Source of the DNA: Marchantia polymorpha subsp. ruderalis | Taxonomy: Eukaryota > Streptophyta > Marchantiopsida > Marchantiales > Marchantiaceae | DNA length: 64,000 nucleotides | Assembly (NCBI GenBank): GCA_037833965.1 | Contig: AP031356.1 | Location: 2,998,501-3,062,500 of the forward strand | Direction: 5' to 3' | In this document: piece by piece, positions 1-64,000 of the stretch | How the letters are laid out: each line of letters starts with the position of its first letter | How positions within the stretch are numbered: the stretch's first letter is position 1 | The notes under the pieces: model-generated | Databases searched by the model: none | What the model saw: only the letters and a program-made list of their open reading frames with translations | What the model was told of the DNA's origin: nothing | Translations under genes and position numbers: made by a program

Positions 1-882
1 GGAGCGCCGGCGGCGGCGCTCTCTGAGCAGGTGATTCCGTTGCTGCGGTACTTGGATCGCAAGGTCGATAAATACGCCGACCCACTCCAGCCGGGATCTT
101 ACATCGAATTAGTGCGCAGGCGGACTCGCACTAAAGTCCACACCAGCAAGCTATTAGCTAGAGTAGACCAGGAGTTGAGGGACTTGAAGGAGAAGCATGA
201 GTGCTTGTGGGGTCAGTACAAGCTTAATCAGAAATTCTACAAGCACTCCGAGAAGATGAAGGATGAGAAACTGGGCGAGCTCACCAAGGAGCAGGTGAAG
301 GTCAAGGAAGCGCTCGATTCTGAGCAGGCCCAGAATCGGATTTTGTCAGAGGAGCTCGTGCGACAGACGCGGTTGTTGGAACAATGTCAGCTCGCACGGC
401 AGGCGGATGAAGAATTAATCCGCAGTTTGCAGTCAGAGTGTGGCGAATTGAGAGCGCAACGTGCTGAAGCCGAATCGCAATTAGTGACGATTGAAGAGGA
501 TCGCAGGAAGGAGGCGGATCGCACGAAGGTGGAGACGGCGAGGCGAGTCGCCCACTGTCTCAAGGGCTACGCCCACTGGGAAGTGAAGGCGCAGGAGAAA
601 CTCACACTGCGTGAGTTTGAATTGCGCGCAGCCGGGTTGTTGTCAGGCGACAGTAGGAGTCGGCGGAAGGTAGCGAAGAAGCTCGAGGCCTTTCTGTCGA
701 AGGCACAGGATACCATGTCCGCCCTCGAGGGGGAGGTGTCCGCGGCGTTGCAGCGGTTGGGACTGCGTAGTCGAGCGGAAGAGTGGCAGGGTAGGGAGTT
801 AGTGCGCGGCAGTCGGCCGCGCAGGAGACGTAGTACAGGTTCCGCGGAGTGTAGTGTAGCGTGGTTCCGTGCAGGCGTGTAG
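1..882 (+). CDS. U3-encoded LTR protein, S2 type, C-terminal part
   Basis: The frame is open from base 1 to the stop at 880-882, and the N-terminus is outside the window. The visible 293 codons start in an Ala-rich linker and run into the motif IPLLRYLDRK, then about 200 residues rich in Glu, Gln, Lys, Arg and Leu with heptad-like spacing, as expected for a coiled coil. They end in a basic tail containing RRRRSTGSAECS. The same architecture and tail occur in the S1 copies at 3903-6458 and 14993-17734, so this is the S2 homologue. No disruption is visible here. The function is unknown. The ORF sits upstream of the LTR TATA box, in U3. Confidence 0.75.
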   Translation, partial: GAPAAALSEQVIPLLRYLDRKVDKYADPLQPGSYIELVRRRTRTKVHTSKLLARVDQELRDLKEKHECLWGQYKLNQKFYKHSEKMKDEKLGELTKEQVKVKEALDSEQAQNRILSEELVRQTRLLEQCQLARQADEELIRSLQSECGELRAQRAEAESQLVTIEEDRRKEADRTKVETARRVAHCLKGYAHWEVKAQEKLTLREFELRAAGLLSGDSRSRRKVAKKLEAFLSKAQDTMSALEGEVSAALQRLGLRSRAEEWQGRELVRGSRPRRRRSTGSAECSVAWFRAGV

Positions 883-918
883 CGTAGTGCAGTGTAGTGC
901 TAGGTAGGACCTAGAAGG

Positions 919-925
919 TATAAAA
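919..925 (+). promoter_or_regulatory. LTR TATA box (S2)
   Basis: TATAAAA lies 37 bases after the U3 ORF stop codon and is followed by the inverted repeat CCAGGC-GTTTT-GCCTGG. The same layout occurs in every S1 LTR, so this is the likely element promoter at the U3/R boundary. Confidence 0.7.
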
Positions 926-1674
926 TAGTTCCAGGCGTTTTGCCTGGGGTTCTTTCCCATCAGAAGTGCAGATCAGGAACCCATTTCCTTTGCGTGTTTG
1001 TGTCCTTGAGTTCTGTCACCACGCACGAGGAGTTACAACTTAGCGTTCCGCATTTTGTAGCTGAAGGCCTTCGGCCGAATGTTCAGAGCTAGTACATTGG
1101 TTAGAGACTTGAGTAGTTCGGATCTGCACCTGCGGGTGACTGCCGATGCTCAGAGCCAGTGACTAGTTAGATACTTGAACAGTTTCGCCCCTACACCTTC
1201 GAGTGTTTCTTTCTGATTGTACTCCCTTGGGATTTTTCCCCTGAATGCCAAAGTGAAGTTTTGCTACTTCGTGTAAGCCTTGGTTGTAAATTCAGGTTAC
1301 GCTGCAGCAGGTGCCTTGAGGGTAACCCCTGTAGTATTTCTGGGAATGACAAGTGCCTGAGAATTCAAACTCTTCAATAGACTGTTGTTGTGTTACTGGA
1401 ATGTTTCACAGTGAGTCCTTCAGTGTGGACCTGTGTTCTCTGCGCGTTTTGTGAGTTGAGAGTGTTGTTCACCGCGTCTGAGTGACTTCGATCCGAAGTA
1501 GGTAGTCCAAACCGGGTTTCCTACACTAGCAGCAAGCTAGTGGAAGCGTTGTAAAAGCCGGAGTTGGAAGTCACTGCCCGCAGCTTTGCCGAGTGTGCTC
1601 GTGAGAGACTTTCCCCCTGAAATCTTGAAGTAGAGGTCCTAACGGATCTCTGGGTTGTGTTTCTGTAGTTTCAG

Positions 1675-1694
1675 GTGTGTGTGTGTGTGTGTGT
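1675..1694 (+). repeat. (GT)n microsatellite in the LTR
   Basis: A GT dinucleotide run lies in the R-U5 part. The same position carries GT/CA runs of different lengths in the other LTRs, for example near 7162, 12200, 14271, 25088, 39790, 41770, 43968 and 46134. Confidence 0.85.
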
Positions 1695-1892
1695 TACGCT
1701 GCACTGTGCGACCTCCGAGTGCGCTCCGAGTGGACACTTGCAGTATTTCTGGGAGTGACAGTCGCCTGAGAATTCAAACTCCTCAATAGTCTGTTAAAAC
1801 GTGACACTTTGTACCCTGTGTGTTCCTCTGTCCCTGTGGGTTCGACCCTTCTACCACTATATTGCAGTTTTAGCCTTTAGTGGGTTATTACA

Positions 1893-2023
1893 TCCGGACA
1901 TGTCCAGTTCCACCCCCATAGGAGAAAATCGAGCTTCAGCCTCAACAGCACATCTTGAAATGCGCGTAGACCGATCTGCGGCACCCTGAGTGGAGACACT
2001 CGCAGCTGGGGAACCTTCGACAT
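1893..2023 (-). pseudogene. U3-encoded LTR protein, N-terminal 43 codons (L5)
   Basis: The reading frame starts at the ATG on the minus strand at 2023, in the same context as the conserved MSKVPQLRV start of intact copies. It runs about 43 codons until the S2 LTR boundary at 1893 cuts it just after the conserved motif WNWTCP. The remainder of the gene is not in the window on this side. Confidence 0.75.
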
Positions 2024-2564
2024 TGCGTTGCCTGCACACACAAACGTTCTCCCTTTCGCTCACTCTCTCACAATCGCCACTGCGCGTCTGCCGCTCAAGC
2101 TCTGACTGCTCACTCTCTCGGCGCTCAAGCTCAAGGTCGCTACTCGCAATTCTTTCAAGGTCCGCCAAGATCCTTGCGCAACTCGTCTCCGCACTCTCTA
2201 TTCTCACTGCAGGTCGCTCCGCCCTTGCGCGTAATCTTGGAAACTGGAAATCGCAAAGTCAAGAATGAGAGAATGAGACTGGAGCGCAGTCTTTTCTTCT
2301 CCGATTTCAAGAACGTCCAACGTTCTTACTGGTTGCAACGTACGCAGCCGGCTATACGGCTTAACGGTTCGCCCTTTGCATGCGCGAATTCACGTCTCCG
2401 CACTGCACGCATTCGCATGCTTAAACGTTGAATTCTCCCGCCGTCGCCACCTTCCGGACTCGAGTCTGCTGCAGGGTATACGTCGGCCCTGTTGTCTTTT
2501 CCTAACCCGTCCTTCACCGGAGGCGTGTCGCCGCTGGTGCGTTCATTATCCGTCGGCGCCTTGC

Positions 2565-2569
2565 TGGAG
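2565..2569. repeat. Target-site duplication of L1 (TGGAG)
   Basis: TGGAG at 2565-2569 is repeated at 7415-7419, directly flanking the LTR termini at 2570 and 7414. Confidence 0.9.
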
Positions 2570-3601
2570 TGTGGTAACACACTTTTTGTTTTTTTGCAGA
2601 ATTTAAACAATTTTAGAAAACTAGTACCGACGCAGTGTTTGTAGTTAGAAAAAGGTACGTTAAATAGAGTGGATTGATGAGATCGTCACGAGGGCACAAA
2701 GAATCACGCAGTCGGATGTACCAATGTCTTCGGCGCCTTCGGCAAAAGCTCCTTTTTGAGGTGTCTCTACTCACGCGCCTCTAGCGTATAAGGAAGCTAC
2801 GCTTCCGGCGCAGACACCTCAGGAGGAGGTTTTGCTAAAGACGTCAGGAGAAGGGCCCGGACCTCTAAAGGCATCCGACCATGAGTGCGCCTTCGGCGAA
2901 GCGCCGCTAGCGCGGAAAGGGAAAACCTTCATAACAATCGGGATACACAGTAGATCCAGTTGGTTGAAGTTGCCTTAGAAAGAGCGCGGGACGCTTGTTC
3001 TAACGAGTCCAAGAGCGTCGGAGATGGATCAGGAATGGAGAAGTTATGAGCGTCGGAAAACTCGTAGCCGGACATGCGCCGTTCGCGCTAGGGTTCACAG
3101 CCGGAAAGGATTCCCGTACGCCCTCGGCGATGCGCCTTCGGTGGAATCACGCGCTCATAGGAGGAAACCCACTCAGAGTCGGAAGCGCCTTTGGCGGCGG
3201 TCCATGGAAGGAAAGCGCCGGTCGGATGTACGTCTCCGACGTGGCGCTGACAGTCGGATGCGCTGGCGGATATGCGCCGGCAGCAACGGACGAGGCATAA
3301 AGGACAAAATAGGCGGTACGACTGCGCGCCGGCGTAATTCGATCCGACTGGATGTGCGCCTCCAGCAAGGCGCCGACGGATAATGAACGCACCAGCGGCG
3401 ACACGCCTCCGGAGAAGGGCGGGTTAGGAAAAGACAACAGGGCCGACGTATACCCTGCAGCGGACTCGAGTCCGGAAGGTGGCGGCGGCGGGAGAATTCA
3501 ACGTTTAAGCATGCGAATGCGCGCAATGCGGAGACGTGAATTCGCGCATGCAAAGGGCGAACCGTTAAGCCGTATAGCCGGCTGCGTACGTTGCAACCAG
3601 T

Positions 3602-3620
3602 AAGAACGTTGGACGTTCTT
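3602..3620 (+). promoter_or_regulatory. Conserved inverted repeat upstream of the U3 ORF
   Basis: AAGAACGT-TGG-ACGTTCTT is a perfect 8-bp inverted repeat with a 3-base spacer, about 280 bases before the U3 ORF start. It is also present in the other S1 LTRs, for example near 2318, 9043, 18016, 28833, 31612 and 36227. A protein-binding or RNA-structure role is only inferred. Confidence 0.4.
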
Positions 3621-3902
3621 GAAATCGGAGAAGAAAAGACTGCGCTCAAGTCTCATTCTCTCATTCTTGACTTTGCGATTTCCAGTTCCAAGATTACGCG
3701 CAAGGGCGGAGCGACCTGCAGTGAGAGTAGAGAGTGCGGAGACGAGTTGCGCAAGGATCTTGGCGGACCTTGAAAGAATTGTGAGTAGCGATCTTGAACG
3801 AGCGCAGAGAGAGTGAGCAGTCAGTGCTTGAGTGACCGACGCGCAGTGGCGATTGTGAGAGAGAGAGCGAAAGGGAGAACGTTTGTGTGTGCAGGCAACG
3901 CA

Positions 3903-6458
3903 ATGTCGAAGGTTCCCCAGCTGCGAGTGTCTCCACTCAGGGTGCCGCAGATCGGTCTACGCGCATTTCAAGATGTGCTGTTGAGGCTGAAGCTCGATTT
4001 TCTCCTCTGGGGGTGGAATTGGACATGTCCGGAGATGGTGCGCGAGTATCTGCAAGAGAGACACAAGCCTTCTCGCGGATTTCGCCCACACCCAGAGAGA
4101 TGGGACATTTGCAATTGGGCGCAGGTGTTGGGCAGGTGTGCCGGCGAGGAAGGGGATCTCCTCTTCGAGGCCGACAGCGTGAAGGTGTCCCAGGAGGAAG
4201 AAGTCTCTTACAATGAGCTCTTCAAGGTGGCTAGACATCCCAAGAACGGTTTCCGGACACGGGATTACAAGGATCGATTGCGGAGAAATGTCGCGACGGC
4301 ATTGCTGCAGATATTGCAGCCGACCAAGACCGCTTACATGCATGGTTGGCAGGTAGAGTTCGTGGAGCTAGTGCTGTCAGGAGCTCCGGTGCATTGGGCA
4401 CGGCTCCTATGGAAGGTGACGCGCCAACATGCGCAAGAAGAGAGGGGAGGAACGCTCAATCATCTATCGCCTTACTTAATCGTGTTTTACCGGGCGATGG
4501 GATGTTTGACGAATGCTGAGAAAACTCGGTTTCCGCAGCTGACCCGGACTTATCCAGGTAGATATTCGAGGGAGGCCGAAGTAGACACGGATCCGGACGA
4601 GGAACCTGCCAGTACGCCTCCGGCTCCGGCTCCAGCCAGAGCAGCAGAAGAACGTCGAAGTGAGCGCATTCCGCGCAAGCGGAAGTGGGATGAGAGACCT
4701 GAGGACAGGCAGCCGGAAGTGCCAGCTGCGCCGACTCGTGGTCGGCCCACCCCCGAGCCTCACAGTCGACCAAAACAGAGGGCACGCAAAATGCCAACTG
4801 TTACTGAGGAGACCAGGCGAACTCCGACCCGGCGGAATCTCACACAGGAAGAGATAATCGCTCAGATTCTAGGGAAGACGGCAGAAACCTCTGCACAGAA
4901 GGCACCACGGCCTTCGGGAGGAGATGGACGGACTGACGGCCGGCCGACTGCGAGTCGGATGACTGAAGGTCGACAAGCGGAAGGAAGGCCGACTGAACGG
5001 CGCGTTGAACCAGACAGCAGGCCGGAAGCAGAAGAGAGTTTGGCTGACGAGCCAACAATCCTAAGAGGGTCGTCTTCGGCGGAAGGCACTTCTGGAAGAA
5101 CGCCACCAGCAAGCAGGCCAAGTGGAGTCAAGACGCGCAGGGTGTATCCGACTCCCAGTCGGACAACTGCTGGTCGGCCGACTGCGAGTCGGACAACAGA
5201 GAGTCAGCCGGATTCGCCGACTGCGAGACGGATGGGGCCAACGACCAGTGTGCGGACGCCTTCGGCGGACGCACCTTCAGCAAGGACACCTCCCGCGCAG
5301 ATTGCGCCGGAAGGACAGGCAGCAGAAGCGGGCGGATCAAGAGTGACAAAAGTCACTGCGGCGTCGACCCCTTCACAAACCGAAGATCGAGCCGGAACAG
5401 GGGCTCAAGCAGTGGGATCTCCCACTGCCCTGGATATTTTAGCAGGCAGTGGAGCAGCAGTCGCAGCGGAAGCTGCTGCGCGCCACAGTTCCAGGGAGTC
5501 GCCAAGGGATTCGGTGGCGACTGAAATCCTCGAGACTGAAGATGATACGAGCTCGGAAGAGCAAGAAGCGGATTCGGTAAAGAAAACGCCAACAGGGGTG
5601 CTGTGCGAACAGATAGTTCCACTCCTGCGATATCTGGATCGCAAGACATCCAAATACGCGAGTGCCTTAAAACCGCAGTCTTATGTGGAGACAATCAGGC
5701 GAAGGACGAGGAGCAAGGTGGCAAGGTGGGCCTCTAGGTGCCAAGTATATGTGGATAGGAACACCGCCCTCCGACAACACCTGGCGGTCACCCAGAAGCT
5801 ATACCAAGCCTTGCAGCAGCAGAGGGAGGATGCGGCGACGAAGAGTCAGGCGGATGCCGAACTAATACGGGCAAAGATCGAGTCGGAATTGCAGGAGGAG
5901 CGGAGACAGAACAAAGTCCTAGCAGCCGAGCTTGCGCGCCAGACGCGCGCCTTAGAAGAAAGTCAAAGAGCCCGCAAGGAGGATGAAGAGTTGTTGTGCA
6001 ACTTGCAATCCGAGTGCTCGGATTTGAGGGCACAACGTGCGGGATTAGAAATGCAGTTGGCAGAGGTGGAGAGCAGCTGCAGGGCGCGAGGAGAGTTGGC
6101 GGCACGGGTGACTCGTTGTCTAAAAGGATACACCCATTGGGAGGTGGCAGCTCAAGAGAGGATCACACTCAGGGAGTTCGAGCTTCGGGCGGCGGCACTG
6201 ACGGAAGGTGACAGTCGGAGTCGGCGGCGAGTGGCGAGAAAATTAGAAACCTTCTTGTCAGGTGCGCGCGACACTATGGCGCACTTGCAGTCGGAAGTCA
6301 CCACAGCGCTCCGACGCCTGGGGTTACGCAGCCGGTCGGAAGACTGGCAAGGTAGAGATAGTAAGCGGAGCAGTCCGGCGCGCAGGAGGCGCAGCACCGG
6401 ATCTGCTGAGTGCAGTAGAGTAGTTTGGTTTCGCGCAGATGCTGCGAATGGTAGATAG
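3903..6458 (+). CDS. U3-encoded LTR protein, intact S1 copy (851 aa)
   Basis: An uninterrupted 852-codon frame lies wholly inside the U3 of solo LTR L1. I chose the ATG at 3903 (MSKVPQLRV) because both subfamilies begin there (S2: MSKSMRLRM). The frame stays open upstream to an earlier ATG at 3813, but that part is not conserved in S2. There are three regions. Residues 1 to about 240 form a conserved, probably globular domain with the motifs LLWGWNW, MVREYL, FRTRDYKDR and GGTLNHLSPYL. Residues about 240-560 form a low-complexity Arg/Pro/Thr/Ser linker. Residues about 590-851 form a coiled coil with a basic RRRRSTGSAECS tail. There is no signal peptide, membrane segment, zinc knuckle or polymerase motif. 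The N-domain faintly recalls plant-transposon accessory proteins, but this is only an impression. The function is unknown. Confidence 0.8.
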   Translation: MSKVPQLRVSPLRVPQIGLRAFQDVLLRLKLDFLLWGWNWTCPEMVREYLQERHKPSRGFRPHPERWDICNWAQVLGRCAGEEGDLLFEADSVKVSQEEEVSYNELFKVARHPKNGFRTRDYKDRLRRNVATALLQILQPTKTAYMHGWQVEFVELVLSGAPVHWARLLWKVTRQHAQEERGGTLNHLSPYLIVFYRAMGCLTNAEKTRFPQLTRTYPGRYSREAEVDTDPDEEPASTPPAPAPARAAEERRSERIPRKRKWDERPEDRQPEVPAAPTRGRPTPEPHSRPKQRARKMPTVTEETRRTPTRRNLTQEEIIAQILGKTAETSAQKAPRPSGGDGRTDGRPTASRMTEGRQAEGRPTERRVEPDSRPEAEESLADEPTILRGSSSAEGTSGRTPPASRPSGVKTRRVYPTPSRTTAGRPTASRTTESQPDSPTARRMGPTTSVRTPSADAPSARTPPAQIAPEGQAAEAGGSRVTKVTAASTPSQTEDRAGTGAQAVGSPTALDILAGSGAAVAAEAAARHSSRESPRDSVATEILETEDDTSSEEQEADSVKKTPTGVLCEQIVPLLRYLDRKTSKYASALKPQSYVETIRRRTRSKVARWASRCQVYVDRNTALRQHLAVTQKLYQALQQQREDAATKSQADAELIRAKIESELQEERRQNKVLAAELARQTRALEESQRARKEDEELLCNLQSECSDLRAQRAGLEMQLAEVESSCRARGELAARVTRCLKGYTHWEVAAQERITLREFELRAAALTEGDSRSRRRVARKLETFLSGARDTMAHLQSEVTTALRRLGLRSRSEDWQGRDSKRSSPARRRRSTGSAECSRVVWFRADAANGR
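4944..5231 (+). repeat. Palindromic mini-repeats in the linker of the U3 ORF
   Basis: CCGACTGCGAGTCGG (6-bp stem, 3-base loop) occurs at 4944-4958 and 5178-5192. The variants CCGACTCCCAGTCGG (5148-5162) and CCGACTGCGAGACGG (about 5217) lie between or after them. They encode the recurring PTASR, PTPSR and PTARR motifs of the linker. Confidence 0.75.
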
Positions 6459-6491
6459 GATAGTGTAGTGCTAGTTAGGATCTTTTGAGAG

Positions 6492-6498
6492 TATAAAG
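6492..6498 (+). promoter_or_regulatory. LTR TATA box (L1)
   Basis: TATAAAG lies 33 bases after the U3 ORF stop and is followed by the inverted repeat CAAGGC-GTTTT-GCCTTG at 6504-6520. This probably marks the U3/R boundary. Confidence 0.7.
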
Positions 6499-7414
6499 TA
6501 GATCAAGGCGTTTTGCCTTGGGACTCTTCCAGTTTCGGAAGTGCAGATCAGGAACTCACTTTCTTGGCGTGTTTGTGCATTTGGTCCTGGCACCACGTAG
6601 AGAAGCTGCAGCATAGCGAAGTTACCGTATGTTGTAGTTGAAGGCCTTCGGCTGAATGTTCAGAGCTCGCACCCGGTTAGAGACTTGAGTAGTGCGGATC
6701 TGCACCTGCGGGTGATTTCTGATGCTCAGAGCCGGCTGCGAGTTAGAGACTTGAACAGTTCCCCCTTACTCCTTCGAGTGACATATCCTGATTGTACTCC
6801 TACGGGAAGTTTCCCCTGAATGCCAATGTGAAGTTTCATTACTTCGTGTAAACCTTGGTTTGTAATTCAGGTTGTGTGTGTGTTACTGGATCGTGTTTTC
6901 AGTAAGTTCTCAGTCGGGTCTGCACTCCCTGCGTTTTGTGTGATAGTCGAGGGTGACGTCCACGGCGTACGTAGAGGCTTCGTTCCGAAGTGAGAAGTCC
7001 AGTCCGGGTACCCCCGCTAGTTTCTGGCGGAAGGGCAGTAAAAGCCGGAGTGGGAGGCACTTCCTGCAGAACCTCTGAGTGAACTTGCGAGACACTTTCC
7101 TCCTGAAATCCGAAGCGGAGGTCCTGACCGACCTCCGAGTTGTGCTTTTTGCCAGTTTCAGGTGTGTGTGTGTGTGTGTTAAGTGACCAAGCTGTACCGT
7201 GCATCCTCCGAGCATCCTCCGAGTTGAGATCCTCCTCCGAGTCGAGCCTCCGAGTCGAGCACTGCAGTATTTCTGGGAGTGACAGTCGCCTAGAATTCAA
7301 ACTCTACAAAAGTCTGTTAAACGTGACACTTTTACTCTGTGTGTTGCCTCTGTCCCTGTGGGTTCGATCTTTTTACCACCATACTGCAGTTTTAGCCTTT
7401 GGTGGGTTATTACA

Positions 7415-8231
7415 TGGAGGCGCACATCCAGTCGGAGCGAATTACGCCGGCGCGCAGTCGTACCGCTTATTTTGTCCTTTATGCCTCGTCCGTTGCTGCC
7501 GGCGCATATCCGCCAGCGCAACTCATGCCAGCGCATCCGGCCGTCAGCGCCACGTCGGAGGCGTACATCCGACCGGCGCTTTCCTTCCAGGAACAGCCGC
7601 CAAAGGCGCTTCCGACTATGAGTTGGTTTCCTCCTATGAGCGCGTGATTCTGCCGAAGGCGCATCGCCGAGGGCGTACGGGAATCCTTTCCGGCTGTGAA
7701 CCCTAGCGCGAACGGCGCATGTCCGGCTACGAGTTTTCCGACGCTCATAACTTCTCCATTCCTGATCCATCTCCGACGCTCTTGAACTCGTTAGAACGAG
7801 CGTCCCGAGCTCTTTCTAATGCAACTTCAACCAACTGGATCTACCGTGTATCCCGATTGTTATGAAGGTTTCCCCTTTCCGCGCTAGTGGCGCTTCGCCG
7901 AAGGCGCACTCATGGTCGGACGTCTTTAGAGGTCCGGGCCCTTCTCCTGACGTCTTTAGCAAAACCTCCTCCTGAGGTGTCTGCGCCGGAAACGTAGCTT
8001 CCTTATACGCTGGAGGCGCGTGAGTAGAGACACCTCAGAAAAGGAGCTTTTGCCGAAGGCGCCGAAGACGTTGCCGTTGGTACATCCGACTACGTGATTC
8101 TTTGTGTCCTCGTGACGATCTCATCAATCCACTCTATTTAACGTACCCTCTTCTAACTACAAACACTGCTTCGGTACTAGTTTTCTAAAATTGTTTAAAT
8201 TCTGCAAAAAAACAAAAAGTGTGTTACCACA
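7415..8231 (-). mobile_element. S1 LTR fragment (L5), piece carrying the LTR 5' terminus
   Basis: This continues L5 after the L1 insertion. It is the U3 leader up to the terminus TGTGGTAACAC, read on the minus strand and ending at 8231. It contains no gene, only short GC-rich inverted repeats with a TTCG core. The terminus abuts GTCAC (8232-8236) inside E3's 3' LTR. The partner copy of that target duplication should lie left of the window. Confidence 0.85.
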
Positions 8232-8749
8232 GTCACCTTCCACAGGAGCCGTGCCCAATGCACTAGAGCTCCTGACAACACTAGCTCCACAAATTCTACC
8301 TGCCAACCATGCATGTAAGCGGTCTTGGTCGGCTGCAATATCTGCAGCAATGCAGTCGCGACATTTCTCCGCAATCGATCTTTGTAATCCCGTGTCCGGA
8401 AACCGTTCTTGGGATGCCTGGCAACTTTGAAGAGCTCATTGTAGGAGATTTCTTCCTCCTGGGACACCTTCACGCTATCGGCCTCGAAGAGGAGATCCCC
8501 TTCCTCGCCGGCACACCTGCCCAACACCTGCGCCCAGTTACAAATGTCCCATCTTTCTGGATGTGGACGGAATCCGCGTGAGGGCTTGTGTCTCTCCTGC
8601 AGATACTCGCGCACCATCTCCGGACATGTCCAGTTCCACCCCCATAGAAGGAAATCGAGCTTCAGCCCCAGTAGCACATCTTGAAATGCGCGTAGACCGA
8701 TCTGCGGCACCCTGAGTGGAGACACCCGCAGCTGGGGAACCTTCGACAT
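8232..8749 (-). pseudogene. U3-encoded LTR protein, N-terminal domain (E3 3' LTR)
   Basis: The start ATG is at 8749 (MSKVPQLRV context) and about 172 codons of the N-terminal domain remain open. The frame is then cut by the L5 insertion at the codons for WKVT and reads into the LTR terminus, giving a short foreign tail (VVTHFLFF). This is an insertional disruption; the preserved part has no internal stop. Confidence 0.8.
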
Positions 8750-10109
8750 TGTGTTTCCTGCACACACAAACGTTCTCCCTTTCGCTCGCCCTCTCACAAT
8801 CGCCACTGCGCGTCGGCCGCTCAAGCATTGACTGCTCACTCTCTCTTCGCTCACGTTCAAGTTCGCTACTCGCAATTCTCTCCAAGGTCTGTCAAGATCC
8901 TTGCGCAACTCGTCTCCGCACTCTCTCCTCTCACTGCAGGTCTCTCCGCCCTTGCGCGAAATCTTGGAAGCTGGAACTCGCAAAATCAAGAATGAGAGAA
9001 TGAGACTGGAGCGCAGTCTTTTCTTCTCCGAATTCAAGAACGTCCAACGTTCTTACTGGTTACAACGTACGCAGCCGGTTATACGGCCTAACGGTTCGCC
9101 CTTTGCATGCGCGAATTCACGTCTCCGCACTGCGCGCATTCGCATGCGTGAATGTTGAATTCTCCCGCCGCCGCCGCCTTCCGGACTCGAGTCCGCCGCA
9201 GGGTATACGTCGGCTATGTTGTCTTTCCCTAACCCGTCCATCACCGGAGGCGTGTCGCCGCTGGCGTGTTCCTTATCCATCGGCGCCTTGCTGGAGACGC
9301 ACATCCAGTCGGCGCGAATTACGCCGGCGCGTATTCGTACCGCTTATTTTGTCCTTTATGCCTCTTCTATTGCTGACGGCGCATATCCGCCAGTGCAAAT
9401 CATGCCAGCGCATCCGGCCATCAGCGCCACGTCGGAGGCGTACATCCGACCGGCGCTTTCCTTCCATGAGCAGCCGCCAAAGGCGCTTCCGACTCTGAGT
9501 TAGTTTCCTCCCATGAGCGCGCGATTCCGCCGAAGGCGCATCGCCGAAGGCGTACGGGAGTCCTTTCCGGCTGTGAACCCTAGCGCGAACGGCGCATGTC
9601 CGGCTACGAGTTTTCCAACGCTCATAACTTCTCCGTCCCTGATCCATCTCCGACGCTCTTGGGCTCGTTAGAACAAGCGTCCCGAGCTCTTTCTAATGCG
9701 ACTTCAACCAACTGGATCTACCGTGTATTCCGATCGTTATGAAGGTTTTTCCTTTCCGCGCTAGCGGCGCATTGCCGAAGGCGCACTCATGGTCGGAAGC
9801 CTTCAGAGGTCCGGGCCCTTCTTCTGACGTTTTTAGCAAAACCTCCTCCTGAGGTGTCTGCGCCGGAAGCGTAGCTTCCTTAAACGCTGGAAGCGCGTGA
9901 GTAGAGACGCCTCAGAAAAGGAGCTTTTGCCGAAGGCGCCGAAGACATTGGCGTTGGTACATCCGACTACGCGATTCTTCGTGACCTCGTGACGATCTCA
10001 TCAATCCACTCTATTTAACGTACCCTTTTCTAACTACAAACACTGCTTCGGTACTAGTTTTCTAAAATTGTTTAAATTCTGCAAAAAAAACAAAAAGTGT
10101 GTTACCACA
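8232..10109 (-). mobile_element. 3' LTR of element E3, 5' portion
   Basis: Minus-strand S1 LTR runs from inside the U3 ORF (8232) to the terminus at 10109 and directly adjoins a polypurine tract and the end of pol, which identifies it as E3's 3' LTR. Insertion of L5 at 8231/8232 removed its 3' part from this window. Confidence 0.9.
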
Positions 10110-10122
10110 TGCCCCCCTCCTC
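10110..10122 (-). promoter_or_regulatory. Polypurine tract of E3
   Basis: The minus-strand sequence GAGGAGGGGGGCA immediately precedes the LTR terminus TGTGGTAAC. This is the position and composition expected of a plus-strand primer. It is identical to the tract of E1 at 19061-19073. Confidence 0.85.
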
Positions 10123-10146
10123 AATTGTGAGCGCCCACGCGAACAT

Positions 10147-11944
10147 TTACACGTGGTATTTCTTCAGACGCCACCCGTTCACGCGGGTGCCTAGCCATTC
10201 TCCTGTCAGTTCTGCGAGTTGGATTGAGCCATTGGGAAAAACTTCGATCACCTTGTAAGGTCCCATCCATCTCAAGTGTAGCTTGCCTGGAAATCTAGCA
10301 TGTCTGCTATCGTAGAGCAGAGCCAAGTCGCCCTTCTCAAGTAGTACTGTTTTGAGTCTTCGATCGTACTTCTCCTTCCGCCTGAGCTGTAGTTGCTTTG
10401 TTCGATCTTCGGCCTCTTGACGTCTTTCCTCCAGTGCCATTACTTCTTGCAGTCGATATGCCTGACTTTCTTCCGCATCCAGCCTTCTCTGATCTAAGGT
10501 CCTCTTGGTGGGTATCTCGAATTCGATGGGTAAGATCGGATGCTGCCCATATACTAGAAAGTAAGGTGTTTGCCTGGTGGTGACTTTTTCTGCCGTGCGG
10601 TATGCCCATAAGGCGGCCGGTAGCTTGGTGTCCCAGTCGTGAGCATGATTCACAGTCACCTTGAGGAGTATCTTACAGAGCAATCCATTGGACTTCTCTG
10701 TCAGACCATTCGCCTTGGGGTTGTATGGAGTAGTCTTCCGATGCTTAATCTGGAAGTGCCGCGTCAAACTTTCTATCACCTGATTCAGAAAGTGCGTCCC
10801 CCTGTCACTGACTATTTCTAGTGGGCACCCGTAGCGTGTGATGATTGATTCAAATAGGAACCGTGCTACTGCTGCTGCGTCGTCGTGCCTTGTGGCCTCT
10901 GCCTCCACCATCTTGGTCGCATAGTCTGTTGCTACCAATATGTAGCGCCTGCGCGTGCCTTTAGTGACAAGTTGTATTGGTCCCACGAAGTCGATCCCCC
11001 ATTTTTCAAATGGTGCCAAGGGCATGATCGGTGTCAGAGGCCATCTCGTGGTCGGAGTCGGCCTTCCCGTCCTCTGGCAGCTATCGCATTTGCGAACGTA
11101 GTCGTGTACATCTTTGAACATCGTCGGCCACCAGTATCGTGCATTCACAATTTTGGTCACTGTATTCCTGGTGGCGTAATGACCACCAGCGTCCTCTATG
11201 TGCATGGCCTTAACGACTCGCGGAACTTCGGACTCCTCTAAGCATCTGCACAGCCTCTCGTCTGCCATTTTCTTGAATAAGACCCCCTGTTGGAGCTGGT
11301 AAGGTCCCGCTTTATGAACGAAGACTGTGCGCTGCTCCGCATCCAATCCTTCTGGACATTGGAGTGTGAGCAGAAACCTGTATAAGTCCGCGTACCTGGA
11401 CTCATGGCTGGTGGACAACTGAAAAAGTTGTTCGTTGGGAAAATCATCCACTACTTCCTCTTCTATGGGTTCGGTCCATAGTCGGGAGAGGTAGTCCGCG
11501 TTCTCATGGTGAACGCCTTTCCTAGTCTGCACAGTGTAGGTGAATTCCTGCAGCAATAGTACCCACCTGGCAATTCGTCCGGACAGATCCGCCTTCTTCA
11601 CCAGGTGCTGTAAGGCGTAATGATCCACATGAAACACGAACTCGTAGCAGATTAAATAATGTCTGAACTTCTTACAGGAGTTCACCATTCCCAACGCCTC
11701 CCTCTCAGTTGTCGTGTACTTCTTCTCTGCTGCTGACAACTGACAGCTCGCAAAGTAAATCGGGTAGTCTTTCTTGTTGTCGTCCTTCTGACTGAGAACC
11801 ACTCCGATTGCAAATGCCGACGTGTCTACATAGACATGGAAAGGTCTGTTCCAATCCGGACTTCTCAGAACCGGAGCAGTCGTCAGTTTGGCTTTGAGTG
11901 TTTCAAAGGCTAGCTGTTGCTCCTTGCCCCACACATAGGGTTCC
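10147..11944 (-). pseudogene. pol: E3 pol, RNase H and integrase part
   Basis: An open frame of about 599 codons matches the C-terminal two thirds of E1's RT-RNase H-integrase protein. It runs from EPYVWGKEQ, just after the RT domain, to the end GWRLKKYHV. RNase H motifs (VDTSAFAIG, TEREALG, VDHYALQHL) and integrase motifs are present: the zinc finger with CDSC, then WGIDFVGP, VATDYATKMV, VSDRGTHF and the Glu in NGLTEKSNG. There is no internal stop. It is separated from its RT part (resuming at 32683) by solo LTR L2 and E1, with target duplication GTTCC at 11940-11944 and 32683-32687. Point changes such as FASCQ for FASRQ suggest decay. The open frame continues into the LTR edge by chance. 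Confidence 0.9.
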
Positions 11945-12877
11945 TGTAATAACCCACCAAAGGCTAAAACTGCAGTATGGTGGTAAAAAGATCGAACCCA
12001 CAGGGACAGAGGCAACACACAGAGTAAAAGTGTCACGTTTAACAGACTTTTGTAGAGTTTGAATTCTAGGCGACTGTCACTCCCAGAAATACTGCAGTGC
12101 TCGACTCGGAGGCTCGACTCGGAGGAGGATCTCGACTCGGAGGAGGATCTTGACTCGGAGGATGCTCGGAGGATGCACGGTACAGCGTGGTCACTCAACA
12201 CACACACACACACCTGAAACTGGCAAAAAGCACAATTCGGAGGTCGGTCAGGACCTCCGCTTCGGATTTCAGAAGGAAAGTGTCTCACAAGTTCACTCAG
12301 AGGTTCTGCAGGTAGTGCCTCCCACTCCGGCTTTTACTGCCCTTCCGCCAGGAACTAGCGGGGGTACCCGGACTAGACTTCCCACTTCGGAACGAAGCCT
12401 CTACATACGCCGTGGACGTCACCTTCGACTATCACACCAAACGCAGGGAGTGCAGACCCGACTGAGAACTTACTGAAAACACGATCCAGTAACACACACA
12501 CAACCTGAATTACAAACCAAGGTTTACACGAAGTAATACAACTTCACATTGGCATTGAGGGGAAACTTCCCGTAGGAGTACAATCAGGAAATGTCACTCG
12601 AAGGAGTAAGGGGGAACTGTTCAAGTATCTAACTCGCAGCCGGCTCTGAGCATCAGAAATCACCCGCAGGTGCAGATCCGCACTACTCAAGTCTCTAACC
12701 GGGTACTAGCTCTGAACATTCAGCCGAAGGCCTTCAACTACAACATACGGTAACTTCGCTATGCTGCAGCTTCTCTACGTGGTGCCAGGACCAAAATGCA
12801 CAAACACGCCAAGAAAGTGAGTTCCTGATCTGCACTTCCGAAACTGGAAGAGTCCCAAGGCAAAACGCCTTGATCTA

Positions 12878-12884
12878 CTTTATA
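12878..12884 (-). promoter_or_regulatory. LTR TATA box (L2)
   Basis: TATAAAG on the minus strand, 34 bases after the U3 ORF stop, followed by the CAAGGC/GCCTTG inverted repeat. Confidence 0.65.
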
Positions 12885-12917
12885 CCCTCAAAAGATCCTA
12901 ACTAGCACTACGCTATC

Positions 12918-14033
12918 CTATCTACTACTCGCAGCATCTGCGCGAAACCAAACTACTCTACTGCACTCGGCAGATCCGGTGCTGCGCCTCCTGCGCGCCG
13001 GACTGCTCCGCTTACTATCTCTACCTTGCCAGTCTTCCGACCGGCTGCGTAACCCCAGGCGTCGGAGCGCTGTGGTGACTTCCGACTGTAAGTGCGCCAT
13101 AGTGTCGCGCGCACCCGACAAGAAGGTTTCTAATTTTCTCGCCACTCGCCGCCGACTCCGACTGTCACCCTCCGTCAATGCCGCCGCCCGAAGCTCGAAC
13201 TCCCTGAGTGTGATCCTCTCTTGAGCTGCCACCTCCCAATGGGCGTATCCTTTTAGACAACGAGTCACCTGTGTCGCCAACTCTCCTCGCGCCCTGCAGC
13301 TGCTCTCCACCTCTGCCAGCTGCATTTCTGCTTCCGCACGTTGTGCCCTCAAATCCGAGCACTCGGATTGCAAGTTGCGCAACAACTCCTCATCCTCCTT
13401 GCGGGCTCTTTGACTTTCTTCTAAGGCGCGCGTCTGGCGCGTAAGCTCGGCTGCTAGGACTTGGTTCTGTCTCCGCTCCTCCTGCAATTCCGACTCGATC
13501 TTTGCCCGTATTAGCTCGGCATCCGCCTGACTTTTCGTCGCCGCATCCTCCCTCTGCTGCTGCAAGGCTTGGTATAGCTTCTGTGTGACCGCCAGGTGTT
13601 GTCGGAGGGCGGTGTTCCTATCCACATATACTCCGCACCTAGAGGCCCACTTTGCCACCTTGCTCCTCGTCCTTCGCCTGATAGTCTCCACATAAGACTG
13701 TGGTTTTAAAGCACTTGCGTATTTGGATGTCTTGCGATCCAGATATCGCAGGAGTGGAACTATCTGTTCGCACAGCACCCCTGTTGGCGTTTTCTGTACC
13801 GAATCCGCTTCCTGTTCTTCCGAGCTCGTCTCATCCTCAGTCTCGAGGATTTCAGTCGCCACCGAATCCCTTGGCGATTCCCTGGAACTGTGGCGCGCAG
13901 CAGCTTCCGCTGCGACTGCTGCTCCACTGCCTGCTAAAATATCCAGGGCAGTGGGAGATCCCACTGCTTGAGCCCCTGTTCCAGCTCGATCTTCGGTCTC
14001 CGAAGGGGTCGACGCCGCAGTGACTCTTGTCAC
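12918..14033 (-). pseudogene. U3-encoded LTR protein, C-terminal half (L2, split by E1)
   Basis: This open frame holds the last 370 or so codons of the L2 copy: the end of the linker, the conserved block IVPLLRYLDRKTSKYAS, the coiled coil and the RRRRSTGSAECS tail. The N-terminal part continues at 29878-31322. The break is the GTCAC target duplication of E1 (14029-14033 and 29878-29882). Both halves are free of stops, so before E1 landed this copy was probably intact. An apparent longer N-terminus reads into E1's LTR and is an artefact. Confidence 0.85.
14029..14033. repeat. Target-site duplication of E1 (GTCAC)
   Basis: GTCAC occurs at 14029-14033 and again at 29878-29882, immediately outside E1's termini. 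Confidence 0.93.
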
Positions 14034-14952
14034 TGTAATAACCCACCAAAGGCTAAAACTGCAGTATGGTGGTAAAAAGATCGAACCCACAGGGACAGAG
14101 GCAACACACAGAGTAAAAGTGTCACATTTAACAGACTTTTGGTAGAGTTTGAATTCTAGGCGACTGTCACTCCCAGAAATACTGCAGTGCTCGACTCGGA
14201 GGCTCGACTCGGAGGAGGAACTCAACTCGGAGGATGCTCGGAGGATGCACGGTACAGCTTGGTCACTCAACACACACACACACACACACCTGAAACTGGC
14301 AAAAAGCACAACTCGGAGGTCGGTCAGGACCTCCGCTTCGGATTTCAGGAGGAAAGTGTCTCGCAAGTTCACTCAGAGGTTCTGCAGGAAGTGCCTCCCA
14401 CTCCGGCTTTTACTGCCCTTCCGCCAGGAACTAGCGGGGGTACCCGGACTGGACTTCTCACTTCGGAACGAAGCCTCTACGTACGCCGTGGACGTCACCC
14501 TCGACTATCACACAAAACGCAGGGAGTGCAGACCCGACTGAGAACTTACTGAAAACACGATCCAGTAACACACACACAACCTGAATTACAAACCAAGGTT
14601 TACACGAAGTAATGAAACTTCACATTGGCATTCAGGGGAAACTTCCCGTAGGAGTACAATCAGGATATGTCACTCGAAGGAGTAAGGGGGAACTGTTCAA
14701 GTATCTAACTCGCAGCCGGCTCTGAGTATCAGAAATCACCCGCAGGTGCAGATCCGCACTACTCAAGTCTCTAACCGGGTACTAGCTCTGAACATTCAGC
14801 CGAAGGCCTTCAACTACAACATACGGTAACTTCGCTATGCTGCAGCTTCTCTACGTGGTGCCAGGACCAAATGCACAAACACGCCAAGAAAGTGAGTTCC
14901 TGATCTGCACTTCCGAAACTGGAAGAGTCCCAAGGCAAAACGCCTTGATCTA

Positions 14953-14959
14953 CTTTATA
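14953..14959 (-). promoter_or_regulatory. LTR TATA box (E1 3' LTR)
   Basis: TATAAAG on the minus strand, 33 bases after the U3 ORF stop. It is followed by the inverted repeat CAAGGC-GTTTT-GCCTTG (14931-14947). Confidence 0.7.
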
Positions 14960-14992
14960 CTCTCAAAAGATCCTAACTAGCACTACGCTATC

Positions 14993-17734
14993 CTATCTAC
15001 CACTCGCAGCATCTGCGCGAAACCAAACTACTCTACTGCACTCAGCAGATCCGGTGCTGCGCCTCCTGCGCGCCGGACTGCTCCGCTTACTGTCTCTACC
15101 TTGCCAGTCTTCCGACCGGCTGCGTAACCCCAGGCGTCGGAGCGCTGCAGTGACTTCCGACTGCAAGTGCGCCATAGTGTCGCGCGCACCCGACAAGAAA
15201 GTTTCTAATTTTCTCGCCACTCGCCGCCGACTCCGACTATCACCCTCCGTCAATGCCGCCGCCCGAAGCTCGAACTCCCGGAGTGTAACCCTCTCTTGGG
15301 CTGCCACCTCCCAATGGGTGTATCCGTTTAGACAACGAGTCACCCGTGCCGCCAACTCTCCTCGTACCCTGCAGCTGCTCTCCACCTCTGCCAGCTGCAT
15401 TTCTAAATCCGCACGTTGTGCCCTCAAATCCGAGCACTCGGTTTGCAAGTTGCACAACAACTCCTCATCCTCCTTGCGGGCTCGTTGACTTTCCTCTAAG
15501 GCGCGCGTCTGGCGCGCAAGCTCGGCTGCTAGGACTTTGTTCTGTCTCCGCTCCTCCTGCAGTTCCGACTCGATCTTTGCCCGTATTAGTTCGGCCTCCG
15601 CCTGACTCTTCGTCGCCGCATCCTCCTTCTGCTGCTGCAAGGCTTGGTACAGCTTCTGGGTGACCGCCAGGTGTTGTCGGAGGGCGGTGTTGCTATCCAC
15701 ATATACTCCGCATCTAGAGGCCCACCTTGCCACCTTGCTCCTCGTCCTTCGCCTGATTGTCTCCACATAAGACTGCGGTTTTAAGGCACTTGCGTATTTG
15801 GATGTCTTGCGATCCAGATATCGCAGGAGTGGAACTATCTGTTCGCACAGCACCCCTGTTGGCGTTTTCTGCACCGAATCCTCTTCTTGCTCTTCCGAGC
15901 TCGTCTCATCCTCAGTCTCGAGGATTTCAGTCGCCACCGAATCCCTTGGCGACTCCCTGGAACTGTGGCGCGCAGCAGCTTCTGCTGCGACTGCTGCTCC
16001 ACTGCCTGCTAAAATATCCAGGGCAGTGGGAGATCCCACTGCTTGAGCCCCTGTTCCGGCTCGATCTTCGGTTTGTGAAGGGGTCGACGCCGTAGTGACT
16101 TTTGTCACTCTTGCACCGCCCGCTTCTGCTGCCTGTCCTTCCGGCGCAATCTGCGCGGAAGGTGTCCTTGCTGAAGGTGCGTCCGCCGAAGGCGTCCGCA
16201 CACTGGTTGTTGGCTCCATCCGTCTCGCAGTCGGCGAATCCGGCTGACTCTCTGTTGTCCGACTCGCAGTCGGCCGACCAGCAGTTGTCCGACTGGGAGT
16301 CGGATACACCCTGCGCGTCTTGACTCCACTTGGCCTGTTTGCTGGTGGCGTTCTTCCAGAAGTGCCTTCCGCCGAAGACGACCCTCTGAGGATTGTTGGC
16401 TCCATCCGTCTCGCAGTCGGCGAATCCGGCTGACTCTCTGTTGTCCGACTCGCAGTCGGCCGACCAGCAGTTGTCCGACTGGGAGTCGGATACACCCTGC
16501 GCGTCTTGACTCCACTTGGCCTGTTTGCTGGTGGCGTTCTTTCAGAAGTGCCTTCCGCCGAAGACGACCCTCTAAGGATTGTTGGCTCGTCAGCCAAACT
16601 CTCTTCCGCTTCCGGCCTGCTGTCCGGTTCAACGCGCCGTTCAGTTGGCCTTCCTTCCGCTTGTCGACCTTCAGTCATCCGACTCGCAGTCGGATGACTG
16701 TCAGTCCTTCCATCTCCTCCCGAAGGCCGTGGTGCCTTCTGTGCAGAGGTTTCTGCCGTCTTCCCTAGGACCTGAGCAATTATCTCTTCCTGCGTGAGAT
16801 TCCGCCGGGTCGGAGTTCGCCTGGTCTCCTCAGTAACAGTTGGCATTCTGCGTGCCCTCTGTTTTGGTCGACTGTGAGGCTCGGGGGTGGGCCGACCACG
16901 AGTCGGCGCAGCTGGTACTTCCGGCTGCTTGTCCTCAGGTCTCTCATCCCACTTCCGCTTGCGCGGAATACGCTCACTTCGACGTTCTTCTGCTGCTCTG
17001 GCTGGAGCCGGAGCCGGAGGCGTACTGGCAGGTTCCTCGTCCGGATCCGTGTCTACTTCGGCCTCCCTCGAATATCTACCTGGATAAGACCGACTCAGCT
17101 GCGGAAACCGAGTTTTCTCAGCATTCGTCAAACATCCCATCGCCCGGTAAAACACGATTAAGTAAGGCGATAGATGATTGAGCGTTCCTCCCCTCTCTTC
17201 TTGCGCATGTTGGCGCGTCACCTTCCACAGGAGTCGTGCCCAATGCACCGGAGCTCCTGACAACACTAGCTCCACGAACTCTACCTGCCAACCATGCATG
17301 TAAGCGGTCTTGGTCGGCTGCAATATCTGCAGCAATGCTGTCGCGACATTTCTCCGCAATCGATCCTTGTAATCCCGAGTCCGGAAACCGTTCTTGGGAT
17401 GTCTAGCCACCTTGAAGAGCTCATTGTAAGAGACTTCTTCCTCCTGGGACACTTTCACGCTGTCGGCCTCGAAGAGGAGATCCCCTTCCTCGCCGGCACA
17501 CCTGCCCAACACCTGCGCCCAATTGCAAATTTCCCATCTCTCTGGGTGTGGACGAAATCCGCGAGAAGGCTTGTGTCTCTCTTGCAGATACTCGCGCACC
17601 ATCTCCGGACACGTCCAATTCCACCCCCAGAGGAGAAAATCGAGCTTCAGCCTCGTCAGCACATCTTGAAATGCGCGTAGACCGATCTGCGGCACCCTGA
17701 GTGGAGACACTCGCAGTTGGGGAACCTTCGACAT
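14993..17734 (-). CDS. U3-encoded LTR protein, E1 3' LTR copy (913 aa)
   Basis: An uninterrupted 914-codon frame lies in the U3 of E1's 3' LTR. The start was chosen at the conserved MSKVPQLRV; a GTF-type leader with another in-frame ATG six codons upstream is also open. The architecture matches the L1 copy: conserved N-terminal domain (residues 1 to about 240), Arg/Pro/Thr/Ser linker, and coiled-coil C-terminus with a basic tail. It is 62 residues longer than L1 because a 186-bp segment of the linker (starting PTILRGSSS) is tandemly duplicated. Because U3 of the 3' LTR lies inside the genomic transcript, this copy would be transcribed downstream of pol, in the position of an accessory gene. 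How it is translated is unknown, and so is the function. Confidence 0.82.
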   Translation of the reverse strand: MSKVPQLRVSPLRVPQIGLRAFQDVLTRLKLDFLLWGWNWTCPEMVREYLQERHKPSRGFRPHPERWEICNWAQVLGRCAGEEGDLLFEADSVKVSQEEEVSYNELFKVARHPKNGFRTRDYKDRLRRNVATALLQILQPTKTAYMHGWQVEFVELVLSGAPVHWARLLWKVTRQHAQEERGGTLNHLSPYLIVFYRAMGCLTNAEKTRFPQLSRSYPGRYSREAEVDTDPDEEPASTPPAPAPARAAEERRSERIPRKRKWDERPEDKQPEVPAAPTRGRPTPEPHSRPKQRARRMPTVTEETRRTPTRRNLTQEEIIAQVLGKTAETSAQKAPRPSGGDGRTDSHPTASRMTEGRQAEGRPTERRVEPDSRPEAEESLADEPTILRGSSSAEGTSERTPPANRPSGVKTRRVYPTPSRTTAGRPTASRTTESQPDSPTARRMEPTILRGSSSAEGTSGRTPPANRPSGVKTRRVYPTPSRTTAGRPTASRTTESQPDSPTARRMEPTTSVRTPSADAPSARTPSAQIAPEGQAAEAGGARVTKVTTASTPSQTEDRAGTGAQAVGSPTALDILAGSGAAVAAEAAARHSSRESPRDSVATEILETEDETSSEEQEEDSVQKTPTGVLCEQIVPLLRYLDRKTSKYASALKPQSYVETIRRRTRSKVARWASRCGVYVDSNTALRQHLAVTQKLYQALQQQKEDAATKSQAEAELIRAKIESELQEERRQNKVLAAELARQTRALEESQRARKEDEELLCNLQTECSDLRAQRADLEMQLAEVESSCRVRGELAARVTRCLNGYTHWEVAAQERVTLREFELRAAALTEGDSRSRRRVARKLETFLSGARDTMAHLQSEVTAALRRLGLRSRSEDWQGRDSKRSSPARRRRSTGSAECSRVVWFRADAASGR
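16207..16578 (-). repeat. 186-bp tandem duplication in the linker of E1's U3 ORF
   Basis: Two adjacent near-identical 186-bp units lie in the linker (offset 186 between the two TTGTTGGCTCC occurrences). The unit length is a multiple of three, so the frame is kept. The other S1 copies (L1, L4, L2) have one unit. The same duplication is in the 5' LTR at 27024-27395. Confidence 0.88.
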
Positions 17735-19060
17735 TGCGTTGCCTGCACACACAAACGTTCTCCCTTTCGCTCACTCTCTCACAATCGCCACTGCGCGTCG
17801 GCCACTCAAGCACTGACTGCTCACTCTCTCTGCGCTCGTTCAAGATCGCTACTCCCAATTCTTTCAAGGTCCGCCAAGATCCTTGTGCAACTCGTCTCCG
17901 CACTCTCTACTCTCACTGCAGGTCGCTCCGCCCTCGCGCGTAATCTTGGAACTGGAAATTGCAAAGTCAAGAATGAGAGAATGAGACTGGAGCGCAGTCT
18001 TTTCTTCTCCGATTTCAAGAACGTCCAACGTTCTTACTGGTTGCAACGTACGCAGCCGGCTATACGGCTTAACGGTTCGCCCTTTGCATGCGCGAATTCA
18101 CGTCTCCGCATTGCGCGCATTCGCATGCTTAAACGTTGAATTCTCCCACCGCCGCCACCTTCCGGACTCGAGTCCGCTGCAGGGTATACGTCGGCCCTGT
18201 TGTCTTTTCCTAACCCGCCCTTCTCCGGAGGCGTGTCGCCGCTGGCGCGTTCATTATCCGTCGGCGCCTTGCTGGAGGCGCACATCCAGCCGGAGCGAAT
18301 TACGCCGGCGCGCAGTCGTACCGCCTATTTTGTCCTTTATGCCTCGTTCGTTGCTGCCAGCGCATCCGGCCGTCAGCGCCACGTCGGAGGCGTACATCCG
18401 ACCGGCGCTTTCCTTCCATGAACAGCCGCCAAGGGCGCTTCCGACTCTGAGGTGGTTTCCTCCTGTGAGCGCGTGATTCCGCCGAAGGCGCATCGCCGAG
18501 GGCGTACGGGAATCCTTTCCGGCTGTGAACCCTAGCGCGAACGGCGCATGTCCGGCTACGAGTTTTCCGACGCTCATAACTTCTCCATTCCTGATCCATC
18601 TCCGGCGCTCTTGGACTCGTTAGAACAAGCGTCCCGAGCTCTTTCTAATGCAACTTCAACCAACTGGATCTACCGTGTATCCCGATTGTTATGAAGGTTT
18701 TCCCTTTCCGCGTTAGCGGCGCTTCGCCGAAGGCGCACTCATGGTCGGATGCCTTTAGAGGTCCGGGCCCTTCTCCTGACGTCGTTAGCAAAACCCCCTC
18801 CTGAGGTGTCTGCGCCGGAAGCGTAGCTTCCTTATGCGCTAGAGGCGCGTGAGTAGAGACACCTCAAAAAGGAGCTTTTGCCGAAGGCGCCGAAGACGTT
18901 GGCGTGGGTACATCCGACTACGTGATTCTTTGTGCCCTCGTGACGATCTCATCAATCCACTCTATTTAGCGTACCCTTCTCTAGCTACAAACACTGCTTT
19001 GGTACTAGTTTTCTAAAATTGTTTAAATTCTGCAAAAAAAACAAAAAGTGTGTTACCACA

Positions 19061-19073
19061 TGCCCCCCTCCTC
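19061..19073 (-). promoter_or_regulatory. Polypurine tract of E1
   Basis: GAGGAGGGGGGCA on the minus strand directly abuts the 3' LTR, as expected of the plus-strand primer. Confidence 0.9.
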
Positions 19074-19097
19074 AATTGTGAGCGCCCACGCGAACAT

Positions 19098-21938
19098 TTA
19101 TACGTGGTATTTCTTCAGACGCCATCCGTTCACGCGGGTGCCTAACCATTCTCCCGTCAGTTCTGCGAGTTGGATGGATCCATTTGGAAAAACTTCTATC
19201 ACCTTGTAAGGTCCCATCCACCTCAAGTGGAGCTTGCCTGGAAATCTAGCATGTCTGCTATCGTATAGCAGAGCCAAGTCGCCCTTCTCCAGCAGTACTG
19301 GTTTGAGCCTTCGATCGTACTTCTCCTTGCGCCTGAGTTGTAATTGCTTTGTCCGATCTTCGGCCTCTTGACGTCTTTCCTCCAGTGCCATTACCTCTTG
19401 CAGTCGATATGCCTGACTTTCTTCCGCGTCCAGCCTTCTCTGATCTAAGGTCCTCTTGGTAGGTATCTCGAATTCGATGGGTAAGATCGGATGCTGCCCA
19501 TAAACTAGGAAGTAAGGTGTTTGCCTGGTGGTGACTTTTTCTGCCGTTCTATATGCCCATAAGGCGGCCGGTAGCTTGGTGTCCCAGTCATGAGCATGGT
19601 TTACAGTCACCTTGAGGAGTATCTTACAGAGTAATCCATTGGACTTCTCTGTCAGACCATTTGCCTTGGGGTTGTATGGAGTAGTCTTCCGATGCTTAAT
19701 CTGGAAGTGCCGCGTCAAACTTTCTATCACCTGATTCAGAAAGTGCGTCCCTCTGTCACTGACTATTTCTAGGGGGCACCCGTAGCGGGTGATGATTGAT
19801 TCGAATAGGAACCGTGCTACTGCGGCTGCGTCATCGTGCCTTGTGGCTTCTGCCTCCACCATCTTGGTCGCATAGTCTGTTGCTACCAATATGTAGCGCC
19901 TGCGCGTGCCTTTAGTGACAGGTTGTATTGGTCCCACGAAGTCGATCCCCCATTTTTCAAACGGTGCCAATGGCATGATTGGTGTAAGAGGCCATCTCGT
20001 GGTCGGAGTCGGCCTTCCCGTTCTCTGGCAGCTGTCGCATTTGCGAACGTAGTCGTGTACATCTTTGAACATCGTCGGCCACCAGTATCCTGCATTCACA
20101 ATTTTGGTCACTGTGTTTCTGGTGGCGTAGTGACCACCAGCGTCTTCTGTGTGCATGGCTTTGACAACTCGCGGTACTTCAGACTCCTCTAGACATCTGC
20201 ACAACCTCTCGTCTGCCATTTTCTTGAACAAGACCCCCTGTTGAAGCTGGTAAGGTCCCGCTTTATGAACGAAGACTGTGCGCTGCTCCGCATCCAATCC
20301 TTCCGGACATTGGAGTGTGAGCAGAAACCTGTATAAGTCCGCGTACCTGGACTCATGGCTGGCGTACAACTGAAAAAGTTGTTCGTCGGGAAAATCATCC
20401 ACTACTTCCTCCTCTATGGGTTCGGTCCATAGTCGGGAGAGGTAGTCTGCGTTCTCATGGTGAACGCCTTTCCGTGTCTGTACCGTGTAGGTGAATTCCT
20501 GCAGCAGTAGTACCCACCTGGCAATTCGTCCGGACAGATCCGCCTTCTTCACCAGGTGCTGTAAGGCGTAATGATCTACATGAAACACGAACTCATAGCA
20601 GATCAAATAATGTCGGAACTTCTTGCAGGAGTACACCATTCCCAACGCCTCCCTCTCAGTTGTCGTGTATTTCTTCTCTGCTGCTGACAACTGACGACTC
20701 GCGAAGTAAATCGGGTAGTCTTTCTTGTTGTCGTCCTTCTGACTGAGAACCACTCCGATTGCAAACGCCGACGTGTCTACATAGACATGGAAAGGTCTGT
20801 TCCAATCCGGACTTCTCAGAACCGGAGCAGTCGTCAGTTTGGCTTTGAGCGTTTCAAAGGCCAGCTGTTGCTCCTTGCCCCACACATAGGGTTCATCCTT
20901 CTTAAGCAGCTTCGTCAGATCGGCTGCCAAGATGGCATACATATTTATGAACCTTCTGTAATAACCTACATGGCCAAGGAAGGCCCTCAACTCACGCAGA
21001 TTCGTTGGCGGCTGCAGTTCAAGAATAATCTTCACCTTCTCTACATCCACTGCAATGCCATCGGACGAAACTCGGTGCCCCAGCAGAATTCCGCTGGTCA
21101 TGAAGAAAAAACATTTCTCAGGGTGTAAGGACAAGCTGCTTTCCCTACACCTGTCGAACGTTTGCCGAAGATGGTTAAGGTGCTCCGACCTCTTACCGAA
21201 GACACAAAAGTCGTCGATGAAAATTTCTAGGAACTTCCTCAGGTGCTCTTGGAAAATGTTTGTCATCATCCGCTGGAACGTCGCTGGCGCGTTGCACAGA
21301 CCGAACGGCATCTTGTGATAAGCATAGGTTCCCCAGTCGGTCGTGAAGGTTGTTTTGTCCTTGTCCTGTTCCCTGATGGACACCTGGTTGTAGCCGGAGA
21401 ATCCGTCTAGGAAACTGTAGCATTCATGCCCTGCTACATGGTCCAGAATAGAGTCCGTGAAAGGAAGAGGGTGATGGTCCTTTCGCGTTGCTGCGTTCAG
21501 CTTCCTGAAGTCCTGACACACCCGGATCTTACCCGTCAGTTTCTTGGGCACGATCACGATAGGCGACACCCACTCGCTACTAAGTACCGGGTAGATGATT
21601 CCGGCGCTCAGGTACTTATCGATTTCGTCCTTCACCAATAATGAATATTTTGGGTTGAGCCTGTATTGGCGTTGGCGAACCGGAACTGCCTCGTCCAACA
21701 AGTCGATCCTGTGCTCTCCATACCTTGCAGGTATGCCTTTCATGTCTTCAATCTTCCATGCGAAGACATCCTCATACTGGCGAAGAAACGCCTGTACCCT
21801 GTTCAACTCTTCTCCTTGTACCTGGCTTGACACCTTCAAGCCTTTACCTGGACTGAGCTGCAGTTCGCAGCAATCACTCGGGTCAACAATCCCCTCTGTG
21901 TGACTGATCTCGCTTCTGCCCAGTCCGGCTGCTAGTTG
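19098..21938 (-). CDS. pol: E1 RT-RNase H-integrase polyprotein part
   Basis: The frame is in phase with the protease frame upstream and separated from it only by the UAG at 21939-21941. The first Met is at 21839, 34 codons in, so either readthrough or internal initiation could produce it. From that Met (913 aa), reverse transcriptase covers about residues 50-290, with RVCQDFRKLN, FLDGFSGYNQ, MPFGLCNAPATFQ and the catalytic IFIDDF. RNase H (about 330-470) has VDTSAFAIG, TEREALG and VDHYALQHL. Integrase follows, with an H-H-C-C zinc finger ending CDSC (about 550-600) and a D-D-E core: WGIDFVGP/ATDYATK, VSDRGTHF and the Glu of LTEKSNG. There is no chromodomain. All catalytic residues I can check are present. 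It makes the cDNA and integrates it. Confidence 0.93.
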   Translation of the reverse strand, partial: QLAAGLGRSEISHTEGIVDPSDCCELQLSPGKGLKVSSQVQGEELNRVQAFLRQYEDVFAWKIEDMKGIPARYGEHRIDLLDEAVPVRQRQYRLNPKYSLLVKDEIDKYLSAGIIYPVLSSEWVSPIVIVPKKLTGKIRVCQDFRKLNAATRKDHHPLPFTDSILDHVAGHECYSFLDGFSGYNQVSIREQDKDKTTFTTDWGTYAYHKMPFGLCNAPATFQRMMTNIFQEHLRKFLEIFIDDFCVFGKRSEHLNHLRQTFDRCRESSLSLHPEKCFFFMTSGILLGHRVSSDGIAVDVEKVKIILELQPPTNLRELRAFLGHVGYYRRFINMYAILAADLTKLLKKDEPYVWGKEQQLAFETLKAKLTTAPVLRSPDWNRPFHVYVDTSAFAIGVVLSQKDDNKKDYPIYFASRQLSAAEKKYTTTEREALGMVYSCKKFRHYLICYEFVFHVDHYALQHLVKKADLSGRIARWVLLLQEFTYTVQTRKGVHHENADYLSRLWTEPIEEEVVDDFPDEQLFQLYASHESRYADLYRFLLTLQCPEGLDAEQRTVFVHKAGPYQLQQGVLFKKMADERLCRCLEESEVPRVVKAMHTEDAGGHYATRNTVTKIVNAGYWWPTMFKDVHDYVRKCDSCQRTGRPTPTTRWPLTPIMPLAPFEKWGIDFVGPIQPVTKGTRRRYILVATDYATKMVEAEATRHDDAAAVARFLFESIITRYGCPLEIVSDRGTHFLNQVIESLTRHFQIKHRKTTPYNPKANGLTEKSNGLLCKILLKVTVNHAHDWDTKLPAALWAYRTAEKVTTRQTPYFLVYGQHPILPIEFEIPTKRTLDQRRLDAEESQAYRLQEVMALEERRQEAEDRTKQLQLRRKEKYDRRLKPVLLEKGDLALLYDSRHARFPGKLHLRWMGPYKVIEVFPNGSIQLAELTGEWLGTRVNGWRLKKYHV

Positions 21939-21941
21939 CTA
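21933..21941 (-). promoter_or_regulatory. Candidate stop-codon readthrough site UAG-CAA-CUA between protease and RT
   Basis: On the minus strand the protease frame ends in TAG, followed by CAA CTA, and the frame stays open into RT. This fits the UAG-CAR-YYA context known from tobacco mosaic virus-type readthrough. The same nine bases occur in E3 at 33725-33733. Confidence 0.65.
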
Positions 21942-22634
21942 TTCCTCATCCGGATACACCTCGTCTCCTTCCTCCTCAATGGAGCAGCAAGTGACGTAGC
22001 CCACAAAGTCTTCCGACGTTTCGGTCTCTGAAGTGCATGATGAGCTGGTCTCCCCTCCGGTTGTGTAACCGGAGGTGGTGGAAGGTGTTTCGCCCTCATG
22101 GGGTACCTTGGTCCACGGTACGGTAACGACAGTCGGAGGGTCCGCAGGGCTACGGAACTGTAATCTCTTCCTACTCCAGTCACACCTTGCTTTGGCATCG
22201 TATAGCCAAGGTCTGCCAAGCAGCACATCATAACCTTTCTTCATCAGAGGTTGCAGTATTATGTAGGACAGTTGAAAGTCCACTCCTCCAATGTTGGTTC
22301 TCACATTGCTCAACATTCCTAGTGGCATTCTGCGTGTTTGATCGGCCAGTCGCAATACTCGGGATGTAGGCTCGAAGGTCTGGAATCCCAAGGAGTTCGC
22401 TGTCTCCTCGGTCATGATATTCACGCCCGAGCCGGAGTCCACTGGTACCTTCTGAATGACACAGCCTCCGATCTCTACTTCGATCTCTGGTGGTCCCAGG
22501 TCTCCTCCTTCCACTCTGTACACAGCCGGAAGTTTCTCTTTTCGGGGTTTGCGTGGTCGGCGCAACGAAAGCATCAGCATCCTCCTGTACGTCTTATTGT
22601 CTTCCAACAACTGGTGGAAGGAAATATTTGCCCT
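21939..22634 (-). CDS. pro: E1 aspartic protease
   Basis: The frame is in phase with gag, separated from it by one UAG at 22635-22637, and ends in UAG at 21939-21941. The first Met lies at 22610. The retropepsin active site is VDSGSGVNIM at about residues 57-66 from that Met, followed downstream by the hydrophobic-Gly pattern YDVLLGRPWL typical of retroelement proteases. The C-terminus is acidic and Ser/Thr-rich. It would cleave Gag and Pol. In E3 the codon corresponding to the upstream UAG is CAG, so gag and protease are one continuous frame there. Expression in E1 would need readthrough, reinitiation, or help from another copy. Confidence 0.88.
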   Translation of the reverse strand, partial: RANISFHQLLEDNKTYRRMLMLSLRRPRKPRKEKLPAVYRVEGGDLGPPEIEVEIGGCVIQKVPVDSGSGVNIMTEETANSLGFQTFEPTSRVLRLADQTRRMPLGMLSNVRTNIGGVDFQLSYIILQPLMKKGYDVLLGRPWLYDAKARCDWSRKRLQFRSPADPPTVVTVPWTKVPHEGETPSTTSGYTTGGETSSSCTSETETSEDFVGYVTCCSIEEEGDEVYPDEE

Positions 22635-24767
22635 CTAGCTCCCCATGTCTTTCACTATGTCGTAGGGAGTACTGGAAGTCACGGCCGGAAGCTTTCCTGT
22701 ACTCGCGGTCGGAAGGGGTGTAGGTGGCCTAACCGCCTTCCGGTCGTCGGATGTCATTCCGGCGCCCAGTGCTTCCTTGATGAGGTGACTCACCTCATCT
22801 TTGATGTCCGGAAGGTAATCTCGAGTCCGGAACTCTTCTGAATACCTGTCCGCTTTTTCTGAGTTCTGCTCCGGCTGGGTGTTTCTCATAGCCGGAGGTG
22901 TACCCGGCCTTCTCCTCGGGCCTTCTCTAACTTCTTTAGACTTTCTCCTCTCTTCCCTACGCTCGAGGCGGCGAGTGTCCTCATGGCCTTCTCCTCTCCT
23001 CTTCGAACTTCGGGTTTCTACCCGACCGCACATTACTTCTTCCTCTGGCCATACTTCGTTTTCTTCAGCTGGGTCCAGACTCAGTTCTACCTGGTTGACC
23101 TGCACCTCTTCCTTGCCAGGTGTTGATACGAAACGCACGGCTGGCCTAGGGATTTGGGGCTGGTCACATTCAGCTGCTGTATGTCCGGACTTCTTGCAAT
23201 TGCTGCACAATGGTGCATACCCCATTGGCCTCCTCGGGTGGGGACAGCTTGGCGCGTAATGCCCTATGTCTCCGCAGTTGTAGCAACCATCGAATTGTGG
23301 TCGAGGTCGGTTGTGATTGCCTGGAGGTGCCATGCGTCTTGGTGGGAGTGTACCCGCCATTTCCCTCGGAACAAAGCGCGGTATATGCACCGGTGGGTTC
23401 GGAGTTGTAGCTGGAGCTGTCTGTACCGAGTAGGCGGTGTCCTCAACCTGCTCAGCATAATACATAGGCGGCTCAGCATAATACATGGGGGTCTCCCACT
23501 GTGGTGCCCATTCGACCGCATTCACTGGGTAAGATGGCCTCGCGGACATGCACTCCGTGTTGGCATGTCCCACCTGTCCGCACGTAGTACACCAGAGATT
23601 CGCTCGTTGTCTCGCAGGTGATTTACGTCGGTCTTGGCCTCCCACTACATGAACTTTCAGGTCCGCAAAATTCTTCACCAGGTTGTCTACCTTGGCTGCG
23701 ATGTCCCCTTGAGTCTTCACTGGGATTCCCTTACCTCGATCCTTCTTCTTGATCGCACTGCGTTTCTTCTTCCGTCTTTCTTCTTCTGAAGATGACGAGT
23801 CCTCTTCCTCTTCCGAGGAAGAACTTGATTCGGAGGAGCTTGATTCTTCTGTCGAGGAAGGCGAGTTCCTTCTCTTCCGACGTCCGCCTTGCGACTTCTT
23901 CTTCGTCGACCGTCGGTCGCGTCTTCGAGTGTCAAGGGTTGACGTCTCAAAGGTCTCCGCGGAAGCTATCACATCTTGGATTGTGTCAGTCTTGCCTCTC
24001 CTACAGAAGGTCTCCATTTCCCTTGAGAGCCCTGTCACATACCAATCCACTGCCTGTTGTACCGAATACGGTTCTCCCGGGCCTGTCTTCGGAATTCGAT
24101 CTAGGAGGTCTTGGAATCTCTCAGTGTAGTCTCGAAGATTCTCCTTCCGCTCGCGTCGAAGATTTCGAAGCCGGGTCAGAACTCGACTGTCATATCCGAG
24201 TTCGCGGAACCGCTTCAGAAACTTTTCCTTGAGCTGAGCCCAGGTCCGGATGCCAGTGGGGTCGGTGCTCTCATGGTTGTACCAGCTACGCGCTCGTTTG
24301 CGTAGCAGGCTAGGAAAGATTCGTAATCTGTCTTCATCACTGGTCTCACGATTGGCGATGGAGACAGACTCGAAGAGCTTTATGTATGAATCTGCATCAT
24401 CGTCGTCGCCCGTTCCCGTGTATCTTGGATACGAATGTTTGGTGGTAGGTTGGGAAAACACCTGGCGGAGATTGGCTTGATGTTCTGCCATCGGTGATCC
24501 TGTCGACGGACTGATCCTAGGTTGGCCAAACTCAGGAAGAGTTCCTGTCGGAGGGATGTCCAATAGAACTGTTAGCTCAATGCTCTCGGTAGGTGAACTG
24601 GAACGCCTTTGTCTTCCAGTAGTCGGTGATGGCGATCTTTCTGCAGAGTCCTCACCGGGAGTCTTCTTTTTAGTTCGCCGTTTTGTTTCCACGGCTTTTT
24701 CTGAATCTCGACGGAGTTTCCGTGTGGCTCTCGCACTCAGGTTTCCCACACTATCGCTCGTCGACAT
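22635..24767 (-). CDS. gag: E1 Gag (710 aa)
   Basis: The first ATG (24767) is 44 bases after the primer site and begins MSTSDSVGNL. The N-terminus is basic. A retrotransposon-gag capsid domain lies at about residues 120-280, with the motifs ADSYIKLFE, RARSWYNHE, TWAQLKEKF, LRDYTERFQDLL and VDWYVTGL. A Ser/Glu/Lys-rich stretch follows. Three CCHC zinc knuckles come next (CTTCGQVGHANTEC, CYNCGDIGHYAPSC, CSNCKKSGHTAAEC), which bind the genomic RNA. The frame ends at UAG (22635-22637). In the older copy E3 that codon is CAG and the frame continues into protease, so this stop is either a mutation in E1 or a variable Gag terminator. The product forms the virus-like particle. Confidence 0.92.
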   Translation of the reverse strand: MSTSDSVGNLSARATRKLRRDSEKAVETKRRTKKKTPGEDSAERSPSPTTGRQRRSSSPTESIELTVLLDIPPTGTLPEFGQPRISPSTGSPMAEHQANLRQVFSQPTTKHSYPRYTGTGDDDDADSYIKLFESVSIANRETSDEDRLRIFPSLLRKRARSWYNHESTDPTGIRTWAQLKEKFLKRFRELGYDSRVLTRLRNLRRERKENLRDYTERFQDLLDRIPKTGPGEPYSVQQAVDWYVTGLSREMETFCRRGKTDTIQDVIASAETFETSTLDTRRRDRRSTKKKSQGGRRKRRNSPSSTEESSSSESSSSSEEEEDSSSSEEERRKKKRSAIKKKDRGKGIPVKTQGDIAAKVDNLVKNFADLKVHVVGGQDRRKSPARQRANLWCTTCGQVGHANTECMSARPSYPVNAVEWAPQWETPMYYAEPPMYYAEQVEDTAYSVQTAPATTPNPPVHIPRFVPREMAGTLPPRRMAPPGNHNRPRPQFDGCYNCGDIGHYAPSCPHPRRPMGYAPLCSNCKKSGHTAAECDQPQIPRPAVRFVSTPGKEEVQVNQVELSLDPAEENEVWPEEEVMCGRVETRSSKRRGEGHEDTRRLERREERRKSKEVREGPRRRPGTPPAMRNTQPEQNSEKADRYSEEFRTRDYLPDIKDEVSHLIKEALGAGMTSDDRKAVRPPTPLPTASTGKLPAVTSSTPYDIVKDMGS

Positions 24768-24810
24768 TCACCGAGCATTGCTGCTCAAGGGTTCTGGTGT
24801 TGACGCACTG

Positions 24811-24828
24811 TCCCCGGCAGCGGCGCCA
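24811..24828 (-). promoter_or_regulatory. Primer binding site, tRNA-Asp type
   Basis: TGGCGCCGCTGCCGGGGA on the minus strand begins 22 bases inside the 5' LTR edge at 24851. It is complementary to the 3' end of plant tRNA-Asp(GTC) with one mismatch as I recall that tRNA. This primer type is usual for Athila/Tat elements. It is also present in E3 at 41495-41512. Confidence 0.85.
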
Positions 24829-25769
24829 AAAAGAAGTTGTCGGCTCCTTATGTAATAACCCACCAAAGGCTAAAACTGCAGTATGGTGGTAAAAAGATCG
24901 AACCCACAGGGACAGAGGCAACACACAGAGTAAAAGTGTCACATTTAACAGACTTTTGGTAGAGTTTGAATTCTAGGCGACTGTCACTCCCAGAAATACT
25001 GCAGTGCTCGACTCGGAGGCTCGACTCGGAGGAGGAACTCAACTCGGAGGATGCTCGGAGGATGCACGGTACAGCTTGGTCACTCAACACACACACACAC
25101 ACACACCTGAAACTGGCAAAAAGCACAACTCGGAGGTCGGTCAGGACCTCCGCTTCGGATTTCAGGAGGAAAGTGTCTCGCAAGTTCACTCAGAGGTTCT
25201 GCAGGAAGTGCCTCCCACTCCGGCTTTTACTGCCCTTCCGCCAGGAACTAGCGGGGGTACCCGGACTGGACTTCTCACTTCGGAACGAAGCCTCTACGTA
25301 CGCCGTGGACGTCACCCTCGACTATCACACAAAACGCAGGGAGTGCAGACCCGACTGAGAACTTACTGAAAACACGATCCAGTAACACACACACAACCTG
25401 AATTACAAACCAAGGTTTACACGAAGTAATGAAACTTCACATTGGCATTCAGGGGAAACTTCCCGTAGGAGTACAATCAGGATATGTCACTCGAAGGAGT
25501 AAGGGGGAACTGTTCAAGTATCTAACTCGCAGCCGGCTCTGAGTATCAGAAATCACCCGCAGGTGCAGATCCGCACTACTCAAGTCTCTAACCGGGTACT
25601 AGCTCTGAACATTCAGCCGAAGGCCTTCAACTACAACATACGGTAACTTCGCTATGCTGCAGCTTCTCTACGTGGTGCCAGGACCAAATGCACAAACACG
25701 CCAAGAAAGTGAGTTCCTGATCTGCACTTCCGAAACTGGAAGAGTCCCAAGGCAAAACGCCTTGATCTA

Positions 25770-25776
25770 CTTTATA
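25770..25776 (-). promoter_or_regulatory. LTR TATA box (E1 5' LTR), probable genomic promoter
   Basis: TATAAAG on the minus strand, the equivalent of 14953-14959. About 0.9 kb of R-U5 separates it from gag. Confidence 0.72.
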
Positions 25777-25809
25777 CTCTCAAAAGATCCTAACTAGCAC
25801 TACGCTATC

Positions 25810-28551
25810 CTATCTACCACTCGCAGCATCTGCGCGAAACCAAACTACTCTACTGCACTCAGCAGATCCGGTGCTGCGCCTCCTGCGCGCCGGACTGCTC
25901 CGCTTACTGTCTCTACCTTGCCAGTCTTCCGACCGGCTGCGTAACCCCAGGCGTCGGAGCGCTGCAGTGACTTCCGACTGCAAGTGCGCCATAGTGTCGC
26001 GCGCACCCGACAAGAAAGTTTCTAATTTTCTCGCCACTCGCCGCCGACTCCGACTATCACCCTCCGTCAATGCCGCCGCCCGAAGCTCGAACTCCCGGAG
26101 TGTAACCCTCTCTTGGGCTGCCACCTCCCAATGGGTGTATCCGTTTAGACAACGAGTCACCCGTGCCGCCAACTCTCCTCGTACCCTGCAGCTGCTCTCC
26201 ACCTCTGCCAGCTGCATTTCTAAATCCGCACGTTGTGCCCTCAAATCCGAGCACTCGGTTTGCAAGTTGCACAACAACTCCTCATCCTCCTTGCGGGCTC
26301 GTTGACTTTCCTCTAAGGCGCGCGTCTGGCGCGCAAGCTCGGCTGCTAGGACTTTGTTCTGTCTCCGCTCCTCCTGCAGTTCCGACTCGATCTTTGCCCG
26401 TATTAGTTCGGCCTCCGCCTGACTCTTCGTCGCCGCATCCTCCTTCTGCTGCTGCAAGGCTTGGTACAGCTTCTGGGTGACCGCCAGGTGTTGTCGGAGG
26501 GCGGTGTTGCTATCCACATATACTCCGCATCTAGAGGCCCACCTTGCCACCTTGCTCCTCGTCCTTCGCCTGATTGTCTCCACATAAGACTGCGGTTTTA
26601 AGGCACTTGCGTATTTGGATGTCTTGCGATCCAGATATCGCAGGAGTGGAACTATCTGTTCGCACAGCACCCCTGTTGGCGTTTTCTGCACCGAATCCTC
26701 TTCTTGCTCTTCCGAGCTCGTCTCATCCTCAGTCTCGAGGATTTCAGTCGCCACCGAATCCCTTGGCGACTCCCTGGAACTGTGGCGCGCAGCAGCTTCT
26801 GCTGCGACTGCTGCTCCACTGCCTGCTAAAATATCCAGGGCAGTGGGAGATCCCACTGCTTGAGCCCCTGTTCCGGCTCGATCTTCGGTTTGTGAAGGGG
26901 TCGACGCCGTAGTGACTTTTGTCACTCTTGCACCGCCCGCTTCTGCTGCCTGTCCTTCCGGCGCAATCTGCGCGGAAGGTGTCCTTGCTGAAGGTGCGTC
27001 CGCCGAAGGCGTCCGCACACTGGTTGTTGGCTCCATCCGTCTCGCAGTCGGCGAATCCGGCTGACTCTCTGTTGTCCGACTCGCAGTCGGCCGACCAGCA
27101 GTTGTCCGACTGGGAGTCGGATACACCCTGCGCGTCTTGACTCCACTTGGCCTGTTTGCTGGTGGCGTTCTTCCAGAAGTGCCTTCCGCCGAAGACGACC
27201 CTCTGAGGATTGTTGGCTCCATCCGTCTCGCAGTCGGCGAATCCGGCTGACTCTCTGTTGTCCGACTCGCAGTCGGCCGACCAGCAGTTGTCCGACTGGG
27301 AGTCGGATACACCCTGCGCGTCTTGACTCCACTTGGCCTGTTTGCTGGTGGCGTTCTTTCAGAAGTGCCTTCCGCCGAAGACGACCCTCTAAGGATTGTT
27401 GGCTCGTCAGCCAAACTCTCTTCCGCTTCCGGCCTGCTGTCCGGTTCAACGCGCCGTTCAGTTGGCCTTCCTTCCGCTTGTCGACCTTCAGTCATCCGAC
27501 TCGCAGTCGGATGACTGTCAGTCCTTCCATCTCCTCCCGAAGGCCGTGGTGCCTTCTGTGCAGAGGTTTCTGCCGTCTTCCCTAGGACCTGAGCAATTAT
27601 CTCTTCCTGCGTGAGATTCCGCCGGGTCGGAGTTCGCCTGGTCTCCTCAGTAACAGTTGGCATTCTGCGTGCCCTCTGTTTTGGTCGACTGTGAGGCTCG
27701 GGGGTGGGCCGACCACGAGTCGGCGCAGCTGGTACTTCCGGCTGCTTGTCCTCAGGTCTCTCATCCCACTTCCGCTTGCGCGGAATACGCTCACTTCGAC
27801 GTTCTTCTGCTGCTCTGGCTGGAGCCGGAGCCGGAGGCGTACTGGCAGGTTCCTCGTCCGGATCCGTGTCTACTTCGGCCTCCCTCGAATATCTACCTGG
27901 ATAAGACCGACTCAGCTGCGGAAACCGAGTTTTCTCAGCATTCGTCAAACATCCCATCGCCCGGTAAAACACGATTAAGTAAGGCGATAGATGATTGAGC
28001 GTTCCTCCCCTCTCTTCTTGCGCATGTTGGCGCGTCACCTTCCACAGGAGTCGTGCCCAATGCACCGGAGCTCCTGACAACACTAGCTCCACGAACTCTA
28101 CCTGCCAACCATGCATGTAAGCGGTCTTGGTCGGCTGCAATATCTGCAGCAATGCTGTCGCGACATTTCTCCGCAATCGATCCTTGTAATCCCGAGTCCG
28201 GAAACCGTTCTTGGGATGTCTAGCCACCTTGAAGAGCTCATTGTAAGAGACTTCTTCCTCCTGGGACACTTTCACGCTGTCGGCCTCGAAGAGGAGATCC
28301 CCTTCCTCGCCGGCACACCTGCCCAACACCTGCGCCCAATTGCAAATTTCCCATCTCTCTGGGTGTGGACGAAATCCGCGAGAAGGCTTGTGTCTCTCTT
28401 GCAGATACTCGCGCACCATCTCCGGACACGTCCAATTCCACCCCCAGAGGAGAAAATCGAGCTTCAGCCTCGTCAGCACATCTTGAAATGCGCGTAGACC
28501 GATCTGCGGCACCCTGAGTGGAGACACTCGCAGTTGGGGAACCTTCGACAT
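25810..28551 (-). CDS. U3-encoded LTR protein, E1 5' LTR copy (913 aa)
   Basis: The translation is identical to that of the 3' LTR copy (14993-17734), including the 62-residue linker duplication. Here the ORF lies upstream of the genomic promoter, so it would need its own promoter in the 1.3-kb U3 leader (28552-29877) or read-in from outside. I see no convincing TATA box there. Reverse transcription copies the 3' U3 into both LTRs, which explains the identity: each new insertion carries two copies. Confidence 0.82.
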   Translation of the reverse strand: MSKVPQLRVSPLRVPQIGLRAFQDVLTRLKLDFLLWGWNWTCPEMVREYLQERHKPSRGFRPHPERWEICNWAQVLGRCAGEEGDLLFEADSVKVSQEEEVSYNELFKVARHPKNGFRTRDYKDRLRRNVATALLQILQPTKTAYMHGWQVEFVELVLSGAPVHWARLLWKVTRQHAQEERGGTLNHLSPYLIVFYRAMGCLTNAEKTRFPQLSRSYPGRYSREAEVDTDPDEEPASTPPAPAPARAAEERRSERIPRKRKWDERPEDKQPEVPAAPTRGRPTPEPHSRPKQRARRMPTVTEETRRTPTRRNLTQEEIIAQVLGKTAETSAQKAPRPSGGDGRTDSHPTASRMTEGRQAEGRPTERRVEPDSRPEAEESLADEPTILRGSSSAEGTSERTPPANRPSGVKTRRVYPTPSRTTAGRPTASRTTESQPDSPTARRMEPTILRGSSSAEGTSGRTPPANRPSGVKTRRVYPTPSRTTAGRPTASRTTESQPDSPTARRMEPTTSVRTPSADAPSARTPSAQIAPEGQAAEAGGARVTKVTTASTPSQTEDRAGTGAQAVGSPTALDILAGSGAAVAAEAAARHSSRESPRDSVATEILETEDETSSEEQEEDSVQKTPTGVLCEQIVPLLRYLDRKTSKYASALKPQSYVETIRRRTRSKVARWASRCGVYVDSNTALRQHLAVTQKLYQALQQQKEDAATKSQAEAELIRAKIESELQEERRQNKVLAAELARQTRALEESQRARKEDEELLCNLQTECSDLRAQRADLEMQLAEVESSCRVRGELAARVTRCLNGYTHWEVAAQERVTLREFELRAAALTEGDSRSRRRVARKLETFLSGARDTMAHLQSEVTAALRRLGLRSRSEDWQGRDSKRSSPARRRRSTGSAECSRVVWFRADAASGR

Positions 28552-29877
28552 TGCGTTGCCTGCACACACAAACGTTCTCCCTTTCGCTCACTCTCTCACA
28601 ATCGCCACTGCGCGTCGGCCACTCAAGCACTGACTGCTCACTCTCTCTGCGCTCGTTCAAGATCGCTACTCCCAATTCTTTCAAGGTCCGCCAAGATCCT
28701 TGTGCAACTCGTCTCCGCACTCTCTACTCTCACTGCAGGTCGCTCCGCCCTCGCGCGTAATCTTGGAACTGGAAATTGCAAAGTCAAGAATGAGAGAATG
28801 AGACTGGAGCGCAGTCTTTTCTTCTCCGATTTCAAGAACGTCCAACGTTCTTACTGGTTGCAACGTACGCAGCCGGCTATACGGCTTAACGGTTCGCCCT
28901 TTGCATGCGCGAATTCACGTCTCCGCATTGCGCGCATTCGCATGCTTAAACGTTGAATTCTCCCACCGCCGCCACCTTCCGGACTCGAGTCCGCTGCAGG
29001 GTATACGTCGGCCCTGTTGTCTTTTCCTAACCCGCCCTTCTCCGGAGGCGTGTCGCCGCTGGCGCGTTCATTATCCGTCGGCGCCTTGCTGGAGGCGCAC
29101 ATCCAGCCGGAGCGAATTACGCCGGCGCGCAGTCGTACCGCCTATTTTGTCCTTTATGCCTCGTTCGTTGCTGCCAGCGCATCCGGCCGTCAGCGCCACG
29201 TCGGAGGCGTACATCCGACCGGCGCTTTCCTTCCATGAACAGCCGCCAAGGGCGCTTCCGACTCTGAGGTGGTTTCCTCCTGTGAGCGCGTGATTCCGCC
29301 GAAGGCGCATCGCCGAGGGCGTACGGGAATCCTTTCCGGCTGTGAACCCTAGCGCGAACGGCGCATGTCCGGCTACGAGTTTTCCGACGCTCATAACTTC
29401 TCCATTCCTGATCCATCTCCGGCGCTCTTGGACTCGTTAGAACAAGCGTCCCGAGCTCTTTCTAATGCAACTTCAACCAACTGGATCTACCGTGTATCCC
29501 GATTGTTATGAAGGTTTTCCCTTTCCGCGTTAGCGGCGCTTCGCCGAAGGCGCACTCATGGTCGGATGCCTTTAGAGGTCCGGGCCCTTCTCCTGACGTC
29601 GTTAGCAAAACCCCCTCCTGAGGTGTCTGCGCCGGAAGCGTAGCTTCCTTATGCGCTAGAGGCGCGTGAGTAGAGACACCTCAAAAAGGAGCTTTTGCCG
29701 AAGGCGCCGAAGACGTTGGCGTGGGTACATCCGACTACGTGATTCTTTGTGCCCTCGTGACGATCTCATCAATCCACTCTATTTAGCGTACCCTTCTCTA
29801 GCTACAAACACTGCTTTGGTACTAGTTTTCTAAAATTGTTTAAATTCTGCAAAAAAAACAAAAAGTGTGTTACCACA

Positions 29878-31322
29878 GTCACTCTTGCACCGCCCGCTTC
29901 TGCTGCCTGTCCTTCCGGCGCAATCTGCGCGGAAGGTGTCCTTGCTGAAGGTGCGTCCGCCGAAGTCGTCCGCACACTGGTCGTTGGCCCCATCCGTCTC
30001 GCAGTCGGCGAATCCGGCCGACTCTCTGTTGTCCGACTCGCAGTCGGCCGACCAGCAGTTGTCCGACTGGGAGTCGGATACACCCTGCGCGTCTTGACTC
30101 CACTTGGCCTGCTTGTTGGCGGCGTTTTCCCAGAAGTGCCTTCCGCCGAAGGCGATCCTCTGAGGGTTGTTGGCTCGTCAGCCAAACTTTCTTCTGCTTC
30201 CGGCCTGCTGTCCGGTTCAACGCGCCGTTCAGTTGGCCTTCCTTCCGCTTGTCGGCCTTCAGTCATCCGACTCGCAGTCGGCCGACTGTCAGTCCGTCCA
30301 TCTCCTCCCGAAGGCCGTGGTGCCTTCTGTGCAGAGATATCTGCCGTCTTCCCTAGAATCTGAGCGATTATCTCCTCCTGTGTGAGATTCCGCCGGGTCG
30401 GAGTTCGCCCGGTCTCCTCAGTACCAGTTGGCATTTTGCGTGCCCTCTGTTTTGGTCGACTGTGAGGCTCGGGGGTGGGCCGACCACGAGTCGGCGCAGC
30501 AGGCACTTCCGGCTGCCTGTCCTCAGGTCTCTCATCCCACTTCCGCTTTCGCGGAATGCGCTCACTTCGACGTTCTTCTGCTGCTCTTGCTGGAGCCGGA
30601 GCCGGAGGCGTACTGGCAGGTTCCTCGTCCGGATCCGTGTCTACTTCGGCCTCCCTCGAATATCTACCTGGATAGTTCCGGGTCAGCTGCGGAAACCGTG
30701 TTTTCTCAGCATTTGTCAAACATCCCATCGCCCGATAAAACACGATCAAGTAAGGCGAGAGATGATTGAGGGTTCCTCCTTTCTCTTCTTGCGCATGTTG
30801 GCGCGTCACCTTCCACAGGAGCCGTGCCCAATGCACTGGAGCTCCTGACAACACTAGCTCCACAAATTCTACCTGCCAACCATGCATGTAAGCGGTCTTG
30901 GTCGGCTGCAATATCTGCAGCAATGCAGTCGCGACATTTCTCCGCAATCGATCTTTGTAATCCCGTGTCCGGAAACCGTTCTTGGGATGCCTGGCAACTT
31001 TGAAGAGCTCATTGTAGGAGACTTCTTCCTCCTGGGACACCTTCACGCTATCGGCCTCAAAGAGGAGATCCCCTTCCTCGCCGGCACACCTGCCCAACAC
31101 CTGCGCCCAGTTGCAAATGTCCCACCTTTCGGGATGTGGACGGAATCCGCGGGAGGGTTTGTGTCTCTCCTGCAGATACTCGCGCACCATCTCCGGACAT
31201 GTCCAGTTCCACCCCCATAGGAGAAAATCGAGCTTCAGCCTCAGCAGCACATCTTGAAATGCGCGTAGACCGATCTGCGGCACCCTGAGTGGAGACACTC
31301 GCAGCTGGGGAACCTTCGACAT
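29878..31322 (-). pseudogene. U3-encoded LTR protein, N-terminal part (L2, split by E1)
   Basis: The ATG is at 31322 (MSKVPQLRV) and the N-terminal domain and most of the linker are open for about 480 codons up to the E1 insertion at GGARVT. The frame then reads a few codons into E1's LTR edge (VVTHFLFF). The rest is at 12918-14033. The sequence is free of stops, so the only visible lesion is E1. Confidence 0.85.
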
Positions 31323-32682
31323 TGCGTTGCCTGCACACACAAACGTTCTCCCTTTCGCTCGCTCTCTCACAATCGCCACTGCGCGTCGGCCGCTCAAGCA
31401 CTGACTGCTCACTCTCTCTGCGCTCAAGCTCAAGATCGCTACTCGCAATTCTCTCCAAGGTCTGCCAAGATCCTTGCGCAACTCGTCTCCGCACTCTCTA
31501 CTCTCACTGCAGGTCGCTCCGCTCTTGCGCGTAATCTTGGAAACTGGAAATCGCAAAATCAAGAATGAGAGAATGAGACTGGGGCGCAGTCTTTTCTTCT
31601 CCGATTTCAAGAACGTCCAACGTTCTTACTGGTTACAACGTACGCAGCCGGCTATACGGCCTAACGGTTCGCCCTTTGCATGCGCGAATTCACGTCTCCG
31701 CTCTGCGCGCATTCGCATGCGTAAATGTTGAATTCTCCCGCCGCCGCCACCTTCCGGACTCGAGTCCGCCGCAGGGTATACGTCGGCCATGTTGTCTTTT
31801 CCTAATCCGCCCCTTACCGGAGGCGTGTCGCCGCTGGTGCGTTCATTATCCGTCGGCGCCTTGCTGGAGGCGCACATCTAGTCGGAGCGAATTACGCCGG
31901 CGCGCAGTCGTGCCGCTTATTTTGTCCTTTATGCCTCGTCCGTTGCTGCCGGCGCATATCCGCCAGCGCAACTCATGCCAGCGCATCCGGCCGTCAGCGC
32001 CACGTCGGAGGCGTACATCCGACCGGCGCTTTCCTTCCATGAACAGCCGCCAAAGGCGCTCCCGACTCTGAGTTGGTTTCCTCCTATGAGCGCGTGATTC
32101 CGCCGAAGGCGCATCGCCGAGGGCGTACGGGAATCCTTTCCGGCTGTGAACCCTAGCGCAAACGGCGCATGTCCGGCTACGAGTTTTCCGACGCTCATAA
32201 CTTCTCCGTCCCTGATCCATCTCCGACGCTCTTGGGCTCGTTAGAACAAGCGTCTCGAGCTCTTTCTAATGCGACTTCAACCAACTGGATCTACCGTGTA
32301 TCCCAATCGTTATGAAGGTTTTCCCTTTCCGCGCTAGCGGCGCTTCGCCGAAGGCGCACTCATGGTCGGACGCCTTTAGAGGTCCGGGCCCTTCTCCTGA
32401 CGTCTTTAGCAAAACCTCATCCTGAGGTGTCTGCGCCGGAAGCGTAGCTTCCTCATACGCTGGAGGCGCGTGAGTAGAGACACCTCCGAAAAGGAGCTTT
32501 TGCCGAAGGCGCCGAAGACATTGGCGTTGGTACATCCGACTACGTGAGTCTTCGTGTCCTCGTGACGATCTCATCAATCCACTCTATTTAACGTACCCTT
32601 TTCTAACTACAAACACTGCTTCGGTACTAGTTTTCTAAAATTGTTTAAATTCTGCAAAAAAAACAAAAAGTGTGTTACCACA
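29878..32682 (-). mobile_element. Solo LTR L2, 5' part (right of E1)
   Basis: The continuation of L2: target duplication GTCAC at 29878-29882, the N-terminal part of its U3 ORF, the U3 leader and the terminus at 32682. The following GTTCC (32683-32687) is L2's own target duplication in E3 pol. Confidence 0.92.
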
Positions 32683-33730
32683 GTTCCTCCTTCTTAAGCA
32701 GCTTCGTCAGATTGGCTGCCAAGATGGCGTACATATTTATGAACCTTCTGTAATAGCCTACATGGCCAAGGAAGGCCCTCAACTCACGCAGGTTTGTCGG
32801 CGGCTGAAGTTCAAGAATAATCTTCACCTTCTCTACATCCACTGCAATGCCATCGGACGAAACTCTGTGCCCTAGCAGGATTCCGCTGGTCATGAAAAAA
32901 AAACACTTCTAAGGGTGCAAGGACAAGCTGCTCTCCCTACATCTGTCAAACGTCTGCCGAAGATGGTTAAGGTGCTCCGACCTCTTACCGAAGACACAAA
33001 AGTCATCGATGAAAATTTCCAGGAACTTCCTTAGGTGCTCTTGGAAGATGTTTGTCATCATTCGCTGGAACGTTGCTGGCGCGTTGCACAGCCCGAACGG
33101 CATCTTGTGATAAGCATAGGTTCCCCAGTCGGTCGTGAAGGTTGTTTTGTCCTTGTCGTGTTCTCTGATGGACACCTGGTTGTAGCCGGAGAATCCGTCT
33201 AGGAAACTGTAGCATTCATGCCATGCGACATGGTCCAAAATAGAGTCCGTGAAAGGGAGAGGGTGATGGTCCTTCCTCGTTGCTGCGTTCAGCTTTCGGA
33301 AGTCCTGGCACACCCGGATCTTACCCGTCAGTTTCTTGGGCACGATTACGATAGGCGACACCCACTCGCTACTGAGTACCGGGTAGATGATCCCTGCGCT
33401 CAGGTACTTATCGATTTCGTCCTTCACCAATAATGAATATTTTGGGTTGAGCCTGTATTGGCGTTGGCGAACCGGAACTGCCTCGTCCAACAAGTCGATC
33501 CTGTGCTCCTCATACCTTGCAGGTATGCCTTTCATGTCTTCAATCTTCCATGCGAAGACATCCTCATACTGGCGAAGAAACGCCTGTACCCTGTTCAACT
33601 CTTCTCCTTGTACCTGGCTTGACACCTTCAAGCCTTTATCTGGACTGAGCTGCAGTTCGCAGCAGTCACTTGGGTCGACAATCCCCTCTGTGTGACTGAT
33701 CTCGCTTCTGCCCAGTCCGGCTGCTAGTTG
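32683..33730 (-). pseudogene. pol: E3 pol, reverse transcriptase part
   Basis: This matches the N-terminal part of E1's RT up to LTKLLKK, where L2 was inserted. Nearly all RT motifs are kept, including RVCQDFRKLN, FLDGFSGYNQ, MPFGLCNAPATFQ and IFIDDF. One nonsense change, GAG to TAG next to a longer A/T run near 32909, cuts the frame after SLSLHP. The frame is otherwise continuous and in phase with protease across UAG-CAA-CUA at 33725-33733. It is non-functional because of this stop and the L2/E1 insertion. Confidence 0.9.
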
Positions 33731-33733
33731 CTA
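33725..33733 (-). promoter_or_regulatory. Candidate readthrough site UAG-CAA-CUA in E3
   Basis: The same stop and context as in E1 (21933-21941), retained in an older and otherwise diverged copy. Confidence 0.6.
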
Positions 33734-35173
33734 TTCGTCATCCGGATGCACATCGTCTCCTTCCTCCTCAATGGAGCAGCAAGTGACGTAACCCACAAAC
33801 TCATCCGACATTTCTGTCTCTGAAGTGCATGACGAGCTGGTCTCTCCTCCAGTCGTGTAACCGGAGGTGGTGGAAGGTGTTTCGCCCTCGTGTGGTACCT
33901 TGGTCCATGGTACGGTAATGACAGTCGGAGGGTCCGCAGGGTTCCGGAACTGTAATCTCTTCCTCCTCCAGTCACACCTTGCTTTGGCATCGTATAGCCA
34001 CGGTCTGCCAAGCAGCACATCATAACCTTTCTTCATTAGAGGCTGCAATATTATGTAGGACAGTTGAAAGTCCACTCCTCCAATGTTGGTTCTCACATTG
34101 CTCAACATTCCTAGCGGCATTCTGCGCGTTTGATCGGCCAGTCGCAACACTCGGGATGTAGGCTCGAAGGTCTGGAACCCCAAGGAGTTCGCTGTCTCCT
34201 CGATCATGATGTTCACGCCCGAGCCGGAGTCCACTGGTACCTTCTGTATGACGCAGCCTCCGATCTCTACTTCGATCTCTGGAGGTCCTAGGTCTCCTCC
34301 TTCCACTCTATACACAGCCGGAAGTTTCCCTTTTCGGGGTTTGCGTGGTCGGCGCAACGAAAGCATCAGCATCCTTTTGTACGTCTTATTGTCCTCCAAC
34401 AGCTGGTGGAAGGAAATATTTGCCCTCTGACTCCCTATGTCCTCCACTATGTCGTAGGAAGTGTTGGAAGTCACAGCCGCCACTCTCTCTGTACTCGCGG
34501 TCGGAAGTGGTGTAGGGGGCCTAGCCGCCTTCCGGTCGTCTGATGTCGTTCCGGCGCCCAGTGCTTCCTTGATGAGGTGACTCACCTCATCTTTGATGTC
34601 CGGAAGGTAGTCTCGAGTCCGGAACTCTTCTGAAGACCTGTCCGCCTTCTCTGAGTTCTGCTCCGGCTGGATGTTTCGCATCGCCGGAGGTGTACCCGGC
34701 CTTCTCCTTCGGCCTTCTCTAACTTCTTTAGACTTCCTGCTCTCTTCCCTACGCTCGAGGCGGCGCGTGTTCTCGTGGTCCTCTCCCCTCCTCTTCGAAC
34801 TTCGGGTCTCTACCCGTCCGCACATTACTTCTTCTTCCGGCCATACTTCGTCGTCTTCAGCTGGGTCCGGGCTCAGTTCTACCTGGTTGACCTGCACCTC
34901 TTCCTTGCCAGGTGTCGATACGAAACGCACGGCTTGCCTGGGGACTGGTGGCTGATCACATTCGGCTGCCGTATGTCCAGACTTCTTGCAATTGCTGCAC
35001 AACGGTGCATACCCCATTTGCTTCCTCGGGTGGGGACAGCTTGGCGCGTAATGTCCCATGTCCCCGCAGTTGTAGCAACCATTGAATTGTGGTGGAGGTC
35101 GATTGTAATTGCCTGGCGGTGCCATGCGTCTCGGTGGGAGCGTACCCGCCATTTCTCTCGGAACAAAGCGCGG
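33731..35173 (-). pseudogene. gag-pro: E3 gag C-terminus fused to protease
   Basis: A single open frame runs from the second zinc knuckle region of Gag (CYNCGDMGHYAPSC, CSNCKKSGHTAAEC) through the Gag C-terminus into protease (VDSGSGVNIM, YDVLLGRPWL). It shows that gag and protease form one frame in this family; the E1 stop codon is CAG here (about 34428). The upstream part of gag is at 40082-41451. The break is the L4 insertion with target duplication CGCGG (35169-35173 and 40082-40086). The antisense edge of L4 happens to add an ATG and 14 codons in frame (MFKFCKK start). Confidence 0.9.
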
Positions 35174-36530
35174 TGTGGTAACACACTTTATGTTTTTTTT
35201 GCAGAATTTAAACAATTTTAGAAAACTAGTACCGAAGCAGTGTTTGTAGTTAGAAAAGGGTACGTTAAATAGAGTGGATTGATGAGATCTTCACGAGGAC
35301 ACGAAGAATCGCGTAGTCGGTTGTACCAACGCCAATGTCTTCGGCGCCTTCGGCAAAAGCTCCTTTTCTGAGGTGTCCCTACTCACGCGCTTCCAGCGTA
35401 TAAGGAAGCTACGCTTCCGGCGCAGACACCTCAGGAGGAGGTTTTGCTAAAGACGTCAGAAGAAGGGCCCGGACCTCTGAAGGCGTCCAACCATGAGTGC
35501 GCCTTCGGCGATGCGCCGCTAGCGCGGAAAGGGAAAACCTTCATAACGATCGGAATACACGGTAGATCTAGTCGGTTGAAGTCGCATTAGAAAGAGCTCA
35601 GGACGCTCGTTCTAACGAGCCCAAGAGTGTTGGAGATGGATCAGGGACGGAGAAGTTATGAGCGTCGGAAAACTCGTAGCCGGACATGCGCCGTTCGCGC
35701 TAGGGTTCACAGCCGGAAAGGACTCCCGTACGCCCTCGGCGATGCGCCTTCGGCGGAATCGCGCGCTCATGGGAGGAAACCAACTCAGAGTCGGAAGCAC
35801 CTTTGGCGACTGCTCATGGAAGGAAAGCGCCGGTCGGATGTACGCCTCCGACGTGGCGCTGATGGCCGGATGCGCTGGCATGATTCGCGCTGGCGGATAT
35901 GCGCCGTTAGCAATGGACGAGGCATAAAGGACAAAATAAGCGATACGAATGCGCGCCGGCGTAATTCGCTCCGACTGGATGTGCGCGTCTAGCAAGGCGC
36001 CGACGGATAAGGAACGCGCCAGCGGCGACACGCCTCCGGTGATGGACGGGTTAGGGAAAGACAACATAGCCGACGTATACCCTGCGGCGGACTCGAGTCC
36101 GGAAGGCGGCGGCGGGAGAATTCAACATTCACGCATGCGAATGCGCGCAGTGCGGAGACGTGAATTCGCACATGCAAAGGGCGAACCGTTAGGCCGTATA
36201 GCCGGCTGCGTACGTTGTAACCAGTAAGAACGTTGGACGTTCTTGAATTCGGAGAAGAAAAGACTGCGCTCCAGTCTCATTCTCTCATTCTTGATTTTAC
36301 GATTTCCAGCTTCCAAGATTACGCGCAAGGGCGGAGAGACCTGCAGTGAGAGGAGAGAGTGCGGGGACGAGTTGCGCGAGGATCTTGACAGACCTTGGAG
36401 AGAATTGCGAGAAGCGAACTTGAGCGTGAGCGAAGAGAGAGTGAGCAGTCAGTGCTTGAGCGGCCGACGCGCAGTGGCGATTGTGAGAGAACGAGCGAAA
36501 GGGAGAACGTTTGTGTGTGCAGGAAACGCA

Positions 36531-39086
36531 ATGTCAAAGGTTCCCCAGCTGCGAGTGTCTCCACTCAGGGTGCCGCAGATCGGTCTACGCGCATTTCAAG
36601 ATGTGCTACTGGGGCTGAAGCTTGATTTCCTTCTATGGGGGTGGAACTGGACATGTCCGGAGATGGTGCGCGAGTATCTGCAAGAGAGACACAAGCCCTC
36701 ACGCGGATTCCGTCCACATCCAGAAAGATGGGACATTTGTAACTGGGCGCAGGTGTTGGGCAGGTGTGCCGGCGAGGAAGGGGATCTCCTCTTCGAGGCC
36801 GATAGCGTGAAGGTGTCCCAGGAGGAAGAAATCTCCTACAATGAGCTCTTCAAAGTTGCCAGGCATCCCAAGAACGGTTTCCGGACACGGGATTACAAAG
36901 ATCGATTGCGGAGAAATGTCGCGACTGCATTGCTGCAGATATTGCAGCCGACCAAGACCGCTTACATGCATGGTTGGCAGGTAGAATTTGTGGAGCTAGT
37001 GTTGTCAGGAGCTCCAGTGCATTGGGCACGGCTCCTGTGGAAGGTGACGCGCCAACATGCGCAAGAAGAGAGAGGAGGAACCCTCAATCATCTTTCGCCT
37101 TACTTGATTGTGTTTTATCGGGCGATGGGATGTTTGACAAATTCAGAGCGGACACGGTTTCCGCTGCTGACCCAGAGCTATCCAGGTAGATACTCACGGG
37201 AGGCCGAAGTAGACACGGATCCGGACGAGGAACCTGCCAGTCCGTCTCCGGCTTCGGCCCCAGCAAGAGCAGCAGAAGAACGTCGAAGTGAGCGCATTCC
37301 GCGAAAGCGGAAGTGGGATGAGATACCTGAGGACAGGCAGCCGGAAGTGCCAGCTGCGCCGACTCGTGGTCGGCCCACCCACGAGCCTCACAGTCGACCA
37401 AAACAGAGGGCACGCAAAATGCCAACTAATACTGAGGAGACCGGGCGTACTCCGCTCCGGCGGAATCCCACGCAGGAGGAGATAATCGCGCAGATTCTAG
37501 GGAAGTCGACAAATACCTCTGCGCAGAAGGCACCAATGCCTTCGGAAGGAGATGGACGGACTAACAGTCGGCCGACTACGAGTCGGGCGATTGAAGGCCG
37601 ACAAGCGGAAGGAAGGCCAACTGAACGGCGCGTTGAACCGGACAGCAGGCCGGAAGCAGAAGAGAGTTTGGCTGACGAGCCAACAACCCTCAGAAGGTCG
37701 TCTTCGGCGGAAGGCACTTCTGGGAAAACGCCACCAGCAAGCAGGCCAAGTGGAGTGAAGACGCGCAGGGTGTATCCGACTCCCAGTCGGACAACTGCTG
37801 GTCGGCCGACTGCGAGTCGGTCAACAGAGAGACGGCCGGATTCGCCGACTGCGAGACGGACAGGGCCGGCGACCAGTGTGCGAACGCCTTCGGCGGACGC
37901 ACCTTCAGCGAAGACGCCTTCCGCGTAGATTGCGCCGGAAGGGCAGGCAGCAGAAGCGGGCGGTGCAAAGGTGACAAGAGTCACTGCGGCGTTGACCCCT
38001 TCGGAGACCGAAGATCGAGCCGGAACATGGGCTCAAGCAGTGGGATCCCCCACTGCCCTGGATATTTTAGCAGGTAGTGGAGCAGCAGTCGCAGCGGAAG
38101 CTGCTGCGCGCCACAGTTCCAGGGAGTCGCCAAGGGATTCGGTGGCGACTGAAATCCTCGAGACTGAGGATGAGACGAGCTCGGAAGAGCAGGAAGCGGA
38201 TTCTGTGCAGAAAACGCCAACAGGGGTGTTGTGCGAGCAGATAGTCCCACTCCTGCGATATCTGGATCGCAAGACATCCAAGTACGCGGGTATTGGAAAA
38301 CCGCAGTCTTATGTGGAGACTATCAAGCGAAGGACGAGGAGCAAGGTGGCCATTTGGGCCTCTAGGTGCCAAGTATATGTGGATAGGAACACCGCCCTCC
38401 GACAACACCTGGCGGTCACACATAAGCTATACCAAGCCTTGCAGCAGCAGAGGGAGGATGCGGCGACGAAAAGTCAGGCGGATGCCGAGCTAATGCGGGC
38501 AAAGATCGAGTCGGAATTGCAGGAAGAGCGGAGACAAAACCGCGTCCTAGCAGCCGAGCTTGCGCGCCAGACGCGCGCCTTAGAAGAAAGTCAAAGAGCC
38601 CGCAAGGAGGATGAGGAGTTGTTGCGCAACTTACAATCCGAGTGTTCGGATTTGAGGACGCAGCGTGCGGAAGCGGAAATGCACCTAGCAGAGGTGGAAG
38701 GCAGCTGCAGGGCGCGAGAAGAGTTGGCGACGCGGGTGACTCACTGCCTAAAAGGATACGCCCATTGGGAGGTGGCAGCTCAAGAGAGGATCACACTCAG
38801 GGAGTTCGAGCTTCGGGCGGCGGCATTGACGGAGGGTGACAGTCGGAGTCGGCGGCGAGTGGCGAGGAAATTAGAAACCTTCTTGTCGGGTGCGCGCGAC
38901 ACTATGGCGCACTTAGAGTCGGAAGTCACTGCAGCCCTCCGACGTCTGGGGTTGCGCAGCCGGTCGGAAGACTGGCAAGGTAGAGACAGCGAGCGGAGCA
39001 GTCCGGCGCGCAGGAGGCGCAGCACCGGATCCGCCGAGTGCAGTAGTATAGTTTGGTTTCGCGCAGATGTTGCGAGTAGTAGATAG
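36531..39086 (+). pseudogene. U3-encoded LTR protein, L4 copy with one stop
   Basis: From MSKVPQLRV (36531) to the stop at 39084-39086 this copy is exactly 852 codons, the same length as L1. There are no net frameshifts and a single nonsense, CAG to TAG at 37926-37928, in the linker (after SAKTPSA). Both conserved domains are well preserved. Substitutions against L1 are scattered, with more in the linker. Confidence 0.88.
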
Positions 39087-39118
39087 GATAGCGTAGTGCT
39101 AGTTAGGACCTTTGAGGG

Positions 39119-39125
39119 TATAAAA
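39119..39125 (+). promoter_or_regulatory. LTR TATA box (L4)
   Basis: TATAAAA, 32 bases after the U3 ORF stop, followed by CAAGGC-GTTTT-GCCTTG. Confidence 0.65.
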
Positions 39126-39787
39126 TAGATCAAGGCGTTTTGCCTTGGGACTCTTCCAGTTTCGGAAGTACAGATCAGGAACTCACTTTCTTGGCGTGTT
39201 TGTGCATTTTGGTCCTGACACCACGTAGAGAAGCTGCAGCATAGCGAAGTTACCGTATGTTGTAGTTGAAGGCCTTCGGCTGAATGTTCAGAGCTAGTAC
39301 CCGGTTAGAGACTTGAGTAGTGCGGATCTGCACCTGCGGGTGATTTCTGATGCTCAGAGCCGGCTGCGAGTTAGAGACTTGAACAGTTCCTCCTTACTCC
39401 TTCGAGTGACATATCCTGATTGTACTCCTACGGGAAGTTTCCCCTGAATGCCAAAGTGAAGTTTTATTACTTCGTGTAAGCCTTGGTTTGCAATTTAGGT
39501 TGTGTGTGTGTTACTGGATCGTGTCTCAGTTAAGTTCTCAGTCAGGTCTGCACTCCCTGCGTTTGGTGTGAGAGTCGAGGGTGACGTCCACGGCGTATGA
39601 AGAAGCTTCGTTCCGAAGTGGGAAGTCCAGTCCGGGTACCCTACGCTAGTTCCTGGTGGAAGGGCAGTAAAAGCCGGAGTGGGAGTCACTACCTGCAGAA
39701 CCTCTGAGTGAACTTTTGAGACACTTTCCTCCTGAAATCCGAAGCGGAGGTCCTGACCGACCTCCGAGTTGTGCTTTTGCCAGTTTC

Positions 39788-39820
<33 letters not shown>

Positions 39821-40081
39821 GAGTGATCACGCTGTACCGTGCATCCTCCGAGCATCCTCCGAGTCGAGATCCTCCTCCGAGTCGAGCCTCCGAGTCGAGC
39901 ACTGCAGTATTTCTGGGAGTGACAGTCGCCTAGAATTCAAACTGTACAAAAGTCTGTTAATCGTGACACTTTTACTCTATGTGTTGCCTCTGTCCCTGTG
40001 GGTTCGATCTTTTTACCACCATACTGCAGTTTTAGCCTTTGGTGGGTTATTACATAAGGAGCCGACAACTTCTTTTTTACA

Positions 40082-41451
40082 CGCGGTATATGCACAGGTG
40101 GGTTTGGAGGTGTAGCTGGAGCTGTCTGCATCGCGTAGGCGGTGTCCTCAACCGGCTCAGCATAATACATGGGATTCTCCCACTGTGGTGCCCATTCGAC
40201 CGCATTCACTGGGTAAGTTGGGCGAGCGGACATGCACTCCGTGTTGGCATGTCCCACCTGTCCGCACGTAGTACACCAGAGATTCGCTCGCTGTCTCGCA
40301 GGTGATTTACGTCGGTCTTGGCCTCCCACTACATGAACTTTCAGGTCCGCAAAATTCTTCACCAGGTTGTCTACCTTGGCTGCGATGTCCCCTTGACTCT
40401 TCACTGGGATTCCCCTACCTCGATCCTTCTTCTTGATCGTACTGCGTTTCTTCTTCCGTCTTTCTTCTTCTGAAGATGACGAGTCCTCTTCCTCTTTTGA
40501 GGAAGAACTTGATTCGGAGGAGCTTGATTCTTCTGTCGAGGAAGGCGAGTTCCTTCTCTTCCGACGTCCGTCTTGCGATTTCTTCTTCGTCGACCGTCGG
40601 TCGCGTCTTCGAGTGTCAAGGGTTGACGTCTCAAAGGTCTCCGCGGAAGCTATCACATCTTGGATTGTGTCAGTCTTGCCTCTCCTATAGAAGGTCTCCA
40701 TTTCTCTTGAGAGCCCTGTCACATACCAATCCACTGCTTGTTGTACCGAAAATGGTTCTCCTGGGCCTGTCTTCGGAATTCGATCTAGGAGGTCTTGGAA
40801 TCTCTCAGAATAGTCTCGAAGATTCTCCTTCCGCTCGCGTCGAAGATTTCGAAGCCGGGTTAGTACTCGACTGTCATATCCGAGTTCGCGAAACCGCCTC
40901 AGAAACTTTTCCTTGAGCTGAGCCCAGGTCCGGATGCTAGTGGGGTCGGTGCTCTCATGGTTGTACCAGCTACGAGCTCGCCTGCGTAGCAGGCTAGGAA
41001 AGATTCGCAGTCTGTCTTCATCACTGGTCTCACGATTGGCGATGGAGACAGACTCGAAGAGCTTTATGTATGAATCTGCATCGTCGTCGTCGCCCGTTCC
41101 CGTGTATCTTGGATACGAATGTTTGGTGATAGGTTGGGAAAACACCTGGCGGAGATTGGCTTGATGGTCTGCCATTGGTGATCATGTCAACGGACTGATC
41201 CTAGGTTGGCCAAACTCAGGAAGAGTTTTTGTCGGAGGAATTTCCAATAAAACTGTTAGCTCAATGCTCGCGGTAGGTGAACAGGAACGCCTTTGTCTTC
41301 CAGCAGTCGGCGATGGCGATCTTTCTGCAGAGTCCTCACCGGGAGTCTTCTTTTTAGTTCGCCGTTTTGCTTCTACGGCTTTTTTTGAATCTCGACGGAG
41401 TTTTTGTGTGGCTCTCGCACTCAGGTTTCCCACACTATCGCTCGTCAACAT
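40082..41451 (-). pseudogene. gag: E3 gag, N-terminal part
   Basis: The ATG at 41451 (MLTSDSVGNL) corresponds to E1 Gag's start. The capsid domain (ADSYIKLFE, RARSWYNHE, LRDYSERFQDLL) and first zinc knuckle (CTTCGQVGHANTEC) are present. A GGA-to-TGA nonsense at 41182-41184 ends the frame after 89 codons and it resumes in phase. The sequence is cut at the CGCGG duplication (40082-40086) by L4 and continues at 35173 leftwards. Confidence 0.9.
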
Positions 41452-41494
41452 TCACTGAGCATTGCTGCTCAAGTATTCTGGTGTTGACGCACTG

Positions 41495-41512
41495 TCCCCG
41501 GCAGCGGCGCCA
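41495..41512 (-). promoter_or_regulatory. Primer binding site of E3 (tRNA-Asp type)
   Basis: TGGCGCCGCTGCCGGGGA on the minus strand, 22 bases inside the 5' LTR edge at 41535, identical to E1's. Confidence 0.85.
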
Positions 41513-42457
41513 AAAAGAAGTTGTCGGCTCCTTATGTAATAACCCACCAAAGGCTAAAACTGCAGTATGGTGGTAAAAAGATCGAACCCACAGGGACAGA
41601 GGCAACACACAGAGTAAAAGTGTCACGTTTAACAAACTTTTGTAGAGTTTGAATTCTAGGCGACTGTCACTCCCAGAAATACTGCAGTGCTCGACTCGGA
41701 GGCTTGACTCGGAGGAGGATCTCGACTCGGAGGATGCTCGGAGGATGCACGGTACAGCGTGGTCACTCAACACACACACACACACACACACACCTGAAAC
41801 TGGCAAAAGCACAACTCGGAGGTCGGTCAGGACCTCCGCTTCGGATTTCAGGAGGAAAGTGTCTCAAAAGTTCACTCAGAGGTTCTGCAGGTAGTGACTC
41901 CCACTCCGGCTTTTACTGCCCTTCCGCCAGGAACTAGCGTAGGGTACCCGGACTGGACTTCCCACTTCGGAACGAAGCTTCTTCATACGCCGTGGACGTC
42001 ACCCTCAACTCTCACACCAAACGCAGGGAGTGCAGACCCGACTGAGAACTTAACTGAGACACGATCCAGTAACACACACACAACCTGAATTGCAAACCAA
42101 GGCTTACACGAAGTAATAAAACTTCACTTTGGCATTCAGGGGAAACTTCCCGTAGGAGTACAATCAGGATATGTCACTCGAAGGAGTAAGGGGGAACTGT
42201 TCAAGTCTCTAACTCGCAGCCGGCTTTGAGCATCAGAAATCACCCGCAGGTGCAGATCCGCACTACTCAAGTCTCTAACCGGGTGCTAGCTCTGAACATT
42301 CAGCCGAAGGCCTTCAACTACAACATACGGTAACTTCGCTATGCTGCAGCTTCTCTACATGGTGCCAGGACCAAAATGCACAAACACGCCAAGAAAGTGA
42401 GTTCCTGATCTGCACTTCCGAAACTGGAAGAGTCCCAAGGCAAAACGCCTTGATCTA

Positions 42458-42464
42458 CTTTATA
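42458..42464 (-). promoter_or_regulatory. LTR TATA box (E3 5' LTR)
   Basis: TATAAAG on the minus strand beside the CAAGGC/GCCTTG inverted repeat. Confidence 0.6.
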
Positions 42465-42503
42465 CCCTCTAAGGTCCTAACTAGCACTACGCTATCCTAT
42501 CTA

Positions 42504-43497
42504 CTACTCGCAACATCTGCGCGAAACCAAACTACTGCACTCGGCGGATCCGGTGCTGCGCCTCCTGCGCGCCGGACTGCTCCGCTCGCAGTCTCTTCCT
42601 TGCCAGTCTTCCGACCGGCTGCGCAACCCCAGGCGTCGGAGGGCTGCAGTGACTTCCGACTCTAAGTGCGCCATAGTGTCGCGCGCACCCGACAAGAAGG
42701 TTTCTAATTTCCTCGCTACTCGCCGCCGACTCCGACTGTCACCCTCCGTCAATGCCGCCGCCCGAAGCTCGAACTCCCTAAGTGTGATCCTCTCTTGAGC
42801 TGCCACCTCCCAATGGGCGTATCCTTTTAGACAGTGAGTCACCCGCGTCGCCAACTCTTCTCGCGCCCGGCAGCTGCCTTCCACCTCTGCTAGCTGCATT
42901 TCCGCTTCCGCACGCTGCGCCCTCAAATCCGAGCACTCGGATTGCAAGTTGCGCAACAACTCCTCATCCTCCTTGCGGGCTCTTTGACTTTCTTCTAAGG
43001 CGCGCGTCTGGCGCGCAAGCTCGGCTGCTAGGATGCGGTTTTGTCTTCGCTCTTCCTGCAATTCTGACTCGATCTTTGCCCGCATTAGCTCGGCATCCGC
43101 CTGGCTTTTTGTCGCCGCATCCTCCCTCTGCTGCTGCAAGGCTTGGTATAGCTTCTGTGTGACCGCCAGGTTTTGTCGGAGGGCGGTATTCCTCTCCTGA
43201 TATACATGGCACCTAGAGGCCCAAGTGGCCACCTTGCTCCTCGTCCTGCGCTTGACAGTCTCCACATAAGACTGCGGTTTTCCAGCACCCGAGTACTTGG
43301 ATGTCTTGCGATCCAGATATCGCAGGAGTGGGACTATCTGCTCGCACAACACCCCTGTTGGCGTTTTCTGCACAGAATCCGCTTCCTGCTCTTCCGAGCT
43401 CGTCTCATCCTCAGTCTCGAGGATTTCAGTCGCCACCGAATCCCTTGGCGACTCCCTGGAACTGTGGCGCGCAGCAGCTTCCGCTGCGACTGCCACT
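42504..43497 (-). pseudogene. U3-encoded LTR protein, C-terminal part (E3 5' LTR)
   Basis: The coiled-coil part is open from AVAAEAAARHSS to the RRRRSTGSAECS tail, then a small deletion shifts the frame so that the last residues differ from other copies (SRRCCE end). The N-terminal half is lost at the 43497 breakpoint. Apparent codons upstream of 43497 come from S2 LTR antisense sequence. Confidence 0.85.
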
Positions 43498-44180
43498 GTT
43501 TGTTCCTGATTGTACTCCTTCGGGATTTTTCCCCTGAATGCCAAAGTGAAGTTTTGCTACTTCGTGTAAGCCTTGGTTGTAAATTCAGGTTACGCTGCAG
43601 CAGGTGCCTTGGGGTAACCCCTTTAGTATTTCTGGGAATGACAAGTGCCTAAGAATTCAAACTCTTCAATAGACTGTTATGGTGTGTTACTGGAATGTTT
43701 CTCAGTGAGTCCTTCAGTGCGGACCTGTGTTCTCTGCGCGTTTTGTGAGTTGAGAGTGTTGTTCACCGCGTATGAGTGACTTCGATCCGAAGTAGGCAGT
43801 CCAAACCGGGTTTCCTACGCTAGTAGCAAGCTAGTGGAAGTGTTGTAAAAGCCGGAGTTGGGAGTCACTACCCGCAGCTTCGCTGAGTGTACTCTTGAGA
43901 GACCTCCCCCCTGAAATCTTGAGTAGAGGTCCTAACGGATCTCTGGGTTGTGTTTCTGTAGTTTCAGGTGTGTGTGTGTGTGTTACGCTGCACTGTGCGA
44001 CCTCCGAGTGCGCTCCGAGTGGACACTTGCAGTATTTCTGGGAGTGACAGTCGCCTGAGAATTCAAACTCCTCAATAGTCTGTTAAAAGTGACACTTTGT
44101 ACCCTGTGTGTTCCTCTGTCCCTGTGGGTTCGACCTTTCTACCACTATATTGCAGTTTTAGCCTTTAGTGGGTTATTACA
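43498..44180 (+). mobile_element. S2 LTR, 3' end only
   Basis: It matches 1210-1892 of the first S2 LTR and includes both copies of the internal U5 block and a GT run. It ends GGGTTATTACA at 44180. Its 5' side is lost at the breakpoint with E3's LTR. It abuts another S2 LTR at 44181 and looks like the end of an S2 insertion into that LTR. Confidence 0.8.
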
Positions 44181-45680
44181 GCAAGATCGCCGGGATATGC
44201 GCCTTTGGCGCCAGGGCCTTCGGGCCACCGAGCTACAAACAGAGAGCCAGCGGGAGCCGCGCCTTCGGCGGAAGGGACTTCGGGCCAAGGAACAACGGGC
44301 GGGCCGCCTTCGGCGCTGCGCCCTCGGCGGAAGAAGCGCCGGGAATTGCGCCTACGCATAGACCGGACGCATCCCTGGCGTAGGACCGATCGGCGTACAG
44401 GACCTAAAAGAGGAGCGGGTTGACTGTCCGTAGGGTGAAATTAGTGCGCGCGATGCACAATTACACTCCGCGCGCAGGTACATTCCGCACGATCGCCTTC
44501 GGCGGTAGACGCCGGCGGCGAGGAGGTTACAGTCGCGGCGGGACAGGGACAGGCGGACGATGCGAATTTGGCACGGCCGCATTCACCCACCGCCTTGGAC
44601 CTTTTAGCAGGGAGCAGCGAGGCTGCAGGAGCGCCAGCGGCGGCAGAGCACGCAGACATCTCGCAGCCCCGCACAGGCCAATCGCCGACGAATTCAATGG
44701 CGACCAAAATCCATAATTCGGAGGATGACGAAGAAGGAGTATCCACGGAATCAGTGTCGAGATCGGGATCCACCGAGGAGGAGTAGGAGGAAATGGTAGG
44801 CGCGCCGACGGCGGCGCTCTATGAGTAGGTAGTACCTCTGTTGAGGTACCTGGATCGCAAGATGGAGAAGTATGCGGACCCTCGCCAGCCTGGGTCCTAC
44901 GTCGAGTTAGTGCGTAGGCGAACTCGTACTAAAGTCCACACCAGCAAGTTGCTGTCCCGTGTGGACCAGTAACTTAAGGATCTGCGGGGAAAGCATGAGT
45001 GCCTGTGGGGTCAGTACAACCTCAATAGGAAGTTGTACAAACACTTCGACAAGACGAAGGATGAGAAGCTGGAAGAGTTCGCCAAGGAGAAGGCGAAGCT
45101 CATAGAGGCGCTGGATTTTGAGCAGGCTCAGAATTGAATTTTGTCAGAGGAGCTCGTGCGACAGACACGGTTGGTAGAGCAGTGTCAGCTCCAACGACAG
45201 GCGGACGAGGAATTAATCCGCATATTGCAGTCCAAGTGCGTGGAATTGAGAGCACAGCGTGCGGAGGCCGAATTACAGTTGGTTGTAGTTGAAGACGATC
45301 GCCGGCGGGCAGCAGATCGCACGAAGAAAGAGATGGCGGGGCGAGTCACCCACTGTCTCAAGGGCTACGCCCACTCGGAAGTGGCGGCGCAGGCAAAACT
45401 CACACTGCGCGAGTTAGAGCTTCGTGCAGCCGGGTTATTGACAGGTGACTGTCGGAGTCGGCGGCGAGTGGCGAAGAAGCTAGACTCTTTTCTGTCGAGA
45501 TCACGGGACACCATGGCCACCCTTGAGACGGAGGTTTCCGCGGTGTTGCGGCGATTGGGACTGCGCAGTCGAGCTGAAGACTTGCAGGGTAGGGAGTTAG
45601 TGCGCGGCAGTCCGTCGCGCAGGAGGCGAAGCACAGGTTCTGCGGAGTGTAGTGTAGCGTGGTTCCGTGCAGGCGTGTAG
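44181..45680 (+). pseudogene. U3-encoded LTR protein, S2 type, decayed
   Basis: This is the linker and coiled-coil part of the S2 protein. Relative to the open copy at 1-882 it has several in-frame stops: after GSTEEE (44784-44786), in the LYEQVV region (about 44827), after SRVDQ (about 44970), and after EQAQN (about 45136). The last 179 codons are open and keep the RRRRSTGSAECS tail. It is clearly a pseudogene. Confidence 0.85.
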
Positions 45681-45925
45681 CATAGTGCAGTGTAGTGCTA
45701 GTTAGGATCTTGTCTTGGGATTTTTCCCAGTGTCGGAAGTGCAGATCAGGAACTCATTTTCTCTGCGTGTTTGTGTCCTTAGTTCTGTCATAACGCAAGA
45801 GGAGCTACACCTTGGCGATCTGCATTGTGTAGCTGAAGGCCTTTGGCCGAATGTTCAGAGCTAGTACATTGGTTAGAGACTTGAGTAGTTCGGACCTACA
45901 CCTGCGGGTAATTGCCGATGCTCAG
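44181..45925 (+). mobile_element. S2 LTR, interrupted on both sides
   Basis: A plus-strand S2 LTR segment from the linker of the U3 ORF to part of R-U5. It is bounded on the left by the end of another S2 LTR (44180) and on the right by the terminus of a minus-strand S2 LTR (45926). No TATA box is retained: about 30 bases between the ORF end and the CTTGGG block are missing compared with 883-960. Confidence 0.8.
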
Positions 45926-46964
45926 TGTAATAACCCACTAAAGGCTAAAACTGCAATATGGTGGTAGAAAGGTCGAACCCACAAGGACTGAGGAACACAC
46001 AGGGTACAAAGTGTCACATTTAACAGACTATTGAGGAGTTTGAATTCTCAGGCGACTGTCACTCCCAGAAATACTGCAAGTGTTCACTCGGAGCTCCCTC
46101 GGAGGTCGCACAGTGCAGCGTAGTTCACTCAACACACACACACACACACACACACACACCTGAAACTACAGAAACACAACCCAGAGATCGGTTAGGACCT
46201 CTACTCAAGATTTCAGGGGAAAAGTCTCTCGCGAGTACTCAGCGAAGCTGCGGGTAGTGACTCCCAACTCCGGCTTTTACAACCCTTCCACTAGCTTTCT
46301 GCTAGCGTAGGGAACCCGGGTTGGACTTCCTACTTCGGATCGAAGTCACTCACACGCGGTGAACAACACTCTCAACTCACAAAACGCGCAGAGAACACAA
46401 GTCCGCACGAAAGGACTCACTGAGAAACGTTCTAGTAACACACCATAACAGTCTATTGAAGAGTTTGAATTCTTAGGCACTTGTCATTCCCAGAAATACT
46501 ACAGGGGTTACCCCGAAGGCACCTGCAGCAGCGTAACCTGAATTTACAACCAAGGCTTACACGAAGTAGCAAAACTTCACTTTGGCATTTAGGGGAAAAA
46601 TCCCGAAGGAGTACAATCAGGAACAGTCACTCGAAAGTGTAAGGGGGAAACTATTCAAGTATCTAACTCGTCACTGGCTCTAAGCATCGGCAATCACCCG
46701 CAGGTGTAGATCCGAACTACTCAAGTCTCTAACCAATGTACTAGCTCTGAACATTCGGCCGAAGGCCTTCAGCTACACAATGCGGATCGCTAAGGTGTAG
46801 CTCTTCGTGCGTGGTGACAGAACTAAGGACACAAACACGCAGAGAAAATGAGTTCTTGATCTGCACTTCCAAAACTGGAAAAATCCCAAGGCAAGACGCC
46901 TTTATACTTTATACTGAACTACTTTATACCTTCTAAGTCCTAACTAGCACTACACTGCACTATG

Positions 46965-49775
46965 CTATGGGCCTGCACGGAACCACGCTACACTACACTC
47001 CGCAGATTCTGTGCTTCGCCTCCTGCGCGACGGACTGCCGCGCACTAACTCTCTACCCTGCCAGTCTTCAGCTCGACTGCGCAGTCCCAATCGCCGCAAC
47101 ACCGCGGAAACCTCCGTCTCAAGGGTGGTCATGGTGTCTCGCGCCTTCGACAGAAAAGAATCCAGCTTCTTCGCTACTCTCCGCCAACTCCGACTGTCAC
47201 CTGTCAACAACCCGGATGCACGAAGCTCTAACTCACGCAGTGTGAGTTTCTCCTGCGCCGCCACTTCCTAGTGGCATAGCCCCTGAGGCAGTGGGTGACT
47301 CGCCTCGCCATCTCTTCCTTCGTGCGATTTGCCTCTCGCCGGCGATCGTCTTCAATTACTACCAACTGCGATTCGGCCTCCGCACGCTGTGCTCTCAGTT
47401 CTCCGCACTCGGATTGCAGCCTGCGATTAATTCCTCATCCGCCGGTCGTGCGAGCTGACACTGCTCCAACAACCGCGTCTGTCGCACGAGCTCCTCTGAC
47501 AAAATCCGATTTCTGAGCCTGCTCAGAAATCAGTGCTTCCGTGAGCTTCACCTGCTCCTTGGTGAGCTCTTCCAGTCGCCCATCCTTCAACTTGTCGAAG
47601 TGTTTGTAATATTTCTGATTGAGGTTGTACTGACCCCACAAGCATTCATGCTTCTCTCGCAGATCCTTAAGTTCCCGGTCCACCCGAGCTAGCAACTTGC
47701 TGGTGTGAACTTTAGTGCGAGTTCGCCTGCGCACTAACTCGACGTAGGACCCAGGGTGGCAAGGATCCGCGTATTTCTCCATCTTGCGATCCAAGTACCT
47801 TAGCAGGGGTACCACCTGCTCACAGAGCGCCGCCGCCGGTGCTCCAATTGATTCCTCCTCCTCCTCCTCCTCGGTGGATCCCGATCCCGACACTGATTCC
47901 GTGGACCCTCCTTCTTCATCATCCTCCGAATTGAGGATTTCGGTCGCCATTGATTGCGTCGGCGACTGGCCTGAGTGGGGCTGCGAGATGCCTGCGTGTT
48001 CTGCCGCCGCTGGCGCTCCAGCAGCCTCGCTGCTCCCTGCTAAAATGTCCAAGGCGGTGGGTGAATGCGGCCGTGCCGCATCCCCATCGTCCGCCTGTTG
48101 TGCCGCGACTGTAACTTCTTCGCCGCCGGCGTCTACTGCCGAAGGCGATCGTGCGGAATGTACCTGCGCGGGTGTAATTGTGCATCGCGCGCACGAATTT
48201 CATCCTGCGGACAGACAATCCGCTCCTCCGTTAGGTCCCGCTCCCCCGATCGGTCCTGCGCGACCCTTAAGTCTTGCGCGAGGGATGCGTCCGGCCTACG
48301 CGTAGGCGCAATTCCCGGCGCTTCATCCGCCGAAGGCGATAGAGCCGAAGGCGGCCCGCCCGATGTCCCTTGGCCCGAAGGCCCTTCCGCCGAAGGCGCA
48401 TCTTCCGGCGGATTTCCCGCCGAAGGTGCGGCTTCCGCCGGCTCCCTGTTTGTAACTCGCTAGCTCGAAGGCCCTGGCGCCGAAGGCGCAAATCCCGGCG
48501 CTCTTTCCGCCGGAGGGCCTTGTCCCAAAGGCCCTTGAGCCAAAGGCGGATCTTCCGCCGGCTCCTTCCCCTTCCTGCGTTGTACCGGGGGTGAGTCCTG
48601 CCTATGCGTAGGCGGCCGCCTATGCGTAGGCGAACTTTCTCTGCCTATGCGTAGGCACAGATCCACGTCCGCAAGGGGTCGCCTATCCACAGAGAGTCGC
48701 CTATGCGTAGGCGGCACACTCGTCCGCGCCGCACGTGGTAACTCCTGACCCGAAGGCCGTCTCTCTTCCGCCGAAGGCGTAGTGTGGTCTACCGCCCCTT
48801 CGGCCGTCCGCGTAGTCCCATCCTTCTCCAGAGACGAACTTCCCTCCTCTGTGGCGATCGTCGCCGTTTCCGCACTGCTGGTTGGTAACAAAAGCCTGCG
48901 CGCCTTCTGCTTCGGCCGGCTGCAAACTTCGTGCAGTGGCCGCTTCCGTGTGAGAGCAGCGGGTTCTCGACGTTGCTCTTTCTCCGGTTCCTCTCTCCAT
49001 CTTCGCTTCCGCGGCACTCTCGCTGCGGGTGTGTCTCTCCCCGCATCCTGTTGAGTCGGTGAGTGGAAGTTGGCGAATCCTCCGCGTCGGTGTCTACCTC
49101 GTTATCCCGCACATATTTCCCGGGATGGTCGACTGACAATGGCGGAAGTCGAGCACGCTCCGCCGCGGTTAAACAATTCATCTCCCGATAAAAATTTATC
49201 AAGAAGGGGGAGAGGTGATTGAGAGTTCCTCCCTGCTCCTCAAACGCATGTTGTCGCATCACCCTATGCAGGATACGCGACCAGTGAACTGGAGCTCCGG
49301 CCAAGATGAGCTCCACGAATGACACCTGCCACAACGTGATGTACGTAGTGCGGTGCGGCTGCAACAATTGCAACAGCGCCATCGCTAGGGTCCTGCGGAA
49401 ACGATCTTTGTAGTCGCGGGTCCTGTACCCGTTCTTGGAAGACCTCTCCCGCTTGAATAATTTCACGAATGAGGCTTCGTCCTGCTTCGTTACCTTGACG
49501 CTCTCACTCTCGAACAGGAGGTACCCGTCGTCACCTGCGCACCTCCCCAATGCCTGTCCCCAATCGCGAACAGTCCACCTATCTACGTGCGGACGCAATC
49601 CGCGCGTAGGTGGTCGCTTCTCGTCCAGCCATTCGCGCACCATGTCTACGCACACATAATTCCATCCCCACAGCAAGAACTCGAGTTTCCTTGCAATCAG
49701 CCGTTCCTCAAAGACACGCAACCCATTCTGCGGGAGCTTGAGTGGCACCATCCGCAGCCTCATCGATTTCGACAT
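46965..49775 (-). pseudogene. U3-encoded LTR protein, S2 type, near full length but frameshifted
   Basis: It begins at 49775 with MSKSMRLRM and keeps the complete N-terminal domain for about 250 residues: LLWGWNY, MVREWL, YRTRDYKDRF and GGTLNHLSPFL, each close to S1's LLWGWNW, MVREYL, FRTRDYKDR and GGTLNHLSPYL. A frameshift near 49040 moves the linker to another frame. Further shifts or stops occur near 48460, 47435 and 47270. The coiled coil and the tail RRRRSTESAECS are still recognisable. This copy shows that N- and C-terminal domains are conserved between subfamilies while the linker is not. Confidence 0.85.
48294..48712 (-). repeat. GCCTATGCGTAGGC palindromic repeats in the S2 linker
   Basis: GCCTATGCGTAGGC (5-bp stem, 4-base loop) occurs at 48600-48613, 48618-48631, 48643-48656 and 48699-48712. 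The perfect palindrome GCCTACGCGTAGGC is at 48294-48307. Many CCGAAGGC/GCCTTCGG units lie between them. Confidence 0.8.
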
Positions 49776-49968
49776 TGCGTTCTTGAAATTGGTTCACGCA
49801 ACTCTCTCTCTGCTATGCCCGAGCCTCTTGCTCGCGCTTCTGCCTCCTCTGCAAACTCTAATTTCTCTCAATTCCAAATGTCGCGCACTCAATTCTCTCT
49901 CAATCTTTGTACCTGATTGATCTGTATTGTATAGAAAATCCTATACTATTAGGTAACCCTCATTCACC

Positions 49969-50292
49969 CTATGAGTGAGCCCTTGAGAACTGATCATGGT
50001 GCTGACCCGATACAATATAGATAATTTCGAAAGTGTTAATCGTGGGAGCAATAGAGAGAAGCTCTATCACCGAGCCAATGTGATAAATGAAAACCAGTTT
50101 TGGGTCATACAATTCAACCTTATTTGAATCACTGTATCGCCGTGGATGGAGAACTTGGAAACCCAAGTTGTCTAAAGTTATTCGTCCTCTAGACCTGAGT
50201 ATGATATTATGTGGAAACCGGCTACCATCGGAGATGCTAAAGCAGATTGTCAGAGCTCTCAGTTGCACCAGCAGCTGCGGCATGAGGAACAA
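49969..50292 (-). pseudogene. Fragment with DNLGFQVLHP motif
   Basis: An open stretch of 107 codons containing ILRSRGRITLDNLGFQVLHP. It resembles the plus-strand stretch at 52064-52255, which contains MFRPRAPKTSDNLRLQVLHP. The shared pattern (R-x-R, then T/S-x-D-N-L-x-x-Q-V-L-H-P) suggests a common source gene. I do not recognise the family. The start and end are arbitrary and the fragment is probably part of a pseudogene. Confidence 0.4.
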
Positions 50293-50442
50293 TATGACCC
50301 TCCTTCAAGTGGCAGCATTTGATGTGGCCTTGCAGCATGGAACCCACGGAATCCAATGGTTGCCGAGGGCCCCCAGCACTGGTGCAAGCACTATAAATAT
50401 CACCAACCTGAGTCCTGATCTTCCAATTTCTGGATTTCAAAA
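50281..50442 (+). pseudogene. Signal-peptide-like gene fragment, copy 1
   Basis: From ATG at 50281 (MRNNMTLLQVAAFDVALQHGTH) the frame runs to a stop at about 50442 and includes ITNLSPDLP. The nucleotide sequence aligns with the start of copy 3 (53228, minus strand), whose protein begins MVPKTAVLLVAALAVLVAGHG, but several changes have damaged the hydrophobic core. It is a pseudogene fragment of an unidentified gene. Confidence 0.45.
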
Positions 50443-50457
50443 TTGAACCTACTGCCC

Positions 50458-50497
50458 CTGTGTGGGACTCGGTTTCTGAAAACCGAGTCCCACACAG
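50458..50497. repeat. Perfect 18-bp inverted repeat with 4-base loop
   Basis: The arm CTGTGTGGGACTCGGTTT (50458-50475) is matched exactly by its reverse complement at 50480-50497 around the loop CTGA. It lies between fragment copies 1 and 2. Confidence 0.9.
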
Positions 50498-50639
50498 CTA
50501 AAGCTCTTCCATCCGTCTGGCGAATTGATGGTGCATAGGAGATCAAATTGAGTCACTATATTCCTGTCGATCATAGGTTTCCGGTTCAGAAGCTCATTAA
50601 GCATAGTTTCAGTGCTCTCACTTGTGTCAGCAGATGTAG

Positions 50640-50880
50640 CCAGGGTCACCAAAACAATAGTCCTTCTGGTGGCAGCTTTAGCTGTAGTGGTCGCAGCATG
50701 GAACGCAGAGGCTGACAAAACCCCTTTAGAACCCTCGACAGAGGTTTTCCCAATCATCAACCTTAGTCCTGTTGAACCTTAGTCCTGTTGAAGTTCTGAT
50801 CTTCGAGATTCTGAACGGTAGATCGAACCTGCTGGCCAAAGTCTCTGCGAATATTGGCCAGTTTGTGACCATCTAGACAT
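50640..50880 (+). pseudogene. Signal-peptide-like gene fragment, copy 2
   Basis: The plus-strand frame reads VTKTIVLLVAALAVVVAAW, then NLSPVE and, after a 16-base tandem duplication (CCTTAGTCCTGTTGAA at about 50761-50792), EVLIFEILNG. It is homologous to copy 3 on the minus strand at 53228. The initiator ATG of copy 3 corresponds to AGG here, so this copy lacks a start as well as being frame-disrupted. Confidence 0.5.
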
Positions 50881-51557
50881 GCTCGTTCGCGGCATCGTTG
50901 GCTATGGTCTGTAACCAGCTGAGGTGTCGGACACGTACCTCAAAACCTGCAAATGTTTGATGTTATATGACTGTAGCCAATGTTATACGCTGTGAGATGC
51001 GGATGTCAAGAAGAGCTTCGCAGTCCCCCATGCTGGAAAATTATAGAGAATCACTCGCGCGCAATGTAAGAGGAGACCTTCAAAATTAACAAACAAGGTT
51101 TTTTAGGATATTTCATAATTTCATCACATACGTCTCGTTATAGGTCAGCGCTTCGGCGTTTTCGGTCAAGACATCTAAAAATAGAGACGGAATGTTTCGG
51201 TCAAGTTATGAGATGCGTAAGTTCTTGTCTTCTATAATAAGCCAAGAATGCTTAAATATATATGAGGCAAACTCTTAGAAATAATTCTTATTTGAAAATG
51301 ATATTCATTAGTAGAAACTACAGAATACGAGTGGAGTGAGAACAACGAAACTAAGATTCATGGCAGCATGTATCATCACCTTTGCATCTGACACATGAGA
51401 TCATATTTTTATTGAGACTTTGTCTTTGTGTTGAACCATATCTTGTTTTGCTTGTACAATCAAATGAACACTCACCCGAAGTTAAGGTGTACATCACTCT
51501 TCTAACTAAAACTCAGTTCTAGATTCATTGGTAATTTAACGATTGTCAGGCTGATTA

Positions 51558-51857
51558 GTGCCTACCTTCAGTCCTTCAGGCCAATTTATTTTCTGTCCGA
51601 ATTTTGAGGTGAGTAGTAAATTAGAGCTTAGCCTGTTGGCCTTCACAAATCCGAACTGTCGCATTTACTTTGGACCAGATATCTCTTCTGGTGAAACTCC
51701 TCCGAAGATGAATCCGTTTGTATTTGAAGAGAAAGGAACATGTTCTGCCAACACCAGGACACATGGGATATCAATGCTAAGTGGAACCACGAAGCATCCA
51801 GTTATAATCAACTTCTCTTGTGGTGCTTTACAGTTTATTTCGATTGCCAAGATCTGA
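51558..51857 (+). other. Unassigned ORF of 99 codons
   Basis: An open frame with some ordered composition (GPDISSGETPPKMNPFVFEE) but no recognised family. It lies between the fragment families and could be an exon of the same decayed gene. I cannot support a function, and chance is possible. Confidence 0.25.
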
Positions 51858-52063
51858 ATTTCTACATAGTCTCTCTGATGTCCTACGGATCTCAGAAACT
51901 TGTGTTAGATTGTAAGTAGTAATCTAACGTCAGCAGATCGAGTACAATCATATGCGAGAGATTGTGCCAATTAGAAACAACTTTCACATTTCCCTTTGCA
52001 TCAATCCCTTTGATTTTGGATTCCTTTGGTGGATCCTTTGTTCGTGAAAGTATCCTATAACAT

Positions 52064-52255
52064 ATGACGGACAAAGACTTAATTTCTCGTAAAGTTGATT
52101 CTACTGGGCATGAATGTGATGTCATGTTCAGGCCTCGAGCACCAAAAACCTCGGACAACTTGAGACTGCAAGTTCTACATCCACAGCCCGGCAAGCATAT
52201 TCCAAACCAGATCAGAGTATATCAACTCAAACGCGGTATTCGTTTATTAGATTGA
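52064..52255 (+). pseudogene. Fragment with DNLRLQVLHP motif
   Basis: A 63-codon stretch related to 49969-50292 (minus strand), sharing the R-x-R, D-N-L and QVLHP motifs. It ends at a stop. It is a member of an unidentified, scrambled gene family. Confidence 0.4.
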
Positions 52256-52757
52256 CCCCATGACATAGCATTGACGGTGATATCTCGATATTGTTCCCGT
52301 GATCGTGACCTGGAAAGATATCATATAGATTTATCAGGGTCATAGAGGTTCAAGTCTCTCACAGCTTTGCTGACGAGCACACTGATCACTGAGCTGATTG
52401 TGATAACGTTAACGTATCCGTCCAACATCCTCGTTACCATAAGTCACAGGTTGATCACCTCTATGGAGACTGCAAGGCAAGGACCCAATCGCAAGTATTA
52501 GTTCAGGGAACATACATCTGGAATCAAGTCCAGAGTACGTAGCATTCATTCTCTTGCAGCTTTCCACAGATTCTTCATCCAAAACCGAGCAGAAGATATT
52601 GAGGGCATGAATTCGTGAATGTCGTAGGCGGAGTATTTTATCGATTTTAGAACGGTAATCATTAATAGATATTCTGAATTCCGTATATCGGAAGAAACTT
52701 AGTAAATATAGATATGTATGAGGCATAACTAGTGCTGATGAGAACTCGAAGACACAG

Positions 52758-53228
52758 TCAAAGGCCCCAAACGAGAACTCGAATGAAACTAACAAGAATG
52801 GACACAAGAGCTACGACAGCAATCGTGAATGCAAGGTCCAGTACGACTGACACTGGACCATTGAGAAGGCCCGTGATGGTTACGGGCAGACCTGTTGCGA
52901 CCGAGTTCGTGCGGAGGACATTGTTGGTCACATTCGAAAGAATGAGCGCTCGTCCCACTTGCGATGTGTCACCGAGCACCGTGCTCTGTAGAGGCAAGTT
53001 CACTTGCCCATCGACGGTTTGAAAGTTTCGGATGAGGAACTGGCCAGCAGGCGCAATGTGCCGTTCAGAATCTCGAAGATCAGAACTTCCACGGGGCTAA
53101 GATTGGTGACTGTGATAACTGGCGTCGAAGTTGCTGGTGGTGGGGGTTGCGCAGCCACTGGGCTCCATGCCCAGCGACCAGTACAGCTAAAGCTGCCACC
53201 AGAAGGACGGCAGTTTTGGGGACCATGG
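52758..53228 (-). pseudogene. Secreted-protein-like gene, copy 3, frame-disrupted
   Basis: The ATG at 53228 starts a good signal peptide (MVPKTAVLLVAALAVLVAGHG). The following protein-like sequence lies in different frames: NLSPVEVLIFEILNG in one, then NFQTVDGQVNLPLQ, SQVGRALILSNVTNN and a hydrophobic C-terminal segment (AFTIAVVALVSILVSF) in another, ending at 52758. The simplest reading is a small secreted or membrane-anchored protein disrupted by at least two frameshifts; unseen introns are an alternative. Copies 1 and 2 share its 5' part. I do not recognise the family. Confidence 0.5.
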
Positions 53229-54814
53229 CTGTAGCTGATACTAATCTGAATGAGCTACCGAACAGGAAGGCTGTGAGCGATGGTGAAACAGAAGTGGTAC
53301 ACAATGGATTATGTAGGGAGTGCTTTTTGTCTCATCTGCACCAACAATCATGCAGAGGGTTGGAATAGCTTTCGCTGTCGTGGATTCTCGTCTTCCTTCT
53401 TTCTTTAGAAACTGAGTCCTGAACCGTCCCTGTGATCATGGACGAAATGGCATGAAAGTTTCTTCAACTTATGGGCAAATCTCATGAGCATTTGTACTAA
53501 ACATTTTGAGGTTCATGGTCAGTGGAAGTTTGTTCTTGAATGTGGTTCAACTGAAAGTTAGTGCATCGAATTCTATTTATTGATCATGAAAAGTGTAAAA
53601 AGCATTTGTTACATGTTCTTAGAATGTAGTGCTTACCTTCATCAAGTTTCAATATAGTGGAACCACGGCTGTGAATTTTATTTTTATTCCTTTTTTAGCA
53701 GCGAGCAAATTCTTTTGAAAATTTTCGGTACGAATAATTTGAACAGTTTTCATTATAATACTGAATGTTTTGTATTATGCTGTAGGTAAGATGGTAGGAA
53801 AATACGGATCTCGGGTTTGTCCATGTCCATTGTAAAAATTTCGCACGTTTGCCCAATAAGCACTATTGAAAAAATAAAAGGTTGGACTTGTGAAGTCCAT
53901 TCAGAGGTTTTTACATTATGTGAAATGTGCCAATAAAGAGCAACTTGAAAATTTCATTTTGTGTACCCACAGGCAGTTTGGTGGACATCAGATGTCACGT
54001 CGTCCTCCATGTTACACTTTTTCCACTTCTCACTAGTTGCAACATGCTCATGTTCAATGAAAGAATGGCTACAATGAACCAAAATGAGTAAGACGCCTCA
54101 TTATTTTTAAACACTTGACTAGAGGATCGACTTATTTTTTTCAAATGAATCTCAAAGGCATCTCATGAGCTCTATTTCATACAATCTTTGAGATATATTA
54201 AATATTTGAATGTTAAAAATAAATTAATGCATAATTTAATTGATGTTAATATTGCTGAAGGTTGAAATTCAATATTAATTTTTTAATTTTTTTTAAAATA
54301 TTAAATTCAATATTTAAATATAAATTTAAGTAAATAATTCTCGAATAATTTTTCATTCACTTGATAAAAAAATCCTTATACAATTATTGTCTTCATTTTT
54401 GAAGACAATATTGAAAGAATATTTCAAGTAGTAATATGAAAATTTCCTATAACAATTTACACCTTCCAAAAAGTCTTGCATTGTAGATTTTGATTTAAAC
54501 TTCAATTAAAAAATATTAAAAAAAAAAATCAAAAAATCAAATCTACTTTACAGATATAAATTATTGTTTAATATTCATAAAAAAATTATTTTTTTGTTAA
54601 GTCTTCTTATTCAAAATTGTTCATACTTAAAACAAAAATATGTCAATCACACTAACAAAAATTATAACAATCTGTCTTGTTAAAGATTCAGTCAGATGCT
54701 CTTTATTTCATTCAAAGTTGTTTCACTATTATTTTTCAAATGTGAATAGATTAAAAGATCTGAACAGCATTCATAAACTCAATTAATTTTTTTATAAATT
54801 AAAAAATTTGAAAT

Positions 54815-54937
54815 TTAAGACCATTCTAGTGCTCCTTTTCGCCATGCATATATTAAACCAATTATCAAAATTAAAATAAAAATAAAAGCTTCAATAAAAG
54901 ATGATATACCAAAATTATAAAAACTCATAGCCCAAGG
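54815..54937 (-). pseudogene. ndhC: Nuclear copy of plastid ndhC 3' end (NUPT)
   Basis: The minus strand encodes 40 residues beginning [14 protein letters not shown] and ending [14 protein letters not shown], then stop. That is the conserved C-terminus of NADH dehydrogenase subunit 3 (NdhC) of chloroplasts. The overlapping ATG in GAATGGTCTTAA would be the ndhK start, as in land-plant plastid genomes, and reads MVLNFKFF before a stop. Upstream of the Pro codon the similarity ends abruptly at 54937. It is a short plastid-to-nucleus transfer; the AT-rich surroundings may include more plastid DNA that I cannot identify. Confidence 0.85.
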
Positions 54938-55890
54938 AGCTCAAAAAAAAAACAATTATCATATTATTTTTTGTATTTGTTTAGAGGATTTAATCTAGGG
55001 TTATAAAGAAAATTATTTGCTATTTAAATTTCGTAAAAAAAAATAGTTAAAAAATTATTCATTTTTTTAATGGTAAATTTTAAGTAAATTCATCGCAAAT
55101 ATACTTAAAAAAAAACCATCGAAATAGAGCAAAAACCTAAAGGATAAACAAAATCAAAATACAGACAAGAAATGAATTCATTGAGAACATAAAAATTTAT
55201 TGGCTGTATAGCTATATTACATAAATATGATAAGAGCATTAATTTTTCTATAAAAAAATTCTGGCTATAGATGGCAACTAACACATCAGAAAGTTCAAAA
55301 CTAAGAGATAAATTTTAATCAAAAAATATGAATGCATCAAAGTCTATGAAAAAATTAAGATTATTTTTACATTTAAAATTTCTCATACTAGAAGCGTTGA
55401 TTTATCTTAATATGAGATTGAGAAGACAAAATGATTTTCATGATTATTTGAAAATATTTATTACAACCTAGTGTTTTTGAAAGAAGATTTAAGAAATAAT
55501 ACATTCATATCAGCTCTACAACAATATTTTTGAAAAATGTTTAGATTCACAAGATCAAGAGATTGTGAGGCTTTGTTGTTGAACATTGAAGTATTTATAT
55601 ATTTCAAGCTTCATTGAGTTGTTTCGCAAATGTACGTTAAGGCTGCTTATCATTGTTTCACATGGAGATGCTTGTGAATTTTCATTGATAGTAAATCAAT
55701 TTTATTAAAATAGTTGTAATATATATAATCTACGATTTATCCTAAATAGAGAGGAATAATTCATTCTTATTGTCTGTCATCGACACTGAACACATTCATT
55801 ATATGAGAAACCTTTACTAACCATAATTCATCTCGAGGTATCATGCGTAAAAAAATGGATTATGATGTAAAGTATCAAACATGGAATCCA

Positions 55891-55979
55891 TTCCCTTTTC
55901 CTAATGATTGGTTATGATTAGTGATTGGTTATGATTAGCTTACTCCACCTAGTGATAATTAATCACAAGGAAAAGGGAA
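55891..55979. repeat. Small inverted repeat enclosing a 17-bp tandem repeat
   Basis: TTCCCTTTTCCT (55891-55902) is the exact reverse complement of 55968-55979. Between them TGATTGGTTATGATTAG occurs twice in tandem (55905-55921, 55922-55938). Confidence 0.75.
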
Positions 55980-58900
55980 GTAAGAGGAACCTAAACCCAA
56001 AGGAGGGTGTTGACAGCGAACTTGTGATGCTCGGCTTTGATCAAGAGGGAAAAGAATTAATTTTAGGCTTTTGCTGCAGTTTTTAAGGTGGACACGTTGA
56101 AGTCGTTTTTGACACGTGCTTCTCAAATCGCTATGAGCAGTAAGTGCCAAAAGTTTCTGGAGAATAAACCATGTTGAGAAAATTTCTATATTCTCAAATC
56201 GAGAATAAATATAAAAGTTTCAGATAACATCTCCGGAGGACTTTTGAGCTCGCCACGGGCTTACGCAGGCTCCATTAGCCTATAAGTCCAAAATCGACAC
56301 ACTTCTCCAACGACAACAAGACTTTTTCGATCCACATCACATTAAAAGTTTCATTATTGCAAAAGGAGATGATAGATTATAAAATAAACTATTCAAATCC
56401 TTGATTTTTATGAATCACGAGGATTAAAAGTCGTACACAAACACAAGAAAGCTTTTTAAATGTCAAACCCAGGAAATATGAGTGACAACTATCAAATATA
56501 AAATATACATTTAAACTGCGAAAACTTTATGAAAGGTTGCAATCATCACCTGACAATGTGGAAAAAGTAGCTCCTGGACCCTGCTGATACCAGAACGTAC
56601 ATTCTTTTGCAGTAGCTGTTTTCAATCGAATTATGTCACCGTTTGCATAACACGTGGATGCCATGAAGAGAATTTGAAAATACCTACGAGGCACAATCGA
56701 CTATGGCGCTGTGTGGCGATCTGTTCAGAAGTGAAGGAGAGTGTGATATTGATGAATTTTTAAACAGACGGGGACGAGGCTTCAGAGCACAAGGGGCCGA
56801 TTGAACCTCGAGGGGTATATCCTTATAGACAGCGTACCCAATCACATTGTCAAGTAAATAACAACCAGCCGTTGCATGCTGATAAACAGAAGCAACGTAT
56901 CGTGCTTTTACTGAAGGTGCGATGAAGCTTGCTGGCTGATCAACAGCCAGGAAGCTTGTGGAGTGAGAAACGTAGTGCTGAACCTGGGAGTTTCAGACAC
57001 AAATTTATCAAAAGTCTGGTGTCACATCAGGAGCAGATTTGTAAACGTTCCAAAATCACATGTCAGGTTAAGCACATAGAGGTACACTAGCTTTCCAAGA
57101 GCTGGCAAATTCTTCAAGTCTAAGTGGATCTAACTCATGTTGCATCTCATCTCATCTCATGTTGGAATCTGGAATGTCATGCTCTTCCTCTCATTGTGCA
57201 GGAATATTTCATCACATTTCTATTCGAGATCCTCTGAAGGATTAACAAAACTGCCCCAATCAAGATGAGGAATGAATCTTTTAAGCCTGGATATTGAGCT
57301 GCACCTCGAAATGACTAATGCTTCACATGGAACTTGAGTGTGACACTGATTGTCTAGAATACTCCAAACTGTTTGTTCTTTGGTGGTTTGGTAGTTTTTA
57401 ATACTGTACATAAACCCACACCATTAGTAGTTGCAGCGTGTAGAAGAGGTGTTGGACAGGATTAACCCTCTATATCTCTATTTGTAGTGTAGTTTTTAAG
57501 AATCTCTAATATCGACAAATATCGATACCTTTAGACTATAGATTAGATGATGATTAGGATCTTAGGTGGTGAAGTGCTTGGACTTGAATTCGTCAACCCG
57601 TATGCCGAATGTCCGAAATTCTCTGGACGGTCAAATACGAACAGTGCACAGTATTTTCTTCTTGTCCTCACTGTTATGACCAGCTTAATTGGCAGTACAT
57701 ACAAAGATTCTTGGAATATCAAAAGTAATCCTCTCCTGATATTGAGATATCGGTCCCTGAGAGGCGAATCTTTCATCCTGGCCTGGATGTAATCTGATTT
57801 GCATTGTCCGAGATCTGATATTATGATTGTATGTCGAGAGCAGTCTTAAAATTTGCAGTAAACTAGCATACCATATTGGAATACCAATTTATTGGGATTC
57901 TGTGTAAGCCAGGATCAAGGGAAAGCTAGACGTATATAGCGTTTGAAGGCATCATTCATGCTACGATAAGTATGTAGCATTTTCATAAGAAGCTTCGTGT
58001 CCTCACCTCGAGCTTCGGGAACCTTTCCTCACGTAGAGAACCTAGAATTTCTCACCCACCGGCTGATTTACATCCAGACACGTAGTCATTCAAGCTTGTG
58101 ACGTTATCTCTCTCAGTTTTATAAAGTCAGTCGGTGAAGGAAAACTACTAGCTCATTGAATGTGGACAACAGTGTTAACTGCTATCTTAGCAGAAGGGTA
58201 GGGATTCACACAACTTAGCAAGTCTATTTTCATTATGAGATGTTTCGGTAATCACTGAGTCGATACCGAAAACTTTTACTCTTCACTGAACTTTTAAAGA
58301 TAGGTCGGTGATTGCTCGAATGAAGGGATGGTGTTCCTAGGGACAGAATGAAAGATGACAAGATTGGTCGTCTGCTTGTGGACAGATGATTTCCATTCCC
58401 TTTGGTTCACTTTTGTCATTCTAAAGTTTCATACGCTGTCCTTGATTAGAATTCAGTAGAACGCTCCTTCGATAAATTTAAGAATGAATGTAGAGAAGGT
58501 ATCATCAGAGAACAATTTGGAAGTTCTGTGTATCGATTTGATTAGATTTCAAGTTCATGGGATTTTGACTTGATTCAATTAGAAGAGACCGAGGCAGTTC
58601 TCATTCACAGCCAGAGTTTTCATGATGTTTGTTAATAAACACTACTTGTCGGTCCAGGGATGTGATCGATCGTTTGTGGAATCATAGCATTTTTTAGTGA
58701 TGCTAAAAGGATCTGCCGTTCCAAAACTCGTGATCAGCTCCATCGCTGCTTGTCTGGCGCACGTCCTTGTATTATACTTGTTTCGTGTTCAAGACGCCCT
58801 TGATATTCACTGGAGATCCATGTGCTGTCGGTTTTTCATACTCTTTCCTTGTGACCCAGATTCTTGTCTATGAGGCTTATTCTGAATCTAGATCTACGGA

Positions 58901-59720
58901 GAAAGCATGACCCAGATCCGGAAAACCGGGAGGTCGATATATTCTTGCAGTTCTTCGCCTTCGCTTATGATCATATGAGTAATTAAGTATGCAGAGATCG
59001 GGTAGGATTCGCAATTTTCATCACGTTTGATTTGAATTGATGGAATCGTATAAGCCTAAGTATCGCGATCGAATGGTGGTCATCGTGTTGTAAGTCAGTC
59101 CGAGTGAACATGAGTCCCCACCGAAGTCCTACACAAGAAACTGAATGTACGCCCAGCGTGGCAATGTGCATGTTCAGCTGGTGAAAGTAGATCCTCAGTT
59201 GGTGCAGATGCTCAGGGTTCCATATTCCATATGATAGCGTGGCCGTGACTCGAGGACAATATCTCGAGGACGCAGTTTGCAATTCTGCTTCTGCCAAGAC
59301 TTTGGCCAATTCCTTCTCCATGATAAGATGGATAGCTTTTCTAAACTCTTGACTCTGAACTCCATGAGCTCTGATTTGGCACACACGTTGACTTCTAGTT
59401 GGTAATCTCAGCACGGGCGGTCTTGAGATTACTGGACACCTAGTCCAAAATTCACAAGAATAAGGTCTTCATGATGTCAGAGCGTCCACCTATAATTGAA
59501 TTTTTAGTGGACGCCATGAAAGTGCGGGCAGTGGAGCTCCCCGTAACGACATTGTATGGCTGCAGAAACGGGAGAGCCAGAATATTCTGCGGAATCATCA
59601 CGGTCATGCCCTGTCTGCAGTGGGCTGTAAGAATGTGTAACCGATTGATCTATTTGCTGCAGATGGCTAAAAGCGTCGCCACCTAGTCAAGAATAATTTA
59701 ATTCTAGCCATGTATATGTG

Positions 59721-59766
59721 TATATATATATATATAACCTATGGTCTAGATCAGAGGTCTAGATCA
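59721..59766. repeat. (TA)8 microsatellite and a duplicated 11-mer
   Basis: TA repeats at 59721-59736 are followed by GGTCTAGATCA at 59743-59753 and again at 59756-59766. Confidence 0.8.
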
Positions 59767-62237
59767 TATATTTCAAACCCCGTGCTACTTGGCGGGGAAT
59801 GTTGCAATAATTCTCCTTCGCTCTGCACAATTGTGATGATTGACCTGCAGGACGCATAAAGGCATAAACCCCGCTGGGTAGGCCCCCATGCCCGTAATCA
59901 GAGCTCCAGTGCTCCAGACAATATGATTACACCACACCAACCATAGCCAACATCGAGGATGAGCGCGATCTTTGTATCATCTACATGCACAACCACCCCT
60001 TACTATCAGATATTCTTCAGCTCGAACTTCAGAATTGTATACAAAATAATTCCGTTGTTGCCTTCCTGAATTCTTAGTCCTAGAAAGTGCGCTTCATGTT
60101 GACAAAGCGCGATGCTCGTAATGTTCTCGACTTTCTTCCTTCCATCTTTGTCTTCATTCACGAGCACGCTCTGTAACAGAACGACTATTGGCTACTCAAA
60201 TAAAACTTGCCGCAATTATCTGGTCATCATTCCATCATTCCTTTCGCTAGTACAATCTATCATTAGAGGTCAGAACTGCGAGATACAGTTATTTTTCTAT
60301 GAGATTTTGAAATACGTGAAGGTACTTTAAGATAAAGGTTGCAAATTAATCGATTGAGGGAAATAATACATAATCATTTCGGAAGACAGAATCGAATCAT
60401 GGTACTTTATAGAAGAAGAATCAACGCTCTTGCACTTCTCTCGCGTGCTAGAAAACCTTGTTCGCCAGGTTGCCGTCATGGCAGGCTTAGTGAAAAAAGG
60501 TGTCGAAATAGTGTATTTATTCAATTTACTTATGTCGTTTAACTGCTATTGACGCGATTGATGGAGAGAGGAGAATAAGTTAGGGCTGAGATAAGTTCTC
60601 TTTTATCGCATGGCTCTATTTTCCCGTGTATGGGTAGTGAATAACCAATTTATGTTTATTTTCCATTGGTCTTTGGAATGAATACATTTGGGGGTTTCAA
60701 TATAGTTTCTCAAATTGGATGAATGGGTTGAGTTTTCTTTTTCAATTTTGTCTCAATTATTGTGCTTTTGTTGGATGGTCTTTGTTATTAAATTTCTTTT
60801 CTGATTCATCAATTTATATATTTTGGAATAATTTCAGGATATAAAAAATTGTTTTATCTCCTCTCTAATTTTTTTTAATGCATTTTATTCTCTTCTTTTA
60901 GTTTTAATCATCGTCAATATAAATTCCATTTTTTCATCTCAAATTCTATGCATTGTTTCTGTTTTATTTTTATTTAAAATCTTCAAATCTTTAATCAATC
61001 AGCTGAAAAACACTATTCTATAAATCTTGATCATAAATTATTTGAGACTAAGTAAACGATGATATTTTTCATTAAAATCTTTCTGGTTAGAATTTGAGTT
61101 TTTATAATTAGATCATTGTTATAGCTTAAATTATATTTTAATTTTCATCCCTACAACTTTATTCCTTATTATCATTTTTTTTGAAGTATTTTTCGCGAAA
61201 TTATTTATATATATATCATTGTGATTTCCTCCCTCATTGGATCACAGTCTAGATTCTAGCACAATGCTGCTATGAAAGTAAAAATCTCAACTCTTACACA
61301 TACAATATTGATTCATTTATAGTCATTTGGCAGTAAGGTATATTTGAAAACACTGAATTCGGCCTTTTATAGCTATAAACACCTCGTGTTTGTTTGTAAA
61401 TGCTTGTGGTATCTGACTTGGTACATTTTTTATTTGCAAAAAATCTGCTATAGTTTTACACATAAATGTGTATCTTCAGAAATTTTTTTCTAAAATTTGT
61501 AAATGCAGCATTTTTTTAATTTAGTCATGGCCGATTGGAACAATTTTTGTTCAAGTAAAAAAAACCCTTTCGGCATTTTTTCTTTTTTGCATAACTATTT
61601 TAGATGCAACATGTCTTCATAACTCAATATCACGTGAAGAACAACCTTTAATAGATATAGCATAGCTATTCATGATGATATTAAACTTTCAGCTGTAAGA
61701 GATGACATATGAAAGAAACGTTTAATCTCCATCGAGAAAATATTGATTTGTCACAAAAAATGTTTAGGAGAAGTCTTGAATCGATTCGACTGTTCCATAC
61801 TTTTTGGATATTGATTGTACACATGACATAAGTTTAACATAGTTATACAGTAAAAATGTTCTTCAATGGATGGAAAGTAAAACAAACACCTCCGAGGAAG
61901 TTGCAAATTTTGAATTGAAAAAATTTGTAACCTTTGTACGTTTTGAATCTTAAAATTATAGGAAGCCATTCACTTCTATACTCACATGTTTGTGCCAAAT
62001 CGAAGAGCATACTTCTCAGGTGGAAGTATATCACCTTCTTATTAAAAAAAAACATCTTATCAACGAACAGGATTCATGTTTACATAATTTACTTCGTAAC
62101 CAAGCACTTTGTTAGCCGTTAAGTTTCATCCATGTTAGTTTTGATCTGAATTATACATCCTTCTTGCTAGATAACCTCATTAATCTCACAGGATTCAACA
62201 TTGAGCAATCTTTGTTGTTCAAGGTTATTGCCATTCT

Positions 62238-62272
62238 ATTGTATAGGGCTATCTTAAATAGCCCTATACAAT
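62238..62272. repeat. Perfect 15-bp inverted repeat with 5-base loop
   Basis: ATTGTATAGGGCTAT (62238-62252) and its exact reverse complement (62258-62272) enclose CTTAA. It lies about 0.6 kb upstream of the MATE promoter. No terminator-like T-run follows and its role is unknown. Confidence 0.85.
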
Positions 62273-62389
62273 GGTTTCTTAACGTTTCATTAGAGTTGGC
62301 ACGAAGTTAACAGCATATCACCAGTTGTAAAACAGATATTTCGGCAGTAAGAATCGATTATAACTCATGGGCTGCTCGGATTAATCTTC

Positions 62390-62629
62390 ATGCTGCAGGC
62401 GCCTAAGCCCCGCACACAAAGTGGCAATATTCGCAAAACTCGAGGCGATCCCTTGGATTCAGCGATGGCAACAAGTGTCAACCAGCGACCTTTTCCACCT
62501 GCACTGATTCAGAAGCAGCGCATTGCCCTGGACCCACTAAATTGGCGAAATTGGAGAAGGAAGGCTGAAGTCGCTCGATCTGCCGCTGTGTGTGTCGTGT
62601 GCACCTCGGAGCGGCTCAAGGATTATTAA
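62390..62629 (+). other. Unassigned ORF of 79 codons upstream of the MATE gene
   Basis: An open frame in a stretch of higher GC than the AT-rich region to its left. The composition is plausible for coding (Arg-rich, WRNWRRKAEVARS) but I recognise no domain and see no TATA box or splice pattern around it. It may be an exon of a neighbouring gene or chance. Confidence 0.2.
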
Positions 62630-62845
62630 AAGCCTCTGACCGGCACCATCTGGGACCTGACTCGCAAGCACTGCAACGACATTGCTGCTCGGCCGTAGAG
62701 CTGAGACCGGCGACAAAGGCCTCAGAGGTCCAGGTGATGCCTGACAGAGCAATCACTGGGAGGTCCTGCATTTGCTCCTCAAAACACTGCCTGCTTCTGT
62801 CGACTGTCAGCTGAACCCACACCTCCATCACCGGGCGTTCTCGCA

Positions 62846-62853
62846 TATATATA
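62846..62853 (+). promoter_or_regulatory. Probable TATA box of the MATE gene
   Basis: TATATATA lies 184 bases before the start codon at 63030. It would leave a 5' leader of about 150 bases. Confidence 0.5.
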
Positions 62854-63029
62854 CTCCAGTGCTGGACTCGAAAGCCAGTCCCAGCAGCAGCCGTTTTCTC
62901 GAACGCTTGCTCCCGAACGAATGACTGGATGCAACTGATTTGCAATCCGCATTCCAAATTCGTCGACGTTCAAATTCGCTTCGGAGGGCTCGATAAGAAG
63001 AAAACGCTTAGATTTGAAGGCACTCAAAA

Positions 63030-63911
63030 ATGGCTGACAATTCGAAAGTATGGAGCCCTCGTCTAGGAATAGAAGTGAAGATGGCTTTGAACATTGCCTG
63101 CCCCATGATTGTGACGAACTTGATATCGTATTGCATTATCGCATCCTCTCTGATGTTTGTGGGCCATCTGGGAGAACTGGAGCTCTCTAGTGCAGCTCTT
63201 GGCAACTCATTATGCAGCGTCACTGGATTTACTGTGATGGTCAGTTTCCTGCGCACCCAGCCCCCGCAGAACACTCTTACGTTTCGATTATGACATTCTT
63301 CGAGCTGTAGCAGTTCACTTGAGCTTCGATTTCACACCACGCTGTCATTTATGGTTGCAGTTAGGACTGGCAAGTGGGCTAGAGACGCTATGCGGGCAAG
63401 CTTTCGGAGCGAAGCAGTTTCATCTGCTCGGAGTGTACTACCAAACGTCGATGTTTGTGCTTCTCTGCTGTTGTGTTCCGATCAGCCTCTTGTGGTGGAA
63501 CATGGAGCCATTGCTCCTTCTGATAGGACAGGAAGCGCAGATTTCTAACCACACAACGGTGTACATGCGGACCATGATTCCATTTCTTTGGGCATCTGCC
63601 TTCATTCAGACCACCATAAAGTATCTGCAGACCCAAAGCGTTGTCATGCCCATCATGATCTTCTCTGTGTCTACCTTTGTGGTACACGTTCCCCTCACGT
63701 ACTTGTTGATTTACAAACTGAACTTGGGATACCTCGGTGGAGCATTGGCTATCTCCATCTCCTATTGGATCATGCTCCTTCAGCTTCTAGTGTACGTCGT
63801 TTACTCGGAATCCACACGCGCAGAGAAAACTTGGACCGGCTTCGTACGACCGAGATTAGACGTCATCGTCCTGTTTCTTAAACTTGCTATTCCCTCGGCT
63901 TTCATGATTAT
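63030..63911 (+). CDS. MATE-family efflux transporter, first two exons (gene continues beyond the window)
   Basis: Exon 1 is 63030-63239, exon 2 is 63361-63911, and the rest is outside. The protein starts MADNSKVW and has the plant MATE signature: VKMALNIACPMIVTNL, MFVGHLGELELSSAALGNS, then across the first splice LGLASGLETLCGQAFGAKQ. Hydrophobic helices follow (MFVLLCCCVPISLLWW, LLYMRTMIPFLW-like segment, and PLTYLLIYKLNLGYLGGALAISISYW). Exon 2 ends in LAIPSAFMI at a GTGAGT donor. MATE proteins are about 12-helix H+/Na+-coupled exporters of secondary metabolites, toxins or citrate, in the plasma or vacuolar membrane. The visible part covers about half the usual 450-500 residues. The N-terminus is shorter than in many plant members. 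No stop or frameshift is visible. Confidence 0.92.
63240..63360 (+). other. Intron 1 of the MATE gene (121 bp)
   Basis: The donor GTCAGT at 63240 and acceptor TTGCAG at 63355-63360 give a phase-0 intron. Removing it joins GFTVM to LGLASGLETLCGQ, the normal MATE sequence. A second donor GTGAGT is at 63912 (phase 2). Confidence 0.9.
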
Positions 63912-64000
63912 GTGAGTGCTTACTAATCCCGAGCTCGTCATGCGATCCTCTGGAATGCCATCGGTGTATATACACTCAAACCTTGGTACTACATTACTTG

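What the first reader, a model, noticed from the sequence alone, without database searches (positions are those of the whole stretch)
14993..17734. A 913-codon sense-strand gene encoded wholly inside the LTR U3 of a plant retrotransposon
Seen: every S1 LTR in the window contains the same ORF upstream of the LTR TATA box, in the element's sense direction. It is intact in E1 (twice) and L1, intact before E1 insertion in L2, has one stop in L4, and is truncated in E3/L5. The lengths of L1 and L4 are identical (852 codons) and E1 differs by an exact multiple of three. Known: plant Tat/Athila elements carry extra ORFs between LTR and gag or after integrase; retroviral genes in U3 (MMTV sag, HIV nef) are the nearest analogy. 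Inference: this is a U3 accessory gene that inflates the LTR to 5 kb, is duplicated in each new copy, and survives in solo LTRs.
Basis: partly seen in the sequence, partly recalled or inferred. Interest (0 to 1): 0.9.

Follow-up and report, generated by a model that had tools for sequence, protein, structure and literature searches.

The report
Conserved gene inside a liverwort retrotransposon's LTR
A liverwort jumping gene carries a complete, selectively maintained protein gene inside each of its long terminal repeats, so a full copy brings two, and a bare leftover repeat can still hold one intact.

Summary
E1 (14034-29877, minus strand) is a Ty3/gypsy element with two identical 5,027-bp LTRs and a 5-bp target duplication. 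Each LTR holds a 913-aa ORF at LTR positions 1327-4068 in the element's sense direction; the only sense-strand TATAWA of the LTR starts 34 nt past the stop codon, so the ORF lies in U3. The genome is inferred to be Marchantia polymorpha. There, 15 groups of ORF hits spaced 10.63-10.82 kb mark LTR pairs. Among 20 distinct young copies there are 87 synonymous and 52 nonsynonymous changes, where neutrality predicts 2.1-2.9 nonsynonymous per synonymous (dN/dS about 0.2); between subfamilies dN/dS is 0.21-0.23. Window copies show 1 stop against roughly 55 expected. Solo LTR L1 keeps the ORF intact. A second subfamily repeats the layout (pol stop, 37 nt with PPT, LTR, ORF, TATA); at one locus of a third clade the ORF is followed by the same U5. 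The protein matches no Pfam family above cut-off and no solved structure; it is basic, with NLS-like motifs. Best reading: a 3' extra ORF enclosed in U3 because the PPT sits directly behind pol, encoding a trans-acting nuclear accessory protein. Expression and function were not shown.

The parts
14034..29877 (-). E1, complete Ty3/gypsy element, inserted into the ORF of solo LTR L2; TSD GTCAC
24851..29877 (-). 5' LTR of E1, 5,027 bp, TGTGGTAACAC...GGGTTATTACA
14034..19060 (-). 3' LTR of E1, identical to the 5' LTR
14993..17734 (-). U3 ORF, 913 aa, in the 3' LTR (the finding)
25810..28551 (-). U3 ORF, 913 aa, in the 5' LTR
25771..25776 (-). TATAAA, only sense-strand TATAWA in the E1 LTR, starts 34 nt downstream of the ORF stop; putative core promoter (same in the 3' LTR at 14954-14959)
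   Evidence: similar position in S2
24811..24828 (-). primer-binding-site-like TGGCGCCGCTGCCGGGGA, 22 nt after the 5' LTR (identity as PBS inferred; a tRNA pattern search found no match)
22635..24767 (-). gag part (Retrotrans_gag, CCHC); in E1 it ends at an extra in-frame stop
21939..22610 (-). aspartic protease part
19098..21839 (-). RT-RNase H-integrase ORF; stop codon at 19098-19100, 37 nt before the 3' LTR
19061..19073 (-). polypurine tract GAGGAGGGGGGCA directly before the 3' LTR and directly behind pol
2570..7414 (+). L1, complete solo LTR, TSD TGGAG
3903..6458 (+). intact 851-aa ORF in L1
11945..32682 (-). L2, solo LTR (TSD GTTCC) split by E1 (pieces 32682-29878 and 14033-11945); ORF open on both sides
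35174..40054 (+). L4 LTR; followed by internal sequence, no matching TSD, so not a clean solo LTR
36531..39086 (+). ORF of L4, one internal stop, same length as L1
42522..43493 (-). 3' part of the ORF in truncated LTR L5
8231..8749 (-). 5' part of the ORF in LTR piece L3
46974..49775 (-). diverged subfamily copy of the ORF, frameshifted; N-terminal 238 codons 60% identical, dN/dS 0.23
44217..45671 (+). second diverged copy, C-terminal half, dN/dS 0.21

Best explanation
Shown by sequence: a Ty3/gypsy family of a liverwort (inferred to be Marchantia polymorpha) carries a complete accessory gene inside its LTR, upstream of the putative core promoter, under purifying selection while the family amplified. 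Inferred, step by step: (1) the gene is a plant-type 3' extra ORF, since in the genomic RNA it would follow gag-pro-pol as the last cistron; (2) it came to lie in U3 because the polypurine tract, where plus-strand synthesis starts and U3 begins, sits within the 37 nt behind the pol stop, so everything downstream is copied into both LTRs; (3) it is expressed from a U3 promoter of its own or as a spliced 3' mRNA; (4) its product is a nuclear trans-acting accessory protein, most likely a regulator of the family's own LTRs or of their silencing, so that solo LTRs and defective copies can still make it.
For: Gene and selection. LTR location genome-wide: 15 groups of ORF hits 10.63-10.82 kb apart (13 pairs, 2 triplets), and a second subfamily with the ORF inside each of two LTRs that are 99.6% identical. 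Third clade, one locus: the ORF is followed by U5 77% identical to E1 LTR 4859-5005. PPT behind pol with the same 37-nt spacing in both subfamilies. ORF stop 34 and 37 nt before a TATA box in S1 and S2. Faster evolution than pol: between E1 and S2, pol 85-92%, gag 58.5%, U3 ORF 38-47% identity. Nuclear-protein guess: motifs of the PRKRKW and PKQKARKL kind recur across paralogs (by eye), pI 9.7, highest 19-residue hydropathy 1.22. Trans action: three S2 loci share one frameshift deletion, so a broken allele was copied.
Against: No transcript, peptide or localisation data were available. No Pfam or NCBIfam match above cut-off and no PDB relative. AlphaFold models of the N-terminal domain were poor (mean pLDDT 57.8 and 47.9) and Foldseek found nothing for the first. 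No relative with the ORF outside the LTR was found, so the PPT step is untested. Six of six S2 loci checked (L046, L048-L052), the window copy and L053 carry indels of 1 to 4 nt in the linker, though the query favoured such copies; L054 and L055 keep long single frames. S2 has a second TATAWA inside the ORF and ATGs at 252, 104 and 30 nt upstream of the start. Intact genomic copies were picked by protein score, which biases towards low dN. Species identity rests on one locus; the named protein closest to P0001 over a long stretch is only about 74% identical.
Confidence: 0.6

Rival explanations
1. The long frame is a chance or compositional artefact of a young repeat, intact only because the copies are recent.
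For: E1 LTRs are identical, and many genomic copies are 98-99% alike.
Against: dN/dS about 0.2 among young copies and 0.21-0.23 between subfamilies at dS 1.4-2.2; roughly 55 neutral stops expected, 1 seen; the only indel between E1 and the six compared window stretches is 186 nt.
Confidence: 0.02
2. The ORF is the first cistron of the genomic RNA: transcription starts upstream of it, so it lies in R or U5 rather than U3.
For: 1.3 kb precedes the ORF in the LTR, room for a promoter; no ATG within 354 nt before the E1 start codon (about 2% by chance).
Against: The only sense-strand TATAWA of the E1 LTR follows the ORF at 34 nt, and S2 has one at 37 nt; the ATG-free leader is not shared by S2.
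Confidence: 0.12
3. A captured host gene sits in the LTR as passenger or under host-level selection.
For: Large, single, well-formed gene without a recognised transposon domain.
Against: Every named homolog found is a Marchantia hypothetical protein of a large diverged family. The one candidate single-copy gene that I checked, the P0013 locus, is itself degenerate and followed by LTR U5. No named homolog outside Marchantia was found, but the searches scored capped candidate lists.
Confidence: 0.08
4. It is a structural or envelope-like product needed in the particle (env-like 3' ORF).
For: Position after pol in the RNA, as with plant 3' aORFs (PMC11728184, passages); divergence nearer to gag than to pol.
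Against: No strongly hydrophobic stretch (highest 19-residue Kyte-Doolittle mean 1.22; no dedicated predictor was run) and basic NLS-like motifs.
Confidence: 0.18

Closest known systems
Plant LTR-retrotransposon extra ORFs (eORF/aORF) of Ogre, Retand, Athila and Tekay elements (PMC6317226 and PMC11728184, passages read)
   Same: Extra gene besides gag-pol; follows pol in the RNA as 3' aORFs do; PMC6317226 notes that such ORFs may evolve fast.
   Different: In the passages read they are placed 5' or 3' of gag-pol and some carry PF10536, PF04195, PF03078 or PF20167; this one is wholly inside the LTR and matches none of these.
MMTV sag and lentiviral nef (recalled; MMTV papers appeared only in search listings)
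   Same: Accessory gene in U3, present in both LTRs.
   Different: Vertebrate retroviruses; nef lies only partly in U3 (recalled); here a 102-kDa basic plant protein. Protein relatedness was not tested directly.
CRM group A centromeric retrotransposons (PMC3059260, passages read)
   Same: Plant Ty3/gypsy with coding sequence inside the LTR (the CR motif).
   Different: There the polyprotein runs on into the 3' LTR; here pol stops 37 nt before the LTR and the U3 ORF is separate.
Rice Retrosat2 ORF0 (PMC3485330, passages read)
   Same: Long LTRs plus an extra ORF of unknown function, diverging faster than the polyprotein.
   Different: ORF0 is described upstream of ORF1, not as an LTR gene.
[not shown]
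   Same: Ty3/gypsy elements of Marchantia without an additional RNase H; E1 likewise has one RNase H region by Pfam.
   Different: The text that I read describes no LTR gene; RT phylogeny to place E1 was not done.

Membership tests
Ty3/gypsy LTR retrotransposon | gag, protease, RT-RNase H-integrase in this order between LTRs, 5-bp TSD | tested here: met
Chromovirus (e.g. CRM) | chromodomain at the integrase C-terminus | tested here: not met
   Pfam scan of the pol ORF up to E 1 lists no chromodomain; a degenerate one could be missed
CRM-type coding LTR | polyprotein frame continues into the LTR | tested here: not met
   pol stop 37 nt before the LTR in E1 and in S2
Tat lineage | placement in the RT phylogeny | not tested
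   [not shown]
Plant eORF with PMD, Transposase_28, Athila ORF1 or Transposase_32 | profile match to PF10536, PF04195, PF03078 or PF20167 | tested here: not met
   Pfam-A scans of P0001 (E up to 1), 11 N-terminal regions and 10 paralogs (E up to 10) listed none of the four; a PF04195 search of the genome gave 0 matches, but its 14 controls were silent too
Plant eORF/aORF | lies between LTR and gag-pol | tested here: not met
   ORF is at LTR 1327-4068 of 5027
U3 accessory gene (MMTV sag type) | complete sense ORF in U3, upstream of the LTR core promoter, in both LTRs | tested here: met
   by sequence; promoter inferred from TATA only
U3 accessory gene (MMTV sag type) | expressed protein with accessory function | not testable with these tools
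   no RNA or protein data
Env-like 3' ORF | transmembrane segment | tested here: not met
   hydropathy scan only: maximum 19-residue Kyte-Doolittle mean 1.22

The most novel reading that the evidence does not exclude
The LTR itself is a self-copying gene cassette: each LTR, solo LTRs included, encodes a nuclear protein that acts in trans on the family's LTRs (activation or anti-silencing). Formation of solo LTRs would then remove the enzymes but leave the helper gene, so the family keeps a distributed regulator across the genome.
Probability: 0.3. Interest if true: 0.88.

Novelty: new variant of a known kind. Interest (0 to 1): 0.74.

Why it matters
LTRs of plant retrotransposons are usually treated as noncoding control DNA, and solo LTRs as dead remnants (general knowledge). 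A selected gene of 850-913 codons inside U3, in two subfamilies with paired LTRs and apparently a third clade, means that such remnants can still encode a protein, offers one reason why some plant LTRs reach 5 kb, and gives a plant parallel to U3 genes of retroviruses. Marchantia is a laboratory model, so expression, localisation and effects on silencing are testable. It also concerns gene annotation: 92 of the 115 proteins found are annotated M. polymorpha hypothetical proteins, probably pieces of this LTR gene family (inference).

Tried and rejected
Chance ORF: rejected by codon statistics. Known domain: Pfam, NCBIfam and PDB sequence searches gave only weak hits under the cut-offs (for P0001 DUF7761 at E 0.045; for paralog P0040 Cu_amine_oxidN3 at E 0.0037, 18.0 bits against 22.6). 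A resemblance to PF20167 (recalled) was my lead and did not test out. Domestication: the P0013 locus was listed with an open frame of 902 codons and no stops and first looked like an intact single copy; reading the DNA showed stops, so I dropped it. Programmed frameshift in S2: copies with small indels in one linker looked striking, but my query itself carried the shifted frame, so the clustering is ascertainment. Absence of upstream ATGs in E1 is not shared by S2. Homologs that I first took for other-species proteins are probably paralogs of the same species. An ORF-blind genomic sample was attempted, but no letters remained. A tRNA for the primer site was sought by pattern, 0 matches.

Left out of counts: the comparison with 7-873 was saturated at synonymous sites (no dN/dS), and the comparison of 7-873 with the 47845 region crossed a frameshift (value 0.34, not used). 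For one search, L023 (premature stop) and identical duplicates were dropped, 31 sequences to 23; the young set of 20 also leaves out E1, L1 and L4. L001 and L002 are E1 itself.
Full report
What is there. The reported interval holds an open frame of 913 codons plus stop on the minus strand. It lies in the 3' LTR of a Ty3/gypsy element, E1, which runs on the minus strand from 29877 to 14034. Its LTRs (24851-29877, 14034-19060) are identical over 5,027 bp, and the flanks carry the 5-bp duplication GTCAC. Between them lie gag with CCHC knuckles, an aspartic protease, and RT-RNase H-integrase. The same ORF is in the 5' LTR. In LTR coordinates it spans 1327-4068; the one sense-strand TATAWA of the LTR starts at 4102, 34 nt past the stop. 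Taking that as the core promoter (inference), the ORF is entirely in U3. pol stops 37 nt before the LTR, and that gap holds the polypurine tract.

Copies in the window. L1 (2570-7414, +) is a complete solo LTR with TSD TGGAG and an intact 851-codon ORF. L2 is a solo LTR with TSD GTTCC, split by E1. L4 has one stop and continues into internal sequence without a matching TSD, so it is not a clean solo LTR. E1 differs from L1 and L4 by an in-frame 186-nt tandem duplication; that is the only indel in the six comparisons with E1. dN/dS of E1 against L1, L4, L2 (two pieces), L5 and L3 is 0.22, 0.25, 0.17, 0.25, 0.22 and 0.05; four pairs among the other copies give 0.22, 0.38, 0.09 and 0.38. If the six stretches had drifted neutrally, roughly 55 stops would be expected; there is 1 (based on a 4% stop share).

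Copies in the genome. The window is C7:2998501-3062500 of a 241.5-Mb, 9-contig genome. A M. polymorpha subsp. ruderalis protein, P0013, matches one degenerate locus in it at 98-100%, so I infer the species to be M. polymorpha; against this, no near-identical named protein of E1's own subfamily turned up, perhaps because young repeats are missing from the older assembly. The search with the ORF listed 98 hits (50 candidates scored, so a lower bound). By position they include 13 pairs and 2 triplets spaced 10.63-10.82 kb, the period of one LTR plus internal region. Of 28 fetched loci outside the window, 27 are intact (851 or 864 codons) and 1 has a premature stop; these were chosen by protein score, so the intact share is biased upward. 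Among 20 distinct copies, 87 synonymous and 52 nonsynonymous single changes were counted, and the neutral ratio computed for this ORF is 2.1-2.9 nonsynonymous per synonymous. The changes seen in one copy only (39 to 27) and those shared (48 to 25) both show it. For four elements (E1, L031-L033; six pairs) dN/dS is 0.09-0.19 in gag-pro, 0.02-0.03 in pol and 0.16-0.34 in the U3 ORF.

Deeper conservation. Against diverged window copies, dN/dS is 0.23 (N-terminal 238 codons, dS 1.4) and 0.21 (C-terminal 439 codons, dS 2.2); a third comparison was saturated. A second subfamily, S2, on C4 has LTRs 99.6% alike with the gene inside each; relative to E1, pol is 85-92%, gag 58.5%, and the U3 ORF 47% (N-terminal) and 38% (C-terminal) identical. 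Its layout repeats that of E1: pol stop, 37 nt with polypurine tract, LTR, ORF, and TATA 37 nt after the stop; a further TATAWA lies inside its ORF. In the most distant clade looked at (P0013, 45% identity), the one ORF copy examined is followed by U5 77% identical to that of E1. This suggests that the LTR location predates these clades. Against this stands that six of six S2 loci examined (L046, L048-L052), L053 and the window copy carry small indels, while L054 and L055 keep long single frames. The query favoured frameshifted copies. The three loci L048, L050 and L051 share one deletion, which shows that a broken allele was copied; the product, if needed, can act in trans.

The protein. It is 102 kDa with pI 9.7 and no strongly hydrophobic stretch. 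A conserved N-terminal domain of about 220 residues is followed by basic motifs (PRKRKW, PKQKARKL in paralogs), a Pro/Ser/Thr-rich linker, a conserved block near LLRYLDRK, and a charged, nearly proline-free C-terminal third with heptad-like periodicity. No Pfam or NCBIfam match passes its cut-off and no PDB sequence matches. Structure models were weak (pLDDT 57.8 and 47.9; only residues about 91-160 were confident in the first) and Foldseek found nothing. Three protein searches, each scoring a capped list of about 8,000 candidates, returned 12, 115 and 89 proteins; every one with a name is from M. polymorpha. Two gene models join integrase to this ORF, one in each order (P0081, P0108, judged by eye and by name), as expected if the ORF flanks pol on both sides.

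How it probably works. In the genomic RNA the ORF would be the last cistron, after pol and before R. That is the place of plant 3' extra ORFs. U3 begins at the polypurine tract; since the tract lies directly behind pol, the ORF is copied into both LTRs. I infer that a 3' extra ORF was enclosed this way; no relative with the older state was found. Expression may come from the 1.3 kb of U3 upstream of the ORF, or from a spliced mRNA: nine of nine S1 LTR starts looked at begin with a T-rich tract ending in GCAG, which resembles a splice acceptor, but S2 has only a weaker TTGTAG there. Function is inferred: basic NLS-like motifs, no evident membrane segment, fast evolution and possible trans action fit a nuclear regulator of LTR activity or silencing better than an env-like product.

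Novelty. Searches of the held library listed no plant case of a complete separate gene within an LTR: 25 of 137 papers listed; 25 of 1,106; 24 of 24; 20 of 20; 10 of 12; 3 of 3. The nearest are CRM group A, where the polyprotein runs into the 3' LTR (PMC3059260, passages), and extra ORFs outside the LTR (PMC6317226, PMC11728184, PMC3485330, passages). Most listed papers were not opened and subscription papers are mostly not held, so prior description cannot be excluded.

Noticed in passing
L031:169-5847 (reverse complement), L032, L033; window 19098-24767: In three genomic elements gag-pro (942-945 codons) and pol (946 codons) are in the same frame, parted by a single stop codon, which suggests stop-codon readthrough; E1 has one further stop within gag-pro.
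   Followed up: partly
window 1893-44180: The family is heavily nested in itself: E1 inside solo LTR L2 inside another element's internal region, and L1 inside a further LTR piece.
   Followed up: partly
G000 C5:31215655-31239521 and C5:9246393-9270257: Runs of three LTRs at 10.66-kb spacing with identical ORFs within each run, i.e. apparent LTR-internal-LTR-internal-LTR tandem arrays; the C4 S2 locus also has pol upstream of its first LTR.
   Followed up: no
L048, L050, L051: Three S2 loci on different contigs share a 1-nt deletion in the U3 ORF, so a frameshifted copy was mobilised.
   Followed up: partly
window 2570-2600, 19030-19060: S1 LTRs start with a T-rich tract followed by GCAG, a splice-acceptor-like site at the very start of U3.
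   Followed up: no
window 52000-64000: The right end drops to 34-42% GC, against 51-57% in the nested elements.
   Followed up: no
G000 contig C1: Many degenerate copies of the P0013 clade lie on contig C1, perhaps a sex chromosome.
   Followed up: no
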